From positions 1 to 64,000 of the forward strand of contig JAJRSO010000030.1 in NCBI GenBank assembly GCA_024278755.1: a DNA stretch of 64,000 bases, read 5' to 3'. Origin of the DNA: Calditrichota bacterium. Its GTDB lineage: Bacteria > Calditrichota > Calditrichia > Calditrichales > Calditrichaceae. The position numbers and the translations under genes are program-made. Shown here in pieces: positions 1 to 64,000 of this stretch. Below the pieces are notes generated by a model. It saw nothing but the letters and a program-made list of their open reading frames with translations. It had not been told where the DNA came from and made no database searches. The stretch's first letter is position 1, and every line of letters starts with the position of its first letter.

Positions 1-1065
1 AAAACGGGCAATGTCAAATGCGCTTCCACTGGGAAATCCGGTTCGGCGTTCACGGCGGCCCATGCCCATCATTCCACCGCCTGTCATGCCCATACCGCCG
101 GCCCTGCTAAAGGGTAGGCTAACCAGCTGAGCCGCCTCATTTACATTGTATTGACTAAAATCGACCCACAGTTCAATGCGTTCGGCCGGACCTAATATCA
201 TATAAGGTTTTGTGACCGGTTTTTTTAACAGGCCACCATCCGTGCCAATGACCGTAAGCGGTGTGCCATCGTTCCAGCCTATTTTGTAAATACGTGAATT
301 AGAACCGTTCAGTAAACGAAGGCGATAGACATTGGATGTTACATCAAAGGCTGCTTCCGGATGACCATTAACCAGAATGCGTTCGCCCAAAAAACCGCTC
401 ATGCGCTGCATCATTCCGCCGCTTAGGTAGACCAGTTGATTGTCGTTGTCAAAGGTTCGATCCTGAATAATTAGTGGCAGATCGTAGGCGCCGGAAGGCA
501 AACCAAGGGCTTGTTCTTCGTTGTCGCTGATGATAAACAGTCCGGCCAGACCGGAATAGACCTGCGGACCGGTTTTTCCATGCGGATGGGGGTGGAACCA
601 GTAAGTGCCTGCACGGTTGGTTACTTCAAATTCGTAAACATAGGTTTCGCCTTTGTCAATCACATAGCGTGGGTGGCCGTCGGCCCGTTCCGGCAGATGC
701 AGGCCGTGCCAGTGTACAATAGTTTCCTGATCGATTTGACTGGTAAATTGCACACGTACTTTTTGCCCGGTTTTTAGACGGAAAACAGGTCCCAGGTATG
801 AGTTTTCAACCGTTTGTACCACATCCGAAGGACCTTTAAGCACATGTGCTGTGTAATGCTGAACCCGTGTCGGTTGCCCGTCGAAAATGGGAATCTTCCC
901 GGACTGAGCCGTCAAAGTGATTTCCACATCGGGAGTGAAATTTGTGTTGGTCACCGTCTTAGCCGAAACGGAACGCCCGCCTTTAAAGGGATTCCACAAA
1001 GTTATCCCGCCAATGGTTGCTCCCAATCCAATGGCAGCGTAGCCTAAAAATTTTCGTCGATGCAT
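1..1065 (-). CDS. Multicopper oxidase, CueO/CopA-like, C-terminus beyond window
   Basis: The 355 visible residues are the N-terminal two-thirds of a periplasmic multicopper oxidase; the gene runs off the left edge. The N-terminus has a twin-arginine-type signal (RRKFLG at 3-8, then a hydrophobic stretch). HWHGLH at about 118-123 and WFHPHPHG at about 156-163 are the domain-1 ligands of the trinuclear copper centre. A Met/Gly-rich segment at about 324-336 (GMGMTGGGMMGMG) resembles the Met-rich substrate-entry insert of CueO. The T1 motif and last HCH motif must lie outside the window. The start ATG at 1065 has an AGGA-type ribosome site. Likely role, inferred from family and neighbours: oxidation of toxic Cu(I) to Cu(II). 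It is the last visible gene of a minus-strand run with an outer-membrane protein and a second oxidase. Confidence 0.88.
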   Translation of the reverse strand, partial: MHRRKFLGYAAIGLGATIGGITLWNPFKGGRSVSAKTVTNTNFTPDVEITLTAQSGKIPIFDGQPTRVQHYTAHVLKGPSDVVQTVENSYLGPVFRLKTGQKVRVQFTSQIDQETIVHWHGLHLPERADGHPRYVIDKGETYVYEFEVTNRAGTYWFHPHPHGKTGPQVYSGLAGLFIISDNEEQALGLPSGAYDLPLIIQDRTFDNDNQLVYLSGGMMQRMSGFLGERILVNGHPEAAFDVTSNVYRLRLLNGSNSRIYKIGWNDGTPLTVIGTDGGLLKKPVTKPYMILGPAERIELWVDFSQYNVNEAAQLVSLPFSRAGGMGMTGGGMMGMGRRERRTGFPSGSAFDIARF

Positions 1066-1157
1066 AATAATTCCTGTGTTTAAAAGAGAACTGTTTGGCC
1101 TTAGGAACCGGAAACCCGGAATTGCCTGAATTTCGATTCCGGGTTGTCTGTTTTTTA

Positions 1158-2345
1158 TTACGGAATATACCCGTGTTCCAGATTTAATAAGGAGTTACGG
1201 TCGTCAAACTGTTTGTTCCAGCGCTGATCGATGGAGAAAACCAATCCGGCCTGAATCCGGGTTTCGCTTTTTCCATACAATGCTTTTAAATCTCCGCTAA
1301 ACTGTGATTGTTGTAACTGCAGGGTTAGGTCAAAATTTTCGCCCAGGCGGTAAAATGTATTGACAATAACCTGCCATTGCCGTGTTTCCCGCGTTAAATC
1401 CGGAAAAACCTTAAATCCTCCGGAAAGCGCTAATTGCAAAGTGGGACGTTCCAGCTTGCGGTATAAAAAGCGCACAGAAAAAAAGTGTGCTGCCGACCGG
1501 GCGCGTGTTAAATCGAAATAATTACTGATTTCTGAAATATTATCAAACCCCAAATTATAGATTACCTGAAAACGAGTATCCACAAAATATACGGGATCTG
1601 CTTTTAGGTTAAAAATACCAGATACCAGAATATTTTTCAGTGTTTGGTCAAACTGACTGGAAAATCCCTGTCGGTCGGTTAAAAAATTATTAAAACCAAT
1701 GCCCAATTGCTGAATAAAAGGCCGGTTCCAGAGCTGTGTTTCCGGTATAAGGTATTCCAGAGTAAGTCCAACCGCATTCAGACTGAAATCGGTTTCGGAT
1801 GTGGCCGGCGGTTGAACAGGTTTCGTAAAATGCTCGCCATGGACACGCAGCCAGTAGCGTTGTGCAAACACATGCGCCGCTTCAATTACATTGCCATACT
1901 GATTATCTTCCGTATTTTCTCCGGAAGAAAAGGGATTCAGTACATCCGTAAAGTATAAAGCGTCATCATCACGCAGGGTGGGGAATTCGATCAGAGCGCT
2001 GCGCACGCGTGAGCGTCCCATTTTAAGAATATTCTTTTGGTCTTCGATTTTCAGAAAAGTCTGATGAAAAAATACCTGTCCGAGGTCGGAATCGGCATCC
2101 GGGAACTGCAAGCCGATGACCATTTGTCCGCGAAAATTACTGTACAGCTTTTGCCGGAAACCCAATAAAAGACCGGTATCGGAAAAGTCGTTTACACTGG
2201 TAGCCTTTTGATTGTCGCTGATATCCGTGTTAAAAGACATCACACCGCGTGCGCTCAGTTGAATTTCCGGGCTGACCTGTGCAAAGGCGCCGTGCAACAC
2301 ACCTGTAAGTAAAATCAATAGCGCTATATTTTTTAGAAGGTTCAT
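1158..2345 (-). CDS. Outer-membrane beta-barrel protein, unknown function
   Basis: A 395-residue protein with a Sec signal peptide (cleavage after about AFA at 20-23) and long alternating hydrophobic/polar strands rich in aromatic residues, as in an outer-membrane barrel. I do not recognise a named family. It lies 36 nt downstream of one multicopper oxidase and 92 nt upstream of another on the same strand, so co-transcription is likely. An export or substrate-access role in copper handling is possible, but this rests only on the neighbourhood. The stop is not followed by a clear terminator. Confidence 0.7.
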   Translation of the reverse strand: MNLLKNIALLILLTGVLHGAFAQVSPEIQLSARGVMSFNTDISDNQKATSVNDFSDTGLLLGFRQKLYSNFRGQMVIGLQFPDADSDLGQVFFHQTFLKIEDQKNILKMGRSRVRSALIEFPTLRDDDALYFTDVLNPFSSGENTEDNQYGNVIEAAHVFAQRYWLRVHGEHFTKPVQPPATSETDFSLNAVGLTLEYLIPETQLWNRPFIQQLGIGFNNFLTDRQGFSSQFDQTLKNILVSGIFNLKADPVYFVDTRFQVIYNLGFDNISEISNYFDLTRARSAAHFFSVRFLYRKLERPTLQLALSGGFKVFPDLTRETRQWQVIVNTFYRLGENFDLTLQLQQSQFSGDLKALYGKSETRIQAGLVFSIDQRWNKQFDDRNSLLNLEHGYIP

Positions 2346-2381
2346 TATTTTCTCCTGATATTTTTATTGGTCGCTAAACGG

Positions 2382-3575
2382 CTATTCGTCCAGAGCCACG
2401 ATGGGCAGATTTTTCAGACCCATCTTTTTGGCCATCATGTTCAGTTCGGTTTCTTTAGCCGGTAGGTCCTCGTAAACCAGGGCAAGAAGATTGCCGCCGG
2501 GATACAGACCGTTATTCGTTACTCGCCGGGTATCGTGATCGTGAAAGGTCCAGATGCCACGGTTTTTCCCTTCGATAATGATGTCCAGTGTTTTACCCGG
2601 ACTCAGGCGTAATGTGTTGCGCTGCCAGGGCTGTGGAACCGGCAAGCCGTCATCGGCTACCTGCCAGAAATCATGCCCATGTAAATGCAAATAATGTTCT
2701 TCCGTGCCGGCATTAATCAGGCGTACCCGAATGTTTTCTTTTTCTTTAATAAATAAATTAGGCGTCATAGGATAGGATTTGCCGTTTACCGTAAACCAAT
2801 TGGGCACGGGTAGTTCATCCGGCGCCCGGCGGTTAACGAGATAAGGCGGCTGGTAACCATCTTTTACTGCCTGAACAAATTCATCTTTGGTGTTGAATAC
2901 GGCGAAACGCTCTTTGTTAAAGCGGCCGTTCTTCATCAGATACATGCGCTCTTTCATCCGCTCCAGCATGCTGTTCATCTCTTCGCGCAAAAAATTAACA
3001 TCGTGGGCCGAATAAAGTAATGTATATTCGCGTTCGTAGGGAAATTGTTTACGGATAGGATCGTCATCTTCTTCCACAATTAAACTACCGTACATACCAG
3101 CCTGCATGTGCAGTAAAGTGCCCCAGTGGCAGTGGTAAAAATGTGTGCCCTGTGGTTCGGCTAAAAACTCATAAACGAATTCCTGTCCGGGCATTACGGG
3201 CATTTGTGTTACATACGGTACACCGTCCATGCGCCATGGGACGTGCATACCGTGCCAGTGAATGGTGTGATTCAGTTCGGTTTTATTCTTGAAAATAACA
3301 CGCACTTTGTCGCCGCGCTTAACGCGGATTTCCGGTCCGGGCACCTGATTATTAAAGGCCAGGGTATGGATTTTAAACCCTGGTACGATTTCCTGCTGAT
3401 GAACGTCAATGAAGAGATGAAACTCTTTCACATCGCCGTCTATAATTGGTTTAAGTGGTGCAGGAAACTTCTGTGCGTTAGCCGCCACAGCCGTTGTGCT
3501 TAGCAAACTTGCCGGCAATAAAGCGGCTGCTGCCGTTAACATAGTAGATGTTTGCATAAATTCTCTTCGTTTCAT
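2382..3575 (-). CDS. Two-domain-type multicopper oxidase, T1 copper in domain 1
   Basis: 397 residues from the ATG at 3575, which has AAGGAG about 6 nt upstream; an upstream in-frame TTG at 3599 would add eight residues but is less likely. The signal sequence starts MKRREF. Cupredoxin domain 1 (about 50-170) carries HWHGMH at 106-111 and HFYHCHWGTLLHMQAGM at 145-161, so the Cys/His T1 site is here. The last cupredoxin domain (about 250-380) carries HLHGHDFW and TFHDHD but has no Cys, so it supplies trinuclear-centre ligands only. This layout fits the 'type C' two-domain oxidases, which act as trimers. Between the domains is a Met-rich helical stretch (EEMNSMLERMKERMYLM). Likely a periplasmic Cu(I) or phenol oxidase; the substrate cannot be read from sequence. 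Confidence 0.85.
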   Translation of the reverse strand: MKRREFMQTSTMLTAAAALLPASLLSTTAVAANAQKFPAPLKPIIDGDVKEFHLFIDVHQQEIVPGFKIHTLAFNNQVPGPEIRVKRGDKVRVIFKNKTELNHTIHWHGMHVPWRMDGVPYVTQMPVMPGQEFVYEFLAEPQGTHFYHCHWGTLLHMQAGMYGSLIVEEDDDPIRKQFPYEREYTLLYSAHDVNFLREEMNSMLERMKERMYLMKNGRFNKERFAVFNTKDEFVQAVKDGYQPPYLVNRRAPDELPVPNWFTVNGKSYPMTPNLFIKEKENIRVRLINAGTEEHYLHLHGHDFWQVADDGLPVPQPWQRNTLRLSPGKTLDIIIEGKNRGIWTFHDHDTRRVTNNGLYPGGNLLALVYEDLPAKETELNMMAKKMGLKNLPIVALDE

Positions 3576-3599
3576 AAAGCGCTCCTTTTTTATCGCCAA

Positions 3600-3906
3600 A
3601 AACCTGCATTGCCAAAAAGACTTTTAAATATATTTAAAAAGAAAGATAAAAAACATTTTTTTTAATATTGTCCGGTTAAAAAAGAACTGGTACCAAAAGA
3701 CGCCTTGCAAATCAAAGATTCCTGCTTATTATGAAAAAAAGAGACTTGGTTATAAAATATTATCCTAACCCACCTCTTGCCTTTGGCAAGCCCCTCCCTA
3801 ATTGAATTAGGGAGGGGAAGTCCCGAAAATCGGGACGGGGAGGGTCAGAAGACGAACTAATCAACCCGGATTTTTTTAAAAAAAGAAATTTTATTTTAAC
3901 CGGACA
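3600..3906. other. Non-coding stretch holding an inverted-repeat element
   Basis: No gene is seen between the multicopper oxidase and the DUF5676 gene. Most of the stretch is a MITE-like relic (separate entry). A very A/T-rich segment at about 3625-3660 could carry promoter elements for the oxidase, but I see no clear -35/-10 pair and no -24/-12 box. Confidence 0.6.
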
Positions 3907-3910
3907 CTAT
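3667..3910. repeat. MITE-like relic with terminal inverted repeats, copy 1
   Basis: The left end reads TTGTCCGGTTAAAA and the right end, inverted, reads GTGTCCGGTTAAAA, giving near-identical terminal repeats of about 15 bp some 240 bp apart. Inside is a GC-rich hairpin (CCCCTCCCT ... AGGGAGGGG) followed by a TCCCG...CGGGA pair. No coding sequence is inside. A second copy with the same ends lies at about 46356-46574. The right end overlaps the last codons of the DUF5676 gene, so the insertion may have reshaped that gene's 3' end. Transposition origin is inferred from the structure only. Confidence 0.65.
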
Positions 3911-4173
3911 TGAGTTTCTATAGTAAACCGTTTGTAAATAAAATTATAAATGGGTACGTAAACTATGCCTGAATAGAGACCCCATAAGAGGCTTTCAGTC
4001 AGTCCCAATACAAATGTTCCCAAGCTTAGCCATTTGAAACCGGGTAAAATATTTTGTAAGAACTGATGCATGTGCAAATTCTCCGGAACGAATAATCCGT
4101 ATATCACACACAAGATGAAACTAAAAGCAAAAAAAATTCCCAATGATAAGCCAACGACTTTTGTTTTTAACAT
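3907..4173 (-). CDS. DUF5676-like small membrane protein
   Basis: 88 residues with two hydrophobic helices (about 8-30 and 48-80) separated by a short loop, ending in a YNFIYK motif. The pattern (LGLS/ALG start, 'LPGFKWLS', 'G..ESLLWG...' second helix) matches what I know of DUF5676 proteins, which often sit beside copper-efflux genes. The ATG has a good AAAGGAG ribosome site. The last codons overlap the right end of the inverted-repeat element. It has its own candidate sigma-54 box and upstream palindrome (separate entries), so it may be induced with the efflux operon. Function unknown. Confidence 0.75.
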   Translation of the reverse strand: MLKTKVVGLSLGIFFAFSFILCVIYGLFVPENLHMHQFLQNILPGFKWLSLGTFVLGLTESLLWGLYSGIVYVPIYNFIYKRFTIETQ

Positions 4174-4232
4174 CTTTTGTCTCCTTTGTTAATTTTATTA
4201 ATAACCGGTATCTTTCAGTTTGTTAAATGTAG

Positions 4233-4248
4233 TTCAAATACAATGCCA
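4233..4248 (-). promoter_or_regulatory. Candidate sigma-54 promoter for the DUF5676 gene
   Basis: On the minus strand the site reads TTGGCATTGTATTTGAA: TGGCAT, five bases, TTGAA. The GG at -24 and the TTG of the -12 element fit; the -12 dinucleotide is GA rather than GC. The predicted start gives about a 50-nt leader before the ATG at 4173. Weakest of the four boxes, supported by the palindrome upstream. Confidence 0.5.
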
Positions 4249-4310
4249 ACGTTGATAAACGCTGCAAAGGCTGATTATACCGGCACAGACAAGCGCATAA
4301 AAATCTTAAT

Positions 4311-4326
4311 TGTTGACTATTCAACA
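4311..4326. promoter_or_regulatory. Palindromic activator site upstream of the DUF5676 gene
   Basis: TGTTGACTATTCAACA fits TGNNGANTATTCNNCA exactly and has perfect six-base arms (TGTTGA/TCAACA). Its centre is about 78 nt upstream of the -24/-12 box, a normal distance for an NtrC-type activator. Confidence 0.55.
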
Positions 4327-4354
4327 TAGTCTGAATAATACGATTCAAATCTTT

Positions 4355-4408
4355 CCAGAAAAAAATAAAAGACAGACGGAAGGAGAGATTGAGCTTCCCG
4401 TTCCGTCT
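4355..4408 (-). terminator. Rho-independent terminator after the 37-residue peptide gene
   Basis: On the minus strand AGACGGAA pairs with TTCCGTCT across a 19-nt loop and is followed by a T-rich tract (GTCTTTTATTTTTTTC). It lies about 140 nt past the stop of the small peptide gene. Confidence 0.65.
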
Positions 4409-4545
4409 TTTGTGGCAGGCTTTGTTGGGGGATGAAAGATAGATTTTTTATATTGCGTTTTCGAATGAATTCAATCCGTATCATTAAATGCAATGGATAC
4501 AGATGTTTTTACAAAATCTCTATGGATTATGGCTATTTCGTGTGG

Positions 4546-4659
4546 CTATGGTTTCTTTTTAAAAAACGGTCTGGAATACTTAACTATTACAATGGCCAGA
4601 ACCACCAGCAGACCAAGCATAATCCAGCCGAAAATGATAGAACCAAAATCATGTATCAT
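4546..4659 (-). CDS. 37-residue single-span membrane peptide
   Basis: A short gene: start ATG at 4659 with a strong GGAGGAG ribosome site 6 nt upstream, stop TAG at 4546. The peptide has an acidic/aromatic N-terminus (MIHDFGS), one hydrophobic helix (about 8-26) and a basic tail (SRPFFKKKP), suggesting an N-out, C-in single-pass membrane peptide. It has its own candidate sigma-54 promoter, two upstream palindromes and a terminator, so it looks like a separate transcription unit. Its N-terminus loosely resembles that of the SHOCT peptide at 10272-10505, without the SHOCT tail. Function unknown; a small partner of a metal pump or redox complex is one possibility. Confidence 0.65.
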   Translation of the reverse strand: MIHDFGSIIFGWIMLGLLVVLAIVIVKYSRPFFKKKP

Positions 4660-4720
4660 TATAATCTCCTCCGCAATGAATTTATTTAGAGTGTTAGATG
4701 CGTTAATCGTTTAATATAAA

Positions 4721-4736
4721 AACAAGAACCGTGCCA
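4721..4736 (-). promoter_or_regulatory. Candidate sigma-54 promoter for the 37-residue peptide
   Basis: On the minus strand the site reads TTGGCACGGTTCTTGTT. TGGCACG and TTG match the consensus with correct spacing; the -12 dinucleotide is GT rather than GC. The predicted leader is about 50 nt. Confidence 0.6.
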
Positions 4737-4807
4737 ATTTAAGAAACCATTCAAATCCTTTATAATCAATGCTTATCATTATATTGATTTACTACAATTT
4801 GAAAAGA

Positions 4808-4845
4808 TGGAGACTATTCCGCAAGGCGGTGCAGAATAGTCTTCA
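4808..4845. promoter_or_regulatory. Tandem palindromic activator sites upstream of the peptide gene
   Basis: TGGAGACTATTCCGCA (4808-4823) and, inverted, TGAAGACTATTCTGCA (4830-4845) both fit TGNNGANTATTCNNCA. Their centres are 22 bp apart (two helical turns) and about 85-110 nt upstream of the -24/-12 box. Together they also form a stem-loop (AGACTATTC/GAATAGTCT). Confidence 0.6.
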
Positions 4846-4859
4846 GCTACAGCAAATAA

Positions 4860-4905
4860 AAAAGCAGAAACCAAATTCGGATATAAGGAAATTAGTCTCT
4901 GCTTG
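4860..4905 (-). terminator. Terminator after the cytochrome/porin operon
   Basis: On the minus strand AAGCAGA pairs with TCTGCTT and is followed by TTTTATTTG, about 45 nt past the stop of the cytochrome lipoprotein gene. Confidence 0.6.
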
Positions 4906-4950
4906 TCTGGGATTGCTTATTCTTGTTTAAAAGATAAATTCAATCTGATG

Positions 4951-5232
4951 CTAATTCGCCATTTTCAGAAATTCTACAATCTTTATAATATCATCTTCGG
5001 GCAGGTTTGCTCTAACTTTCATATGCATGGCGATGGTTTCCCATTGTACATCACTAAAAGCAGATGGTGACGGCGCATTGTGACAACGTATACAGTTTTC
5101 GCCCCACAATAAAGCGCCGGGCTTTTCGGCGACCAATTTTTTGCTGCTACAACTTTCGATTACAAAAAATGAAGCCACGAAAAGCAGAATGCTTAAAAAG
5201 GCGTACACGTTTCTATTCTTATAAAAGTTCAT
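4951..5232 (-). CDS. Small c-type cytochrome lipoprotein
   Basis: 93 residues. The signal ends in VIESCSS, a plausible lipobox, so a lipid-anchored protein is likely. One haem c site CIRCH lies at about 47-51. The distal half (PEDDIIKIVEFLKMAN) looks like the terminal helix of a minimal class I cytochrome; a Met in the M-H-M stretch at about 68-70 could be the axial ligand. The ATG follows AAAGGAG. It is the last gene of a three-gene unit with a porin and another cytochrome c, so it probably carries electrons in the periplasm, perhaps for the neighbouring oxidases (inference). Confidence 0.8.
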   Translation of the reverse strand: MNFYKNRNVYAFLSILLFVASFFVIESCSSKKLVAEKPGALLWGENCIRCHNAPSPSAFSDVQWETIAMHMKVRANLPEDDIIKIVEFLKMAN

Positions 5233-5261
5233 ATTTTTCTCCTTTAAAAAACTATCCTTGT

Positions 5262-6419
5262 TTAAAAGCCAAAGGCCCAGTGGATAAATACCGCGTTGTT
5301 TTCCGATGCTGTTTTATCCGTGTTGTTTTTACGCTCGGTAACCTGATAGGCAATTTTTAAAACCGTTCTCCAATCTAACCAGTAATTTATACCAGCGGCC
5401 CATTGGGTCTGTTCGCTGTTCCACAGTGCATTACCAGGAAAACTTAGGCTGGAGTAGCGTCCAACGAATTCAATGTTTTTAAAGAAAGCATTATATACGT
5501 ATGCCGGACGAAAAGAAGCCTGCATGTAATATGACCCGCTTATATTTTTAAATGAATAATAAGCGGAGTCTTTATTGGAATAATAGTCTGCGTTGTCCAC
5601 GGTAACTCTGTTGAATTGTCCTTTAATATCAAGTACGCCTTTAAAAAACAGTATATTTCTTACATAGGATACGTCAACGGCAGATAACAGTGCAGCGGTA
5701 TTCTTGTACCGGGTACCGGTATCGCCTACTTTAGCATACTGTCCGGATATTCCAATCTCCAAAGAAGAGTTAGAAAAAGGCAGCAAACCGATTCTGCCGC
5801 CCACGGCTTTGTTTGTATTGTTATCACTGTAATTTTTATAAATCAGCATTCCGGCTTCTTCTGTTTCCAGTTCGGGATCAGAACCATCATTGAGCCGGGG
5901 ACCATTTGTAATATATAGCGCGTAGTTTATTTTCCCTGTACGCAGATTATGTCCTCCGCGTATTTCTACACCCATATCACGTATAGGGCCTACGGGATCA
6001 TGTCCAAAACCAAGCGGAGTGGAAGGCATTCGGTTTATCCAGCGGGGATGAAGTCGTTCACCAAACGTCCCAAACGGGAGTAAGAAATAGCCAAGCCGTA
6101 AGGAGAGGTATTTACTTAGAAAATAGGACATGTTCGCGTATTCAAGCGCAAGGTAGGTTTTCGCGTCTTCGAGTTCCAACTCCAGTTCCGCTTCGAACAG
6201 TAATTTGGTCGACTGCTGCCACAAGAAGATGGGATTGAAACTGCCGCCAACAAAACTTGTTTTGCCTTCGATTAATTCTAAACCGGAATGTGCATAGCCT
6301 CTAAGCAAAAACCGGCTCTGACCCGGTATCACGGTATTCACTTTTTTAGTTAATGTTTCAATATCCTGGGCGAACAGATTACCCAGCATAAATAAAATAA
6401 TAATTACGATACGCTTCAT
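5262..6419 (-). CDS. Porin-like outer-membrane beta-barrel protein
   Basis: 385 residues with a Sec signal (cleavage after LFA, about residue 17) and a C-terminal Phe (HWAFGF), the usual outer-membrane insertion signal. The strands and the segment 'LRLGYFLLPFGTFGERLHP' resemble porins of the phosphate-selective O/P type. It sits 18 nt after one cytochrome c gene and 29 nt before another, so the three are likely co-transcribed. A barrel between two cytochromes recalls porin-cytochrome conduits, but each cytochrome here has a single haem, so a true conduit is unlikely. Substrate unknown. Confidence 0.75.
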   Translation of the reverse strand: MKRIVIIILFMLGNLFAQDIETLTKKVNTVIPGQSRFLLRGYAHSGLELIEGKTSFVGGSFNPIFLWQQSTKLLFEAELELELEDAKTYLALEYANMSYFLSKYLSLRLGYFLLPFGTFGERLHPRWINRMPSTPLGFGHDPVGPIRDMGVEIRGGHNLRTGKINYALYITNGPRLNDGSDPELETEEAGMLIYKNYSDNNTNKAVGGRIGLLPFSNSSLEIGISGQYAKVGDTGTRYKNTAALLSAVDVSYVRNILFFKGVLDIKGQFNRVTVDNADYYSNKDSAYYSFKNISGSYYMQASFRPAYVYNAFFKNIEFVGRYSSLSFPGNALWNSEQTQWAAGINYWLDWRTVLKIAYQVTERKNNTDKTASENNAVFIHWAFGF

Positions 6420-6437
6420 CAGGTACTCCTTTTATGG

Positions 6438-6863
6438 TTATTTTTCAGCAAGATGGCGAATCAGTTTTACTAATTGCCAGCGTTGTTCCTCGCTAAAGGT
6501 ATCCTTATAAGAAGCCATTGGTGATTTCCCATGTGTAATTTTCCAGAAAATGGCGCCGTCACTTTGTTTCTGTACTCTGGACGAAACCAGATTTGCGGGT
6601 CTGGGTGTTAAAGCCATTCCTCCTATTCCGTCGCCTAAGCCTTTGGCTCCGTGGCAGACAGTACAAAGTGTATTGAATGTTTGCTCCATATTCTTCCAGA
6701 CGTTGGGATTGTTTGCAAAAGGATTTTCCAGCTTATCCGCCTCCGCTGGGGCAATCCATCCCGAACCATCTTGCGGGGAGGTCGGATTTAAGTTAAGAAA
6801 TAAGAACCAGAAAATGAGTATGGAGAAAAAAGCAAGAATCCCTTTTCGAGTTATTCGTGCCAT
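6438..6863 (-). CDS. Membrane-anchored class I c-type cytochrome
   Basis: 141 residues: an N-terminal hydrophobic anchor (about 8-26), then a mono-haem cytochrome c domain with CTVCH at about 66-70, GxGDGIGG and PRPANL after it, and PMASY with the likely axial Met at about 115. The fold and length fit cytochromes with a 'GP.L.G..G..DG' core that serve as periplasmic electron carriers. AAAGGAG precedes the start. First gene of the cytochrome/porin unit; it has a 430-nt leader region with repeated TAACGATAT-type motifs. Confidence 0.85.
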   Translation of the reverse strand: MARITRKGILAFFSILIFWFLFLNLNPTSPQDGSGWIAPAEADKLENPFANNPNVWKNMEQTFNTLCTVCHGAKGLGDGIGGMALTPRPANLVSSRVQKQSDGAIFWKITHGKSPMASYKDTFSEEQRWQLVKLIRHLAEK

Positions 6864-7291
6864 AATAAACTCCTTTCGATGTGAAATCCATTCGGATATC
6901 GTTAATAATGGTTACGGTATATATCCTTGCCCAGGTATTGGTAAAGGTTGAAATGTCTTAACGATATTAACCGTATCCGGTTATACAAAGAGCATTTTTT
7001 TTGAAGTGAATTCTGTTGGAAAAATCAATATTTCGCCTTTTCTTTGTTTCCGGCAATTTCCCCTTCCTTTTTTAAGAGAAACAGGAAGGGGAAGGAGGAA
7101 GCAATGGTGGTTTATTGGAAGATTTAAATTTCATCCAGCTGAGCTTTATTCCCCGCTCCTTGGATCGTGAACCCCGTTGCACCGATAAATCGGTATTTTT
7201 AACATGCGGCGGGGTTGTTCATTGGAGTATCCACTTTGCATGAAATTCATGGGTCTTAAACATCCCTGATGTTTTGTACAGAATTTTATGA
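6864..7291. other. Non-coding region with inverted repeats
   Basis: About 430 nt without a convincing gene. Near the cytochrome start, related motifs GGATATCGTTAATA (about 6891-6904) and its inverse TTAACGATATTAACCGTATCC in part (about 6959-6979) flank the expected promoter and could be operator half-sites. At 7060-7091 there is a 9-bp stem CCCCTTCCT/AGGAAGGGG. At about 7173-7217 lies a nested pair: outer ACCCCG/CGGGGT, inner ACCGAT/ATCGGT. The last two could end transcription of the DUF2231 gene. Confidence 0.5.
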
Positions 7292-8422
7292 CTAATGAGC
7301 ATGCGTTTCTTCTCCGGCATCATCGTGAGACATCATGTTTTTATCCATTTCCATTGCGGGCATGTCATCAAGGGAAACTACTTCGATACCGCTGAACTGA
7401 ATACTGCCGCTGCCCGAAATCAAAAAGCCTGCCGGTCCGGCCGGCAAATCGTCTCCATGCCCGTGTACGAGCAACTGCTCGTTTACATACCCTCGGTAAT
7501 GACCGCTGCTACTCACAGCTTTCAATGCAAGCCACCCGGAATCCTTAACAACGCCCGTGTCAAAAAAATCAACCGATCCGTTCTCGGAACGTCCCAGTCG
7601 TATTTGCGGTTCTTCTACTGCCAAAAAATCATATGTTGCAGGCCCGGAAATATGGTGCACTGTAAAAAAACGTCCTTTAAAATGAGCAAGATTCACATTC
7701 ATACTAAGCTGAAGATTTTTTAAGTTGGGTCCAAAATGAAATAAGAGTGTTGCATTCTCCGGTAGTTTAACGTTTAACGCCGCGCTACCGTTTTCTTTTT
7801 GTAGGTTTTGTAGAGTAACGTTTTCCCATTCGCCCTGCGCTAATGTAAAGTTTTGGCGAAAAGTTAAAGCGGCCTCATTTCCGGCCTGCCAGTTCCATGA
7901 ACCGTTCTCAGCTATATGAATGGTAGCGGTGGGAGATACTTCCTGTTTCTTTAAAACGGCTTTCTGTTGTACAACCATACCAACACCGAAGCGGAACACC
8001 AATTCACCGCCATGTTCGGCTGTTTGCTGTATCAGCCCCAGGCCGCCACCGGCAATAAGAAATAAGAGCACTGCGATGGCTGTACGTTGGTCCCATTTTT
8101 TCCAGTAGGTAAACAAACGAACAGCAGCATAGGCGATAAAAAAGATCATTGTGTAAAGGGCTAAATCGGCATGTTCGCTAATTACCGGATAGGAAGGTGG
8201 TGGGAAATTAACCACATCGGCCGCCTGTTTACCGGAAATATAGGCGCCGACCGTTCCCAACGCGCCAAAAACATAGAGCCATAAGGTTGCCGGTTTTATC
8301 CATGTATAACGTTTGAGTATAAGGCCTGCCAGGTCTGCTCCTACGGCAATAAACAGCAGGGCTATGGGGAAATGTACAATAAGCGGATGGATATTTGTCA
8401 TCCATTCGGGTGTGAGCTGCAT
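7292..8422 (-). CDS. DUF2231 membrane domain fused to a LamG-like domain
   Basis: 376 residues. Residues 1-150 are a four-helix DUF2231 domain with its usual conserved motifs HPLIVHFPIAL, SGKQAAD, SEHADL and TAEHGGELVFRFG; the conserved His residues may bind haem or metal. Residues about 165-350 form a secreted beta-sandwich resembling the DUF1080/LamG group (strands ending in 'HYRGYVNEQLLVHGHG' and 'PAGPAGFLISGSG'). The C-terminal tail is rich in Met, His and acid residues (MPAMEMDKNMMSHDD...HAH), a plausible metal-binding tail. It ends a five-gene operon and starts 14 nt after the beta-barrel gene. Role inferred: membrane redox or metal handling. Confidence 0.75.
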   Translation of the reverse strand: MQLTPEWMTNIHPLIVHFPIALLFIAVGADLAGLILKRYTWIKPATLWLYVFGALGTVGAYISGKQAADVVNFPPPSYPVISEHADLALYTMIFFIAYAAVRLFTYWKKWDQRTAIAVLLFLIAGGGLGLIQQTAEHGGELVFRFGVGMVVQQKAVLKKQEVSPTATIHIAENGSWNWQAGNEAALTFRQNFTLAQGEWENVTLQNLQKENGSAALNVKLPENATLLFHFGPNLKNLQLSMNVNLAHFKGRFFTVHHISGPATYDFLAVEEPQIRLGRSENGSVDFFDTGVVKDSGWLALKAVSSSGHYRGYVNEQLLVHGHGDDLPAGPAGFLISGSGSIQFSGIEVVSLDDMPAMEMDKNMMSHDDAGEETHAH

Positions 8423-8435
8423 ATTTTATTCCTTT

Positions 8436-9245
8436 CTATAGTGTCCATTCGATTCCGCCGGTCAGTGCATAATCCGGACTGCTTTCGCTAAACCCTTTAC
8501 CGACAAAAATCGATACAATGGTACTGTCTGATATTCGCGAAAATAAACCCAACGAAAGTTGTTGCGGCGGGTCGATTCCCCCGATGATTTGGGTGTAACC
8601 CTTATAATAAATGCTTGCCGAGTAAGCGCCATTTTTAAAAAATCTGCCAAGGCCAAAACCGAAACTAAAAGGGTTTATGTAATTATATCCGGAAGGATCA
8701 CCTAACAACAGGTAGCCGACATCTGCAAAAATACTATACATACCATAAGGCTTTCGCAGTACCATACCCAATCCATAGTCAAAAGCTCCCGAACTGAACA
8801 GAGTTAGTTTCTTAACCGTAGGTATTTTTAACTGACCCGTTACCGAAAAGGAGGGGAGCAAACGGTTGCTTTTTATAAGCTTGTATTCGCTATATAAATA
8901 CACGTCTCCCATTCCTCCGGAGTAGCTCTCCGAACCTTGCATTGCCGCATTCCCTGCAGAACCCGAAACGGTACCCTGATTATAAACCGAACTGTTCTGG
9001 ACGATAAAAGGAAATGCAACAGAAGCCGTCCATTTTGTCGTTTGATAGCGTATACCGGTATTTAGATAATAATTGGATGTATTTTGATCATAAATATAAG
9101 TACCGTTATTAAACGAAGCCGAAGTATATACCGACCAGTTTTTTGCGCTGACCGTAGTTGGCGCTTTGATGATAAAAAACAGCAGGGATATAATCCCGAA
9201 GGCCCGCAAAGAGCCTCCGGGAAAATGTAAGTTAAGAGTTTTCAT
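8436..9245 (-). CDS. Outer-membrane beta-barrel, MetA-degradation-like group
   Basis: 269 residues with a signal peptide (about 1-34, ending VSA) and a barrel of about 12 strands; the pattern (WSVYTSASF..., 'TGIRYQTTKWTASVAFPF', 'GMGDVYLYSEYKL') resembles 'transporter' barrels of the phenol_MetA_deg type. Its ATG overlaps the stop of the Met-rich gene by one base (TAATG), so the two are translationally coupled and probably made in fixed ratio. It may be an outer-membrane partner of the Met-rich protein (inference). Confidence 0.7.
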   Translation of the reverse strand: MKTLNLHFPGGSLRAFGIISLLFFIIKAPTTVSAKNWSVYTSASFNNGTYIYDQNTSNYYLNTGIRYQTTKWTASVAFPFIVQNSSVYNQGTVSGSAGNAAMQGSESYSGGMGDVYLYSEYKLIKSNRLLPSFSVTGQLKIPTVKKLTLFSSGAFDYGLGMVLRKPYGMYSIFADVGYLLLGDPSGYNYINPFSFGFGLGRFFKNGAYSASIYYKGYTQIIGGIDPPQQLSLGLFSRISDSTIVSIFVGKGFSESSPDYALTGGIEWTL

Positions 9246-9853
9246 TATTTACTTTCCGGGGCCGCGGACTGTTGGCGGATTTTGTTATAATTTTTCATCA
9301 TACCGTCCATAGACTTCATCATCTCATCCATGTTTTTCATCATTTCGTCCATCTGATTCTTCATGGCGGGGTTCTCCATCATCTTTGAATCGGCCATCAT
9401 GGTTTGCATATTTTTCATCATCTGTTCCATGCCGTTGGTCATATGCTTCATGTCCATTCCCATTTTATTTACAGGCATATCCTGGCCCTGACCAGGCCGC
9501 ATCATTTTGCCGGACATCATCCCCATTTTCTGTTCGGTCATTTTATTATTTTTCATCTGGGCCTCTGTTTGCATCATGCCATGCATTTGTTGGTTACCCG
9601 AGGCATCGGTATTTTTCATCATATTTTGCATTTGTTGATTCATCTGCTGCATGTTTTGCATCATCTGATCCATATTCATCATCATATTCTGCTGATTCAT
9701 ATGTTCCATTCCCTGATGCATGGAATTTTGCATTCCCTGATGTTGGCCCTGATGGCTTTGATCCATATGTTGCGCCTGGACTGTGGTTGTGGAAAAAACA
9801 GCGCCGAAAAACAACCCGGCAACGGCTAAGGTTAAAAGGTTTAACTTCTTCAT
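9245..9853 (-). CDS. Extremely Met-rich periplasmic protein, likely Cu(I)/Ag(I) binder
   Basis: 202 residues: a clear Sec signal (cleavage after VQAQ, about 28), then a low-complexity mature chain with about 49 Met in about 174 residues (about 28%) by my count, plus many Gln, Asn, Lys and several His. Repeating units such as MMKNM, MMQNM, MDEMMK and HQGM give Met spacings of i/i+1 and i/i+3, suited to a helix with a Met stripe. Thioether ligands favour Cu(I) and Ag(I), so a periplasmic sponge or chaperone is likely by analogy with other Met-rich copper proteins. No Cys in the mature part. It lies between a PII-like gene and an outer-membrane barrel gene. No named family recognised. Confidence 0.8.
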   Translation of the reverse strand: MKKLNLLTLAVAGLFFGAVFSTTTVQAQHMDQSHQGQHQGMQNSMHQGMEHMNQQNMMMNMDQMMQNMQQMNQQMQNMMKNTDASGNQQMHGMMQTEAQMKNNKMTEQKMGMMSGKMMRPGQGQDMPVNKMGMDMKHMTNGMEQMMKNMQTMMADSKMMENPAMKNQMDEMMKNMDEMMKSMDGMMKNYNKIRQQSAAPESK

Positions 9854-9884
9854 AATAATTCTCCTTTAAAGATATGTGTGTTTG

Positions 9885-10226
9885 TTACAACGCCTCGCTA
9901 TTGATGGCGCCCGTGCGAATTTTAATTACTTTCTCTACAGGGGTCACATAAATAATTCCGTCTCCTTGCTGTCCGGTGTATCCTACTTCCTGTAGCGTTT
10001 TTGTGATCTCTGAAACCTGGGCTTCTCTGCACACCAGCTCCAGCTTTGCAATATTGGAATATTTCTTTACGACCTGTATGGAATAGAGGGAATTACTTGT
10101 ATCTGCGAGGTGATCTCCAATACCCATTACAAAAGTGATTGTATAGTCGACAACACCCAGTTTATCCAGTGCATCGGTGATTTTCTCTGCTTTGTCCGCG
10201 CGAAAAAATGTTTTAATTTCTTTCAT
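9885..10226 (-). CDS. PII-like signalling protein of a metal-efflux operon
   Basis: 113 residues with the ferredoxin-like PII fold: starts MKEIKTFFRADK, has 'GDGIIYVTPVEKVIKIRTG', which matches the C-loop end of GlnB-type proteins (G.GKI.V.PVE...RIRTG). The T-loop lacks the GlnB uridylylation context. PII paralogues of this type are known beside heavy-metal RND pumps; in this window the pump is 7 kb away but shares the predicted activator site. The gene is second in its operon, between the SHOCT and Met-rich genes. Ligand unknown; nucleotide or metal sensing is inferred. Confidence 0.85.
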   Translation of the reverse strand: MKEIKTFFRADKAEKITDALDKLGVVDYTITFVMGIGDHLADTSNSLYSIQVVKKYSNIAKLELVCREAQVSEITKTLQEVGYTGQQGDGIIYVTPVEKVIKIRTGAINSEAL

Positions 10227-10271
10227 AGATCACTCCTTTACCATAAATAAATACTCTGCCTTTCGAGCGGC

Positions 10272-10505
10272 CTAAAGCGCATTAATATTCTGTTTAATCT
10301 TTTCGTACTCTGTCTGGGATATCTCTCCCTTAGCATAGCGCCGTTTCAGGATTTCCAGCGCATCCGAATCGGTGTTGTACGTTCCGTCCGCAAGGAAAGG
10401 CCGGTCTTGGTCGCGGTTTGTATTAAATACGGTAAACACGCCCCAAAGAATGAGTAGAAGAGCAAGTAGCCCAAAGACGGATCCAAATCCCATTCCTAAC
10501 ATCAT
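10272..10505 (-). CDS. SHOCT-domain membrane peptide
   Basis: 77 residues: one transmembrane helix (about 6-27), a short linker, then a C-terminal SHOCT motif (about 48-75: 'ALEILKRRYAKGEISQTEYE', the typical L..RYA.GEI...EYE). SHOCT domains are short oligomerisation or membrane-linked segments. ATG has a GGAG ribosome site. First gene of the operon behind the best sigma-54 box in the window. Confidence 0.85.
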   Translation of the reverse strand: MMLGMGFGSVFGLLALLLILWGVFTVFNTNRDQDRPFLADGTYNTDSDALEILKRRYAKGEISQTEYEKIKQNINAL

Positions 10506-10561
10506 GATAATTCTCCTTTATTATTTATATCTGTTTTTTACCCTTTATTTACCTCTGTTTA

Positions 10562-10577
10562 AGCAATGTATGTGCCA
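10562..10577 (-). promoter_or_regulatory. Sigma-54 promoter of the SHOCT/PII/Met-rich operon
   Basis: On the minus strand: CTGGCACATACATTGCT. TGGCAC and TTGCT are full-consensus elements with GG and GC ten bases apart. The start would be near 10551, about 46 nt before the SHOCT ATG. Confidence 0.75.
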
Positions 10578-10653
10578 GAAAAACATAGTAGTGTTAACTA
10601 TTAGTTATTTAAGGGATTAGGAATGATGAGCAGAAACTATATATGCAAAATGG

Positions 10654-10704
10654 TAGAGAATATTCGCCAATCAATAAATATTTGTGTAGAATATTCTACA
10701 CAAA
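10654..10704. promoter_or_regulatory. Activator palindromes of the SHOCT/PII/Met-rich operon
   Basis: The main site, 10681-10704, is a perfect 24-bp palindrome whose core TGTAGAATATTCTACA (10685-10700) fits TGNNGANTATTCNNCA. A weaker copy, TAGAGAATATTCGCCA (10654-10669), has one deviation and lies 31 bp away centre to centre. Main site to -24/-12 box: about 122 nt. The palindrome overlaps the stop codon of the DCC oxidoreductase gene upstream. Confidence 0.7.
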
Positions 10705-11139
10705 AGCCGAAGGCTCTGTCGGGAAACGGTCCAAAAGTTCTGCTGTTGGCAGGGGGCAGCTTTTCTTTTTGCCAAACCAGCGGTAGCGGTTACGGGCGAT
10801 AAAATCATAAACAGAATCGCGGAAAGATAACGGTAAAAAACGAAGTAAAGTTAGCACAGACCAGGGGAAGGAAAATCTGCGGATAATTTGTAGGATAGCA
10901 TCACTTTTTATGTACGCTTTATTTCTTTTAAGTAGCACAATGGAATCGACTTTCCTGTTCGTAAGATCGTACCGGCGCAGCAGACGTCGGCCGTATGCCG
11001 ATTGCAGGGAGGCAAATAAAAAAAAACGCTGTTTTTCGTGTCGAATGACAAAGTGTACCGTAGCGTTGCATAAATTGCAAACTCCGTCGAATAGTATAAT
11101 TAAATTGTCTGACTGGGTCGAATTTTTATTTTTTGCCAT
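10696..11139 (-). CDS. DCC-family thiol-disulfide oxidoreductase (DUF393)
   Basis: 147 residues with the DUF393/DCC signature: 'ILFDGVCNLCN' at about 15-25 (the D.CxLC motif, a thioredoxin-like CxxC), 'FASLQS', 'DSIVLL', and a tail 'YRWFGKKKSCPLP'. No signal peptide, so cytoplasmic or peripheral. AAGGA precedes the ATG. Its stop overlaps the activator palindrome of the next operon. It diverges from the hydrolase gene; the 127-nt gap contains an inverted repeat that may control both. Exact substrate unknown. Confidence 0.85.
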   Translation of the reverse strand: MAKNKNSTQSDNLIILFDGVCNLCNATVHFVIRHEKQRFFLFASLQSAYGRRLLRRYDLTNRKVDSIVLLKRNKAYIKSDAILQIIRRFSFPWSVLTLLRFLPLSFRDSVYDFIARNRYRWFGKKKSCPLPTAELLDRFPTEPSAFV

Positions 11140-11222
11140 TATATTTCCTTATACTTTTTCGAAGTATAGAACTCTTTTCTAAACAGAGGAATTCCTTTTG
11201 CGGAATTATGTTTATTGTATCG

Positions 11223-11239
11223 CGTTATAGCGTATAACG
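11223..11239. promoter_or_regulatory. Inverted repeat in a divergent promoter region
   Basis: CGTTATA-GCG-TATAACG, a perfect 7-bp inverted repeat with a 3-bp spacer, 28 nt before the hydrolase ATG. It could bind a dimeric repressor acting on both divergent genes. A second pair, AATTCC...GGAATT, lies at about 11190-11206. Confidence 0.4.
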
Positions 11240-11266
11240 TTAAAATTCTAGCGGAGAAAATAAGAA

Positions 11267-11917
11267 ATGAAGTATTTATTAAGTCTTTTCCTACTGCTGT
11301 TCCCGTTTTTTGCATTTGGCAAAAATACTTCCGGCGTTCAGTTTTCGACGGCAGATGGCGGTACAATTTCAGCTAATCTATTCAAGGCAGGACCGCAGGC
11401 TGTCATCCTTGCTCATGGCGCTATTTTCAATAAAGAGAGTTGGAAGCCCCTTGCCGAACAGATAACAAAGGAAGGGATTACAGTGCTTGCCATCGATTTT
11501 CGCGGATATGGAAATTCGCAACCCGGATCCAATGTATCCGGACTCGAAGAAGATGTGCTGGGCGCACTGGATTTTTTACAGCGAGAAGGTTATAAAAATA
11601 TTTCGGTTCTCGGAGCTTCCATGGGTGGGGGAGCCAGCGCACGGGCGGCTGTTTTGGCGAAACCAGACCAGATAAAACGCCTGATCTTACTATCGGCGGT
11701 GCCAATAAAAACACCGGAAAAGATACACGCTGGCTTAACGGTTTATATCGTTAGTAAAAAGGAGGGTTTGGCCCGGGCCATAAAAGAACAATATAAACGG
11801 AGTCCGCAGCCCAAAAAGATTTTTTGGATAGAGGGTGGCGCACATGCGCAGCATATCTTTAAAACCACACAGGCACAGGCGCTAACCCGTCTTATTATCA
11901 ACATTCTGAACGAATAA
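11267..11917 (+). CDS. Secreted alpha/beta-hydrolase
   Basis: 216 residues with a signal peptide (cleavage after FAFG, about 18). The alpha/beta-hydrolase features are 'VILAHGAIFNKESW' (oxyanion-hole HG), 'AIDFRGYGNSQP', the nucleophile elbow GASMGGG with Ser at about 118, and a likely catalytic His in 'GGAHAQHIF' near 200. The acid residue is not obvious; the chain is short between elbow and His, like small dienelactone-hydrolase-type enzymes. It is convergent with the DUF5916 gene (27-nt gap). Substrate unknown. Confidence 0.8.
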   Translation: MKYLLSLFLLLFPFFAFGKNTSGVQFSTADGGTISANLFKAGPQAVILAHGAIFNKESWKPLAEQITKEGITVLAIDFRGYGNSQPGSNVSGLEEDVLGALDFLQREGYKNISVLGASMGGGASARAAVLAKPDQIKRLILLSAVPIKTPEKIHAGLTVYIVSKKEGLARAIKEQYKRSPQPKKIFWIEGGAHAQHIFKTTQAQALTRLIINILNE

Positions 11918-11944
11918 ACATTTTACCCGATGCTATGATTACCG

Positions 11945-14095
11945 CTAAATAACAAAGCGCCAGACAAATTTTGATAAAACGGTTGTGTTGACAGCCTTCC
12001 AGGAGCCGTTTGCCGTTTCAAAACTCTGGTTAACCACGAAGAAAAAATTGGTACCCGGAGTGGGAATCCAGTTCATTCTGAAATTAAACAAAACTTCTTT
12101 ATCGTCATTATTCCACTGTCCGAAAACGGACCCGAACAGATCGGGATTAACGGCCATATCCAGACGACCGCTGACCTCGTTAATGATAAAATTTCCTTCG
12201 GGCAAAAGGACAAAGTTTTGTGTGTAATTAACACTGGCATTCAGGTGTTTGTTAATCTGATACACATTGCGTACCGCCCACTCGGTACGCTGTCCGTTGT
12301 AGTAGTCGCCCCAGTTAAAAAAGATAAAATAATGGTAGGGTTTTCCGCGAAACGAACCGTATTGCAGCTCGTAGCGGGTAAACCAGTATTCACCTTTCGG
12401 AATGTGCACACCTTCGTGGATTTCAAAATCTTCGGTTAGGTTTTCGGCAAGACGCTGAACATTGGATTCGAAAAAATCACCGCTTTTTGTGGTAAAACCG
12501 AAGGGACGGAATTCCGACCAGAGAGATTGCATCTCGTGGGTTTGATCGTCGATATAATAGTTGAAATCGAACGGCTTAAAGGTGAGTTTCTGAATCCAGG
12601 GAATGGATTCAGGGCGCGGTTTAATACGCAGATCGGCATTGTACATCTGGTAATTGGTACGACGCTGGTATCCGGATTCCGGATTAAAATGTACATCTGA
12701 ACGGTCCCAGATGGCGGAGAAATCCACAAAATCGTTGGGGAAATCGAGGAAAATGCGGCTGGCCAGACCGGTCTTATTTGCACTATCCGAAGTGTAACTT
12801 TGGGCAATGGCCCCGCCAACGGAGAGGTTCTTATCCCCCCCAATACTATTTGTGGAATAGAGAAAATCTGTTCCGTAAACAATGTTTTGTCGGTTGGGTT
12901 TCATTCTGCCAACGCCAATTACACCGATGGTCGATTGTTTAAACACATCCTGTTTCCAGCGTAGAACGGTGGAATTGATTGACGGAATGGAATCTTTACT
13001 TGCCGTTTGCAAACTCATTGCGCCCAGCGTTGCCGCACCCGCTTTCCCGAGCAGACGAGCGCCGGCGATTATGGGAATGGCCTCGCCTTCGCCGGTTAGA
13101 CCGATGCGGCGGCTGTAAAAAGGCTGTGTGCTGTGCCCCAAACCAAAATCAAAATAATTGCGCCCTTCCAGAAAGAAATCCCTCTTTTCGGGATAGTAAA
13201 GCGAAAAGCGGGTTAGATTTACCTGCTGACGGTCGGATTCTACCTGGGCAAAGTCGGTATTGACGGTTAGGTTCAGTTTCATACTGGGCGTAATCAGATA
13301 GTTCAGATCGCCGCCGCCGTTAAACGTAGAATTGATTTTTGAATGCCTGTCCGCTTCAATGCCGGCAATGCCGTAGGGTTTTATTTCCAGTAGACTCACT
13401 GCGCTTATTCCGCTAAGCCCTGTCAAAGTTCCGGCGCGGCTGACCTGCTCCAGTTCGGAATCCCGTGACCAGGCCTGCCATAAATCCTGTTCCCGAATAT
13501 GCCGGATATTACGTTCGAAATTGACGCCCCAGGTTTGCTTATCCGCCGGGTTGAATTTTAATGTGGAAAAAGGAATTACAAATTCCGCAAACCAGCCCTG
13601 CGGAGTTGTTTGTGTTTTAACATTCCATACGCCGTCCCAGGATTCGTTTACCCGGTTGCCGTTGTTCTGAATAAGCGCGTCAAAGCGGGCGCCGTTAGGA
13701 TTTGTGGTAAATAAATAACCGTTGCGCGCATCATGGTAAGTATCTAAAACGATTTTAAAATTATCGTCGGTCGAGGCGCTGAAATCGCGTTTCATCCCCT
13801 GAGCGCGCATCTTTTCGGCATGGGTATCGAAACACCAGACGCCGATATACAGGTTTTTAGCGTCATATAAAACGGCCACTTCGGTACGTTCGCTGGCCGG
13901 TTCTCCCTGGTTTAGTTCCCGCTGCGTAAAGTTAGAAATATGCATGGCCTGTTGCCAAACCGTCTCCGAAAGCCGGCCGTCTGTTTTTATGGCCGCGGTG
14001 ATCTTATAGGCCTTTATTTGATTGGGTACACTAACCTGTGCAAGAAGGGGCGCCGCAATAAAATACAGCAATGTCGTATAAAGAATTCGGTTCAT
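11945..14095 (-). CDS. DUF5916 outer-membrane protein with CBM9-like N-domain
   Basis: 716 residues from the ATG at 14095 (AAAGGA 8 nt upstream; an upstream in-frame start at 14113 is less likely). After a signal peptide comes a CBM9-like beta-sandwich (about 25-230: 'KTDGRLSETVWQQA', 'VAVLYDAKNLYIGVWCFD', 'GWFAEFVIPFSTLKF') and then a large DUF5916 beta-barrel ('YPEKRDFFLEGRNYFDF' is typical). Such proteins are common in the FCB group and of unknown function. It is the last gene of the operon with the two-component system and ferredoxin, an unusual neighbourhood. Confidence 0.85.
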   Translation of the reverse strand: MNRILYTTLLYFIAAPLLAQVSVPNQIKAYKITAAIKTDGRLSETVWQQAMHISNFTQRELNQGEPASERTEVAVLYDAKNLYIGVWCFDTHAEKMRAQGMKRDFSASTDDNFKIVLDTYHDARNGYLFTTNPNGARFDALIQNNGNRVNESWDGVWNVKTQTTPQGWFAEFVIPFSTLKFNPADKQTWGVNFERNIRHIREQDLWQAWSRDSELEQVSRAGTLTGLSGISAVSLLEIKPYGIAGIEADRHSKINSTFNGGGDLNYLITPSMKLNLTVNTDFAQVESDRQQVNLTRFSLYYPEKRDFFLEGRNYFDFGLGHSTQPFYSRRIGLTGEGEAIPIIAGARLLGKAGAATLGAMSLQTASKDSIPSINSTVLRWKQDVFKQSTIGVIGVGRMKPNRQNIVYGTDFLYSTNSIGGDKNLSVGGAIAQSYTSDSANKTGLASRIFLDFPNDFVDFSAIWDRSDVHFNPESGYQRRTNYQMYNADLRIKPRPESIPWIQKLTFKPFDFNYYIDDQTHEMQSLWSEFRPFGFTTKSGDFFESNVQRLAENLTEDFEIHEGVHIPKGEYWFTRYELQYGSFRGKPYHYFIFFNWGDYYNGQRTEWAVRNVYQINKHLNASVNYTQNFVLLPEGNFIINEVSGRLDMAVNPDLFGSVFGQWNNDDKEVLFNFRMNWIPTPGTNFFFVVNQSFETANGSWKAVNTTVLSKFVWRFVI

Positions 14096-14135
14096 CGGTT
14101 TATCCTTTTGCAAAAGTCCTTTAAAAAATACGGTT

Positions 14136-14336
14136 TTATAACGATTCTTCCTTCACTTCAATGGCGTCAAAGGGACATTCATCTACACAGTCCAAACACC
14201 CGGTGCAGGCATCCGCAACAGGCTCCGGTAATGCAAATTCGATGGGCATTGCGATGGCTTCCTGCAAACAAACATCAAAACAGATGCCGCAGCCCGTGCA
14301 GAAATTCTCGAGAAGTTTCCAGTTCCATCCCATCAT
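14136..14336 (-). CDS. 2[4Fe-4S] ferredoxin
   Basis: 66 residues with two clusters: CTGCGICFDVC at about 13-23 and CTGCLDCVDECP at about 44-55, both CxxCxxCxxxC (the second followed by Pro). This is a soluble bacterial-type ferredoxin, or the small electron-transfer subunit of a membrane complex. Its ATG directly follows the stop of the membrane-protein gene (no gap), so tight coupling is likely. The membrane protein is its probable partner (inference). Confidence 0.9.
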   Translation of the reverse strand: MMGWNWKLLENFCTGCGICFDVCLQEAIAMPIEFALPEPVADACTGCLDCVDECPFDAIEVKEESL

Positions 14337-14963
14337 TTAATCGTTCTGTTTGGTTAATGTTTTAAGCGCGCGGGCAAATCCCCAAATAAAAATACTTAGT
14401 AAAAGGGGGAAGATAAAATAAAAGGTCCATTGTGCCACTTCCAACCCGTGGGGACTGGCATTGGAGCGCAGATGGCTTTTTATAAATGTCCAGAACGGCG
14501 ATGGATGAATGGACAGGTATTCGCCGCTGGGCGCTTCCATAATAAAAGAAAAGCCGATAATATGTATCAGATTGGCCGCAAAAATAAACCAGAGCGCTGT
14601 TTTAAAACGCGGACTCTTTTGCCGGTGTCCGTCGTAAAAAAGGCGCAGTACCAAGCCGATGGCAAACAGTACCGTTGCCGCCGGCACAAAGGGCACGGCC
14701 ACTTTGATGTCGGCCATAATATCGGGATTAAGAATCAGAAACCCGATGAGGACGACCAGCACGAGAAAGATATCGGCCAAAAGGACGGTAAACACATTCC
14801 ACAATTCGATGGAAACGCGCAGGGTTAAATGTTTTTTAAGGGCATCGTAATAGGGTTGGGCTAAAATGAGACCCATAGATAAAAAACCGAGCATGATGGA
14901 AACGTTCAGCAGGGTTTGCAGAGTCCAGACTTCTAATCCTTTGGCGATTGCGGTTGCGTCCAT
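14337..14963 (-). CDS. Polytopic membrane protein, unknown, paired with ferredoxin
   Basis: 208 residues with about five transmembrane helices (roughly 18-38, 53-75, 88-110, 122-142, 180-200). His residues near helix ends ('KKHLTLR', 'FYDGHRQ', 'LIHIIGF', 'SIHPSP') could be haem ligands. I do not recognise the family. It starts 5 nt after the histidine-kinase stop and abuts the ferredoxin gene. The pairing suggests a membrane redox module such as quinone/ferredoxin electron transfer, but no catalytic motif proves it. Confidence 0.65.
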   Translation of the reverse strand: MDATAIAKGLEVWTLQTLLNVSIMLGFLSMGLILAQPYYDALKKHLTLRVSIELWNVFTVLLADIFLVLVVLIGFLILNPDIMADIKVAVPFVPAATVLFAIGLVLRLFYDGHRQKSPRFKTALWFIFAANLIHIIGFSFIMEAPSGEYLSIHPSPFWTFIKSHLRSNASPHGLEVAQWTFYFIFPLLLSIFIWGFARALKTLTKQND

Positions 14964-14968
14964 TTTTT

Positions 14969-16372
14969 TTAGTCCTCTCTTGCGTTGTCGTTTTTTATTG
15001 GCAGCGAAATGGTAAAACGGCTGCCCTCATTTTGTTTGCTTTTTACGGCGATGGTTCCGTTGTGCATTTGAATGACCCAAAGCGAAATGGCCAGTCCTAA
15101 TCCGCTTCCGCCCAATTCGCGCGAACGCGCTTTATCCACACGGTAAAAACGCCGGAAGATTTTATCGAGATGCGCTTTGGGAATTCCGTTTCCGCTGTCG
15201 CTTATGGATATGGCGGCTTCAAAAGCGTTATGTTTTAACGTAACGGTTATCTTACTTTCCGCGGGAGCGTATTTGATGGCATTGTCCAAAATATTTAGCA
15301 GCGCTTCCCGTACTAAATCACGGTCGGCAAAAAGAGAGATGTCGCCATTACTTTGCAGTTCGATGACTTGTTTCTTCTCTTCAGCGAGGGGTTGAATAAA
15401 TTCTATGGTCTGTTCGACAAAGGGAATAAAATCAAATAATTCTTTGCGCAGCTTCATCTGGTCGGAATCGGCCCGCGAAAGAAAAAGCAGGCTGTCTATC
15501 AATCGCGTTAAACGGCGGTTTTCTTCCAATATACTGCCGATTACATTGCGGTAGTATTCCGGTTTCTTATTTTCCTGAAGGCTCACTTCTCCCATACTGC
15601 GGATGGCGGTGAGCGGAGTACGCAATTCGTGGGCGGCGTCGGATGTGAATTGTTTTAGCCGCAGGAAGGATTTTTCAAGCCGATCCAGCAGGGCATTAAA
15701 AGTGAGAGAAAGATTTCCCAACTCATCCCGGGCATTGGCGACCGGAAGCCGTTCGTGTAAATTTTCTTCACCTATTTTGCGGGCAGTAACTGCCATTCGA
15801 TCCACCGGAGCCAGCAGTTTTTTACTTAAAAAATACCCGCCCCATCCGGCAATGATAATGGAAAGCGGCAGGGCAATAATTAAAATCCATAAAAACGAAA
15901 ACAACTCCCGCCATAAAGACGCCTCGTTTTTTATAAGCCGAACAAAAAACCAGTGGCCGTCGATGTTTACTTTTCCCTGCATTATGCGCAGGTGTAAATC
16001 GTTGGGCAGGCTTAACGATTTAAAGCGGAATCCGTCTCCGTTTTTTAGCCGGTTTTGAAAAGAGGGGAGTATGGCTGAACTGACCGGACGGCTTTTAAAA
16101 AGTACCAGGTTCTCCGGCGACCAGATTTCGAACCAGTTTTCCCGCAGATACGGGTTGCTTTCCGCTTTAAAATAGAGCGAATCGTTTGCGCCAATCTGAA
16201 TTATGTTTTCCAGAAGTTCGTAGTTTTCCGCTAACTCCTGGTCCAAATTATGACGCAAGTTCAAATAGAGCAATGCAATGGTAAATCCGGCATACAGAAT
16301 AAGAATAAACGTAAAAATCAATACATACCAAAGCGTTAACCTGGCACGGACATTTTTAATTCCGGAAAGCAT
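14969..16372 (-). CDS. Two-component sensor histidine kinase, CusS-like layout
   Basis: 467 residues: transmembrane helix (about 12-35), periplasmic domain (about 36-155), second helix (about 157-180), HAMP (about 182-235), HisKA with phospho-acceptor in 'HELRTPLTAIRSMGE' (about 247), and HATPase_c with N box 'ALLNILDNAIKYA', 'DSGNGIPKAHLDKIF' and 'GGSGLGLAI'. The order matches heavy-metal sensors such as CusS. Its ATG overlaps the TGA of the response regulator's original reading frame (TGATG), so the pair evolved as a coupled unit. Signal unknown; copper is possible from context. Confidence 0.9.
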   Translation of the reverse strand: MLSGIKNVRARLTLWYVLIFTFILILYAGFTIALLYLNLRHNLDQELAENYELLENIIQIGANDSLYFKAESNPYLRENWFEIWSPENLVLFKSRPVSSAILPSFQNRLKNGDGFRFKSLSLPNDLHLRIMQGKVNIDGHWFFVRLIKNEASLWRELFSFLWILIIALPLSIIIAGWGGYFLSKKLLAPVDRMAVTARKIGEENLHERLPVANARDELGNLSLTFNALLDRLEKSFLRLKQFTSDAAHELRTPLTAIRSMGEVSLQENKKPEYYRNVIGSILEENRRLTRLIDSLLFLSRADSDQMKLRKELFDFIPFVEQTIEFIQPLAEEKKQVIELQSNGDISLFADRDLVREALLNILDNAIKYAPAESKITVTLKHNAFEAAISISDSGNGIPKAHLDKIFRRFYRVDKARSRELGGSGLGLAISLWVIQMHNGTIAVKSKQNEGSRFTISLPIKNDNARED

Positions 16373-16539
16373 CAGGGTGTATCCTCCGAAAGGATAAATC
16401 CCACACCGCGAATGGTATGAATTAATTTCTGCTGAAACGGATCGTCAATTTTACGGCGCAGCCGGGCAATGTGTACATCAATCAGGTTATCAATGGGGGT
16501 GGCGCGATCGACCTCTTTCCACACCTCTTTTGCAATCAT
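16372..16539 (-). pseudogene. Severed C-terminal part of the OmpR-type regulator
   Basis: In frame with the gene upstream and directly after its TAA, this stretch encodes the rest of a winged-helix DNA-binding domain (MIAKEVWKEV..., 'IDVHIARLRRKIDDP', 'TIRGVGFIL'), ending TGA over the kinase ATG. It contains the recognition helix. It has no obvious ribosome site of its own, although the stop is followed directly by ATG (TAAATG), so restart after termination is conceivable. Confidence 0.8.
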
Positions 16540-17055
16540 TTACCGCGAGACAATCTGGCCTTTGTGGCGCAATAATAGTTCCAGAAAATCAAATTCCAGA
16601 ACCGTCAAACTAATAGCGTCGGCGTTTCGTTTAACCTTTCGGGTAATCCGATCCATTTCCAGATCGGAAACAAACAGGCGTAACCTGCCGTTGCTTTTTC
16701 CGCGGCGAAGTAAAACCCGGATACGCGCCAGTAATTCGGCAAAGGCAAAGGGTTTGATCAGATAGTCGTCGGCGCCGCTGTCCAGCCCCTTTACCCGGTC
16801 TTCCACCGTGTCCCGCGCGGTTAAAACGAGAACAGGAAACCGCATCCCTTTTTCACGAACCGATTTTAAAATTTCCAGTCCGTCCCTGCCTGGCAGCATC
16901 AGATCCAGCAGCAGTAGATCATAGCTTTGCGTACTGAGCATATAAAAGCCCTCTTCGCCGCTAAAGGCCAGATCTACTTCGTAGTTTTCATGCAGCAGAC
17001 CTTCTTTTAAAGCTGCGGCTACTTTTTGTTCGTCTTCAATTACCAAAATGCGCAT
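16540..17055 (-). CDS. OmpR-family response regulator, cut short by in-frame TAA
   Basis: REC domain (about 1-115: 'RILVIEDEQ', phospho-Asp in LLLLDLMLPGRDG near 50, 'VLTARD', Lys in 'LIKPFAF') followed by the first half of a winged-helix domain, then TAA after QIVSR. The remaining about 55 residues, including the recognition helix, follow in frame (pseudogene entry). I chose ATG 17055 because OmpR proteins start MRIL; ATG 17082 is also possible and neither has a strong ribosome site. The usual residue at the stop is often Glu, Asp or Thr, so one base change (e.g. GAA to TAA) explains it. As read, the product could be phosphorylated but probably could not bind DNA. Confidence 0.8.
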   Translation of the reverse strand: MRILVIEDEQKVAAALKEGLLHENYEVDLAFSGEEGFYMLSTQSYDLLLLDLMLPGRDGLEILKSVREKGMRFPVLVLTARDTVEDRVKGLDSGADDYLIKPFAFAELLARIRVLLRRGKSNGRLRLFVSDLEMDRITRKVKRNADAISLTVLEFDFLELLLRHKGQIVSR

Positions 17056-17115
17056 GTTATCGTTCCGGAATATTTTAGACATATTTTAAGGAATTTATGG
17101 AAAGATAAAACATAA

Positions 17116-17143
17116 ATTTTCCTTAAATTAATTTAAGGAAAAT
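17116..17143. promoter_or_regulatory. Perfect 28-bp palindrome before the OmpR-type regulator
   Basis: The core is CCTTAAATTAATTTAAGG, extended by ATTTT/AAAAT to 28 bp without mismatch. It lies 61-88 nt upstream of ATG 17055. A half-copy, TTTTAAGGAATTT, is at about 17085-17097. It is probably an operator for autoregulation or for another factor. Being A/T-rich and palindromic, it could also form a cruciform. Confidence 0.5.
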
Positions 17144-17216
17144 GGCAGCTGCGGTTCAAATGAAGTTACCTCCTTATATTTTGTCTATTCCGGTTTCGAT
17201 TATTCTAGGCCGCAAC

Positions 17217-17247
17217 AAAAAAGGCTGCCCGGAAAAGAGACAGCCTT
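17217..17247 (-). terminator. Second terminator downstream of cusA
   Basis: On the minus strand GGCTGTC/GGCAGCC (one G-U pair) with a short loop is followed by TTTTTTG. It would stop read-through from the cus operon before the regulator gene. Confidence 0.6.
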
Positions 17248-17420
17248 TATAATTTAAATTTTGTTAATCATAGTGAAAGTTCTTATTTAATTAAAATAAG
17301 CTTTTTAATTTCCTTCTGATTTTTTCCTGACAATTCATAGTAGTATAAAAATATCTGCTATTACTTGTAATGATGTGACTGGTCGGATTAAAGGGGCAGG
17401 CTAACAGGCGACAAACGAAT

Positions 17421-17475
17421 GAAAAAAATTAGTAATACAACCCTCCGGGACGGTTCAATCCCGGAAGGTTGTATT
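17421..17475 (-). terminator. Strong terminator of the cus efflux operon
   Basis: A long hairpin (AATACAACC, one mismatch, TCCGGGA paired with TCCCGGA, GGTTGTATT; loop 8 nt) starts 6 nt after the cusA stop and is followed on the minus strand by ACTAATTTTTTTC. Confidence 0.8.
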
Positions 17476-17480
17476 GCCTT

Positions 17481-20400
17481 CTAATTGGTTGTATGGCTTT
17501 CCGGAGCTTCTGTTTTTAACTGAACCGCAAGCCGTTTAACTTCGTAGCTTTTCCACAGATAGTAGATGGCCGGTATTACAATCAGCGTTAAAATGGTGGA
17601 TGAAACCATCCCGCCCACCATGGGTGCGGCAATCCGTTTCATCGTTTGCGAACCGGCGCCGACGCCCCATAAAATAGGTACCAAACCGATCATGGTCGTC
17701 ATCACCGTCATTAGCTTGGGGCGTACGCGATCCACCGCGCCGGAGATGATGGCGTCGTATAAATCTTTCATATTACGCATGGTACCGTTTAATATTTTTT
17801 CTTTAAACACATTATCGAGATACACCAGCATCACAACGCCCGTCTCTGCGGCCAGACCGGCCAGGGCGATGAAACCCACTCCTACGGCCACACTGAAGTT
17901 GTAATCCAGAAAATACATAAACCAGATGCCGCCCACGAGCGCAAAGGGCAGCGACAGCATTACGATCAGACTTTCGGTAAAATTTTTAAAGTTAAAGTAA
18001 AGCAGCAGAAAAATAATGACCAGCGTAATGGGGATCACCAGGTTCAGACGTTTTTGCGCTCGTTCCATGTATTCGAACTGACCGCTCCAGACCAGGCTGT
18101 ATCCTTCGGGGAAATCGATTTCTTTTTCCACTATTTTTTGAGCATTTTTAACATAGGTGCCCACATCAATGCCGCGTAAATCCACATAGAGCCAGGCCGT
18201 ACGGCGGGCGTTTTCGCTTTTAATAACCGGCGGGCCTTTTTTAATGGAAATATCGGCCACATAACTTAATGGAATCTGTGCGCCACCGGGAGTAGGAACA
18301 AGCACACGCTTAATAGAATTCAGATTGTCGCGCAGCTCACGGCTGTAACGCACGTTTACCGGATAGCGTTCCAGACCTTCTACTGTGTATGTTACATTCA
18401 TCCCGCCAATAGCCGACATAATTACATCCTGCACATCGCCAACGGTAAGTCCGTAGCGGGCCGCTTCTTTGCGTTTAATATCAAAATCGAAAAAGTTACC
18501 GCCCACCGCTTTATCGGGGAAGACGCTAAGCGTGCCTTTGACATCTTTAATTACCGCAGCGATTTCCTGACCCAGGTCGGATAGCACTTGTAAATCGGGA
18601 CCCATAATTTTAATGCCCACCGGCGTTTTAATTCCCGTACTAAGCATATCGATTCGCGTTTTAATGGGCATGGTCCAGGCGTTGGTAAGACCAGGAAACT
18701 GAATCGCCGCGTCCAGTTCGGCGATCAGTTTCTCAATGGTCATCCCCGGCCTCCACTTCTCTTTCGGTTGAAGCATAATGGTTGTTTCGATCATCGACAG
18801 CGGCGCCGGATCGGTGGCCGTTTCGGCCCGGCCGATTTTACCGAATACATGGTGCACTTCCGGAAAACTTTTAATGATCTTATCCGTCTGCTGCAAGAGC
18901 TCTTTGGCCTTGGTAATGCTGATACCCGGGTCGGTAGTGGGCATATAAAGCAGATCGCCTTCGTTTAAGGGCGGCATAAATTCCGAACCGATTTTACCAA
19001 GGGGGAAAATTGTGATTAAAAGAATAACCACAGCCGTTCCGATGGTAATCCAACGGAAACGCAGCACCCAGTGGATAATGGGCCGGTATAGTTTTATCAA
19101 AATGCGGCTGACGGGGTTTTTGTGCTCGGGCATAATTTTACCGCGTACAAAATAACCCATTAGCACCGGAACGATGGTAATGGCCAGAAAAGCGGCTCCG
19201 GCCATAGCATAGGTTTTGGTAAACGCCAGCGGTTTAAACAGGCGGCCTTCCTGTGCCTGCAGGGTGAATACCGGTAAAAAGGAGATGGTAATTATCAACA
19301 GGGAATAAAAGAGCGCCGGTCCTACCTCTTTGGACGAATCGATTATGATGCGCCAGTGATCCTTTTTACCGCCATCCCTTTCGATATGTTTATGGGCGTT
19401 TTCTATCATCACAATGGCCGCGTCCACCATGGCGCCAATGGCGATGGCAATACCTCCTAACGACATAATATTGGCGTTAATCCCCTGAAAATACATAATC
19501 AGAAAAGAGATTAAAATACCCATGGGCAGGGTAAACAGGGCCACGAATGCCGAGCGAAAATGCAGCAGAAAGATAATGCTGACCAGGGCTACTACGAGCA
19601 GTTCTTCCAGCAGCTTCCAGCTTAAATTATCGATGGCGCGCTGAATGAGTCCGGCGCGATCGTATGCGGTCCGGATGGTTACGCCTTCGGGCAGACCCTT
19701 TTTGAGTTCTTCTAATTTGGTTTTGACCCGTTCGATGGTTTTAAGGGCATTCTCGCCAAAGCGCATTACAATGATGCCGCCCACGGTTTCACCTTCGCCG
19801 TTCCAGTCGGCCAGGCCGCGCCGCAGCTCCGGTCCGATGACCACATTGGCTACGTTTTTAATTAGAATCGGCGTTCCGTTGGCGTCCACACCCAGCGGGA
19901 TATTTTCGATATCCTGTATGGATTTAATGTATCCCAGTCCGCGTACCATAAATTCGGTTTCGCCCATTTCAACCAGTTTACCGCCCACATCATTGTTGCT
20001 GCGCTTTATGGCTTTTCGCACCTTTTGAATGGGGATGTTGTAAGCTAAGAGTTTGTTAGGATCCACTTGTACCTGGTATTGTTTTACATAACCGCCGATG
20101 CTGGCCACCTCGGCCACACCGGGTACGGTGGTTAATTCGTAGCGCAGGTACCAATCCTGGATGGAGCGTAATTCCTGAAGATCATACGTATCTCCGCCGT
20201 CCAGTGTATATTCATAAACCCAGCCCACACCGGTGGCGTCCGGACCTAAGGTGGGTGTTATGCCCTGGGGAAGACGACTGGAAACGTAATTCAGATATTC
20301 CAGAACCCGCGATCGTGCCCAGTACAGATCGGTGCCGTCCTCAAAAATAATATAAACAAAGGAGAGACCGAAAAAGGAATAGCCGCGCACCACTTTGGCG

Positions 20401-20633
20401 TATGGTACGGCCAGCATGGCTGTGGTTAAAGGATAGGTCACCTGGTCTTCCACTACCTGCGGCGCCTGACCGGCATACTCGGTAAAGATAATCACCTGCA
20501 CATCGCTCAAATCCGGAATGGCGTCAATGGGCGTATCCAGCAAAGCGTAGATTCCGGCCAAAGCCAGAAAGGCGGTGAAGATGATCACCAGAAAACGGTT
20601 GTTTACTGATTTTTCAATTATTTTTTCTAACAT
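17481..20633 (-). CDS. cusA: Heavy-metal RND efflux pump, Cu(I)/Ag(I) type
   Basis: 1050 residues, the normal CusA length. 'MLEKIIEKSVNNRFLV' starts the first transmembrane helix; two large periplasmic loops and 12 helices follow, with 'GGIAIAIGAMVDAAIVMIEN' in helix 4, where the HME subfamily carries its proton-relay Asp. The three Met-bearing contexts known for CusA are present: LLYMP, PLSMIETTI and RIDMLSTGIK, which favours Cu(I)/Ag(I) rather than Zn/Co. The C-terminal helices (FVYLDNVF..., 'MVGGMVSSTILTLIVIPAIY') are complete. Inner-membrane pump of the CusCBA tripartite complex. It lies 151 nt after cusB, with an inverted repeat in the gap. Confidence 0.93.
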   Translation of the reverse strand: MLEKIIEKSVNNRFLVIIFTAFLALAGIYALLDTPIDAIPDLSDVQVIIFTEYAGQAPQVVEDQVTYPLTTAMLAVPYAKVVRGYSFFGLSFVYIIFEDGTDLYWARSRVLEYLNYVSSRLPQGITPTLGPDATGVGWVYEYTLDGGDTYDLQELRSIQDWYLRYELTTVPGVAEVASIGGYVKQYQVQVDPNKLLAYNIPIQKVRKAIKRSNNDVGGKLVEMGETEFMVRGLGYIKSIQDIENIPLGVDANGTPILIKNVANVVIGPELRRGLADWNGEGETVGGIIVMRFGENALKTIERVKTKLEELKKGLPEGVTIRTAYDRAGLIQRAIDNLSWKLLEELLVVALVSIIFLLHFRSAFVALFTLPMGILISFLIMYFQGINANIMSLGGIAIAIGAMVDAAIVMIENAHKHIERDGGKKDHWRIIIDSSKEVGPALFYSLLIITISFLPVFTLQAQEGRLFKPLAFTKTYAMAGAAFLAITIVPVLMGYFVRGKIMPEHKNPVSRILIKLYRPIIHWVLRFRWITIGTAVVILLITIFPLGKIGSEFMPPLNEGDLLYMPTTDPGISITKAKELLQQTDKIIKSFPEVHHVFGKIGRAETATDPAPLSMIETTIMLQPKEKWRPGMTIEKLIAELDAAIQFPGLTNAWTMPIKTRIDMLSTGIKTPVGIKIMGPDLQVLSDLGQEIAAVIKDVKGTLSVFPDKAVGGNFFDFDIKRKEAARYGLTVGDVQDVIMSAIGGMNVTYTVEGLERYPVNVRYSRELRDNLNSIKRVLVPTPGGAQIPLSYVADISIKKGPPVIKSENARRTAWLYVDLRGIDVGTYVKNAQKIVEKEIDFPEGYSLVWSGQFEYMERAQKRLNLVIPITLVIIFLLLYFNFKNFTESLIVMLSLPFALVGGIWFMYFLDYNFSVAVGVGFIALAGLAAETGVVMLVYLDNVFKEKILNGTMRNMKDLYDAIISGAVDRVRPKLMTVMTTMIGLVPILWGVGAGSQTMKRIAAPMVGGMVSSTILTLIVIPAIYYLWKSYEVKRLAVQLKTEAPESHTTN

Positions 20634-20654
20634 TTTTTCTCCGTTTAAACAGAA

Positions 20655-20783
20655 TTCCCTGATTGAATTTCCCCTTAGAAAAGGGGATTAAGGGGTTGTA
20701 AAATAAGTCCTATGCAATGTTATTTCAGTTCAAAAAAAGAACAAAAACAACCCCCTCTGTCCCCCTTTTTTAAGGGAGATGTG
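20655..20783. repeat. Inverted repeat between cusB and cusA
   Basis: ACAACCCCTTAATCCCC... (inverted, left side) and ACAACCCCCTCTGTCCCCC... (right side) are related arms of about 32 bp flanking an A/T-rich centre of about 65 bp. Each arm also has its own small stem (CCCCTT/AAGGGG; CCCTT/AAGGG). It resembles a decayed palindromic intergenic repeat. In the transcript it could form a structure lowering cusA expression relative to cusB. Confidence 0.5.
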
Positions 20784-20784
20784 G

Positions 20785-22353
20785 TTACTTATTCCCGCCG
20801 CATTTTCCGGCGCCGCACTTCATCTCCGTTTCTTTGCTTTTATTGAGTTTCTCTTTTGGTTTCGGTTCCATTTTCATCTCAGGCTCTTTTGTTCCCGGTT
20901 CTGTTTTTTCATTTTTCATTTGTCTTTTTTCATTCTTTTCGGCTAACATTTTCTGAATGGCTTCCTGCAGGCGGCTTTCGCTGTCTAACATGAATTGTGC
21001 GGAAATTACCACGGATTCGTTTCCCAGCAAACCGGAAATAATGCGGATTTTTCCTTCACTTTCTTCGCCGATCTGCACCTCCCGCGGCGTAAAGCGGCCT
21101 TTACCCTGGGCAAGAAAAACAATATTACGCGCACCGGAACGAATGACCGCTTCGGTGGGCACCACCAGAGCATTTTCGATGGCCGGGGCCTGGATACGGA
21201 TATTTCCGTACATTCCGGGTCTGAGCTGCATATCTGCATTGGGAAATTCGACGCGCACTTTTAAATCGCGCGTCTTTTCATTTAAATAGGGATAGACATA
21301 CGTTACTTTCCCCTTTAGCCGTTTTCCCGGCATATAAGATAATTCCAGCTCGGCGGGCTGACCTTCTTTGATCCAGGAGGCTTCATTATCATAAATACTG
21401 ACATTCACCCAAACCGTGGAGAGATCGGCAATGCGGTACAAATCCATTCCTTCTTTGATATGCATCCCGTCAACCGCGTTTTTGTGAATCACAACGCCAT
21501 TTGCCGGGGACACCAGGCGAAGCGTTTTGCGCACCTGTCCGCTGTTTTCCAGCTTTTTGATTTCCGCTTCGGGAATATCCCAGTACGCAAGACGCTGGCG
21601 GCTGGCCTTTACCAACGATTCGGCCCCATCGCGGATACTTGCAAATTTACTGTCTTTTACCATCTTCTGGTTTTTTAAGGCCAACAGATATTCCTGCTGT
21701 GTCGTAACCAAATCCGGTGAATAGATTTCTAATAGCGTCTGATCTTTGCGCACTTTCTGTCCGGTATAATTTACCGAAAGATGTTCAATCCAGCCGCTAA
21801 TCCGGGCGGATATGGCATAAATGGCCTCTTCGTTGTAATCCACTTTTCCCACGGCGCGCAGCGATCGGCTGAAATCGGTTCGAATAACCGGAGCGGTGCG
21901 TACTCCCATGTTTTGCACGGTGACCGGGTCTATCTGCACATTGCTGCCGGAAGACACCTGGTCGTCATATACCGGAACGAGGTCCATTCCCATATTGGAT
22001 TTACCGGGTCTGTCGTATATTTCCGTTGGATTCATAGGCGCCTGCCAATAAAGAATCTTGCGTTCACCATTATCCGTATTTTTATCGGTTCCGGCCGGCG
22101 TTTTGTTTGTTTTTAACGGCACGAGGTCCATACCGCACTTGGGGCACTGACCCGGCTCGTCTAAAATGACTTCCGGATGCATGCCACAGGTGTAAAGCTG
22201 ACCTTCCGCGTCACTGTGCTGGTGGGTTTCATTTGCCTGTTTTTCGCTACTGCAGGACAGGGTGAATACGGAAAAAACAGTGAGCAGAGCGAGCAAAGAG
22301 AAAAAGAGTAGTTTCTTTGATTTTGGGTTTGGTAGATTCATTTGGTTCTCCAT
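20785..22353 (-). CDS. cusB: RND periplasmic adaptor with heavy-metal-binding domains
   Basis: 522 residues. The N-terminus has a lipobox-like 'FTLSCSS' at about 31-37. Two heavy-metal-binding motifs follow: YTCGMHPE...CPKCGMDLVPL (about 53-80) and the Cys-less YWQAPMNP...NMGMDLVPVY (about 98-128), as in CusB. The adaptor body has the usual hairpin, lipoyl and beta-barrel parts ('ISGWIEHLSVNYTGQKVRKDQ', 'LVSPANGVVIHKN', 'LRPGMYGNIRI'). The tail (about 455-522) is a Lys/Glu/Met-rich low-complexity extension ending CGAGKCGG, not usual in CusB, and may bind metal. Links CusA to CusC and may deliver metal. Confidence 0.92.
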   Translation of the reverse strand: MENQMNLPNPKSKKLLFFSLLALLTVFSVFTLSCSSEKQANETHQHSDAEGQLYTCGMHPEVILDEPGQCPKCGMDLVPLKTNKTPAGTDKNTDNGERKILYWQAPMNPTEIYDRPGKSNMGMDLVPVYDDQVSSGSNVQIDPVTVQNMGVRTAPVIRTDFSRSLRAVGKVDYNEEAIYAISARISGWIEHLSVNYTGQKVRKDQTLLEIYSPDLVTTQQEYLLALKNQKMVKDSKFASIRDGAESLVKASRQRLAYWDIPEAEIKKLENSGQVRKTLRLVSPANGVVIHKNAVDGMHIKEGMDLYRIADLSTVWVNVSIYDNEASWIKEGQPAELELSYMPGKRLKGKVTYVYPYLNEKTRDLKVRVEFPNADMQLRPGMYGNIRIQAPAIENALVVPTEAVIRSGARNIVFLAQGKGRFTPREVQIGEESEGKIRIISGLLGNESVVISAQFMLDSESRLQEAIQKMLAEKNEKRQMKNEKTEPGTKEPEMKMEPKPKEKLNKSKETEMKCGAGKCGGNK

Positions 22354-22627
22354 TTGATTATATTTTCTGGTTTATCTTGTTTATACCCGAATATTTTTGT
22401 CGGGGAGGCTAAGTATGTAACCGTATTTCCGCCTACGTGGGGATGACGATCTTTTATCCCCGCTAATCACAGATTGTTGCGAAAAGAAATTAGCCGCGAA
22501 AGCGCGCGAATATATTTAAGCAGCCGAAACAATAAGCACTGAAAGGGTTTAATCAGTGGAAATCAGTGTTCATCCGCGGCTAAAAAAGAAACTGCGATAC
22601 CCTGACCCAAAGGGAAGCGAATTAGTT
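22354..22627. other. Non-coding gap between cusC and cusB with a dispersed repeat
   Basis: The 274-nt gap is long for an operon. Its core (about 22477-22592) is a copy of a dispersed repeat also seen at about 46705-46810: both contain GAAATTAG(C/T)CGCGAA, AATAAGCACTGAA(A)GGG and AAATCAGTGTTCAT. The left part contains 'GTATGTAACCGTATTTCCGCC' in part, unrelated to neighbours. No gene seen. Confidence 0.55.
22477..22592. repeat. Dispersed intergenic repeat, copy 1
   Basis: Shares GAAATTAG(C/T)CGCGAA, AATAAGCACTGAA and AAATCAGTGTTCAT(C/T)CG with 46705-46810. Its ends are inverted (TTAGCCGCG...CGCGGCTAA), so this copy can fold on itself. Sequences like 'AATCAGTG..CATCCGCGGC' occur between genes in many bacterial phyla; function unknown. 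Confidence 0.6.
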
Positions 22628-23899
22628 TCACTGTATTCTTGTTCCGGTTACATACTCCAGTTCCGCCAGGTTTTTCTGATAGGCGCTTAAAATTCTGGAA
22701 TACTCCAATTCGAAATTGAACAGGGTTTTCTGGTTGTTGATTAATGTTAAAAAATCCACTTTATCGGTCTGATAGCCAATCATTGCCGATTGTAAAGACT
22801 GGGCCGCCTGCGGAATGATGCCCGTACTGTATAAATCCAGCAGCTTTGTGTTTTTATCCATTGCCGTTAAGGTATTGTCCAGTGCGGCATTGACCTGATT
22901 CTGTATATTTCTGTAGGCGGCTTCGGCCTGTCTTTGGGCAATTTGTTTTTCTTGTACCTGTTTTGCCTGTTTGCGTCCAAAGTAAAGCGGCAGATTAAAG
23001 GTGATTCCTCCGGAAAGAAAATCAACGCCGCCCATTCCGCTTTGCAAAACGTCTCGCTGTGTATAGGCCATAAAAACAGAAAAATCGGGCAGGTAACTCT
23101 TTTTTGCCAGAGCGCTCTGAGCTTTTCGCTGCTCAATGCGCAAACGCCAGGCGTTTAACAGGGCTCTCTGTTTGACCGCTGACTGCTCAAGGTTTTTCCA
23201 ATCGTATATTTTTACGGGAAGCAGAGGTTTTTCCGTTTTGGCAACGGCTTGCCGGATGGGGCGATTTAATAGCTTATTTAGGTTTGCTTCGAGCTGTTCG
23301 CGTTTTTGTTTTAGTGTAATCAGTCGTTCGTTCATTTTAGAGAGTTCGACCTGCGCTTTTAGTACATCCTGTTGCAGGCCCTTACCGACACTGTATTTTT
23401 TTTCAGCGATATTTACAAATTCTGTGATCAGTGAAAAGTTTTTTTGTGTGGTTGTAATCGCCTCATCTATATAATACAAATCGTAATACAACAGTTTAAT
23501 ATTACGAAAAAGCTGTGCTTCTAATTCGTTGTAATTAGCTCTGGTTACGCGTGCGTTTTCGCGGGCAATTCTTTCTTTCAGTCCAAGTTTTCCAAAGAAA
23601 GGGAAACTCTGCTTTACGGCAAACTGTTTTCCGCTCATGGGTTCCTGATCAAACACATAATTATCAAGCGGCAGGTTAAGGATATTCAGGCTGAGCATCG
23701 GATCGGGCAGGGCGCCGGCCTGCGGTATTTTTAAGGAATCCGCAATGGTTTGCAGGCGAAAGGCCTGTAAACGGGGATTGTTTTGTAACGCTTCTTTAAG
23801 CAGCGCATCCAGCGAAATGGCCTTTTCCTCTTCCTGGCTGTAAAGCGGCAGACTGCTGAAAAAGAGTAAGAATAAAATGATAAATCCGTTTTTAAGCAT
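22628..23899 (-). CDS. cusC: TolC-family outer-membrane channel of the Cus system
   Basis: 423 residues from ATG 23899, which has GGAGG 8 nt upstream (a longer in-frame start at 23914 overlaps the ribosome site and is unlikely). Signal peptide (about 1-21, no lipobox Cys). Two OEP repeats follow with the coiled-coil helices of the periplasmic tunnel ('VKQSFPFFGKLGLKERIARE', 'KYSVGKGLQQDVLKAQVELS', 'ERLITLKQKREQLEANLN'). Same operon as cusB and cusA. The start overlaps the end of the small membrane-protein gene by 8 nt. Confidence 0.88.
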   Translation of the reverse strand: MLKNGFIILFLLFFSSLPLYSQEEEKAISLDALLKEALQNNPRLQAFRLQTIADSLKIPQAGALPDPMLSLNILNLPLDNYVFDQEPMSGKQFAVKQSFPFFGKLGLKERIARENARVTRANYNELEAQLFRNIKLLYYDLYYIDEAITTTQKNFSLITEFVNIAEKKYSVGKGLQQDVLKAQVELSKMNERLITLKQKREQLEANLNKLLNRPIRQAVAKTEKPLLPVKIYDWKNLEQSAVKQRALLNAWRLRIEQRKAQSALAKKSYLPDFSVFMAYTQRDVLQSGMGGVDFLSGGITFNLPLYFGRKQAKQVQEKQIAQRQAEAAYRNIQNQVNAALDNTLTAMDKNTKLLDLYSTGIIPQAAQSLQSAMIGYQTDKVDFLTLINNQKTLFNFELEYSRILSAYQKNLAELEYVTGTRIQ

Positions 23900-24152
23900 T
23901 AAATGTTCCTCCAACGTTTTGCTCTGTTTTTTTCTTATTTAATCTGTTAACACTCCAAATGGCTAAGCCGATGCTGATCCACCAGGGCAGGGCAAAGCAG
24001 CGCATATAATGGTTTAGCATGGCTGTTGACGGATTGCCTCCGGATGTCAAGCGCAAGCCGGTTAAATATCCGAACAAACAGGTGCTGCCGTCGATGCTCA
24101 ATGGAAAAAACAGAACAATCCCAAGGGCAGCGGTTATGAGTATTAATTTCAT
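23892..24152 (-). CDS. Small membrane protein leading the cus operon
   Basis: 86 residues with two hydrophobic helices (about 3-20 and 52-70) and the motif 'STCLFGYLTGLRLTSGGNPS' between them, then 'HYMRCFALPWW'. Two Cys (about 24 and 52) and a His/Met cluster could bind metal. No named family recognised. No Shine-Dalgarno sequence precedes the ATG, and an in-frame stop lies 9-11 nt before it. The predicted sigma-54 start point is only about 2 nt upstream, so the mRNA may be leaderless. The end overlaps the cusC start. Confidence 0.6.
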   Translation of the reverse strand: MKLILITAALGIVLFFPLSIDGSTCLFGYLTGLRLTSGGNPSTAMLNHYMRCFALPWWISIGLAIWSVNRLNKKKTEQNVGGTFNA

Positions 24153-24164
24153 ACGGCGCTTTTA

Positions 24165-24180
24165 ATCAATAATAGTGCCA
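24165..24180 (-). promoter_or_regulatory. Candidate sigma-54 promoter of the cus operon
   Basis: On the minus strand: CTGGCACTATTATTGAT. TGGCAC and TTG fit with exact spacing; the -12 dinucleotide is GA rather than GC. The expected start, near 24154, leaves almost no leader for the first gene. Confidence 0.6.
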
Positions 24181-24266
24181 GGTTTTAGTAAAGCCTGTAA
24201 CGAATGGTTTTTATAGAGGTTAAAGAGTACGTTGGTTGTTTTGGAAGATAAGAGGAATTTGTTAAT

Positions 24267-24305
24267 TGTAGAATAATCTACAGTTGAATTGGGGAATAAT
24301 GTACA
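24267..24305. promoter_or_regulatory. Tandem activator sites of the cus operon
   Basis: TGTAGAATAATCTACA (24267-24282) differs by one base from the core at 10685-10700 and fits TGNNGANTATTCNNCA when inverted. A weaker copy, TGGGGAATAATGTACA (24290-24305), lies 23 bp away. The main site centre is about 103 nt from the -24/-12 box. Confidence 0.65.
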
Positions 24306-24447
24306 AAAACTGTATGCGCGGAAAAGGTGAAAATGTTTGTCCTTCTGGAAGAATCGATGCCCTTAGCGCCTCTGTGTAGATAGGCTAGTACAACAAGTTC
24401 CCTGCGGGATGATAAAAGTGTTAATGTTTTGCTGAGAATATGCTTCT

Positions 24448-25791
24448 TTACAATCCGAATTTTTTCATCCGGTAAAGCAGTACATGGCGGGGCATTCGTA
24501 AAAACCGGGCCGCCCTGGTCTGATTGTTTTCATTACGTTTCAAGGCTTCTAAAATAACTGTTTTTTCGATCTCTTCGAGGCCGATACCTTCGGCAGGGAA
24601 AGGAATCGTCAGCACTTCTTCCGAAACGGTTCCGCTTTGGGTCTGTCCCGGTAACTGCGCGGCGGTTATTTCCTGACCCGCAAATAAAATGGAAAAGCGT
24701 TCGATTAAGTTTTCCAGTTCACGAATATTACCAGGCCAGTTATTTTGTACCAGCTTATCCATTGCAGCAGCGGAGACGGTTATTTTACGGGTGGGCTCCA
24801 GTTTTTGAATAAAATGGTGAATAAGCAGAGGAATATCCGATTTCCGTTCGCGCAGAGGCGGGACGGTCATGGGAACCACATTGAGCCGGTAATATAAATC
24901 TTCGCGGAATAAACGCTGTCGCACCAGTTCTTCCATATTACGGTGGGTGGCGGCCAGAATACGCACATTAATTTTACGCACCTTATTTTCGCCCACACGC
25001 TGAATTTCCTGTTCCTGTAATACACGTAACAGTTTGGCCTGTAAATCCAAATTCAGATCACCGATTTCATCAAGAAAAAGAGTACCGTTATTTGCCGCTT
25101 CAAATTTGCCTTCATGGTCGCGAATGGCTCCGGTAAAGGCGCCTTTTGCATGTCCGAACAATTCGCTTTCCATTAGGTTCTCCGGAATAGAGGCGCAGTT
25201 TACGGCAATAAACGGATGAGCGCTGCGTGTACTTTTATAGTGGATAGCCCGGGCCACCAGTTCTTTTCCGGTGCCGCTTTCGCCTAAAATTAAAACCGTG
25301 GCGTCGCTGCCGGATAGCTTTTCGATAGTGCTCTGAATCTCTTTCATGGGCGGACTCTGACCGATGATATTTTCGGGGGCGTATTTATCGGCAATTTCCT
25401 GTTTTAACCGTTTGTTTTCGCTGTTAACGGCCCGCAATTGCAGCGCCTTATTAATGGAAAACTGCAAGGCCTCAAAGCTAAACGGCTTGGTCAGGTAATC
25501 GTCCGCGCCGGATTGAGTGGATTGAATGGCATTGTCCAGGCTGCCGTAAGCAGTCATGATAATAATGGGAATGTTTTCATCCTGGCTGCGGATTTTACGG
25601 ATCAATTCCAATCCGTCCATCCCCGGCATATTGATATCCGTTAAAACCAAATCGACTTTTTCGGAATTAAATTGCGCCCAACCCCGATTGCCGTCGGAAG
25701 CGGTAACGACGGTAAAATCGGCTTCTTTTAACTGGTATTCCGTTACCCGAAGCAGACTCTGATCGTCATCAATAAGTAAAATAGTTGCCAT
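24448..25791 (-). CDS. NtrC-family sigma-54-dependent response regulator
   Basis: 447 residues: REC domain (1-120, phospho-Asp in LVLTDINMPGMDG near 53, 'KPFSFEALQ'), AAA+ domain (about 140-375) with Walker A GESGTGKE, the sigma-54-contact loop GAFTGA, Walker B 'GTLFLDEIGDL' and 'RLFREDLYYRLNV', and a Fis-type helix-turn-helix at the end (about 405-447, 'NNQTRAARFLRMPRHVLLYR'). It activates sigma-54 promoters by ATP hydrolysis from upstream sites. It lies directly upstream of the cus operon and downstream of its kinase. It is the best candidate for binding the TGNNGANTATTCNNCA palindromes, which is an inference. Confidence 0.93.
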   Translation of the reverse strand: MATILLIDDDQSLLRVTEYQLKEADFTVVTASDGNRGWAQFNSEKVDLVLTDINMPGMDGLELIRKIRSQDENIPIIIMTAYGSLDNAIQSTQSGADDYLTKPFSFEALQFSINKALQLRAVNSENKRLKQEIADKYAPENIIGQSPPMKEIQSTIEKLSGSDATVLILGESGTGKELVARAIHYKSTRSAHPFIAVNCASIPENLMESELFGHAKGAFTGAIRDHEGKFEAANNGTLFLDEIGDLNLDLQAKLLRVLQEQEIQRVGENKVRKINVRILAATHRNMEELVRQRLFREDLYYRLNVVPMTVPPLRERKSDIPLLIHHFIQKLEPTRKITVSAAAMDKLVQNNWPGNIRELENLIERFSILFAGQEITAAQLPGQTQSGTVSEEVLTIPFPAEGIGLEEIEKTVILEALKRNENNQTRAARFLRMPRHVLLYRMKKFGL

Positions 25792-25799
25792 ATTAAAAT

Positions 25800-25888
25800 C
25801 CCAGACTTATTTTTTTCAATTCCCGATGACTGAGCTTGTCGAAGTCCAATACTCAATTATTGCCGGCTGAGCTTATTGAAATCCGGGC
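25800..25888. repeat. Small dispersed repeat between activator and kinase
   Basis: Two related units, GACTGAGCTTGTCGAAGTCC and GGCTGAGCTTATTGAAATCC, follow each other about 38 nt apart. The unit matches a widespread intergenic motif (TGAGCTTGTCGAAG) seen in many bacteria. Confidence 0.5.
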
Positions 25889-27013
25889 TCATTCTCCTTC
25901 CGCCAACGCTAGCTCTACAAAAAAGGCGGTGCCCGTTGCACCGGTTTCGAACCAGACTTTACCGTTGTGATTTTGTACAATCCGTTTTACGATGGAGAGT
26001 CCCAGTCCGGTGCCCTCTTTTTTTGACGTAAAAAATGCCGTAAATAATTTTTCCCGGTTTTCTTCAGGAATACCCGGGCCCGTATCCCGCACCGTTAACA
26101 GAGCCCTGTTCTTATCTGATGAAACAGCTAACAATAGTTGGCCGCTGTTTTCCATTGCCTGAATACCGTTTATTGCCAAATTTAAAATAACCTGCTGGAT
26201 TTGTAAGATACAGCCGTATACGCGAATGCGTTCGTCGGGAAGGTCGATACGGATATCAATTTTTTTCTTTCGCGCCGAGAGGCGTACCAGTTCGATTGTT
26301 TCTCTTACAATATCATTGATGGATAATACCGTAAAATTAACGGTTTCGGATTTTGCCAGGGATAAATAATTCTGTACCACTTTATTCAACCGCTGTATTT
26401 CACTAAGCTGGATATCGATAAACTCTGTTTCATCGTTCCGGCTGGATAGTTTCTTCTTTAAAATTTCGGCCGCGCCCTGAATGCCGGCCAACGGATTGCG
26501 CACTTCGTGGGCCAGGCTGGCCGACAGTTCTCCCAGGATAGAAAGACGATCGGCAAAGCGCATCTTCTCTTCCAACTCGGTTATGCGAGTGGAATTTGTT
26601 TGAAGTTGCCGATAGGCCTGTTTTAGCTCCCGTGCGCTGCGTTCTATTTTTTGCTGTTGGGAAATTCTTTTTTCAATAAAAGAGCCAATCAGGTAGCCCA
26701 CCACATTAAAAAACACAATTTCAATTATATTATCCAGATAGCGCGGATTTTTACCATACCAGGAAAAGAGAGCATGCGGGAAATACAAAATCGTAATGGC
26801 TGCCGCCGTGTAAATTCCTCCCTTTTTCCCAAACCAGAGTCCGGCCAGGATGATTGGCAAATAGTAGAGACGCCGGGAGATATCGTGCAGATAGATAACG
26901 GTGTGACTCATCGTGTAGTGTGCAAGAGTAATGGAAAGAGTAAGAATAACAATGGCGGCGACTAACTGTTTTTTATGTGCGTTGGGAATGGTGGATTGAA
27001 AAAAAGTGTTCAT
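25889..27013 (-). CDS. Membrane sensor histidine kinase, partner of the NtrC-type activator
   Basis: 374 residues: four or five transmembrane helices fill residues 15-125 with almost no periplasmic domain, so the signal is probably sensed in or near the membrane. A coiled coil follows (about 125-160), then HisKA with 'LAHEVRNPLAGIQGAA' (phospho-His near 170) and HATPase_c ('LNLAINGIQAME', 'DTGPGIPEENREKLF', 'GTGLGLSIVKRI'). This layout fits NtrB/ZraS-type kinases. Gene order kinase-activator-efflux operon suggests control of the Cus system. Confidence 0.88.
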   Translation of the reverse strand: MNTFFQSTIPNAHKKQLVAAIVILTLSITLAHYTMSHTVIYLHDISRRLYYLPIILAGLWFGKKGGIYTAAAITILYFPHALFSWYGKNPRYLDNIIEIVFFNVVGYLIGSFIEKRISQQQKIERSARELKQAYRQLQTNSTRITELEEKMRFADRLSILGELSASLAHEVRNPLAGIQGAAEILKKKLSSRNDETEFIDIQLSEIQRLNKVVQNYLSLAKSETVNFTVLSINDIVRETIELVRLSARKKKIDIRIDLPDERIRVYGCILQIQQVILNLAINGIQAMENSGQLLLAVSSDKNRALLTVRDTGPGIPEENREKLFTAFFTSKKEGTGLGLSIVKRIVQNHNGKVWFETGATGTAFFVELALAEGE

Positions 27014-27324
27014 AAATTTAAATTGCTGAAAAAATCGGTTGTAGTCAAATAGGAAATAGAATAAAGTTTTTTCAAAATATCTTTAAAACGGCCGATAGAC
27101 AAAATATATTTAACGTATACGTTTTTTTCGTTTTGTCTCCTCTGTTAAAGACGATACATTTGTTAATTGTCGTGTCTAAATATTTTACGGCGGCGGGGCT
27201 CTGTTTTTTATTATACCATGCCCGCCAGGTAGTTTTGCCGGGTAAAAAAATATTCGGTTTATTTTTAAGATTTGAAATTATATATTTATAGAAAACTGCA
27301 TAACATCAATGCAGAGGCTCTTTT
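27014..27324. other. Divergent promoter region with hairpin
   Basis: About 310 A/T-rich nt between the divergent kinases. AGACAAAA (27097-27104) pairs with TTTTGTCT (27131-27138), and between them AACGTATACGTT (27112-27123) is a 12-bp palindrome, so an operator or structured leader is possible. No gene and no clear -35/-10 pair seen. Confidence 0.5.
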
Positions 27325-29139
27325 ATGAAGCGGAAAGCAAAAAAAGAATTACAGGAAAAACCTAAGCGGGTGAAAAAAGAGAGCGCCGGGGCGAAAGAAA
27401 ATATAAAAGAAAATACGATACCATCCGAGGAATTTTATCATACTCTTTTTAACGCTTCGCCCAGCGGTATTTTACTGGAGGACGCAACGGGTGTTATCAT
27501 TAAAGCCAATCCTGCATTTTGTTCTTTATTGGGGTATGCCGAAGAGGAACTAATTGGTCGAAAAGTTCATTTTTTGGCGTCTCCGAAAAAGCGGCATAGG
27601 GTGGATGTGAATATAAAACGAATCATGTCCGGCGAAATATTGCAATTTGTGGAACAAAGTGTTAAAAAAGACGGCAGTATCTGTTACATCCAGCTTAATG
27701 AACAACGGATAACGCTGCCTGACGGGAAACCGGGTATTATCAGCCTTGCTCAGGATATGACCAAACAGGTACTGGCAGAAAGGGCGCTGAAAGAAAGTGA
27801 TATCCGGTATCATAATTTGTTTGAATTTGCCCCCTATCCTATCATCATCCATTCTAACGGAAAGATAGTTGACTTAAATCATGCTGCGTTACAGTTTTCC
27901 GAAGCAAGCGACAGAGCCGTAATTCTTGGAAAACCGGTTATGTCGTTTGTCCACCCGGATTTTCGTGAACTGGCTGCGCAACGCATCCAAAAACTAATCT
28001 CACAAGGTAGCGCCCAGGATTTTATTGAAGAGAAATTTATTACGACCAAAGGGAATGCCCGTGATGTGGAGGTAGGTGTTGTGCCCTTTCTGTACGAAGG
28101 CAATCCTGCCGCGCAGGTTGTTTTTAGGGATATTACTCAGAAAAAGGAAATTAATAAACAAATTAAAAAGAATGAAGAGCGTTACCGCGAACTGGTAACC
28201 CGCCTTCCGTTTCCGATTATAGTACATTCCAAAGGAATTGTACGTTTCGTTAATCCTGCGGCAAAGCGGATGTTTGGCGGACAATCCGACACTGCTTTTA
28301 TTGGTCGGAAAATGCTGGACTTTATTCATCCCGATTATAAAAAAGAAGCGCAAAAAAGTATCCGTACAATTTATAAATCGGATGTGTCCTCCGGTATACT
28401 TTCTCAAAAACTAATCCGTATCGACGGAAGCGCTTTTGACGTGGAATTAATAGCTAACCATACGGAGTTCGAAGGCCAGCCCGCCTCACTCGTCTCGTTT
28501 TCGGATGTGAGTATGCGCGTAAAAGCCGAAGAAGCTTTAAGGGAATCGGAAACAAAATTCAGGATCATTGTAGAAAACTCTCATGCAGGCATTACCCTCA
28601 TAGACAGTATATATCGTTTTATATATGTCAATCCGCAATTTGCCGAATTAACCGGATATACGAGGGATGAACTGATAGGGCAGGATTTTCGTTTGGTTCT
28701 GGACGAAGAAAGCAAAAAACTGGTGGCCGATAGATACCGGCGCCGGCAGCGGGGCGAAAATGTTCCTACGCAATACGAATTTAATGTTTTAAGTAATGAT
28801 GGCGCTTTGCGCCGTGTGGAAATCCGTTCTTCCATTATAAAAGATCAGGATGGTAATTCCGTAACAATTGCCCAGATTCTGGATATAACGGATCGAAAAG
28901 AAGCCGAAGAGGCGCTTCTGGAAAGTGAAGAAAAATACCGCAGTTTAGCCGAAACAGCCACCGATTTGATTTTAATACATACGCTTAACGGCACTATCGT
29001 TTATGCCAATAAATCGGCAATGGAAGTGTCTGGTTTTGGTACGGCGCTCATTGATATGAATATTGCCGAACTTGTTCCGGAAAAGTTTCGGTCCGAACTG
29101 ATAGTACGCAGTAGCCGACGGTTGTTGAACAAGCCGTAG
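27325..29139 (+). CDS. Multi-PAS sensor, N-terminal part of a broken hybrid kinase
   Basis: 604 residues: a Lys/Glu-rich N-terminus, then PAS domains at about 31-140, 160-270, 285-395 and 410-520, and a fifth that starts near 535 and stops abruptly after 'ELIVRSSRR' at 597. The reading frame ends TAG at 29137-29139. The kinase part continues in another frame from about 29115. A PAS domain is normally about 100-110 residues, so the second half of PAS5 and its linker seem lost, which points to an out-of-frame deletion of roughly 200 nt (inference). Cytoplasmic; no transmembrane helix. As it stands it lacks any output domain. Confidence 0.75.
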   Translation: MKRKAKKELQEKPKRVKKESAGAKENIKENTIPSEEFYHTLFNASPSGILLEDATGVIIKANPAFCSLLGYAEEELIGRKVHFLASPKKRHRVDVNIKRIMSGEILQFVEQSVKKDGSICYIQLNEQRITLPDGKPGIISLAQDMTKQVLAERALKESDIRYHNLFEFAPYPIIIHSNGKIVDLNHAALQFSEASDRAVILGKPVMSFVHPDFRELAAQRIQKLISQGSAQDFIEEKFITTKGNARDVEVGVVPFLYEGNPAAQVVFRDITQKKEINKQIKKNEERYRELVTRLPFPIIVHSKGIVRFVNPAAKRMFGGQSDTAFIGRKMLDFIHPDYKKEAQKSIRTIYKSDVSSGILSQKLIRIDGSAFDVELIANHTEFEGQPASLVSFSDVSMRVKAEEALRESETKFRIIVENSHAGITLIDSIYRFIYVNPQFAELTGYTRDELIGQDFRLVLDEESKKLVADRYRRRQRGENVPTQYEFNVLSNDGALRRVEIRSSIIKDQDGNSVTIAQILDITDRKEAEEALLESEEKYRSLAETATDLILIHTLNGTIVYANKSAMEVSGFGTALIDMNIAELVPEKFRSELIVRSSRRLLNKP

Positions 29140-30647
29140 AATCTATCATAATTACGGATACGGAAGGTATTATTCAATATGTAAATCCAGCGTTTACACA
29201 CGTCACGGGATATACCGCAAGGGAAGCTTTGGGGAAAAAACCGAATATCTTAAAGAGCGGAAAACATGACGAGGCATTTTTTAAAGATTTGTGGGATACA
29301 ATTACGGTCGGGAAAAAATGGAAGAATATAATAATAAACAAAAGAAAAAATGACGAAATCTATTATGAACGGGCAGCTATTTTTCCCATCAAAGACGGAA
29401 ACGGAAAAAATATTAATTATGCGGCCATACTTCGGGACATTACGATAGAAAAAAAGCTGGAAGCGCAATTACAACAGGTGCAAAAAATGGAAGCCATTGG
29501 CACGTTATCGGGCGGCATAGCCCACGATTTTAATAACTTACTGACGGTTATAAACGGTCATGCCGAAATTGCTCTACTCCACACAAATAAAGAAATGCGG
29601 GCCCACAGCGACTTGCTGTCTATTTTGAAAGCGGGCAAACGAGCGGAAAAACTAACGAATCAACTGTTGGCATTTAGTCGAAAACAAATTCATGAACTAA
29701 AAATTATTGAAATGAATACGGTGATTCAGGATTTGGATAAGATGCTGCGCCGTTTAATACCGGCGGATATTCAGATTGAATATAAGCTGTCAAACGAGTT
29801 ACCTTACATCGAAGCCGACCCGGGACAGATAGAGCAAATTCTGATAAACCTGGTGATCAATGCCAGAGACGCTATAAATGAAAATATATCAAGAAAAGCC
29901 GAAAAACAGATACTAATCCAAACCGACTTGCAGGATTTGGATGATCTGTTTATCGGAAAAAATTCCGGAAGTCAGACCGGACCGCATATTTGTATGCGGG
30001 TAAGGGATACAGGAAAAGGCATGGATGAGGAGGTAAAGAGCCGAATATTCGAACCTTTTTTTACAACCAAGGCAGTGGGCAAGGGTACGGGGCTTGGGCT
30101 GGCAACGGTTTACGGAATCGTAAAACAAAACAACGGCTATATTCAAGTAGAAAGCAGTCCGGAAAAGGGAACGGAATTTTCGGTTTACTGGCCTGTTACC
30201 AACCGTATCCCGGCGCCGGAATTAGTTCATAAATTCAAAAAAGATAACCTTTCGGGAACGGAACAAATCCTGCTTGTGGAGGATGACGACGGCGTACGCA
30301 GTTTTTCAGCCGACGCCTTAAAAAATTTTGGCTATATAATAATCGAAGCGCAAAGCGGACAAAATGCTCTTAAGTTGGTTGAAGACGGGAACCTTGCCAT
30401 TGATCTTCTTATTACCGATATAATTATGCCGGGGATGAACGGAGCGGAGTTGGTTGAAAAGATTCAAAAGAAAATACCGCAGTGCAAAGTCTTATTCGTT
30501 TCCGGATATACCTATGACCATCTGATGGAAAACGGCGCATTAAAAAGCCGTATTAATTTTCTTCAAAAACCCTATTCCATCCAAAATCTGCTGGAGATGA
30601 TACGTAAAATTATCGATACGGAGCAGTCATCCGGTAAAAAAAACTAA
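29115..30647 (+). CDS. Kinase-receiver part of the broken multi-PAS hybrid kinase
   Basis: The frame is open from 29115; the first plausible start is TTG at 29229, without a ribosome site, so independent translation is doubtful. It encodes most of a PAS domain ('IIITDTEGIIQYVNPAF', 'VTGYTAREALGKKPNILKSG'), HisKA ('MEAIGTLSGGIAHDFNNLL', His near 97 from 29229), HATPase_c ('NLVINARDAI', 'DTGKGMDEE', '[13 protein letters not shown]') and a C-terminal REC domain with Asp in LLITDIIMPGMNG. The kinase is closely similar to those at 30712 and 54271, suggesting local duplication. Likely the 3' part of the gene starting at 27325. Confidence 0.75.
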   Translation, partial: PTVVEQAVESIIITDTEGIIQYVNPAFTHVTGYTAREALGKKPNILKSGKHDEAFFKDLWDTITVGKKWKNIIINKRKNDEIYYERAAIFPIKDGNGKNINYAAILRDITIEKKLEAQLQQVQKMEAIGTLSGGIAHDFNNLLTVINGHAEIALLHTNKEMRAHSDLLSILKAGKRAEKLTNQLLAFSRKQIHELKIIEMNTVIQDLDKMLRRLIPADIQIEYKLSNELPYIEADPGQIEQILINLVINARDAINENISRKAEKQILIQTDLQDLDDLFIGKNSGSQTGPHICMRVRDTGKGMDEEVKSRIFEPFFTTKAVGKGTGLGLATVYGIVKQNNGYIQVESSPEKGTEFSVYWPVTNRIPAPELVHKFKKDNLSGTEQILLVEDDDGVRSFSADALKNFGYIIIEAQSGQNALKLVEDGNLAIDLLITDIIMPGMNGAELVEKIQKKIPQCKVLFVSGYTYDHLMENGALKSRINFLQKPYSIQNLLEMIRKIIDTEQSSGKKN

Positions 30648-30711
30648 CATTTTAGCCGTTCATTCCGAATAAACAAGCGATACGTGTTAAGCATCTCAGG
30701 AGTCAGTTCCA

Positions 30712-33700
30712 TTGACATTTACGAGTAAAAACAGCTTTTTTTCCATCCTGTTTGTTATACATAGCGTCTTATTCGCTTCGAACGCGCCGGTATTCGAGCA
30801 TCTTTCCATCGATGACGGTTTATCCAGCTCCACGGTCTTCTCGATTATACAGGATGACGGCGGTTTTATGTGGTTTGGCACAACAAACGGCCTTAATAAA
30901 TATGATGGTTATTCTTTTAAAGTGTTTGAATACGATCCCGAAGATTCGACAACGATTTCCAATACCAGCGCCGGGAATATATATAAAGATCACGAAGGAT
31001 ATATCTGGGTAGGAACCTGGGGCGGCGGCCTGAACCGCTTTTGTCCTAATACAAATATGGCTGTTCGGTACCAGAGCAATCCTAAGGATCCGGGCAGTAT
31101 CAGCGGAAACCGGGTACAGTGTATTTTTGAAGATAAAAAGCATCGTATCTGGGCGGGAACCTATGCAAACGGACTGAATTTATTGGATAAAGAGACGGGA
31201 AAGTTTACACATTTTAAGCATGAAGAAGGCAATGCAAACGCGCTTAGTAATAACCGTATATGGTGTATTACTGAAGATAGTCTGGGCTATCTGTGGATTG
31301 GAACCTCGTACGGTCTAAACCGTTTCGAGCCTTCGACCGGAAAAATAAAACATTATTTTTCAATACCCGAAGATAACAATACACTGTGCCATAATACGAT
31401 ACGTACCATCTGTTTTACAAAACAAAACAAACTCTGGATTGGTACGGAAAAGGGTCTGAATACTTTTAACTATAAAACCGGGCGTTTCGAGCGTTTTTTT
31501 TATCAGCCGGATAAACGTTTTTTCTCTAACAAAGGACGGATAAATACTATTTGCGAAACCCGGGATGGAAATTTATATATCGGCACAGGTTTTGGCGTGC
31601 TTAAATTTAATCCGCAAACACATCAATACGAGCGTTATGTACACGATCCTTCCAAGCCGGGCAGCCTGGGCGATAATGAAGTGCGTTCGATTTTTGAAGA
31701 TCGTTATGGCATTTTATGGTTTGGCAACAGAGGCAGAGGAATTGATAAGTATAATCCGAACCATAAACGATTTCATAATTTAACCTTTAGCAGCAGTCCG
31801 GAACAGGCGTCTAAGGAAAATACCATTTTCACGGTTTGTCAGGTGGGCGATGATTTATACCTAAATAATTTTAGCAGTATACTGCGTTACAATCGTACCT
31901 CCGGAAAACTTTTTCGGTATGAAAATATTTCGGGATTGGCCTTCGGAACGGATGATTCACGTAAGCGTACACTGTACCATTCCAGTATCGATACAAATAT
32001 TATCTGGTTCAGTATCAATTCGGATATTAGCCGTTTCAATATTAAAACTCTCGAAGCGCGTAATTATATCTTGCCCTCTGTCGCAGAAAACAGTGTGCCC
32101 TTTAAACGGGTAATCACGATTTATGAAGAATCCGCACGCCATCTTTGGCTGGGGACTTTTCAGGGCGGTTTGCGGCTACTGGATACCCGGACGGGAAAGA
32201 TTCTAAAACATTATTATCATGTAGAAACAGATTCAACAAGCCTCATTCATAATGAAATCTGGTTCATCAGACCGGCGAAGCCCGGGTTTTTATGGATAGG
32301 AACAGGGAAAGGGTTAAACCTGTTAGATATAAAGGCAGGTCGTTTTAAGCACTACTTCTTTGATAAACAGATGAAACACAGCAGCCGGATTTTTGCTTTT
32401 TATAAAGATAAGCAAAATATGCTCTGGCTGGGTACCGATTACGGGTTACTTCGTTTTAATCCGCTTACGGGCGAATACATAAATTATACGAAACAACAGG
32501 GGTTGCCGGATAATCAGATTGCCGGCATCTGTCAGGATTCCAAAGAAAATTTTTGGCTGACCACGTCTAAAGGACTGGCCAAATTTAATCCCGTAACCAA
32601 ACATTCCACTAACTTCTCGGTTGATGATGGATTGCTGAATCAGGAGTACTTGCCGGGTTCTATCTATCAAAACAAGAGAGGCGAAATATTTATCGGAGGT
32701 ATGAAAGGGCTGGACTTCTTTACGCCTGAGGATATACTGATAAATACACAAGCGCCGCCGGTGGTTTTGACCAATATAAAAATTGTAAACAAACCTGTAA
32801 AAATCGGTCCGGGGCAAATATTAACACGGGATATTGCCTATACAAAAGAGATAACCCTTCAGCATCAGGACTATTTTTTTTCACTTGAATTTGCCGCATT
32901 GGATTATGCCAATCCGGCTAAAAATGCATATGCATATAAGTTGGAAGGTTTTGACAAAGACTGGATTTATACAAATAGCGCCTCAAGAACGGCCGCCTAT
33001 ACGACGCTCCCCGGAGGAACCTATCTCTTTAAAGTTAAGGGATCCAATGCCGACGGAATCTGGAACGAAAAGGGAGCCTCCCTAAAAATTATTATCGTCC
33101 CACCTTACTGGGAGACAATCTGGTTCCGTTTTTTCATATTGGTATTCATCATCGGAATGATAGTGGTAGTATTTAAAATACGTACCATGCGTATCAAAAA
33201 TAGAAGCCGGGAATTACGTATAATTAACCATCGCCTGAGCGAACAAATAAAAGAACGAAGACGGGTTGAAAAAGAAAAAGAAAAATTACATGGCCAGCTT
33301 TTGCAATCACAAAAAATGGAAGCGCTGGGGACGCTTGCCGGAGGCGTGGCGCATGATTTTAACAATATTTTAACAGTGATCAACGGACATGCCGAAATCG
33401 CCTTGTTGCAAAACTCAATCGATCCGGCGCAGAAGAAACATTTTACGGCCATCCAGGAAAGCGGCCGCCGGGCCGAAGAATTAACCAAACAGCTTTTAGC
33501 CTTTGGACGAAAGCAAATGGTTCAGGCACGTATTATTAATCTTAATAAAATTATCATGAAAACCGAAACAATGCTGCGCCGTTTGATTTCGGAAGATATT
33601 AAGATGGTAACAGAACTCGGCAGGGATATTCCAAATATTAAAGCCGATCCCAGCCAGATTGAACAGGTTTTGATGAATCTGATTATTAATGCCCGGGACG

Positions 33701-34458
33701 CCGTAATAGATAAAAAAAATAAAAAAACAGAAAAACGCATTGAAATTAAAACCATGTTTAAAGAGGCCGGGGATCATGTTGTTGTACGTTATGCAGAGAA
33801 ACCGGATATGCCTTATGTGATGCTTTCTATTACCGATACGGGAACGGGAATGGACGATAGTTTGCAGGAACATATCTTCGAACCGTTTTTTACGACAAAA
33901 GAGATTAGTAAAGGAACCGGTCTCGGCCTGGCGACCGTGTATGGTATTGTCCGTCAAAATGAAGGAAATATATTTGTCACCAGCCAGCCGGGCGAAGGCT
34001 CTGTTTTCAGTATTTTATGGCCGGCCTCTTCCGAGGAAACCAATCCGCAAAGCGATAAAGAGTACCAAAACCAGAATCTGGAAGGAAAAGAGCGGGTTTT
34101 ACTGGTGGAAGATAATCGGGCGGTTTTGGAATTTGCCTCCGCAACATTACGAAATTTCGGCTATTCTATTGAGACTGCTCTAAATGGTAAAGACGCCTTA
34201 GACATTGTGCATCATTCACCCGAACCATTTGATTTAATTGTAACCGATTTGATCATGCCGGAAATGAACGGTCAGGAATTAATTGAACAATTGGGTGACC
34301 GGATTAAGACGGATAAAGTGCTTTTTGTTTCCGGTTATACCTTTGATCATCTGCTAAAAGAAGGCTGGCTGAGGGAAGACATCCATTTCTTAAAGAAGCC
34401 CTATTCGGTAAGGACCTTTGTCGGTAAGATCCGTCATATCCTTGATAACAGGCTTTAA
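30712..34458 (+). CDS. Two-component-propeller hybrid sensor kinase
   Basis: 1248 residues starting at TTG 30712 (AGGAG about 9 nt upstream; a signal sequence follows, which supports this start). Residues about 20-700 hold about 14 Reg_prop repeats ('[19 protein letters not shown]', '[15 protein letters not shown]' and so on), forming two seven-bladed periplasmic propellers, followed by a Y_Y_Y domain (about 725-795), one transmembrane helix (about 805-825), a coiled coil, HisKA ('[17 protein letters not shown]', near 868), HATPase_c and a REC domain (about 1128-1248, Asp in [13 protein letters not shown]). It resembles HTCS sensors of Bacteroidota, which sense glycans, but ends in REC rather than an AraC domain. 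Ligand unknown. Confidence 0.9.
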
Positions 34459-34574
34459 TTTTATAGTAATCTTTTTGGAATCGTTTTATGTATAAAACGA
34501 GAGATGGTTATTAGGCATTTGCATGGGCACAGTCAATGCAGTTCTAAAAGAATAAATCAACAAATGTTTTCAGT

Positions 34575-34604
34575 ATTCTTTAACTTGACATAAATTTTAA
34601 TTTC
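34575..34604 (+). promoter_or_regulatory. Sigma-70-type promoter of the tRNA gene
   Basis: TTGACA, 17 nt, TAAATT, ending about 20 nt before the tRNA start. A good -35 and a weaker -10. Confidence 0.55.
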
Positions 34605-34623
34605 CGATAAATTGCCGGTTTTA

Positions 34624-34695
<72 letters not shown>

Positions 34696-34699
34696 CTAA

Positions 34700-35839
34700 A
34701 TGAAAACTAAGTTCGAAACATTCTTTTCCGTTCGGCCTGTTTATTTTGTTTTATGCGCCGTAATTATCCTGCAAAGTTGCGGGATTTTTTTGTATAAAAA
34801 TGATCCGGATTCCCGCCAAAAGGCAAACCGCTGTTATAAAGAAGGTTTGCTCTCTTTAAAAAAAGGCAGCCTTGTCCAGGCCGAAATTTGTTTTAAACAA
34901 GCCTTACAGCAGGCAGAACCGTTTGCGCCGGCGCTGGAAGGGATGGCGCGGGTTTACAGCAGACGTAACCAAATCAATTTAGCCGAGCAGTATTTGGAGG
35001 CATCGGTACAGGCCGATAAAAACTGGATTCCCGCCTATATTTTAAAGGGGCAAATTCTGCTGCAGAAAGAGGACTATGATTTGGCTTTGGAAGAATTGAA
35101 ACAGGCGGAGGCGCGTAGCCGAGCCCATCAACTATTTTCAATGCAAAAAAACATTCAGCCGCTTTTAGCGGACGCCTATGCGGGAACGGGTAATTTTAAT
35201 GCGGCTCTTTTGCATTATAAAAAGGCGCAAAGTCAAAATCCGGATGATAAAACACTGCAACAAAAAATTAACGCTACCGAACGAAGTTTGAAATTAGTGA
35301 AGGGCAGGGGACGCGCCCTACAAAAAATCATTTTGCAGAAAACGGTTTCGCGATCCGATATTGCTCTGCTTTTGATTGATTATTTACCCGCTTATTTCAT
35401 GGCAGATACCCTACGAAACGAATTAATCCGCGACCTGCCGGTTACCGCACCACGGGCGCAGGCCATAGAGAAAACTGTTCGGGCCGGATTGTTACCGCTG
35501 CTGCCGGACGGAACCTTCCGGCCATCGGATCGGGTGGATAGGGCGGAAGCGGCGCTGTTTATGGAACATATTCTGAAAGAAAAACATACCGGCTTTCAAC
35601 AAGCTGAACGTGGAAATTTTAAAGATGTGGAATTCTGGCAGCCCTATATTCAAGCGGCTGTATTGGCTGTCTCTTTAAAATTGATCCCGGCGGGGAACGA
35701 CGGATATTTTTTCCCGAAACGCTATGTAAGCGGACGCGAGGCAGTGGAAATGATCTATCGCCTGGCAGAGATTTTACAACTTCCTTCCTTTCCAGCGCAC
35801 CTTCTGCGGAATAAAAGTCCAGAGGCTGAACACGATTAA
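34700..35839 (+). CDS. TPR and SLH-domain lipoprotein
   Basis: 379 residues. Signal peptide with lipobox 'ILQSCG' (Cys near 27). TPR repeats at about 38-190 ('YKEGLLSLKKGSLVQAEICF', 'PAYILKGQILLQKEDYDLAL', 'LADAYAGTGNFNAALLHYKK'), then two or three SLH-like motifs at about 215-370 ('RAGLLPLLPDGTFRPSDRVD', 'AVLAVSLKLIPAGNDGYFFP', 'VSGREAVEMIYRL'). Probably a periplasmic envelope-linked scaffold. The start is 5 nt after the tRNA, so it may share the tRNA promoter or start within it. The last 66 nt overlap, tail to tail, the end of a glycosyltransferase gene. Confidence 0.8.
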   Translation: MKTKFETFFSVRPVYFVLCAVIILQSCGIFLYKNDPDSRQKANRCYKEGLLSLKKGSLVQAEICFKQALQQAEPFAPALEGMARVYSRRNQINLAEQYLEASVQADKNWIPAYILKGQILLQKEDYDLALEELKQAEARSRAHQLFSMQKNIQPLLADAYAGTGNFNAALLHYKKAQSQNPDDKTLQQKINATERSLKLVKGRGRALQKIILQKTVSRSDIALLLIDYLPAYFMADTLRNELIRDLPVTAPRAQAIEKTVRAGLLPLLPDGTFRPSDRVDRAEAALFMEHILKEKHTGFQQAERGNFKDVEFWQPYIQAAVLAVSLKLIPAGNDGYFFPKRYVSGREAVEMIYRLAEILQLPSFPAHLLRNKSPEAEHD

Positions 35840-36913
35840 ATAGAATGTATAAAAGACTTCAAACGGTAAAAAATAGCGCCGTAGCCGATCCTGCCCGATG
35901 ATGCGCAGCCCCCGTTTAACAATATAGTAGTCCATTCCAAAAATTAAGCCGATTCCGGCCGCCGCCGCGATGTTCCGGTTTTGCAGGATAAAAACCGCCA
36001 TAATTAGGAGATGTACCGCAAGCGAGAGGCCGGTTATAAAATAAGCCCAGGGCCGTGCGCCGCGTCCGCCGCGCGTCCATCTCAGACGCTGTTGAAAAAA
36101 TGCAGAAAGGTTCCTGACCGGTTTACTGAATATCGTATTTTGGGGATCAAGCGTATGCCGCACTTTCCAGTTTGTTTTTTTGAGCATCATCTTCATTAAA
36201 AGATAATCTTCCGTCACAGAGAATTCCATGCTTTTAAAACCGCCGATTTCATCATACGCTGTTTTACGGAAGCCAAAGTTGTTGCCAAGAATGGTTATCG
36301 GTTTCCCGGCGTGGCTACTGGCGGCGGCGACGGTTTGCAGGTAGAGCCAGTCCAGCGTCTGAATTTTATCGAAAAAAGAAGCCTTATGCCCGGCCGCTTC
36401 CATTCCTGCAGGCGGGGTTAGCGAGGTGAGTCCGCCGACCATTCCGCTGGCTTCATCAAAATACGAAATATGGGTGCGAATCCATTCGGAAGGTACGATA
36501 CAATCGGCGTCGGTGATTAAAACAATTTCGTGATCCACCCGATCCAGGGCCTGCGACAGCGCGTTCATTTTACCCTTTAAGCCGTCTTTCTCTTCCCGGA
36601 TTTCAACCAAATGAAAATTTGTTTGTGTGGAAACGATTCCCAGCGCAATCTCGACGGAACGGTCGGTGGAGCCGTCGTTCAGTACAAAAACATCAAATCG
36701 ATCGATGGGATAGTTTTGGCCTGCGAGTGATTGCAAACAGGATGCAATCGATTCCTCTTCGTTCCGCATGGCGATGAGCACGGCTGTTTTGGGCAGGACT
36801 TGCGGTTCGGATTTTAACGGATACTTTTGACTAAGCAGATACATAGAGGTAAAAAAATAGATCATGCCCAGCACAATGGTTAGAAAGTCAATATTCAAAA
36901 AATCTCCGTTCAT
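35774..36913 (-). CDS. Family 2 glycosyltransferase, membrane-bound
   Basis: 379 residues. An N-terminal helix (about 8-25), then a GT-A domain: 'AVLIAMRNEEESIASCLQSL', 'DVFVLNDGSTD', DADC metal-binding motif near 118, and the acceptor motifs 'VTEDYLLMKMMLKK' and QQRLRWTRGG (Q/RxxRW of processive GT2 enzymes). Two or three C-terminal helices follow. It overlaps the preceding glycosyltransferase gene by 4 nt (ATGA), so they are coupled. Probably makes a lipid-linked or surface glycan; acceptor unknown. The 3' end overlaps the TPR/SLH gene by 66 nt. Confidence 0.88.
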   Translation of the reverse strand: MNGDFLNIDFLTIVLGMIYFFTSMYLLSQKYPLKSEPQVLPKTAVLIAMRNEEESIASCLQSLAGQNYPIDRFDVFVLNDGSTDRSVEIALGIVSTQTNFHLVEIREEKDGLKGKMNALSQALDRVDHEIVLITDADCIVPSEWIRTHISYFDEASGMVGGLTSLTPPAGMEAAGHKASFFDKIQTLDWLYLQTVAAASSHAGKPITILGNNFGFRKTAYDEIGGFKSMEFSVTEDYLLMKMMLKKTNWKVRHTLDPQNTIFSKPVRNLSAFFQQRLRWTRGGRGARPWAYFITGLSLAVHLLIMAVFILQNRNIAAAAGIGLIFGMDYYIVKRGLRIIGQDRLRRYFLPFEVFYTFYLIVFSLWTFIPQKVRWKGRKL

Positions 36914-38073
36914 ACCGCGCTTCCGTTTCCATTTTGTACGCCCGGCTCCGCCGATTCTTCAGCCCATCTAAAAAAATCAAATTGCCCCAAAACCGCAAAC
37001 ACAACCACGTAGGGAATATGAAACAGGGCGGCAAATAAAAAAACACTCAGATTGCGCCTATCGGCAAGCGCTTTACCGGCTTTATACATAAAGAAAAACT
37101 CCGCCGCCCACTTAATAGCAAGCACAGACAGAAAAAGCAAAAGATATTCCTGCATGAACCAGACGCCGAAAGATAAAACAAGCAAGAGCGAATTATAGGT
37201 AAAATAAGTCAGCAAAGCGGCGGTTACCTTAAACGGATATTTAAACCCTTTACTGGCATAGCGCATCCGCTGGTGGATAAACTTCGACCACAGCCGGGGC
37301 GGATTGTTGTACACATGGCTGCCGGCGTTATCGGCATAGGCGATGCGGTATTTTTTCTGTTCGCGCACACGGGTTAAAAAGAGATCGTCGTCGCCGGAGA
37401 TTTGATTTTTATATTCTCCAAATCCGTCAATTTTTAGGTACATTTTTTTGCGGTAGGCCATATTGGTGCCAACGCAGGTAGCCGGAAAACCAAGTCCGGT
37501 CGTTGCGGCGGCAATGGCGGCGTGGGATAAATATTCTAAAGCCAGAATTTTTTTAGTGAAATGCGTGGCCGGTTTTACGGTGTAGGGGGCATAGCCAATT
37601 ACCATACTTGTTTCCGCGTCAAAATAGGAAACTATAGTTTTGACCCAGTCGGGCCCCGGGCGGCCGTCGGCGTCGGTAAATAAAAGAATTTCATTCTGTG
37701 CCGCTTTTACGGCCGAGTCGATGGCGCGTTTTTTCGGGGCAAAATCCGACAGTCTGTCGAAAATGGCGATGGTTTTAAAACGCCTGTCATCAATACAGGC
37801 TTTCTGCATAATTTCTTCACTCTTGTCATTGGAACGGTCGTTTACGAGAATGATTTCCGTCTTTTCGGGAGGATAATTCTGTGCTTTTAAATGCGCGATA
37901 CAGGCGGGCAGATTCCGTTCTTCATTGTGGGCGCAGATAATTACGGTAACCGGCGGCTGTTCTTCACTACGCTTTTGACGTTTCAGGCGCTTTAATCCGT
38001 CGGAAAGATAAACCAATACGCCGGCGTAGATGAGGGTGAATACAATTAGAAAAACGGCAACAGAAGACATCAT
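36910..38073 (-). CDS. Family 2 glycosyltransferase, membrane-bound
   Basis: 387 residues with the same layout as its neighbour: N-terminal helix (about 5-23), GT-A domain with 'VTVIICAHNEERNLPACIAH', 'EIILVNDRSND', DADG near 137, 'ISGDDDLFLTRVREQ' and HQRMRYASKG, then C-terminal helices (about 285-370). It lacks the Trp of QxxRW (RMRYA instead), as do some non-processive members. First of the two coupled genes, possibly paralogues. No ribosome site is obvious before ATG 38073. Confidence 0.88.
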   Translation of the reverse strand: MMSSVAVFLIVFTLIYAGVLVYLSDGLKRLKRQKRSEEQPPVTVIICAHNEERNLPACIAHLKAQNYPPEKTEIILVNDRSNDKSEEIMQKACIDDRRFKTIAIFDRLSDFAPKKRAIDSAVKAAQNEILLFTDADGRPGPDWVKTIVSYFDAETSMVIGYAPYTVKPATHFTKKILALEYLSHAAIAAATTGLGFPATCVGTNMAYRKKMYLKIDGFGEYKNQISGDDDLFLTRVREQKKYRIAYADNAGSHVYNNPPRLWSKFIHQRMRYASKGFKYPFKVTAALLTYFTYNSLLLVLSFGVWFMQEYLLLFLSVLAIKWAAEFFFMYKAGKALADRRNLSVFLFAALFHIPYVVVFAVLGQFDFFRWAEESAEPGVQNGNGSAV

Positions 38074-38168
38074 AAAATTAGGTTCAATTCTTTTTTTGTT
38101 TTATAAGCAAAGAATTTAAGAGCCGGGAAGATAAATTCAAAAACTAAATAATGCCGGACAAATGATGG

Positions 38169-38225
38169 GCCTTCCGGCCTCAAAACCCCGGAAGGCGTAT
38201 TTCCGGACAACCGGAATTTTTAGCG
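38169..38225. repeat. Hairpins in the divergent region before the DUF255 gene
   Basis: GCCTTCCGG pairs perfectly with CCGGAAGGC across 10 nt, and just after it TTCCGG-ACAA-CCGGAA is followed by TTTTT, terminator-like on the plus strand. It lies between divergent genes, so it may be a decayed palindromic element or an attenuator before the DUF255 gene. Confidence 0.4.
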
Positions 38226-38289
38226 TTTATTCTTCGTCTTAGAATTTACACATATAAACATTGTTATAGTTGCTTATTAAAAACAAGAA

Positions 38290-40449
38290 ATGTTAATTCG
38301 AATGAAGTTATTTTATCTGTTGTTCTTAGCCGCTCTAATCGCTTGCGGCTCCGACCAACACAATACACCCGGGAAACAAACCATGCATACATACACCAAT
38401 CATTTAATTTCAGAAACGAGTCCCTATTTATTACAGCACGCCCACAATCCGGTGGACTGGTATCCCTGGAGCGAAGAGGCTTTTAAACGGGCAAAAGAAG
38501 AGAATAAGCCCATTTTTCTCAGTATCGGCTATTCGGCCTGCCACTGGTGCCACGTGATGGAAGAAGAGTCTTTTGAAAATGAAGCAACCGCCGCGCTGAT
38601 GAATAAACTGTTTATCAATATAAAAGTCGATAGGGAAGAGCGTCCCGATGTGGATCAGGTCTATATGAAATTCGTACAGTTCTCCACCGGCAGCGGCGGC
38701 TGGCCCATGTCGGTTTTTCTAACGCCGGATAAAAAACCGTTTTTTGGCGGCACCTATTTCCCACCGGATGACCGTTACGGCCGTCCGGGATTTAAAAAAC
38801 TGTTAACCATGGTTTCGGATTATTATCAAAACCGGAAAGACGAGCTGAAGAAGAATTTACAACAGGTGGATCAAGCGTTTCAAAACGCTCTAAAAGAAAG
38901 CGCCGGCGGGCAGATAGCGGATCGAAAATCATTTAACTCGGCGGCAGAACAGCTCAGCGGTTTTTATGAACCGGATTTCGGCGGTATCGGCAGCGCGCCC
39001 AAATTTCCGGCGGTACAGGCGCTCACTCTGTTTTTACGTGCCCATAAAAATTCCGGGAACCAGCGCTATCTGGATATGGTGGAATTAACGCTAAAAAACA
39101 TGGCCCGCGGCGGCATTTACGATCAGTTGGGCGGCGGTTTTGCCCGCTATTCGGTGGATAAAGAGTGGTTCGCGCCGCACTTTGAAAAAATGCTGTATGA
39201 CAACGCTCAGCTTGCGAATCTCTATCTCGATACCTATCTGGTTACAAAAAATGCGTTTTATCTGAATATTTCCAATGAAATACTGGAGTTTGTGCGTAGT
39301 GAAATGACCGCGCCGGACGGGGCCTTTTATAGCAGTTTCGACGCCGACAGCGAAGGCGAAGAGGGTCTTTTTTATCTGTGGACAAAAGACGAAATTTTTG
39401 ATTTGCTGGATAAGCAATCGGCAGATATTTTTTGCCGCCGCTACGATGTGCGCAAAGAGGGTAATTTTGAACATAAAAATATTTTACACATCAGCGCCGG
39501 TATAGAGGAGCTGGCCAGGACCTATACGCGTTCGCAGCAGGAGATAAAATCGTTGCTGGAAAAAGCGAAAACCGTTTTACGCAAACAGCGGTCTAAACGT
39601 ATTTGGCCCCATCTCGATAAAAAAATAATTACCGCCTGGAACGGTTTGATGCTCTCTGCCTTTGCCCGTAATTATCAGGTAACGGGCAACGAAAACTATA
39701 AATCGGTTATTGAAAAAAATACCGTGTTCCTGCGGGAAAAAATATTTACCGGTTCCGAATTACAACACACCTATAAAGACGGTCAGGCCAAATACAGCGC
39801 CTATCTCGATGATTATGCGGCGCTGATTCAGGGGCTGCTGGACGCCTATGAAGCGCTGTTTGATGAAAGCTATTTGCGTTTTGCAATCACACTAACCGAT
39901 CGGGTGAACGAGCGCTTTTGGGATCTCGTGCAGAAAGGCTATTTTTACACCTCCTCCAAACAGGAAAAACTGATTCAGCGGATGAAAGACGACAGCGATC
40001 AGTCCATTCCTTCCGGCACCGGAATGATGTGTCTAAACCTGTTGCGTGTAAACGCATTGACGGGCGGTGCCGATTTAGTCAGATTGGCGGAGCAGGTGTT
40101 TACGAAATACGGAAGCGAATATGTTGTCAATCCGTACGGATATGCCAGCCACCTGAACGCGCTGGATTTTTATCTGGAAAAGCCGAAGGAAATCATCTTA
40201 ATTATACCACCGGAAACATCTGCCGAAATGTTGCTTAAAATGTTGCTTAAAATGGTGCGCAGCCGATACCTGCCGAATAAAATTGTTGTTGTAAAATCCG
40301 CCGGGGCCGAACAGGAATCGCCGGTTTCCGCGGCAATTCTGCAAAACAGGGACGCCGTGAACGGGCAGCCCACGGCCTATGTTTGTCACAATTTTACCTG
40401 TAGCCTGCCTGTAACGACCACCGAAGACCTCCTGAAGCTGTTGCAGTAG
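38290..40449 (+). CDS. DUF255 / YyaL-type thioredoxin-domain protein, lipoprotein form
   Basis: 719 residues. N-terminus with lipobox 'LIACGS' (Cys near 20), then the DUF255 thioredoxin-like domain (about 35-200: '[17 protein letters not shown]', '[15 protein letters not shown]', with the CxxC variant CHWC near 83) and a six-hairpin glycosidase-like helical barrel (about 220-700: '[19 protein letters not shown]', '[12 protein letters not shown]'). The family is widespread (SPATA20 in animals); the reaction is unsettled. Signal-bearing members are less common. A 12-nt tandem duplication (MLLKMLLKM) occurs at about 40227-40250. Start could also be ATG 38302. Confidence 0.9.
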
Positions 40450-40562
40450 AAAATCACTGTTTCTTCACCGGAGGAAACCCTTCCTTTATCAAGGGAATTT
40501 TGTTTCCAGTCACAGCATTTGATTTTGGGAAGTAGCATTTTAATTTCATCTTTTAGCCCTTA

Positions 40563-40592
40563 ACAAAAAGCTTAATATTCTTCGCTTTTTGT
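40563..40592 (+). terminator. Weak terminator-like hairpin
   Basis: ACAAAAAGC pairs with GCTTTTTGT across a 12-nt loop, about 115 nt after the DUF255 stop. The T run is inside the stem, so this is a weak call. Confidence 0.3.
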
Positions 40593-40649
40593 CGAAGGTT
40601 GTTTTACATTCGTTTTAAAAAATACTGCTCTTAACCGGAGGAAATCAAT

Positions 40650-43600
40650 ATGTTGTCGAAGGACGGTTCCGTTTTTAAAAGCCTTTTGATTATTTTTTTA
40701 ATATCAATAAGCAGCGCCACGGCTTCCGGCTGGTATCAGGTTTACGAAGACGCCACTCAGCCCAATATAAAAGCGGCCGTATATGGAAATTACGATATTA
40801 ATGATATCTATGCGGTTGGTGATACCGGAAGATATTATGTTTTGCAGCATTTTGGCCGCGAATGGAGCTGGGAAGTGCAAACTATTTCAACCGAAAACCT
40901 GAGAACCATTGTTACGGCAAAAGACTGGAATAATAACGGCGTTCAGATACAGATGGTTGCCGGTGAAAACGGTGCGGTACTGATTTATGATAGCAGTTTG
41001 CAAGAGTGGTTTGCTCACGATTCATTAGGAACCGAAACATATAATGTGGCATTTTATGATGAGAATACATCACGATTTTTAGTTGGCGGCAACCATGGAC
41101 AATTCTACTATTCGCAGGATTACGGGCGCCACTGGTTAAATAAACCCTTTGATACGTCCTATAATATCTTGGGTTTTGCTTCCTCCTACGACTGGCTTTT
41201 TGTTTTTGCGGAAAAAAATGACAGCACCTTTGTTTTGCGTGAATCGATGAATTCCGGTGTTTTTTATTCTGCGCCGGGAGATACGCTGCCCGATATAAAA
41301 TTTATCGATTCGGCAAAACCTGCCGGCGGTTACGGCGATATTTATATTTTAGGCCTCGAAACCGGTGTTCCCGATGCGCATCTGTATGAATTTACAACGT
41401 ATTCACAGGATACCCCGCCCACCGAAATATTTTCTGGGGATTTAGGCATTGTTACCGGTATTGGCGCGTGGAGTTCGGGAGAGGGATATATCGGAGGTAA
41501 AACTTCAGCCGGATTCGAAGGGATGGTTCTCTGGGTTACCGTTGAGGCCGGCGGAATTTGGGAATCTGCCGATGTTGGCGCCAGTTGGTCGTTAATTTAC
41601 AGCGATTCCGAAAACCGTGATCTGTTTTCGGTTCTGGCGGGTAATTCGGAAAGACTCGAAGGGCGCGCGTTTGGAAGCGGCGGTATCGTTTTAAAATACG
41701 GTTTTGAATTACATTCGGGTTTTCCGGGGCCCAATGAAATTGTCAGCTCGGATTTACAAGATATAAAACTCGGTTTTACTCTGATTCCTGATCTGGGCAG
41801 CGTTCAGTCCGGAATTCGTATTTTAAGCGATCAACGGGGAGACATTCCTTTTAATGCCGAATATTTGGAAGAAGATTCGACGCAAATAAGGCTGATTTTA
41901 AATGACTTACCAGGGGGAATACAAATACCGGGGGAAAAGTTAAATATTACGCTTGGCGATACATTGCACGAAAAAGCGGGTCCTCTCTGGCAACCGTTTC
42001 ACACCCTTAATTATGATATTACGCTGGTTTCTCCAATGGTTACTTCTTTTCAGTTTAGCCGATCGTTTCGGTCTCAGCCATTGGGACATTCGGTTACCAA
42101 CTGGGTAACCGGATTTATTAATGAAGATGATAACCTTGACATGCTCACCTTTGGCGCGGATACTATTTTTTGTTACACCGGTTCCGACACCGGAAATGTG
42201 TACACGCTGCAAACCATTCCCATGGCCGGCATTGCACAGATTGATAGCAATATGGCGGAACAGTTGGTCCTGACGGATGTTAATAATGACGGTTTACCCG
42301 ATATCCTATTGTATTCATCATCCGCCGTTTATATGCTGATAAACCGTTCTTCAGGCCAACAGGTTCAGTTTGGCCTTCCTTCGGCTCAGTTAAGCGCAGA
42401 AGGGATAAAAAAAATCATTGTCTACAATAATAATAATAATAATAAAGTCGACATGCTTCTCGATGGGACTTCCCTGTATACTCTGCTTGATATTGATGAA
42501 AATTCGTTTGACAGCGATCAAATTACCCATGAATACCAGGCTACCCCGAAAGCGGATATAAAGATGGCTGATATCGATGGGGATGGTCGTCAGGAGATGA
42601 TAATCCTTAACAGTGATTTAATGCTGGAAATTTATAAGGGACAGGATGATTGGAATAACCGGACCTGGTATGACAGCTATAGTGGTGTCAGTCCTGTCGA
42701 TAGCCGGAGCTACGGTGGAATACAAATTTCCGACATGGATAGGGATCATCGTCAGGAAATTATTGCCTATTCTTCACCCTATGAAACGTCGCCGTATCTG
42801 GATTTGGTTTATCTAAGTGATGACATTTCCGGAGAGTGGCAGTTTAGCACTATGCAAGACTTCATTCTTCTTGGACATTCACCTATTTATGATGTTTTTA
42901 TTCAGGAATTTGGCGGACAGCGCGATGAACAGAATTCCGCAAAACCGGATATCACGGTTCTTTCCCAGGACAGCATCTTATTCTTTGAGAATGAAACAAA
43001 TTATCCCGGGGAATATTCAGTTATTCCTTTGCCTCAATATACCAAGGCAACAGGAGGAGCGTTTAACGGTATCTTTGCCGGAGATTATAATAAAGACGCC
43101 GCTCTTGATTTTTCGGTGTTTAATATGAGCGCCGGGCAATTTGATATTTGGTATAAATTTATGTGGAAACCAGTGATCGAAAATACCTGGATCGGCGATA
43201 ATCAGATTAATCTGGCCTGGACGCCGTTACCGCCGGAAGCAGGGACATTGGAGTACTACCTTGTGGCCCGTGATACCACTCCGCAATTCGATTATAACCG
43301 AACCTATATCCGGCAAAGCTACCAGAGCAGTTTTGTCGATTATGAAGTGGGCGAATACGATTCTTTTTGGTATTCGGTTCAGGCGATTTATAATAACGGA
43401 ACCGAAAGCGAATGGTCCGAGCCGGTTCATCTGCAAACCTATTTTGAATTAAACGGGCCGCAGGCGGGTGTACTTTCCGATACCACAAAACCCTATCTTG
43501 CAGAAACCTCTATATCGGTAGAAAGCGGCGCTTCACTTGAAATTCACCCAGGAATTCGCATCGGGTTTAAACCGGGAACACGCTTTGATGTGTGGGGTGC

Positions 43601-46265
43601 GCTTCAGGTTGCAGGTAACGAAATTGAAAATCAAATGGTGGATCTGCAAAGCACCTGGCAGGATTCGCTAAGTTCCTGGGATGGCGTTTATTTGCATCCG
43701 GCCAGCGATACGGTGCGCTTTGAATGGTTTTCGGTTGCCGGCGCAAAAAATGGAATCACTGTAGAAAATCGACCGTTGCAGTTGAAATTTGGCGGAATCA
43801 TGCAAAATGAAACCGGTTTACAGGCAACCGGCGATACGCTGAATATTCAAAATGTGATTTTTGACTCAAATAGAGTGGCCTTGCATGTTTACGGCGGTAC
43901 CCATGCCGAAGTTAAAAATGTGATGATCGTGCATTCGCAGTTTAATAGCATTGTAGCGGAAGGAACTTCGCGGACGAGGGTACGCAATGCCATTATCTGG
44001 GATAATCTGGGGCCGGTTACCAAGGAAAACGCGGTTACACTGCTACGTGTTTCGTATTCTACCGTGGACAGTATAAAGCAATCGGTAGGGCAAACTGAAG
44101 TAAGCCATCTTGCGCCGATCTTTATGCCGCCCGATTCCGGCGATTTCCGTATTGATTATATGTCACCCACCATCGACGCCGGAGATCCGGAAGATGATTT
44201 TAGCGAAGAACCTGCGCCCAACGGCGGACGCATCAATCAGGGCTTGTTTGGCGGTTCATTTATGGCCACTCCTTCATTGCAGCCGCGTATTAAAATTAAT
44301 CCGCAGGCGATGCTGTTAAAAATCCGTCCGCTAAATTCGGATACGTCAAGTTTTGTAATCCATAATCCGGGCGGGTCGGCGCTGGAGGTAAGCAGGATTG
44401 AATTGCAGTCTGAAGGAAGCGTCTTTCAACTTTTAAATAGTTCGGCGCACAGTATTTCGCCGGGAGACAGCGTGTTGGTGCCGGTTATGTTCACTCCGCC
44501 ACAGATCGGTGATTACAGCGATACAATTCGTGTGTACTGTAACGATCCGCATCTGGAAAAGGGTTTTGCGGCGGCTCTGTTGCTGGGACGCGGCAGTGAC
44601 GAAGCGCCCATTGTCCGGATAGATCCGCTTCCGCAGCATATTATTCATGAGTCGGCAGTGCGTTTCTGGTATTCGGTTGCAGACAGCGGCTCGAACGTCG
44701 ATGCGCCTGCACAGGAAGGAACCTATGTCGTTCGTTATAATTTGCTGCATTTTGTCGATGGCGATACAATTGTTCGAAGTGGCAGCGCACGGACGGGCGA
44801 CCATTTTGATTTTTCCCATCTTGATGACGGGCTTTATGTATTAAAAATGTGGGCTAATCCCCTGGTGGGTGTCTATATCGGGGAAAATCATGTAAAACGG
44901 CAGTTCTTTCGTATTGATGTAAGAACGAAAACAGCGTTTCGTTTACGCTGGTATCTCGTTTCCATTCCACGTAATTATTCGGTTAACTGGAACTGGTTTG
45001 CCCTCGAAGATACGCTGGCCTATCTGCTGAAATGGGATAATGCCGAAGAAAAATATATTCCGCTGGACATCGAAAATGTGGAGCCTGGTCAGGCTTTTTG
45101 GACCTTTCCCTTTAAAAAGATGGAAATCGATTTAGCCAAAGTGGATTCATTGCAAACGCCGGTTAAAACGGGAGATTATATACCGATACATGCGTTGGAA
45201 ACCGGATGGAATCAAATTGGAATCCCACTGGATTACCGTATTTTTTGGCATCAGATGCGCTTTTATACGGAGGATGGCGGTGAGTACGATTTTCTACAGG
45301 CGGTTCAGGATAGCCTAATCGACGGCGTGGTATATAATTTTAAACAGAACGAAGATTTTCAGGGATACGACTGGTCTGTAGTGGACTCTACTTCACGGGC
45401 GGAGCCGTGGCTCGGGTACTGGCTTCGGGTTAACCGTCCCTGCGAAGTACAGTTTCCCGATAATCCGGCGTATGAAAGCAGGACTGCAGCAATAATAATC
45501 GAAGATGCCGGTAGCGTTCAGAAAAGTATGGCTGTTAAAAACGAAGGCGGCTGGCGGCTAAACCTTAGTTTGCGGAATAAACATTACGCAGATTTAAAAA
45601 ATATTTTAGGAATTGGCTCTGGCTCCTCCATACGGGTAATGGAACCCCCACATATCGGTGATTTCTGCGCCGTATATATGTCTTCGGAAAAGGGTAATAT
45701 TACACAAAAAATATATTCTGCATTTAAATCGAATGAAGATGTTAAAACATGGCATTTGCAGGTTGTATCGCACGAAGCGAATATTCCGCATACCTTTTCG
45801 TGGGATAATTCCGTTCTGAAACGGGAGGATGTTTACCTCTACCTTGTGGACGAGCAAAGTGAAACGGTGATTAATATGAATGAGGAAAACAATTATGTGT
45901 TTACGCCGGGCGCAGGTAAAACAACTTTTAAGGTATATGCCACACAAAATGAATCCTTTAAGCCTGAACTGATTCCGCTCACTTTTAAACTGGAACAGAA
46001 TTTTCCCAACCCGTTCAATCCCAGTACGACCATTCGTTTTGGCATCCCTGCCGAAGCCGGTGGAAAAAAGGTTGTTTTAACGGTGTATGATATTCTTGGT
46101 AAGAAAGTCGCAGAAATATACAATGGAAGGCTTAAAAGCGGTTATCATAGTTTTGTCTGGAACGGCAGAAATATAAAAGGAGCAAAGACAGCTTCCGGTG
46201 TTTATTTTTACCGGCTGGAAGCCGCAGGGAAACAAATTGTTAAAAAAATGGTATTGGTACGATAA
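40650..46265 (+). CDS. Giant secreted multidomain protein with type IX-like sorting domain
   Basis: 1871 residues, ATG with GGAGGAAA upstream and a signal peptide (about 1-26). Reading along: a BNR/YCF48-like propeller (about 30-345), an FG-GAP/VCBS-like region with repeated 'DVNNDGLPDI', 'ADIDGDGRQE', 'SDMDRDHRQE', 'GDYNKDAALD' Ca-binding motifs (about 480-830), a fibronectin III-like domain (about 835-930), a right-handed beta-helix (about 950-1160), an ASH/choice-of-anchor-D domain (about 1230-1320), and a C-terminal sorting domain starting 'NFPNPFNPSTTIRFGIP' near 1784 and ending GVYFYRLEA...KKMVLVR. Likely exported to the surface; role unknown (adhesion or glycan binding possible). An (AAT) run at about 42426-42445 encodes poly-Asn. 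Confidence 0.88.
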   Translation: MLSKDGSVFKSLLIIFLISISSATASGWYQVYEDATQPNIKAAVYGNYDINDIYAVGDTGRYYVLQHFGREWSWEVQTISTENLRTIVTAKDWNNNGVQIQMVAGENGAVLIYDSSLQEWFAHDSLGTETYNVAFYDENTSRFLVGGNHGQFYYSQDYGRHWLNKPFDTSYNILGFASSYDWLFVFAEKNDSTFVLRESMNSGVFYSAPGDTLPDIKFIDSAKPAGGYGDIYILGLETGVPDAHLYEFTTYSQDTPPTEIFSGDLGIVTGIGAWSSGEGYIGGKTSAGFEGMVLWVTVEAGGIWESADVGASWSLIYSDSENRDLFSVLAGNSERLEGRAFGSGGIVLKYGFELHSGFPGPNEIVSSDLQDIKLGFTLIPDLGSVQSGIRILSDQRGDIPFNAEYLEEDSTQIRLILNDLPGGIQIPGEKLNITLGDTLHEKAGPLWQPFHTLNYDITLVSPMVTSFQFSRSFRSQPLGHSVTNWVTGFINEDDNLDMLTFGADTIFCYTGSDTGNVYTLQTIPMAGIAQIDSNMAEQLVLTDVNNDGLPDILLYSSSAVYMLINRSSGQQVQFGLPSAQLSAEGIKKIIVYNNNNNNKVDMLLDGTSLYTLLDIDENSFDSDQITHEYQATPKADIKMADIDGDGRQEMIILNSDLMLEIYKGQDDWNNRTWYDSYSGVSPVDSRSYGGIQISDMDRDHRQEIIAYSSPYETSPYLDLVYLSDDISGEWQFSTMQDFILLGHSPIYDVFIQEFGGQRDEQNSAKPDITVLSQDSILFFENETNYPGEYSVIPLPQYTKATGGAFNGIFAGDYNKDAALDFSVFNMSAGQFDIWYKFMWKPVIENTWIGDNQINLAWTPLPPEAGTLEYYLVARDTTPQFDYNRTYIRQSYQSSFVDYEVGEYDSFWYSVQAIYNNGTESEWSEPVHLQTYFELNGPQAGVLSDTTKPYLAETSISVESGASLEIHPGIRIGFKPGTRFDVWGALQVAGNEIENQMVDLQSTWQDSLSSWDGVYLHPASDTVRFEWFSVAGAKNGITVENRPLQLKFGGIMQNETGLQATGDTLNIQNVIFDSNRVALHVYGGTHAEVKNVMIVHSQFNSIVAEGTSRTRVRNAIIWDNLGPVTKENAVTLLRVSYSTVDSIKQSVGQTEVSHLAPIFMPPDSGDFRIDYMSPTIDAGDPEDDFSEEPAPNGGRINQGLFGGSFMATPSLQPRIKINPQAMLLKIRPLNSDTSSFVIHNPGGSALEVSRIELQSEGSVFQLLNSSAHSISPGDSVLVPVMFTPPQIGDYSDTIRVYCNDPHLEKGFAAALLLGRGSDEAPIVRIDPLPQHIIHESAVRFWYSVADSGSNVDAPAQEGTYVVRYNLLHFVDGDTIVRSGSARTGDHFDFSHLDDGLYVLKMWANPLVGVYIGENHVKRQFFRIDVRTKTAFRLRWYLVSIPRNYSVNWNWFALEDTLAYLLKWDNAEEKYIPLDIENVEPGQAFWTFPFKKMEIDLAKVDSLQTPVKTGDYIPIHALETGWNQIGIPLDYRIFWHQMRFYTEDGGEYDFLQAVQDSLIDGVVYNFKQNEDFQGYDWSVVDSTSRAEPWLGYWLRVNRPCEVQFPDNPAYESRTAAIIIEDAGSVQKSMAVKNEGGWRLNLSLRNKHYADLKNILGIGSGSSIRVMEPPHIGDFCAVYMSSEKGNITQKIYSAFKSNEDVKTWHLQVVSHEANIPHTFSWDNSVLKREDVYLYLVDEQSETVINMNEENNYVFTPGAGKTTFKVYATQNESFKPELIPLTFKLEQNFPNPFNPSTTIRFGIPAEAGGKKVVLTVYDILGKKVAEIYNGRLKSGYHSFVWNGRNIKGAKTASGVYFYRLEAAGKQIVKKMVLVR

Positions 46266-46286
46266 AATTCAAACCATTCATCAAAG

Positions 46287-46321
46287 AAAGCCGTTTTGCT
46301 ATATGCAGAACGGCTTTTTTA
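46287..46321 (+). terminator. Strong terminator after the giant secreted protein
   Basis: AAGCCGTT...AACGGCTT (with TTGC/GCAG-type extension, small loop) followed by TTTTT, 22 nt past the stop codon. Confidence 0.85.
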
Positions 46322-46355
46322 TTCGGGGACTATGTTGTTTTGCATGGCTAATCAA

Positions 46356-46574
46356 TAGTGTCCGGTTAAAAAATAACAAGTGTCTGGAAATTCTGTAATT
46401 CCAGGAAATTAAGGGAAATACGAATTAACAGGACTTGATTCGGAACCCACCCCCCATCCCCCTCCCGTGAGGCGTCAAGGGAGGGGGTGAGTCCCGTGAA
46501 ATCGGGGCTCGGGGGAGAGTTTTTAAAACAATTCCCTTAACAGAATAAATTTTCTAAATTTAACCGGACACTAA
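46356..46574. repeat. MITE-like relic with terminal inverted repeats, copy 2
   Basis: Left end TAGTGTCCGGTTAAA, right end its exact inverse, about 215 bp apart. The inside is GC-rich (CCCCCTCCC...GGGAGGGGG, then GTCCCG...CGGG), like copy 1 at 3667-3910 but diverged. No coding sequence. Probably mobilised once by a transposase absent from this window. Confidence 0.65.
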
Positions 46575-46704
46575 TGATGGCTAATATAGTTTAAAAAAAT
46601 GCAATAAGTTTTCACGGATGAATTTGCAAAGAAGCTAAGACAGGCGTTCTATTTTATCTATCTATAAGTTACAGGTGAGCAGTAATTCCCCCATATACAG
46701 GGGG

Positions 46705-46810
46705 TTGCGAAAAAAGAAATTAGTCGCGAATACATATAAACAAACGCAATAATAAGCACTGAAGGGATTTAAATAATGAAAATCAGTGTTCATTCGGGCC
46801 TTTCTTTTTT
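46705..46810. repeat. Dispersed intergenic repeat, copy 2
   Basis: Matches 22477-22592 in order: GAAATTAGTCGCGAA, AATAAGCACTGAAGGG, AAAATCAGTGTTCATTCG, with small gaps. Confidence 0.6.
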
Positions 46811-46961
46811 TAGTTGTTCTTACCCAAACGAGTCGCCATTGAATCTTTATTAATTTTACTAATGAAAAACCTTTGTTAATTTCTACAGTATATATTAAAT
46901 TACTATTTTATAAAAAATCCGAAGTAGTATATAAACAGAAAAAATCCAAGAAGGTACATAA

Positions 46962-48290
46962 ATGGCATATCTGACCAATTCCGAACAAGATATAAAAGAG
47001 ATGTTAAAGGTTATCGGTGTCGATGATTTTGAGGATATAGTTAAAAATATTCCCGAGGCGTTACGATTCCGTGGGGAATTAGATTTGCCTGCCGCCGAAT
47101 CAGAGTTCGGCGTGCAACGGGTCGGCGCTTCGCTGGCTGCAAAAAATCAACTCTTTACCTCCTTTCTCGGCGGCGGCGCCTATGATCATTATATCCCGGC
47201 CGTAGTTTCCGAAATTGCTTCCCGCCCCGAGTTTTATACATCATACACACCCTATCAGCCGGAGGTAAGTCAGGGTAATTTACAGTCCATGTACGAGTTT
47301 CAGTCTCAAATTTGCACACTAACGGGAATGGATGTAACCAACGCCTCTATGTATGAAGCCGGTTCCGCTCTGGCGGAGGCTGTTCTGCTGGCTGTTTCAC
47401 ATACACGCTTAAAAAAAGTGCTGCTGCCGGAAACTCTCAATTACCGGTATAAACAAATAATTAAAACGTATACGGCAAATCTTGATATTGAACTCATCGA
47501 TATTCCTGCCGCCGATTTTATAATTGATACGAACGCACTGCAGGAAGCATTTACGGACGATACTGCGGCGCTGATTGTACAGCATCCAAATTATTACGGC
47601 TTCCTCGAAAATATGGAAACCGCCGCCGCTCTTTGTGAAAATAAAAAAGCATTGCTGATTCACGTATATGATCCTGTCTCGTTGGGTGTGTTAAAAACAC
47701 CGGGCGCTTTTGGCGCCGATATTGCTGTTGCCGAGGGACAGGCATTGGGCAATGCGCAAAATTTTGGCGGTCCTTATGCCGGTCTGTTTTCGGTTACCAA
47801 TAAACTGGTGCGTAAAATGCCGGGACGACTTTCGGGCGTTACGACCGATATGGATGGTAAACGCGGATTTGTACTGACCCTGCAAACACGAGAACAGCAT
47901 ATTCGCAGAGAAAAAGCCACATCCAATATCTGTACGAATTCGGGCCTGTTAACGCTTACCGCTGCCGTTTATCTGGCTTCCCTCGGTAAAAAGGGAATTC
48001 AGGATGCCGCGCAGCTTTGTACACAAAAGGCGCATTATCTGGCGGAAAAACTATTTGAAATTGACGGAATCGAACCGGTTTCGGATGCCCCGTTTTTTAA
48101 AGAATTTACCATTGCGCTGCCACAGCCTGCGGAACAGGTAATCGCAAAAGCATTGCGCTATCAAATTTTTGCCGGTATTTCCCTTAAGAAGGTCGGTTAT
48201 CCTAACCATCTTCTGGTGGCGGTTACCGAAAAACGTACCAAAGAAGAAATGGATAGCTATCTATCCATGATAAAAGAAATCATCAAATAA
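46962..48290 (+). CDS. gcvPA: Glycine dehydrogenase (decarboxylating) subunit 1
   Basis: 442 residues, the normal length of the N-terminal half of split P-protein. Start 'MAYLTNSEQDIKEMLKVIG', with 'FLGGGAYDHYIPAVV', 'FYTSYTPYQPEVSQGNLQ', 'YEFQSQICTLTGMDVTNASMY' and 'RREKATSNICTNSGL', all typical. Together with GcvPB it forms the PLP enzyme of the glycine cleavage system, taking CO2 from glycine and passing methylamine to the H protein. ATG has AAGAAGG upstream. No gcvT or gcvH gene is in the window. A response-regulator gene separates it from gcvPB. Confidence 0.96.
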   Translation: MAYLTNSEQDIKEMLKVIGVDDFEDIVKNIPEALRFRGELDLPAAESEFGVQRVGASLAAKNQLFTSFLGGGAYDHYIPAVVSEIASRPEFYTSYTPYQPEVSQGNLQSMYEFQSQICTLTGMDVTNASMYEAGSALAEAVLLAVSHTRLKKVLLPETLNYRYKQIIKTYTANLDIELIDIPAADFIIDTNALQEAFTDDTAALIVQHPNYYGFLENMETAAALCENKKALLIHVYDPVSLGVLKTPGAFGADIAVAEGQALGNAQNFGGPYAGLFSVTNKLVRKMPGRLSGVTTDMDGKRGFVLTLQTREQHIRREKATSNICTNSGLLTLTAAVYLASLGKKGIQDAAQLCTQKAHYLAEKLFEIDGIEPVSDAPFFKEFTIALPQPAEQVIAKALRYQIFAGISLKKVGYPNHLLVAVTEKRTKEEMDSYLSMIKEIIK

Positions 48291-48299
48291 AGGGTTTTC

Positions 48300-49322
48300 A
48301 TGCCAAAAGTTCTGGTTGCTGACGATAATACGGAAATGCGCGAAACTCTGGAACGTATTTTTGCGTTTTATGGGTTCGAAGTACTAAGCGCGGTAAACGG
48401 GCAGGAAGCCGTTGATTTAGCCAGGGAAGGTAAACCGGATTTAATAATTCTGGACGGTATGATGCCGGTAATGGACGGGTTTGAAGCCTGCCGCATTTTA
48501 AAATCGGGAAACGCCACGGCGGATATTCCCATTGTATTTTTAACGGCCAATTACACCGATCCCGAACAACGCGTGATTGGGCTGGAACTGGGCGCTGATG
48601 ATTATATGCTCAAGCCGTTTAACTCTAAGGAATTAGTTGCCCGAAGCAAGGCCGTTATTAAACGGGCGGAAATAATCAAACTGTTGCGCAACGATAATGA
48701 TAAACTGACTACAAAAAATAACCGGATTCAAGATGAATTTAAAAACCTTCTGGATCAATCGCAGTCTATGCAAAAAGAATCATTAATCGAACCCTTAACC
48801 GGCTTGTACAGCCTTGCTTTTTTTGATCGCCGGTTAAAAGAAGAATTCCGGCGGGCCCGACGCTATAATAAAGAACTGTCCGTTGTCGTTGTGCAGATAA
48901 ATAACCTGGTTCAGATAGAAGAAACGTTCGGACAGAACTTAAGTAATTATATTATTATGAAAATGGCTAACGGATTGCTTAACAAAACCCGTTCCGAGGA
49001 TATTTTGGCCTATTCCGCCGAAAACCGTTTTTATATTATTTTGCCGGAAACGGGAAAACAGGGCGCTTTTTTAGAAGCCGAACGCATTCGGCTTACCCTC
49101 TCGGCGGTTGACTTTGTGGATGATGATATGCTGGAAGCGATGATTGTACCCAAACGAAAGATGAGCGAGCTGCGACAGATAAATTTTAATCTCGGAGCGG
49201 CTGCTCTGCCGGAAAAGATGAATGAAAAGTACACGCAAAGTGATTTGCTAAATGAAGCCAAGGACGCGCTTAAAAAAGCGGCCCGGGCGGGAAAAGATAA
49301 AACCGCCGCTGCCGAACGGTAG
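48300..49322 (+). CDS. Response regulator with degenerate GGDEF domain
   Basis: 340 residues: REC (1-125, 'VLVADDNTEM', Asp in LIILDGMMPVMDG near 53, 'LKPFNSKEL'), a coiled coil (about 127-160), and a GGDEF fold (about 162-335: 'EPLTGLYSLAFFDRRLKEEF', 'RARRYNKELSVVVVQI') in which the signature is YSAENRF in place of GG(D/E)EF, near 235. It is therefore unlikely to make cyclic di-GMP; it may bind a nucleotide or protein partner. It lies 9 nt after gcvPA and 31 nt before gcvPB, so it is co-transcribed with the glycine decarboxylase. Confidence 0.85.
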   Translation: MPKVLVADDNTEMRETLERIFAFYGFEVLSAVNGQEAVDLAREGKPDLIILDGMMPVMDGFEACRILKSGNATADIPIVFLTANYTDPEQRVIGLELGADDYMLKPFNSKELVARSKAVIKRAEIIKLLRNDNDKLTTKNNRIQDEFKNLLDQSQSMQKESLIEPLTGLYSLAFFDRRLKEEFRRARRYNKELSVVVVQINNLVQIEETFGQNLSNYIIMKMANGLLNKTRSEDILAYSAENRFYIILPETGKQGAFLEAERIRLTLSAVDFVDDDMLEAMIVPKRKMSELRQINFNLGAAALPEKMNEKYTQSDLLNEAKDALKKAARAGKDKTAAAER

Positions 49323-49353
49323 CGACAGAGCAGATAGAGGAGTAGTTATTACC

Positions 49354-50805
49354 GTGTATACAAAATTGATTTTCGAATTAAGTCATGAAGGCCGGGTGGG
49401 GCACGTTCTGCCGCAGTTAGATATTCCCGCTCAGCCGCTGGACTCCTTAATTCCCAAAAATTTACTACGGGAAACACCGGCAGATTTGCCCCAGGTTGCC
49501 GAAAATGAAGTCGTGCGCCATTATATCAATCTTTCCAATTTAAACCACCATGTGGATAAGGCCTTTTATCCTCTGGGTAGTTGCACCATGAAGTATAATC
49601 CCAAAATTAATGAGCAGATTGCGGCGCTCGAACCGTTTGTTTTGCTCCATCCCGAACAGCCGGAATCGTCGGCGCAGGGGGCGCTGGAACTGATGTATGA
49701 CCTGCAGGAATACTTGCTGGAACTAAGCGGTTTTTCGGGCATTTCGCTACAACCGGCCGCAGGTGCGCATGGAGAATTGGTGGGATTAATGCTCATCCAA
49801 AAATACCATCAGATGAAAGGACGCCGGCGCAATACTATTCTAGTGCCCGATTCTGCCCACGGGACCAACCCCGCCAGCGCCCGCATTGCCGGCTTTACCA
49901 ATGTGCGCACCATACCGTCAGATATCCGCGGCCGCGTGGATATGGATGAATTACGGGCGGCAATGAATGAAGATGTGGCCGCTATTATGCTTACCAACCC
50001 AAGTACGCTCGGTATCTTTGAAGATCAAATTATGGAAATCCGCACACTGATGGATTCTGTGGATGCCCTGATGTATATGGATGGCGCCAATATGAATGCC
50101 CTGTTTGGAATTGTACGTCCCGGCGATATGGGGTTTGACGTGATGCACCTGAATCTGCATAAAAGTTTTTCCACTCCGCATGGAGGCGGCGGGCCCGGTT
50201 CCGGCCCGGTGGCGGTAAACAATAAGCTGAAGGACTTTTTACCGGTTCCGCTGGTTGTTAAAACCGATAAAGGGTATGCGTTTTCCGAAAATTTGCCCAA
50301 TTCCATTGGCCGGGTGCAATCCTTTGCAGGGAATTTTGGTATTTTTGTTCGCGCCTACGTATATATTCGAATGATAGGCCGGGAAGGTTTCCCGAAAATA
50401 GCCCGGCATTCCATTATCAACGCCAATTATTTACGTAAACGACTGAGTGAAGCATACGACACCGGTTATGATGCACCCACCATGCATGAATTTGTTCTTT
50501 CGGCCGAGAAGCAAAAAAATAAGGGCGCTAAAGCGCTGGATATTGCCAAACGGCTACTCGATTTTGGAATTCATCCGCCTACGGTTTATTTTCCGTTAAT
50601 TGTAAAAGAGGCCATGATGATTGAACCGACCGAAACGGAAAGCCGGGAAATGCTGGATTATTTTGCAGATACACTGCTAACTATTGATAAAGAGATTGAA
50701 CAAAATCCCGACGTTCTGCACAATGCCCCGGTTAACACTCCGGTCAGACGGCTGGATGAAGCCGGTGCGGCACGCAGTTTAGATGTAAATTATTATAAAA
50801 AATAA
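49354..50805 (+). CDS. gcvPB: Glycine dehydrogenase (decarboxylating) subunit 2
   Basis: 483 residues from GTG 49354, where the family's usual start begins (KLIFELSHEGRVGHVLPQLD); a longer frame from 49252 runs inside the preceding gene and is unlikely. GAGGAG lies 11 nt upstream. Motifs: 'AFYPLGSCTMKYNPK', 'SLQPAAGAHGELVG', 'PDSAHGTNPASA', and the PLP lysine in LHKSFSTPHGGGGPG. PLP-binding catalytic half of the split P-protein. The PLP-synthesis genes follow in the same run. Confidence 0.95.
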   Translation: MYTKLIFELSHEGRVGHVLPQLDIPAQPLDSLIPKNLLRETPADLPQVAENEVVRHYINLSNLNHHVDKAFYPLGSCTMKYNPKINEQIAALEPFVLLHPEQPESSAQGALELMYDLQEYLLELSGFSGISLQPAAGAHGELVGLMLIQKYHQMKGRRRNTILVPDSAHGTNPASARIAGFTNVRTIPSDIRGRVDMDELRAAMNEDVAAIMLTNPSTLGIFEDQIMEIRTLMDSVDALMYMDGANMNALFGIVRPGDMGFDVMHLNLHKSFSTPHGGGGPGSGPVAVNNKLKDFLPVPLVVKTDKGYAFSENLPNSIGRVQSFAGNFGIFVRAYVYIRMIGREGFPKIARHSIINANYLRKRLSEAYDTGYDAPTMHEFVLSAEKQKNKGAKALDIAKRLLDFGIHPPTVYFPLIVKEAMMIEPTETESREMLDYFADTLLTIDKEIEQNPDVLHNAPVNTPVRRLDEAGAARSLDVNYYKK

Positions 50806-50823
50806 CAAACCGGAGCCTTCATT

Positions 50824-51570
50824 ATGGCAGCAAAGATTTTGATTGTTGACGATAATCCGCATGTGTTACGCCTGCTCAATATTTCGCTGACCAAAGCCAA
50901 AGAAGACTATGAAATAATTCAGGCTTCAAATGGGGAAGAAGCGTTTGAAATTGCCAACAGAGTACTTCCCGACTTAATTATATCGGATGTAATGATGCCG
51001 AAAATGGACGGAATTGAGCTCTGCTGGATGATACGTGAAAATTCCAAAGTCCCGCTGGTACCGTTTATTTTTCTAACCTCGTTTGAAGATCAGGAAACAG
51101 CCATTCGAGGTTTTAGGGCCGGAGCAGACGAATATTTGAACAAACCCATCGATAGGAAAAAACTGTTAAGCCGTACGGAAGAGCTGCTTAACCGGCGTGG
51201 AAGCCTGAAAGAAGCCGAAAAGAAAGCAGACGATCGCAATGGCTTTTCGGGCGATCTAAAAGACCTTTCCATAGTAGAACTGGTACAGATGCTGAATCTG
51301 AATAAAAAATCCGGTGTTTTAATTATCAAAGCGGAAGATGAAGGATTTATTTATCTGAAGGACGGCCACTTATGGGCGGTGATGCACGGGGACGAAACGG
51401 GAGAAGACGCTTTCTACAGTTTAGTGGCAAAAATGGAAGGCTCGTTTAAATTTGAAATTAAAGATGTGGCTATCGAAAGTAATATTTCAAATTCTACAAT
51501 GAATGTTATTATGGAAGCGTGTCGGATTATGGATGAAACTCGTCATCCCGGAGAATTGGGGGACGATTAA
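50824..51570 (+). CDS. REC-DUF4388 response regulator
   Basis: 248 residues: REC (1-125, 'ILIVDDNPHV', Asp in LIISDVMMPKMDG near 56, 'NKPIDRKKL') then a DUF4388 (PatA-type) domain (about 148-230: 'DLSIVELVQMLNLNKKSGVL', 'GFIYLKDGHLWAVMHG', 'GEDAFYSLVAKMEGSF'). DUF4388 domains occur in regulators of motility, development and polarity; the output is protein-protein. A paralogue is at 57312-58406. It lies 18 nt after gcvPB. Confidence 0.87.
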   Translation: MAAKILIVDDNPHVLRLLNISLTKAKEDYEIIQASNGEEAFEIANRVLPDLIISDVMMPKMDGIELCWMIRENSKVPLVPFIFLTSFEDQETAIRGFRAGADEYLNKPIDRKKLLSRTEELLNRRGSLKEAEKKADDRNGFSGDLKDLSIVELVQMLNLNKKSGVLIIKAEDEGFIYLKDGHLWAVMHGDETGEDAFYSLVAKMEGSFKFEIKDVAIESNISNSTMNVIMEACRIMDETRHPGELGDD

Positions 51571-51573
51571 AAC

Positions 51574-52641
51574 ATGAAAAATTTTACTTCTGTCGATCTG
51601 GTGATAATCGGCGCAGGCCCGGCCGGGTTACGCGCGGCGTATGAGGCGGAATAATCCGGGCTGAAATATATCATACTTGAATCCGGCAAAGTGGGGCAGG
51701 CCTGGCGTAATGTTCGGCCCGATATGCGTATGCTGTCGCCCTGTCTTCCTCAGCGCGACTGGACCAGCCTTACATACAAATTTCCCATCTGGAAAATGAA
51801 AACGGGCAGACCTTATTGTACGGCTAAAGAATTTGTAACCTATCTTCAGGCCTTTTCCGACTATTATAAACTGAATATTTTAACGCAAACGATGGTCGAA
51901 ACCATCCATTTTGACGATGGAAAGTATCTGATATACACAAATTTCAATACATCGTTTATTGCTCCGAATCTGGTTATGGCTACGGGCGTGTTTGGCAGTC
52001 CGTATATTCCTGAGATTCCCGGAGCCGCCGATAATCCGTTTGTTATGCACTCCAACGATTATCGCGGTTCACACGATTATTTTAATGAACGTGTTTTGAT
52101 TGTCGGTGCAGGGAATAGCGCCGCCGAAATAGCGGTTGATTTGGCGGGGAGAGCCCTGGTTTATCTTGTTAGCCGTGGCGAATTAGCGTTCTTTTCTGAA
52201 ACTCAGAAATTACAGGATATTCGCGGTATTTCCGAAAGTTATTTGAGAGAACTGATAAAAATGGAGATTATCCGGTATTACAGCCATCAGGAAATTATCC
52301 GTATACGGCAGAACCAGGTCCTCTTGAAAAGCCGTATGCTCGAAGTCGATAAAATTATTTTTGCCACCGGGTATCGTCCCTGTATGAATGTCCTAAAATC
52401 GTTTCAATTGCGCAGTAATAAATATGAAGCTCCGGAAATCACTATGGCCGGTGAAAGTATCCAGTATCCGGGGTTATTTTTCATTGGCCCGCTTGCTTTC
52501 CAAACGCCTTCCAGTACGGTTATTCATGGTTTTATTAAACAAATATCCGTTACCATGCAACGCATCAGCGAGCGCATTAAAAACAGGCCGGTTTCCGAGC
52601 CAATGGTTAACGGGCAACACACTATGCAAACAATTTCATGA
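51574..52641 (+). pseudogene. YpdA-like flavoprotein oxidoreductase with in-frame stop
   Basis: From ATG 51574 the frame reads MKNFTSVDLVIIGAGPAGLR...AAYEAE, then TAA at 51652-51654 (codon 27), then continues without shift to 52641. Combined product 355 codons: FAD-binding GAGPAG, 'KVGQAWRNVRPDMRMLSP', NAD(P)-binding GAGNSAAEIAVDLA (about 190), 'FATGYRP' and a C-terminal 'GLFFIGPLAFQ'. This matches the YpdA-type thiol/bacillithiol disulfide reductase or FMO-like group. Without the first 27 codons the FAD dinucleotide fold is lost. One base change (AAA, GAA or CAA to TAA) explains it. ATG 51691 is the next possible start, without a good ribosome site. Confidence 0.8.
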
Positions 52642-52651
52642 GAGGTATTAG

Positions 52652-53533
52652 ATGTTAAAGAAAGATTTTTTACTAAAAGTGGGCCTGGCAGAAATGCTAA
52701 AAGGTGGTGTTATTATGGATGTGACCAACCCCGAACAGGCTAAAATCGCCGAAGATGCCGGCGCTGTTGCCGTAATGGCCCTGGAGCGTATTCCTGCGGA
52801 TATTCGTGCGGACGGTGGTGTTGCTCGCATGTCCAATCCTAAAATGATTAAGGAAATTCAGAAGGCGGTTTCCATTCCGGTTATGGCAAAATGCCGTATC
52901 GGACACTTTGCCGAAGCGCAGGTGTTACAGACACTGGGTGTTGATTTTATTGATGAGAGCGAAGTGCTGACCCCGGCCGACGAAAAAAACCATATCTGGA
53001 AACACAGTTTTAAAGTGCCTTTTGTTTGTGGCTGCCGGGATATTGGCGAAGCGCTGCGCCGCATTGGCGAAGGTGCGGCCATGATTCGTACCAAAGGTGA
53101 GGCCGGTTCGGGGAATATTGTGGAAGCGGTTCGGCATATGCGTTCGGTTCAGGGTTCTATCCGTCACATTCAAACATTGTCCGATGATGAACTGATGGCA
53201 TATGCAAAAAACATCGGTGCGCCGGTGGATCTGGTTATTTATGTCAAAGAAAACGGTAAACTTCCGGTGCCTAATTTCTCTGCCGGCGGTATTGCCACAC
53301 CGGCGGACGCTTCTTTAATGATGCAGCTCGGCGCGGAAACAAATTTTGTAGGTTCGGGTATTTTTAAATCCGAAGATCCGGCGGCGCGGGCAAAAGCCAT
53401 TGTACTGGCCACAACCCATTATGATGATCCCGATGTGGTAGCCCGTGCCAGCGAAGGATTAAAAGAAGCCATGCCCGGTTTGGAAATGAGCGCCATTCCC
53501 GAAGAAGAACAGCTAAACAAACGGGGCTGGTAA
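52652..53533 (+). CDS. pdxS: Pyridoxal 5'-phosphate synthase lyase subunit
   Basis: 293 residues, TIM barrel of the DXP-independent PLP pathway, joining ribose 5-phosphate, glyceraldehyde 3-phosphate and ammonia. Typical motifs: '[20 protein letters not shown]', '[20 protein letters not shown]', the active lysines in [11 protein letters not shown] and [12 protein letters not shown], and '[13 protein letters not shown]'. GAGAGG precedes ATG 52652. It is followed directly by pdxT and sits in the gcvP run, which uses PLP. Confidence 0.97.
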
Positions 53534-54100
53534 TTGAATATTGGTATTCTTGCACTTCAGGGCGACTATGCTAAGCATGCCCGGGCAGTCGAAGAGCTCG
53601 GGCATTCGGCGCTCTGTTTAAAAAAACCGATAACATTGCAAAAATGTGATAAGCTGATTATCCCCGGCGGTGAGTCCACGGCTATTATCCGTTTAATAGA
53701 AAAGTTAGAATTACGCGCGGCGCTGCAGGATTTTGGAGCCGAGCTTCCTGTGATGGGCACCTGTGCCGGTCTTATTTTATTAAGCAAAATCCCAGGAAAA
53801 TTACCTTTCTCCTCGTTGGGCCTTTTGGACATAGAAATAGAGCGCAATGCCTACGGGCGGCAAATTGATTCGTTTATCGATACGGTACAACTCGAACTAA
53901 ACGGGCAGCATATCGAATTTGAAGGCGTCTTTATCCGCGCTCCGAAAATTAAAAAAACAGGAAAAAATGTATTGCCGCTTGGGCGCCATGGTACAGATGT
54001 AGTCATGGTACGGGAAAAGAATATTTTAGCTTGTACCTTTCACCCCGAACTCGCCGATGATTTGCGGGTCCATGATTATTTTATCTCTTCTGTAAAATGA
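53534..54100 (+). CDS. pdxT: Pyridoxal 5'-phosphate synthase glutaminase subunit
   Basis: 188 residues starting at TTG 53534, the base after the pdxS stop, so coupled translation is likely. Class I glutaminase: 'IGILALQGDYAKHARAV', 'LIIPGGESTAI', nucleophile Cys in GTCAGL near 76, and His/Glu in TFHPEL near 170. It releases ammonia from glutamine and channels it to PdxS. Confidence 0.96.
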   Translation: MNIGILALQGDYAKHARAVEELGHSALCLKKPITLQKCDKLIIPGGESTAIIRLIEKLELRAALQDFGAELPVMGTCAGLILLSKIPGKLPFSSLGLLDIEIERNAYGRQIDSFIDTVQLELNGQHIEFEGVFIRAPKIKKTGKNVLPLGRHGTDVVMVREKNILACTFHPELADDLRVHDYFISSVK

Positions 54101-54130
54101 AACAGAAACGGCAAAAGTTCTGTTTTACAA
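54091..54130 (+). terminator. Terminator-like hairpin after pdxT
   Basis: AAACAGAA pairs with TTCTGTTT across 10 nt, with an outer TGTAAAA/TTTTACA pair, at the stop codon of pdxT. The T tract is broken, so moderate confidence. Confidence 0.5.
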
Positions 54131-54270
54131 CTATTTGTTTTGTCATGCGCGGGACAGTATTTTTAGTTTATTCTACCAGTAGGTGTAAAGAAAGTAAAAA
54201 ATATTAGAATTTAATATCTGTCTTTATTAGATTTGTCAATGGTAATCTTAAAAGGAAACTGAACGGTTAC

Positions 54271-56352
54271 ATGCAAAAGGATTCTAAAACAACTCAGGCG
54301 CTTCGGGACGAAGTGAATCAGTTAAAAAAGAAAATTATTTACTACGAAAAAATTCTTGAGCGCTCTAAAAAGAAGCAGGAATCCTGCACAGAAAATCAGG
54401 AAAAATATCGTAGCCTCTTTGACAATGCCATTGACGCCGTGCTGGTAATGACGGCTGACCATTTTGTTGAGTGCAACCAGAAGACCGAAGAATTGTTTGG
54501 CTGCAACAAAGAACAGTTTATTAAAAAAGGACTTTTGGATTTTTCTCCGAAAATTCAGCCGGATGGACAGACTTCTGCCGAGGCCGCCTTAAAATATATC
54601 GGTTCCGCTTTTTCCGGCGAACCGCAGTTTGTCAACTGGCAATTTATACGCGCAGACGGATTGCCTTTTTATTGTGAAATGAGCCTGACCAGTATAACGT
54701 TAAAAGGCGAGCTGTACATTCAAGCCATCGTTCGGGATGTGAGTTTACGGGTCGAGGCGGAGCGCGCCCTGTATGAGCGCAACCTGCAATACGAAAGTTT
54801 ATTCCGCAACAGTATGCTGGGTATCTGGCGTATGGAATTTAAAAATCCCGTTTTAGTTGATCAAAAGCCTTCTCAAATCGCTCAAAAAATGCTGGACGAA
54901 GGCTATTTTAGCGAATGCAACGAAGCTCTGCTGCGTATGTACAATGCGGCTAGTAAAGAAGAACTTTCCATCGCGGATATCCATCTGTTTGGCACAAATA
55001 AAAAAGAGGCGCTGGAGTATTTTGAAATCTTTGCCGCCAATAATTTTAGTACCGCCCTTCTGGAAACACAGGGCAGAGATAGAAACGGAAACGAAAAATC
55101 CTTTCGTTTTTCTTATTCGGGCTATGTGGAAAAGAATAAGCTACAATGGGTTTGGGGGATCCAGCTTGATTTATCCGAACAGAAAATGCTGGAAAAACAG
55201 TTTCTGCAATCGCAGAAGATGGAAGCCATCGGAATGCTTGCCGGCGGAATTGCCCATGATTTTAACAATTTGCTGACGGTTATTAACGGCTATAGCGATT
55301 TAATTACTAGTAAGATCAGCATAGACAGCCCTGTCTTTAAAAATGTACTATCTATTCGAAAAGCCGGTGAAAAGGCAGCCAACTTAACCAGCCAGCTTCT
55401 CGCATTTAGCCGGAAGCAGGTTTTACAGCCTAAAATTGTCGTTCTTAACGAAATTATAGAAAAAATGATGAAAATGGTGGAGCGCTTAATCGGTGAAACC
55501 ATTTCGGTGGAAGCCGAACTCGATCCGGATTTAGGACGCATTAAAGTGGATCCCGTAAAAATTGAACAGATTATTATGAACCTTTCGGTCAATGCGCGGG
55601 ATGCAATGCCCAAGGGTGGAAAATTAATCTTTAAAACACAAAACTTTACTATCGATAAGCCTTTTGCCGATCAACACAGCGGCGCAAAAACAGGCAAGTA
55701 TGTACAGCTCTCAGTAAGTGATACCGGGATGGGTATGTCCGAAAAAACCATTGCAAATATCTTTGATCCCTTTTTTACGACTAAAGACAAAGCAACCAAT
55801 ACAGGGTTGGGGCTTTCTACTATCTACGGAATTGTAAAACAGAGCAACGGATATATTACGGTAGAAAGCAGCACCGAACAGGGAGCCCGTTTTAATATTT
55901 ATCTGCCCCGGGTTGAAGAAACCATCAACCTCGAAGATGAGGGAATGATATTTAAAACCGGCGCGGAAATCGAAGGCCACGAAACCATCCTGCTGGTGGA
56001 GGACGCGGAAAATGTGCGGGAAGTAATTTGTGAAAGTCTGGAAGGCTGCGGCTACAAAATTATCGAAGCGGAAGACGGCGAAGATGCTTTGCGTAAAGTA
56101 ACGCTTTCCAAAGAGAAGATAGATCTTGTACTGACCGATGTAGTGATGCCAAAGATGGACGGTCAGGTATTTATTTTGCGTTTAAAACCGATCTTGCCGG
56201 ATGTAAAAGTGATTTTTATGTCGGGTTACACACAGGACGCCCTGATGAAGAAGGGTGAAATCGAACAGGGAATTGATTTTATTCAGAAACCGTTTAATCT
56301 TATTGATCTGGCCCGCAGAATCCGAATGGTTTTGGATAAAAAGGGAACATAG
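54271..56352 (+). CDS. PAS hybrid histidine kinase with receiver domain
   Basis: 693 residues: N-terminal coiled coil (about 5-45), PAS (about 46-165), a second PAS-like domain (about 168-300), HisKA ('MEAIGMLAGGIAHDFNNLL', His near 330), HATPase_c ('NLSVNARDAMP', 'DTGMGMSEK', 'TNTGLGLSTIYG') and C-terminal REC (about 565-690, Asp in LVLTDVVMPKMDG). No membrane helix, so a cytoplasmic sensor. The kinase-REC half closely resembles those at 29115 and 30712. It is followed 15 nt later by cdsA. Confidence 0.9.
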   Translation: MQKDSKTTQALRDEVNQLKKKIIYYEKILERSKKKQESCTENQEKYRSLFDNAIDAVLVMTADHFVECNQKTEELFGCNKEQFIKKGLLDFSPKIQPDGQTSAEAALKYIGSAFSGEPQFVNWQFIRADGLPFYCEMSLTSITLKGELYIQAIVRDVSLRVEAERALYERNLQYESLFRNSMLGIWRMEFKNPVLVDQKPSQIAQKMLDEGYFSECNEALLRMYNAASKEELSIADIHLFGTNKKEALEYFEIFAANNFSTALLETQGRDRNGNEKSFRFSYSGYVEKNKLQWVWGIQLDLSEQKMLEKQFLQSQKMEAIGMLAGGIAHDFNNLLTVINGYSDLITSKISIDSPVFKNVLSIRKAGEKAANLTSQLLAFSRKQVLQPKIVVLNEIIEKMMKMVERLIGETISVEAELDPDLGRIKVDPVKIEQIIMNLSVNARDAMPKGGKLIFKTQNFTIDKPFADQHSGAKTGKYVQLSVSDTGMGMSEKTIANIFDPFFTTKDKATNTGLGLSTIYGIVKQSNGYITVESSTEQGARFNIYLPRVEETINLEDEGMIFKTGAEIEGHETILLVEDAENVREVICESLEGCGYKIIEAEDGEDALRKVTLSKEKIDLVLTDVVMPKMDGQVFILRLKPILPDVKVIFMSGYTQDALMKKGEIEQGIDFIQKPFNLIDLARRIRMVLDKKGT

Positions 56353-56367
56353 TATTTTGGAGAATAG

Positions 56368-57192
56368 ATGAAAGAACTGCTCGTTCGGATTGCGGTGGCT
56401 GTCGTAGGCATCCCTCTTATTGTGTTTATTGTGCTTAAAGGCGGGCTCTACTTCTTAGGTTTCATAATCCTTGTTTCGGCCATCGGGCAGTGGGAAATGT
56501 ACGATTTGCTTAAGCAAAAACAGGCCTTGGCCCGGCGTTTACCCGGTTTGCTTCTGGGTTTTTTTATCCTCCACTCCGTTTATTTCGGATTGACAAACTG
56601 GAGCCTTGTTGCCGTCGCTGCACTTTTGCTTCTCCTGTTTGGCCAGGAAATGTTTATCAATGAAGGCTCTCCCGGTCTGAATGTTGCCGCCACGTTAACC
56701 GGAGTTGTGTATCCGGTTTTGTTCTTTTCGGCCTTACTTTTTTTACGGCAGTCTGCCGGCGATATCTTGCCGGAACAGGGGGACAATGCCTCCGGGTATT
56801 TCGTGTTGACAATTATGGTCTCTGTTTGGGGCTGTGACACGTTTGCCTATTTTTTTGGAAAGCAATTTGGCAAACACCGTCTTTTTGAGCGGGTTTCGCC
56901 GAAGAAAAGCATCGAAGGCGCCGTTGCCGGAATTTCCGGTTCCATCCTTGTTTTCTTCTTAGCAGGATGGACAGGGCTCGTTGCCATTCCACTCTCGTTG
57001 ACTGTGGCCTCCGGACTGATTGTGGGTATTTTCGGACAGATGGGAGACTTGGTTGAATCCTGGTTTAAACGGGATGCAGGCGTAAAAGACTCCTCCCATA
57101 TACTGCCCGGACATGGCGGCGTTTTGGATCGCTTTGACAGCCTGCTTTTTATTTCACCTGTTTTTTTGATCTTATACCTGCTCTGGATATAA
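56368..57192 (+). CDS. cdsA: Phosphatidate cytidylyltransferase
   Basis: 274 residues with about seven or eight transmembrane helices and the full CDP-diglyceride synthase signature near the C-terminus: SWFKRDAGVKDSSHILPGHG followed by GVLDRFDS. It makes CDP-diacylglycerol from phosphatidate and CTP at the inner membrane for phospholipid synthesis. GGAG lies 5 nt before the ATG. Its usual neighbours (uppS, dxr, rseP) are absent; it is flanked by signalling genes instead. Confidence 0.95.
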   Translation: MKELLVRIAVAVVGIPLIVFIVLKGGLYFLGFIILVSAIGQWEMYDLLKQKQALARRLPGLLLGFFILHSVYFGLTNWSLVAVAALLLLLFGQEMFINEGSPGLNVAATLTGVVYPVLFFSALLFLRQSAGDILPEQGDNASGYFVLTIMVSVWGCDTFAYFFGKQFGKHRLFERVSPKKSIEGAVAGISGSILVFFLAGWTGLVAIPLSLTVASGLIVGIFGQMGDLVESWFKRDAGVKDSSHILPGHGGVLDRFDSLLFISPVFLILYLLWI

Positions 57193-57311
57193 AAATTATT
57201 GATGAGGCTTGTCTGCCTGCGTCTGTTCAATCCGCCTCCATACTATTTTTCCTTCTCAAGAAAGACTCATTTGGTACGACAGTTCCATAAAAGGATTTGG
57301 AGAAAAATGCA

Positions 57312-58406
57312 ATGAAACGCGTGCTTATCGTCGATGATGAAGAAGACCTGACCTGGTCTATCGAGCAACATTTAAAAAAAGACAGCCGTCATTATGAGCT
57401 GCACTCGGTAAACAGCGGCCAGGCAGCGCTTGATTTGCTTAGTCAGGTGCCCATCGATCTGGTTGTTTCGGATATTCGGATGCCCGAAATTTCCGGACTC
57501 GATTTATTGATCGATATTCGCGAAAAATATCCCTCCACAAAAGTGATAATTATGACGGCTTACGGCTCCTCTGAAATCCAGAATGAAGCCAGCGAGCGCG
57601 GTTGTTTTCAATATATCGAAAAGCCCTTCGAAATTTCGGAATTACGTCGTTTAATTATGGCCGGAGTAGAAGACCAAAAAGGATTTGACGGGCGGGTTTC
57701 CGATTTTCAGCTGAGTGATTTGATTCAGATGAACTGCCTGGGAAGACTGACCAACGCTCTTTATATTGAAAAGGGTATGCAGCGGGGTATGATTTATATT
57801 GAAGACGGTACCATTACGCACAGTGAGGTGGGAAATATACAGGGCGAAGAAGCCTTTTATGAAATTATGTCCTGGGAAGGCGGAAGCTTTAAAGTCCATC
57901 GTGGGGAAAAATCTAAAAAAGAGACTATTTTAAAAGGTTGGCAGGGACTTTTAATCGAAAGCCTGCGTCTAAAGGATGAGCGGCGTGGCGAACCAAAAGA
58001 TCGGGTGGATGCTCTGCGTAAGCGGGAAGAAGAATTAACCGAAGTGCTTCGTCAGTATAATAAAAATAAAGGAATCCTGCTGGCGGAAGTGGTAGACAGC
58101 GCCTCCATCTCCCTGGCACGGATTAAAAACAACGATGTAGACGACTATAAAATCCTGCCGTTAGTAAATGCGCTGGCAGAGCTGGAAGCAGAAAGCTTTC
58201 GAAGAATGAATCTGAATAATTTACAGAGCGCTGTAATGGAGTTCGAAAAGGCTCTGCTCTCTTTTAGCAAATTGCCCGGAAGAGAAGAAATATTTGCGGT
58301 TGTAGCTACGGAAGATATGAATCTGGGCATGATCCGTATGGAAAATAAAAAAATAATAAAGAAACTGGCAAAGATTCTGGATAAATACAGTCTGCAATTA
58401 AATTAG
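57312..58406 (+). CDS. REC-DUF4388 response regulator with long C-terminal region
   Basis: 364 residues from ATG 57312 (GGAG 9 nt upstream). REC (1-118, 'VLIVDDEEDL', Asp in LVVSDIRMPEISG near 55, 'EKPFEISEL'), DUF4388 (about 128-210: 'VSDFQLSDLIQMNCLGRLTN', 'GMIYIEDGTITHSEVGNIQG'), a coiled coil (about 228-255) and a helical tail of about 110 residues, perhaps a roadblock-like partner domain. Paralogue of the protein at 50824. Output unknown. Confidence 0.85.
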   Translation: MKRVLIVDDEEDLTWSIEQHLKKDSRHYELHSVNSGQAALDLLSQVPIDLVVSDIRMPEISGLDLLIDIREKYPSTKVIIMTAYGSSEIQNEASERGCFQYIEKPFEISELRRLIMAGVEDQKGFDGRVSDFQLSDLIQMNCLGRLTNALYIEKGMQRGMIYIEDGTITHSEVGNIQGEEAFYEIMSWEGGSFKVHRGEKSKKETILKGWQGLLIESLRLKDERRGEPKDRVDALRKREEELTEVLRQYNKNKGILLAEVVDSASISLARIKNNDVDDYKILPLVNALAELEAESFRRMNLNNLQSAVMEFEKALLSFSKLPGREEIFAVVATEDMNLGMIRMENKKIIKKLAKILDKYSLQLN

Positions 58407-58728
58407 CGGCGGATAAACTTAAGACTCCAAAAAACGAAGTTAAACTCCAAAATACAAATAACAAAAATCAAATAAATATCAAAAGAACAAAAGCTTAAAC
58501 CTCAAAAAACACCTTGTAGCTACATGTTCAATTTTTAGAAGTTGGAATTTGTATTTGAATGGACACAGTCGGTTCAAATACAAAAAAAAGGATGCGGTTA
58601 AGCATCCCCTTTCAATACACTTACAAGTCTTGTCGGTTAAGCGAAGCAAAATCCAAGTTAAATAATCCGTTATTTAACCCGATAAAGGCGTCCCTATCCT
58701 ATGGGACAAATCGGGATAAAATAATCCG
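58407..58728. other. Non-coding convergent region
   Basis: About 320 A/T-rich nt between convergent genes. The left half (about 58428-58560) contains 'ACTCCAAAATACAAATAACAAAAATC' in part, a low-complexity repeat type frequent between genes in the FCB group. The right half holds the C25 peptidase terminators: a nested stem at about 58676-58718 (CCCGAT/ATCGGG around GTCCC/GGGAC) flanked by two copies of AATAATCCGTTATTT, and the hairpin in the next entry. Confidence 0.5.
58582..58609 (-). terminator. Terminator of the C25 peptidase gene
   Basis: On the minus strand GGATGC-TTAACC-GCATCC is followed by TTTTTTTTG, about 120 nt past the stop codon. Confidence 0.75.
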
Positions 58729-61700
58729 TTATTTTATCAACATCATTTTATGAATCTGCACAAAGGAACCGGCGGTTAATTTGTAGTAGTAGATCCCGCT
58801 ACTTAATCCGGAGGCGTCCAATACAACCGAATAACTTCCGGCCTTTTGTCGGCCGCTTACCAGGGTCAGTACCTTTTGGCCCAAGGTATTATAAACCGTC
58901 AAATCAACAGGGCTGGCAGCCGGTAGCCGGTAGCTGATAGCCGTTGTGGGATTAAACGGATTTGGATAATTTCCTAATAGCGCAAAATCATTGATATTTT
59001 GTTTCGGCGTTTTATCCACGTCAGAAATAGCGTCGGTCGATACTTCCGCTTCCCAGCCGGCGGCATTGTAAACGATATTCGATTCAAAATAAAAAGTTAA
59101 AGCGCCGCTGGTATTGGTGGCTTTAATTTCCGGAGGCAGGGTGCTGCCGGTAAACGGACTGCCGGAAACCTGAGGTGCATTTTTATCTTCGCCGTCGTAA
59201 ACGGAAAGCGCGTCATAATCGCTAAGGTTAAACGAACGGAATACCGCTTTCACAACACTGCGGTTTTCAGGATAAAAAGTCATTGTCAGTTTTTCTTTGG
59301 CGCTGTAATCGCCGTCGCTGCCACCTGTATCGCAAAAGAGCACATCCGTAATATATTCGGTTCCGTCGGCCATCAGAATAACAGGTAAATTACCAATTGT
59401 AATATGAAAGGTATCGGTTTGTGTATAAACACCGGAAACAGCTGTATAATAAACGTCCACGGTAGTGCCTGCCGGTACGTCCGCGGAAGCGCTAACACTA
59501 AACACGGCCGTCACCGTATCGCCCGCATTGAGTGTACCGAGGGAAGCGCTTCCGTTATTGACGGTTAGATAACCGCTGCCGGATGTCAGCGTACTTTGCA
59601 CATCGGCGGCCATTGCGTGCCCAATGTTTGTGGTAGGAATCTGTATATCTGCCGTTTCGCCCACATCAAGATCCGTATCATTATTACCTGCTGCCGAATC
59701 ATCAATGGTTAAATCCAGATTATCCAGAACGGGCGCATTAAGCAGGATTGAAATGTTGGAAGTCCAGGAACCTCCGGCGTCATCGGTAAAATAGACCTGG
59801 CACGGAGAAGAATGCTGATCCGGAACAAAATCGGCTACGGTTAAAGCAAAGGCGTCATCGCCGGCAACGGAGGCGTCAGCCGCCATTGCGCCGTAAGCAT
59901 GTGTACTGTCGTCAATGGAAATATAGGCGTCGCTGCTGCGCAGTTTTGCAAGAACACCACTCGCCGCTTCGTTGCCCGTATTAGCGGCCGTTACATCCAG
60001 CCAAACCGTTTCGGCGTCTTCGGCCAGTCCGTTCCCGTTTCCGCTTACGCTATCGTCAATTGTATTCGATTCCACCACAATCCAGGGACCATCGGCAGCG
60101 CTTACGGTAATATCTTTATAAATAGTTTCGGTATTAAAAGCGGTAACCACCAGTTTGGCTGTTCCGGCGGCCAGACTCTGTTCGATGGTGACGCTTCCGT
60201 TCTCGTCGGTGATGCCGCTAAAATAAGCGCCATCCTGAGAAAGGGTGACCATGGCGCCCTGCACGGCGATGCCGTTTGATGTGACGGTAGTAGTAAAGGG
60301 TTCGCCGGTACGGACACTTTCGTTGGACAGAGTTAGCTCTGCCGGTGCTTGTGTGCGTATTTGCATGGCCGGGTCGCCGAATGTGGTCCATGTTTGTATG
60401 GTTTCGATATCATCGCTATTATCCGATTCGCTCAGCATCAGGTTTAATCCGTTAACGACAACGGAACCGGAAAAAGTACGTTGCTCGTTGGTATTGATTC
60501 CGGATTGGCCGCCGTGCGCGTCGTAATCGTATCCGCCAATTAAAACATCATTGAAGTAATCCTGTCCGCGCATAGGCGGATCCCAGGGCTGACTGATGGT
60601 GGAGCCAAGAAACATCACCGCGCCACCACCGTCTTTTTTTAGCCAGGCTTCTGCGAAGCAATCGCTGCTTAAGTTAAATTCGCCATTGTTGCAGGCAACC
60701 GAAAAGATGATGGGTAACATTTCGCCGTTTGTCAGGTTGTTAACATCATTGTTGCTGAATCCTGTGGTACCCCAGCTGGTACTGGAACCATGCCCCGTAT
60801 AATTGATGATTCCCGTACCACTGTTCACCGCGTTCGAAACATCGGCGCTGGTAGCGGAAGGATCATAAATCGCATTATAACTGTTGTATGTAAACGGGTC
60901 GAGTTTATCATTCCAAATAACATCTTCGTGCTCATAGTCCTTTTCGTTATCGTCCCCGGGCCCCTGATCGGAGGCGATACCGGTAGCCGTTGTCAGCCAG
61001 TTGTTTGCGGCAGCGGGATTTTTTTCATAATTAATGATTTTATTGACCTGCAGGGTTACGTCAGCGGCCGAATTGGCGGAAAGACGTCCGATGGCGATGT
61101 CCGGGAAATTATCCGTACCGGAAACACAGCCCATATCAGGGTCCATCGGCAGGTTAGAAGAAGTGCCCAGTTCGCTCTTTATATCGTCCCAGTCACCCAC
61201 CAACTGTACATACAACAGGTTCGGATTAGCGTCGTATTCCTGCTGAATTAAATCTTTAACCAGTGTTCCGTAGGCCACAACCTGTTTACTTACTTTAAAT
61301 CCTTTTTCACGCTTCCAGTCGATATAGGGCTGAATGGCGTCTTCGTCACGGCTTGTGGTAATAACCAAAATATCGCCGTGTAAAGCAATCGGTAAGGCGC
61401 TTTCGGCATCGGAATTTATAAAAATGGAGTTATACATGCCCTGGGTTTCCAGTAAGCGCTGTCCCGGTTCGCGGGTCAGAGGATTCACCGCAGGGGCATC
61501 CGTTTCTTTAAGACGAACGGTTATATTGGTGTAAATACGTAATTTATGCTGCAGAGCGTTATATTGAAACGGTGAAAATTCAATCCGGCTTCCGCGTACA
61601 TTGCGGATAATAAACGGTTTGCCGCTTTTAGCCGGATTTTCCGGGTACCAACTGTCGGTTAGTGAGGCCGGATCAATTTCATAAGGAATGTCAGCGGGAT

Positions 61701-62055
61701 TTTGATTACGGTAAATAACACCTCTTGAAGGCAAAAGCGGATATTTTAGATCAATCTCTTCAGAGCTATTTTGCATAATCTCAAAGGCCATATCCCTTTG
61801 AGCCGGAAGCTGTAATGCCGCACTTACGACAGGCAGCTGCGCAAAGCCTTTTCGCGTGGTAAAAACAGAAGAATTAAAGCGGATAACGGAATAGACCGTA
61901 CCGTCCACCGTTTTCTGGTCGATTTGATATAACACGACATCCAGGTTTAATTCCAATACATCGTTTTGCGGTTGATTAAAAGTGATAGTGTAATCCTGAG
62001 ACCCGGCATATACAAAAGTACCGAGCGATGCGAGTAAAATGAGGAGGCGCTTCAT
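58729..62055 (-). CDS. Gingipain-like C25 cysteine peptidase with sorting domain
   Basis: 1108 residues: signal peptide (about 1-17), propeptide-like region (about 18-220), and the peptidase C25 domain (about 225-570) with catalytic His in [11 protein letters not shown] (near 420) and Cys in [10 protein letters not shown] (near 455), followed by 'SSDCFAEAW' and '[12 protein letters not shown]', very like RgpB. Then come Ig-like and CARDB-like beta-sandwiches (about 580-880), a CUB-like domain (about 900-1005, '[11 protein letters not shown]') and a C-terminal sorting domain from [17 protein letters not shown] (near 1031). AAGGAA precedes the ATG. Probably secreted and cell-surface attached. 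Specificity (Arg, Lys or other) cannot be read. Confidence 0.9.
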
Positions 62056-62198
62056 AACAGTTCCTTCTATTATATGTATACTGCATAATTTACTGAATGG
62101 GATTATATAAATTGTAATTTAAATCAATTTATGGGAAGTTTGCAAATTGGAAATCATTCGGTTAATTTGTCATTAAAAATTAGGATTTGCGCAGCCCG

Positions 62199-62978
62199 AT
62201 GAAAAAACTATTTCTGTTCGTTTTTGCAATGAGTATTCTATCCCGGCCATTCATATTAAAAGCAGATGATACGTTTCACTGGCAAATCGGAGAAAAATTA
62301 ACCTACAAGGTAAAATGGGGCTTTATCCGCCTGGGAACGGTTCGGCTGGAATTAGTGGATACGTTACGCCTCGATTCGGTTCTGGTTCGTCATGCCCGTT
62401 TTCATATCGAGTCTAACCCGGTTTTGTTTTTTGTAAATATGCACAGCGTTTTCGATTGTTATCTGGATTCGTCCGCCCGTCCGGTAAAATATATCGCCGC
62501 CGAAAATATAAACGGGAAGTTAAAAAAAACGGTTTATAATTTTTTCTATTCAGACTCGGTTTTTACAATTGATTTTTATTTGGGGAAAGATACCTCGGCC
62601 TATAAGCGAAGAACGCTGCCGCTTAAAGAGACGGTATTTGATGGAATATCTCTTATCTCATTTGCCCGTATGCATATTGCAAGGCCACAGGAAAAAATAA
62701 TTACGGCCTTTTTGGATGATGACCTGGGAAAAGTGCGCATTAAATTTTTAGGAGATGGGGAGCCCATTAGAATAAAATCCGTAAAAGGGGAAATTCCTAC
62801 CTATACCACAAACGGTACGATTTTAATGAAAGGAATTGCCGGCGTTACGGGGCCGTTTAAAGGCTGGTTTGCCCGCGACGGGCAACGTCCGCCATTGCGC
62901 GCTTTGTTAAAAGTGTTTATCGGAAATGTGGAAGTGGAGCTTGAAGAATGGGAGGGATGGAGCCCTCCCATTCTATAA
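62199..62978 (+). CDS. DUF3108 periplasmic protein
   Basis: 259 residues from ATG 62199, where the signal peptide MKKLFLFVFAMS begins; an upstream TTG at 62187 would add four residues. The body matches DUF3108: 'WQIGEKLTYKVKWGFIRLGT', 'RPVKYIAAENINGKLKKTVY' and 'DGISLISFARMHI'. A beta-rich periplasmic fold, function unknown. The last codons (WEGWSPPIL) form a perfect hairpin in the DNA (separate entry). Confidence 0.85.
   Translation: MKKLFLFVFAMSILSRPFILKADDTFHWQIGEKLTYKVKWGFIRLGTVRLELVDTLRLDSVLVRHARFHIESNPVLFFVNMHSVFDCYLDSSARPVKYIAAENINGKLKKTVYNFFYSDSVFTIDFYLGKDTSAYKRRTLPLKETVFDGISLISFARMHIARPQEKIITAFLDDDLGKVRIKFLGDGEPIRIKSVKGEIPTYTTNGTILMKGIAGVTGPFKGWFARDGQRPPLRALLKVFIGNVEVELEEWEGWSPPIL
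62946..62973. terminator. Hairpin inside the end of the DUF3108 gene
   Basis: GAATGGGAGGG pairs perfectly with CCCTCCCATTC (11 bp, 6-nt loop), ending 2 nt before the stop codon, between convergent genes. There is no clean T tract on either side, so it may act as a bidirectional RNA end or stability element. Confidence 0.45.
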
Positions 62979-62994
62979 AACCCTTGGTTTGGCA

Positions 62995-63795
62995 TTAGCC
63001 GGCTTGCTTTGCCTCGTCGTTTGACTGTGTTTTTTTTGATTTGCGCTTTGCCGGAATCCTTGATTTAGGTAGAATAACTTCATGGGGCCCAATCATCGCA
63101 CCGGCGCCAATTTGCGTATCACCCATAATAGTTGCCTTAATGCCTATATTGACACCGTTTTCTATTTTAACCTTCGAAAGAACCAAATACCCTTTTTGAC
63201 CGTAATGGGCAAAAATATGTGTGGAACCGCCAACCGTAACATAATCACCGATTTCAATCAGTGCAGGGTCGGAAATATTGGTGGTGTTTATCTGTGTGCC
63301 TTTCCCGATTTTCATACCCATCATTTTATAGAAAAGTGTATTGAGTGGCGTTGGTGTGACAAATTCCAGAAACGTGTAGCGCACAATATAGGTTAAGGCG
63401 TTATGGACGTACCAGGGGACAGACTGTATTGAAAAATAACTGCCGCGAAAAGGTTTTGGCTTGAAGGGTAATATCCAGTTAAAAAATGGAATGACAAAGA
63501 GAATGGCAATTCCATATAAGAGATAAGCGCCAAAAAAGCCCACGCCAAGAGAGAGAAAATGAAAAAACTGGGGCCAGTCTTTTGTTGTTTCCAGGATAAA
63601 CGAAAATAAATAGATTCCGGGAGTGGCGGCAATTCCCATTGCCAGGATGCTGATTAAATAAACCGGAGCAAGGGCAATAATAAATGTGCCAACGCGAAAA
63701 CGGCGTAACAACATTTCGAAAAAACCGGCGGCTCCTTTTTTGGAGGAGGATTTGCTGTATACATTTTCTATGGTGCTTTTTGAGCTATTATTCAT
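62995..63795 (-). CDS. Membrane protein with left-handed beta-helix (hexapeptide) domain
   Basis: 266 residues: two or three transmembrane helices (about 35-60, 70-130), then a hexapeptide-repeat beta-helix (about 150-245: 'MGMKIGKGTQINTTNISDPA', 'LIEIGDYVTVGGSTHIFAHY', 'VKIENGVNIGIKATIMGDTQ', 'IGAGAMIGPHEVILP') and a basic tail. It resembles acetyltransferase-type helices and the C-terminal part of membrane proteins linked to peptide or glycan synthesis. A substrate and a catalytic His (perhaps in FAHYG) are unproven. AAGGAAAA precedes the ATG. Confidence 0.75.
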   Translation of the reverse strand: MNNSSKSTIENVYSKSSSKKGAAGFFEMLLRRFRVGTFIIALAPVYLISILAMGIAATPGIYLFSFILETTKDWPQFFHFLSLGVGFFGAYLLYGIAILFVIPFFNWILPFKPKPFRGSYFSIQSVPWYVHNALTYIVRYTFLEFVTPTPLNTLFYKMMGMKIGKGTQINTTNISDPALIEIGDYVTVGGSTHIFAHYGQKGYLVLSKVKIENGVNIGIKATIMGDTQIGAGAMIGPHEVILPKSRIPAKRKSKKTQSNDEAKQAG

Positions 63796-64000
63796 ATGTT
63801 TTCCTTGTATTTACAAATAGATTTAAGACAACCGTTTAAACCTAAAGGTTCTATTCATTTCATTATTTGCTGAAACGCACAATCGGAACATAAAATTCTA
63901 TTTTTTTAAACGTCTGGCCTATTCTATTTATATTTTCTGTCGATATTCATTTTATACATTCGTACATTTCCGATATATAATTAGTTCGATTTTAGGAACG

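Follow-up and report, generated by a model that had tools for sequence, protein, structure and literature searches.

The window, a 64,000-nucleotide stretch from a Calditrichota genome, carries a compact operon of five genes on its minus strand at positions 7292-10505. The first gene encodes a small membrane protein with a SHOCT domain (10272-10505; PF09851, E 1.7e-9), followed by a PII-family protein that is PII-NG-like by position and residues (9885-10226; PF00543, E 2.8e-18). Further downstream are an exported protein recognized by its methionine composition and proposed to be a Cu(I) sponge, here called METRICH (9245-9853), an outer-membrane β-barrel (8436-9245; PF13557/PF11383), and a fusion of a four-helix DUF2231 membrane domain with a CBM66-like, histidine-rich β-sandwich (7292-8422; PF09990, E 1.9e-18). 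The intergenic gaps are, in order, 45, 31, -1 and 13 bp. All five open reading frames of the original prediction, which read the set as a candidate copper/silver-handling operon, are thus present at the coordinates it gave.

The operon sits within a wider copper island. On the same strand, cusC, cusB and cusA (17481-23914), assigned by Pfam, encode a tripartite Cu(I)/Ag(I) pump. CusA can be aligned with its E. coli counterpart over almost its full length, with Met564, Met614 and Met663 matching Met573, Met623 and Met672, the methionine triad of Cu(I)/Ag(I) HME-RND pumps; unlike the E. coli system, the Calditrichota pump has a predicted sigma-54 promoter and, in relatives, an operon extended by the module described here. 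A multicopper oxidase (2382-3599; PF07732/PF07731) is also part of the island, and a cytochrome c-porin-cytochrome c set (4951-6863; PF13442) lies nearby, both on the minus strand.

The PF00543 match of the PII protein spans residues 1-106, and the protein aligns with solved PII proteins. In that alignment the T-loop lacks Tyr51 and Lys58, which sets it apart from canonical GlnB/GlnK, and the protein has neither the residues for 2-oxoglutarate nor those for uridylylation; the PII sensing proposed originally is possible, though these residues are gone. Relatives are encoded directly after cusA in loci L045-L049, L052 and L055-L058, a linkage to a heavy-metal RND pump that is characteristic of PII-NG. 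Since PII genes adjoining heavy-metal pumps are already known as PII-NG (PMC7726332), a PII protein beside the pump is not in itself new. The likeness to the PII-NG proteins found beside CzcABC and CusABC is one of position and residues, with the canonical regulatory residues lost, whereas here the gene is tied to a Met-rich/barrel/DUF2231 set and to an NtrC-type circuit.

Mature METRICH, defined by a 27-residue signal peptide assigned by eye, has 49 methionines in 175 residues (28.0%, confirming the figure of 28% claimed for a periplasmic protein), with seven histidines and no cysteine. Its relatives contain 16-26% methionine, counted over the full precursor, and their compositional bias makes homology hard to judge. 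No curated family in Pfam or NCBIfam, those of PcoE and SilE included, matched METRICH above cut-off, and Pfam matches to MG280, G-alpha and DUF948 were rejected as composition-driven, being below cut-offs or inconsistent among members. The METRICH stop codon overlaps the start codon of the barrel gene (TAATG), so the claim that the two are translationally coupled is right.

The AF2 model of the barrel (pLDDT 79) was compared with solved structures by Foldseek, in which FapF structures were the closest folds (TM ~0.69), with COG4313 at 0.60. The barrel shares its fold and a conserved PT motif with these FapF/COG4313 (PF13557) channels, but identity is ~16% and the N-terminal coiled coil of FapF is missing; the first strand of the model begins at residue 37, too early for such an element to fit before it. 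A CopB/PcoB relationship was rejected: PF05275 matched neither the barrel nor any of 40 Calditrichota genomes, while the positive control, Caulobacter, was detected. Given the resemblance to a polypeptide transporter, and since in several genomes METRICH lies upstream of the barrel gene and is translationally coupled to it, the barrel might carry METRICH out to the cell surface, much as FapF does with FapC; a secreted sponge would then trap copper outside the cell. The closest structure to FapF is, however, a COG4313 importer (PMC5557850), so the fold leaves the direction of transport undecided. Together with the absent space for a coiled coil and the separation of METRICH from the barrel in loci L059/L060, this makes surface export very unlikely. 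A Met-rich buffer that would hand metal to the barrel, as first modelled, is plausible.

The DUF2231 half of the fusion is marked by its PF09990 match, the only Pfam match above cut-off, and by three invariant membrane histidines, His12, His17 and His84. The AF2 model has a pLDDT of 82 and a pTM of 0.52, with the relative placement of the two domains uncertain. Its C-terminal domain, originally called LamG, had no LamG match in Pfam at E 0.05 and is nearest to the CBM66 of Bacillus levanase (4b1m, TMt ~0.71); the DUF2231 part of the assignment stands, and LamG is retained only as a fold class, the two being related concanavalin-like sandwiches. Identity to CBM66 is ~10%, and here the sandwich is joined to a membrane domain and bears nearly invariant histidines, which are conserved also where the two halves are separate genes. 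The C-terminal Met/His tail singled out earlier exists in the window protein but occurs in only ~10 of 15 aligned relatives; missing from about a third of them, it was rejected as a functional element. Neither CopC (PF04234) nor CopD (PF05425) matched the fusion, and CopD is absent from this genome, although over cut-off in 6 of the 40 phylum genomes. Three invariant membrane histidines could ligate heme as well as metal, and the cytochrome set trails the fusion in several relatives (loci L046-L049). The fusion could accordingly be a heme or quinone redox protein working with that set, its link to copper being indirect, for instance through Cu(I) oxidation or repair of respiration under copper stress. 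Most fusion loci, however, are without the cytochrome set, and the fusion has no heme motif or heme family match; we consider a redox role improbable.

The original prediction was to fall if its genes failed to co-occur elsewhere; a synteny search found them together in other genomes. What recurs is smaller than the five-gene unit first proposed, whose exact order is rare: besides the window, it is seen in a single other genome. The part that is widespread is a core of three genes, METRICH-barrel-DUF2231 fusion; they adjoin one another in 10 of 40 Calditrichota genomes, and in five of those ten they come directly after cusCBA-PII in one operon. SHOCT genes come first behind the palindrome described below in loci L042 and L159 as well, and ahead of a copper ATPase in L148. 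The five-gene set is no chance grouping. Beyond the phylum, the fusion occurs in Neomarinimicrobiota, Bacteroidota, Ignavibacteria, Balneolota, Rhodothermota and Acidobacteria. Copper markers were present in the neighbourhood of 30 of the 38 fusion loci and of none of the 13 DUF2231-only loci, a control set of other taxonomy. About ten fusion loci, mostly from Bacteroidota/Rhodothermales, have no copper neighbour, and there the same histidines are largely kept. Plasmid carriage of the module was rejected, as among 72,556 plasmids the fusion had no match and all PII matches were below 60% identity.

Upstream of the SHOCT gene we found a sigma-54 -24/-12 element without mismatch (TGGCACATACATTGC; 10563-10577, minus strand) and, beyond it, an exact copy of a palindromic putative activator site, TGTAGAATATTCTACA (10685-10700). 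A sigma-54 element, TGGCACTATTATTGA (24166-24180, minus strand), likewise precedes a small gene and cusC, with a one-mismatch palindrome, TGTAGAATAATCTACA, at 24267-24282. The claim that the operon and the efflux pump share the same predicted control thus holds, as a prediction. Two imperfect palindromes, 22 bp apart, were read from the sequence at 4808-4845 (minus strand), upstream of a 37-residue open reading frame, a DUF5676 gene and the multicopper oxidase, with a sigma-54 element nearby at 4722-4736; pattern search recovered one of the two, with three mismatches. A palindrome followed by a sigma-54 promoter stands ahead of the SHOCT operon, cusCBA and a copper-ATPase operon. We surveyed this regulon across the Calditrichota genomes by pattern searches. 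The exact site occurs once in this genome and in 16 of 40 phylum genomes (reversed control, 0), and at up to one mismatch in 25 of 40 (reversed control, none). A sigma-54 element lies within 190 bp of 44 of 56 palindrome sites, compared with 6% of random positions. Loci from Bacteroidota and Ignavibacteria gave only three-mismatch matches at chance-like positions, so the putative operator looks confined to Calditrichota.

Next to cusC, also on the minus strand, are genes for an NtrC-type response regulator and sigma-54 activator, the proposed palindrome binder (24448-25791; PF00072, PF00158, PF02954), and a histidine kinase with a hydrophobic N-terminal sensor region (25889-27013; PF00512/PF02518). 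Relatives of the regulator lie just before the palindrome and cus operon, and in several genomes the kinase gene and a gene for an NtrC-type regulator lie together next to cus. Three sensor-region histidines, H32, H43 and H80, are kept in 20 of 20 kinases. Full-length kinase relatives occur in 24 of 40 genomes, and presence of kinase and palindrome agrees in 37 of 40. With RpoN present in the genome, the parts of an NtrC-type sigma-54 system, namely an AAA+ activator, a -24/-12 element and an upstream palindrome, are in place.

The copper/silver assignment gains support from conserved gene neighbourhoods that include cusCBA, copper-ATPase and multicopper-oxidase genes, from the CusA triad and from a promoter architecture common across the phylum. 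PII-NG genes also occur beside czcABC, cobalt-induced in Geobacter (PMC7726332), and the DUF302 and SHOCT families are not copper-specific, as would suit a broader heavy-metal or envelope-stress module; the methionine triad, and a palindrome common to copper ATPases and a multicopper oxidase, make that reading unlikely.

The module is probably a Cu(I)-responsive, possibly also silver-responsive, envelope defence in which Pco-like parts and a PII protein are tied to an NtrBC/sigma-54-type circuit, its biochemistry being what we infer from sequence. In related genomes it closes the cusCBA operon, while in the window it stands apart as an operon of its own, under what is predicted to be the same switch. 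Strong sequence evidence suggests that the membrane kinase, with its sensor-region histidines, would phosphorylate the regulator, which would bind TGTAGAATATTCTACA ~75-160 bp upstream of the -24/-12 element and activate sigma-54 polymerase. Exported METRICH may soak up Cu(I) and act with its coupled barrel, reminiscent of the periplasmic sponge PcoE (PMC9210255) and of PcoB, whose homologs have a His/Met-rich disordered tail required for function (PMC12509749). The fusion, with its membrane histidine site and periplasmic sandwich, could hold or pass on metal at the inner membrane. Most tentatively, cytosolic PII might regulate either the pump or the kinase instead of reporting 2-oxoglutarate.

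Poorly understood genes recurring beside a copper pump with a common apparent switch suggest that copper defence has a layer not described before, with wiring like that of a nitrogen-control circuit. If true, this would assign a role to the DUF2231 fusion and the recurring Met-rich/barrel pair, and would supply a short DNA motif from which the copper regulon could be predicted in a phylum that has few cultured members. Copper homeostasis would also be exemplified here under NtrC/sigma-54-type control, with the operon including a PII protein; the role of PII-NG beside metal pumps becomes directly testable.

Among known systems, Pco/Cop (PcoA, B, C, D, E) offers a parallel in its Met-rich sponge, outer-membrane barrel, inner-membrane metal protein and nearby multicopper oxidase, but here CopB and CopD are lacking, as noted above, sponge and barrel are separate proteins, and NtrC/sigma-54-type control is predicted. 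We speculate, with considerable doubt, that Calditrichota have turned the nitrogen-control design (PII, NtrB-like kinase, NtrC-like activator and sigma-54) into a dedicated copper circuit, in which the kinase-sensor histidines would read copper, PII would tune the kinase or CusA, and the output would be an envelope system of Pco-like design but with unrelated proteins. Whereas the kinase here is membrane-bound with histidines in its sensor region, the targets are copper genes and the PII protein is without the uridylylation and 2-oxoglutarate residues, the likeness to GlnB/NtrB/NtrC/sigma-54 and glnK-amtB extends to a PII gene adjoining a transporter, a kinase paired with an NtrC-type activator, a sigma-54 promoter and an upstream palindrome.

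The five-gene set of the original copper prediction holds, with control and conservation stronger than claimed there and its biochemistry still a prediction. All five ORFs were found with the features ascribed to them on the minus strand of the window: a SHOCT peptide (10272-10505), a PII-like protein (9885-10226), the exported Met-rich protein METRICH (9245-9853), the outer-membrane β-barrel BARREL (8436-9245) and a fusion of a DUF2231 membrane domain with a CBM66-like sandwich (7292-8422). They run head to tail with intergenic gaps of 45, 31, -1 and 13 bp; the METRICH stop codon overlaps the BARREL start codon, in keeping with the coupling proposed for this pair. As predicted, METRICH is Met-rich, at 28% Met after a signal peptide assigned by eye, and by composition is Cys-free. 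Its relatives contain 16-26% Met (full precursors), are mostly Cys-free and share a conserved C-terminal stretch. The predicted BARREL model (pLDDT 79) has FapF and COG4313 as its nearest folds; the structure closest to FapF is a COG4313 channel (PMC5557850). The PII-like protein, which may have a role in the module, keeps the GDG and RTG elements and, in an alignment with solved PII proteins judged by eye, has neither the lysine for 2-oxoglutarate nor the tyrosine for uridylylation. A PII-NG protein next to a metal pump is already known from Geobacter (PMC7726332).

The predicted model of the fusion comprises four helices and the CBM66-like sandwich (pLDDT 82), with a pTM of 0.52 that leaves domain placement unsure. 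The positive charges, which fall in loops 1-2 and 3-4, would by the positive-inside rule place the sandwich in the periplasm together with the N-terminus and loop 2-3. Residues His12, His17 and His84 are invariant in all DUF2231 sequences compared; among the fusions, His308, His320 and His322 hardly vary, and His256/257 is common. The literature searched contained no DUF2231-copper link, though as a limited collection it offers no proof of novelty.

Conservation was surveyed in 40 species genomes of Calditrichota, the phylum of the named relatives of the locus, Caldithrix abyssi HyVt-577 among them. Full-length fusions occur in 15 of these genomes, and METRICH, BARREL and the fusion are contiguous in ten (the window and loci L042, L044-L049, L052 and L053 of other genomes); the exact SHOCT-PII-METRICH-BARREL-fusion order is confined to the window and L042. 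In L046-L049 and L052, cusC-cusB-cusA-PII runs directly into METRICH-BARREL-fusion, so the stand-alone operon of the window probably broke away from an ancestral cus operon, a direction of change that we infer. The window's own cusC-cusB-cusA lies at 17481-23914 (minus strand), and its CusA, alignable with the E. coli protein along nearly all of its length, keeps the three Cu(I)/Ag(I)-site methionines.

A wider scan of 84,980 genomes retained 80 loci, from Calditrichota, Neomarinimicrobiota, Ignavibacteria, Rhodothermota, Balneolota, other Bacteroidota, Acidobacteria and a few others. With CusA, multicopper oxidase, copper ATPase, PII, Met-rich or DUF302 proteins as copper markers, 30 of the 38 fusion loci that span 12 kb or more had a marker nearby, versus 0 of 13 DUF2231-alone loci, a contrast that overstates certainty since the control differs in taxonomy. 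METRICH-BARREL-fusion recurs in the Ignavibacteriota locus L085, with CusA and PII farther upstream. In eight Cytophagales loci (L101, L103, L105-L110), separate adjoining genes encode the two halves of the fusion, independent evidence that these halves work together. About ten fusions, mostly from Bacteroidota/Rhodothermales, have no copper neighbour; several have an aminotransferase V gene on one side and a ClpB-like gene on the other, and these are unaccounted for by any copper-only explanation. Six copper-less fusions of these groups (L070, L074, L077, L078, L081, L083) retain most of the same His residues.

Upstream of SHOCT lies an exact 16-bp palindrome (10685-10700), the predicted activator site, and 107 bp further the -24/-12 element TGGCACATACATTGCT of a sigma-54 promoter (10563-10577). 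The same pair, its palindrome with one mismatch, precedes the small gene before cusC; on contig C23, a one-mismatch palindrome stands ahead of DUF302-SHOCT-copper ATPase. A sigma-54 element and two imperfect palindromes (4722-4845; the double palindrome at 4808-4845) precede a 37-aa ORF and, farther on, a DUF5676 gene (3907-4173) and a multicopper oxidase (2382-3599), and this region is a probable third promoter of the predicted regulon. The palindrome is exact in 16 of the 40 Calditrichota genomes, and allowing one mismatch raises the count to 25; its reversed sequence, used as a control, occurs in none. A -24/-12 element was found within 190 bp of 44 of 56 clustered sites, some of them paired 22 bp apart, versus 6% for random positions in the same loci. 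The genes that follow these sites are for the most part cusC and its small leader, SHOCT, copper ATPases, multicopper oxidase and METRICH. The leader (23895-24152; 1709-2119 in L154) encodes a small membrane protein that gave no Pfam match; its gene comes first after the palindrome and, in most relatives, immediately precedes cusC.

The palindrome's activator is probably the NtrC-type regulator (24448-25791, minus strand), as relatives of this predicted activator stand immediately before palindrome and cus operon; RpoN is encoded in the genome. The kinase (25889-27013, minus strand) has full-length relatives in 24 of the 40 genomes, and its presence agrees with that of the palindrome in 37 (23 with both, 14 with neither). 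Three His residues in its hydrophobic N-terminal sensor region are invariant in 20 of 20 sequences; Met47 and Met82 occur in most relatives (L199-L217), the window's copy having Arg and Leu instead. A second two-component pair, a CusRS-like OmpR-type regulator and kinase (14969-17082), adjoins cusA, so that two such systems flank the pump. A paper on copper signalling in marine bacteria counted 43 copper-system hits in C. abyssi and leaves NtrC and sigma-54 unmentioned (PMC10141476).

Other genes accompany the cluster. A cytochrome c-porin-cytochrome c set (window 4951-6863), its porin without a family match, travels with the copper module: it comes after the fusion in L046-L049, is close to it in the window and recurs in L059 and L060; in L045 it too has a palindrome upstream. 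A DUF302 protein of ~128 aa is a frequent companion (L043, L046-L049, L052, L059, L060, L143), absent from the window itself and located behind the palindrome on C23. The multicopper oxidase and its 395-aa neighbour (window 1158-3599; L044) share 92% and 83% identity, respectively, with their G001 counterparts; the fusion reaches only 59%, a difference suggestive of recent transfer or of constraint that is uneven among the genes.

The gene set is conserved, linked to copper genes and served by a common promoter architecture; its expression would be copper-induced, with Cu(I) binding and a division of labour among its proteins. A profile search ruled out CopB or CopD membership. The module resembles Pco in its parts list of sponge, barrel, inner-membrane metal protein and oxidase. 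Whereas PcoB homologs bear a His/Met-rich disordered tail (PMC12509749), the counterpart of that tail in this module would be a protein of its own, coupled to BARREL.
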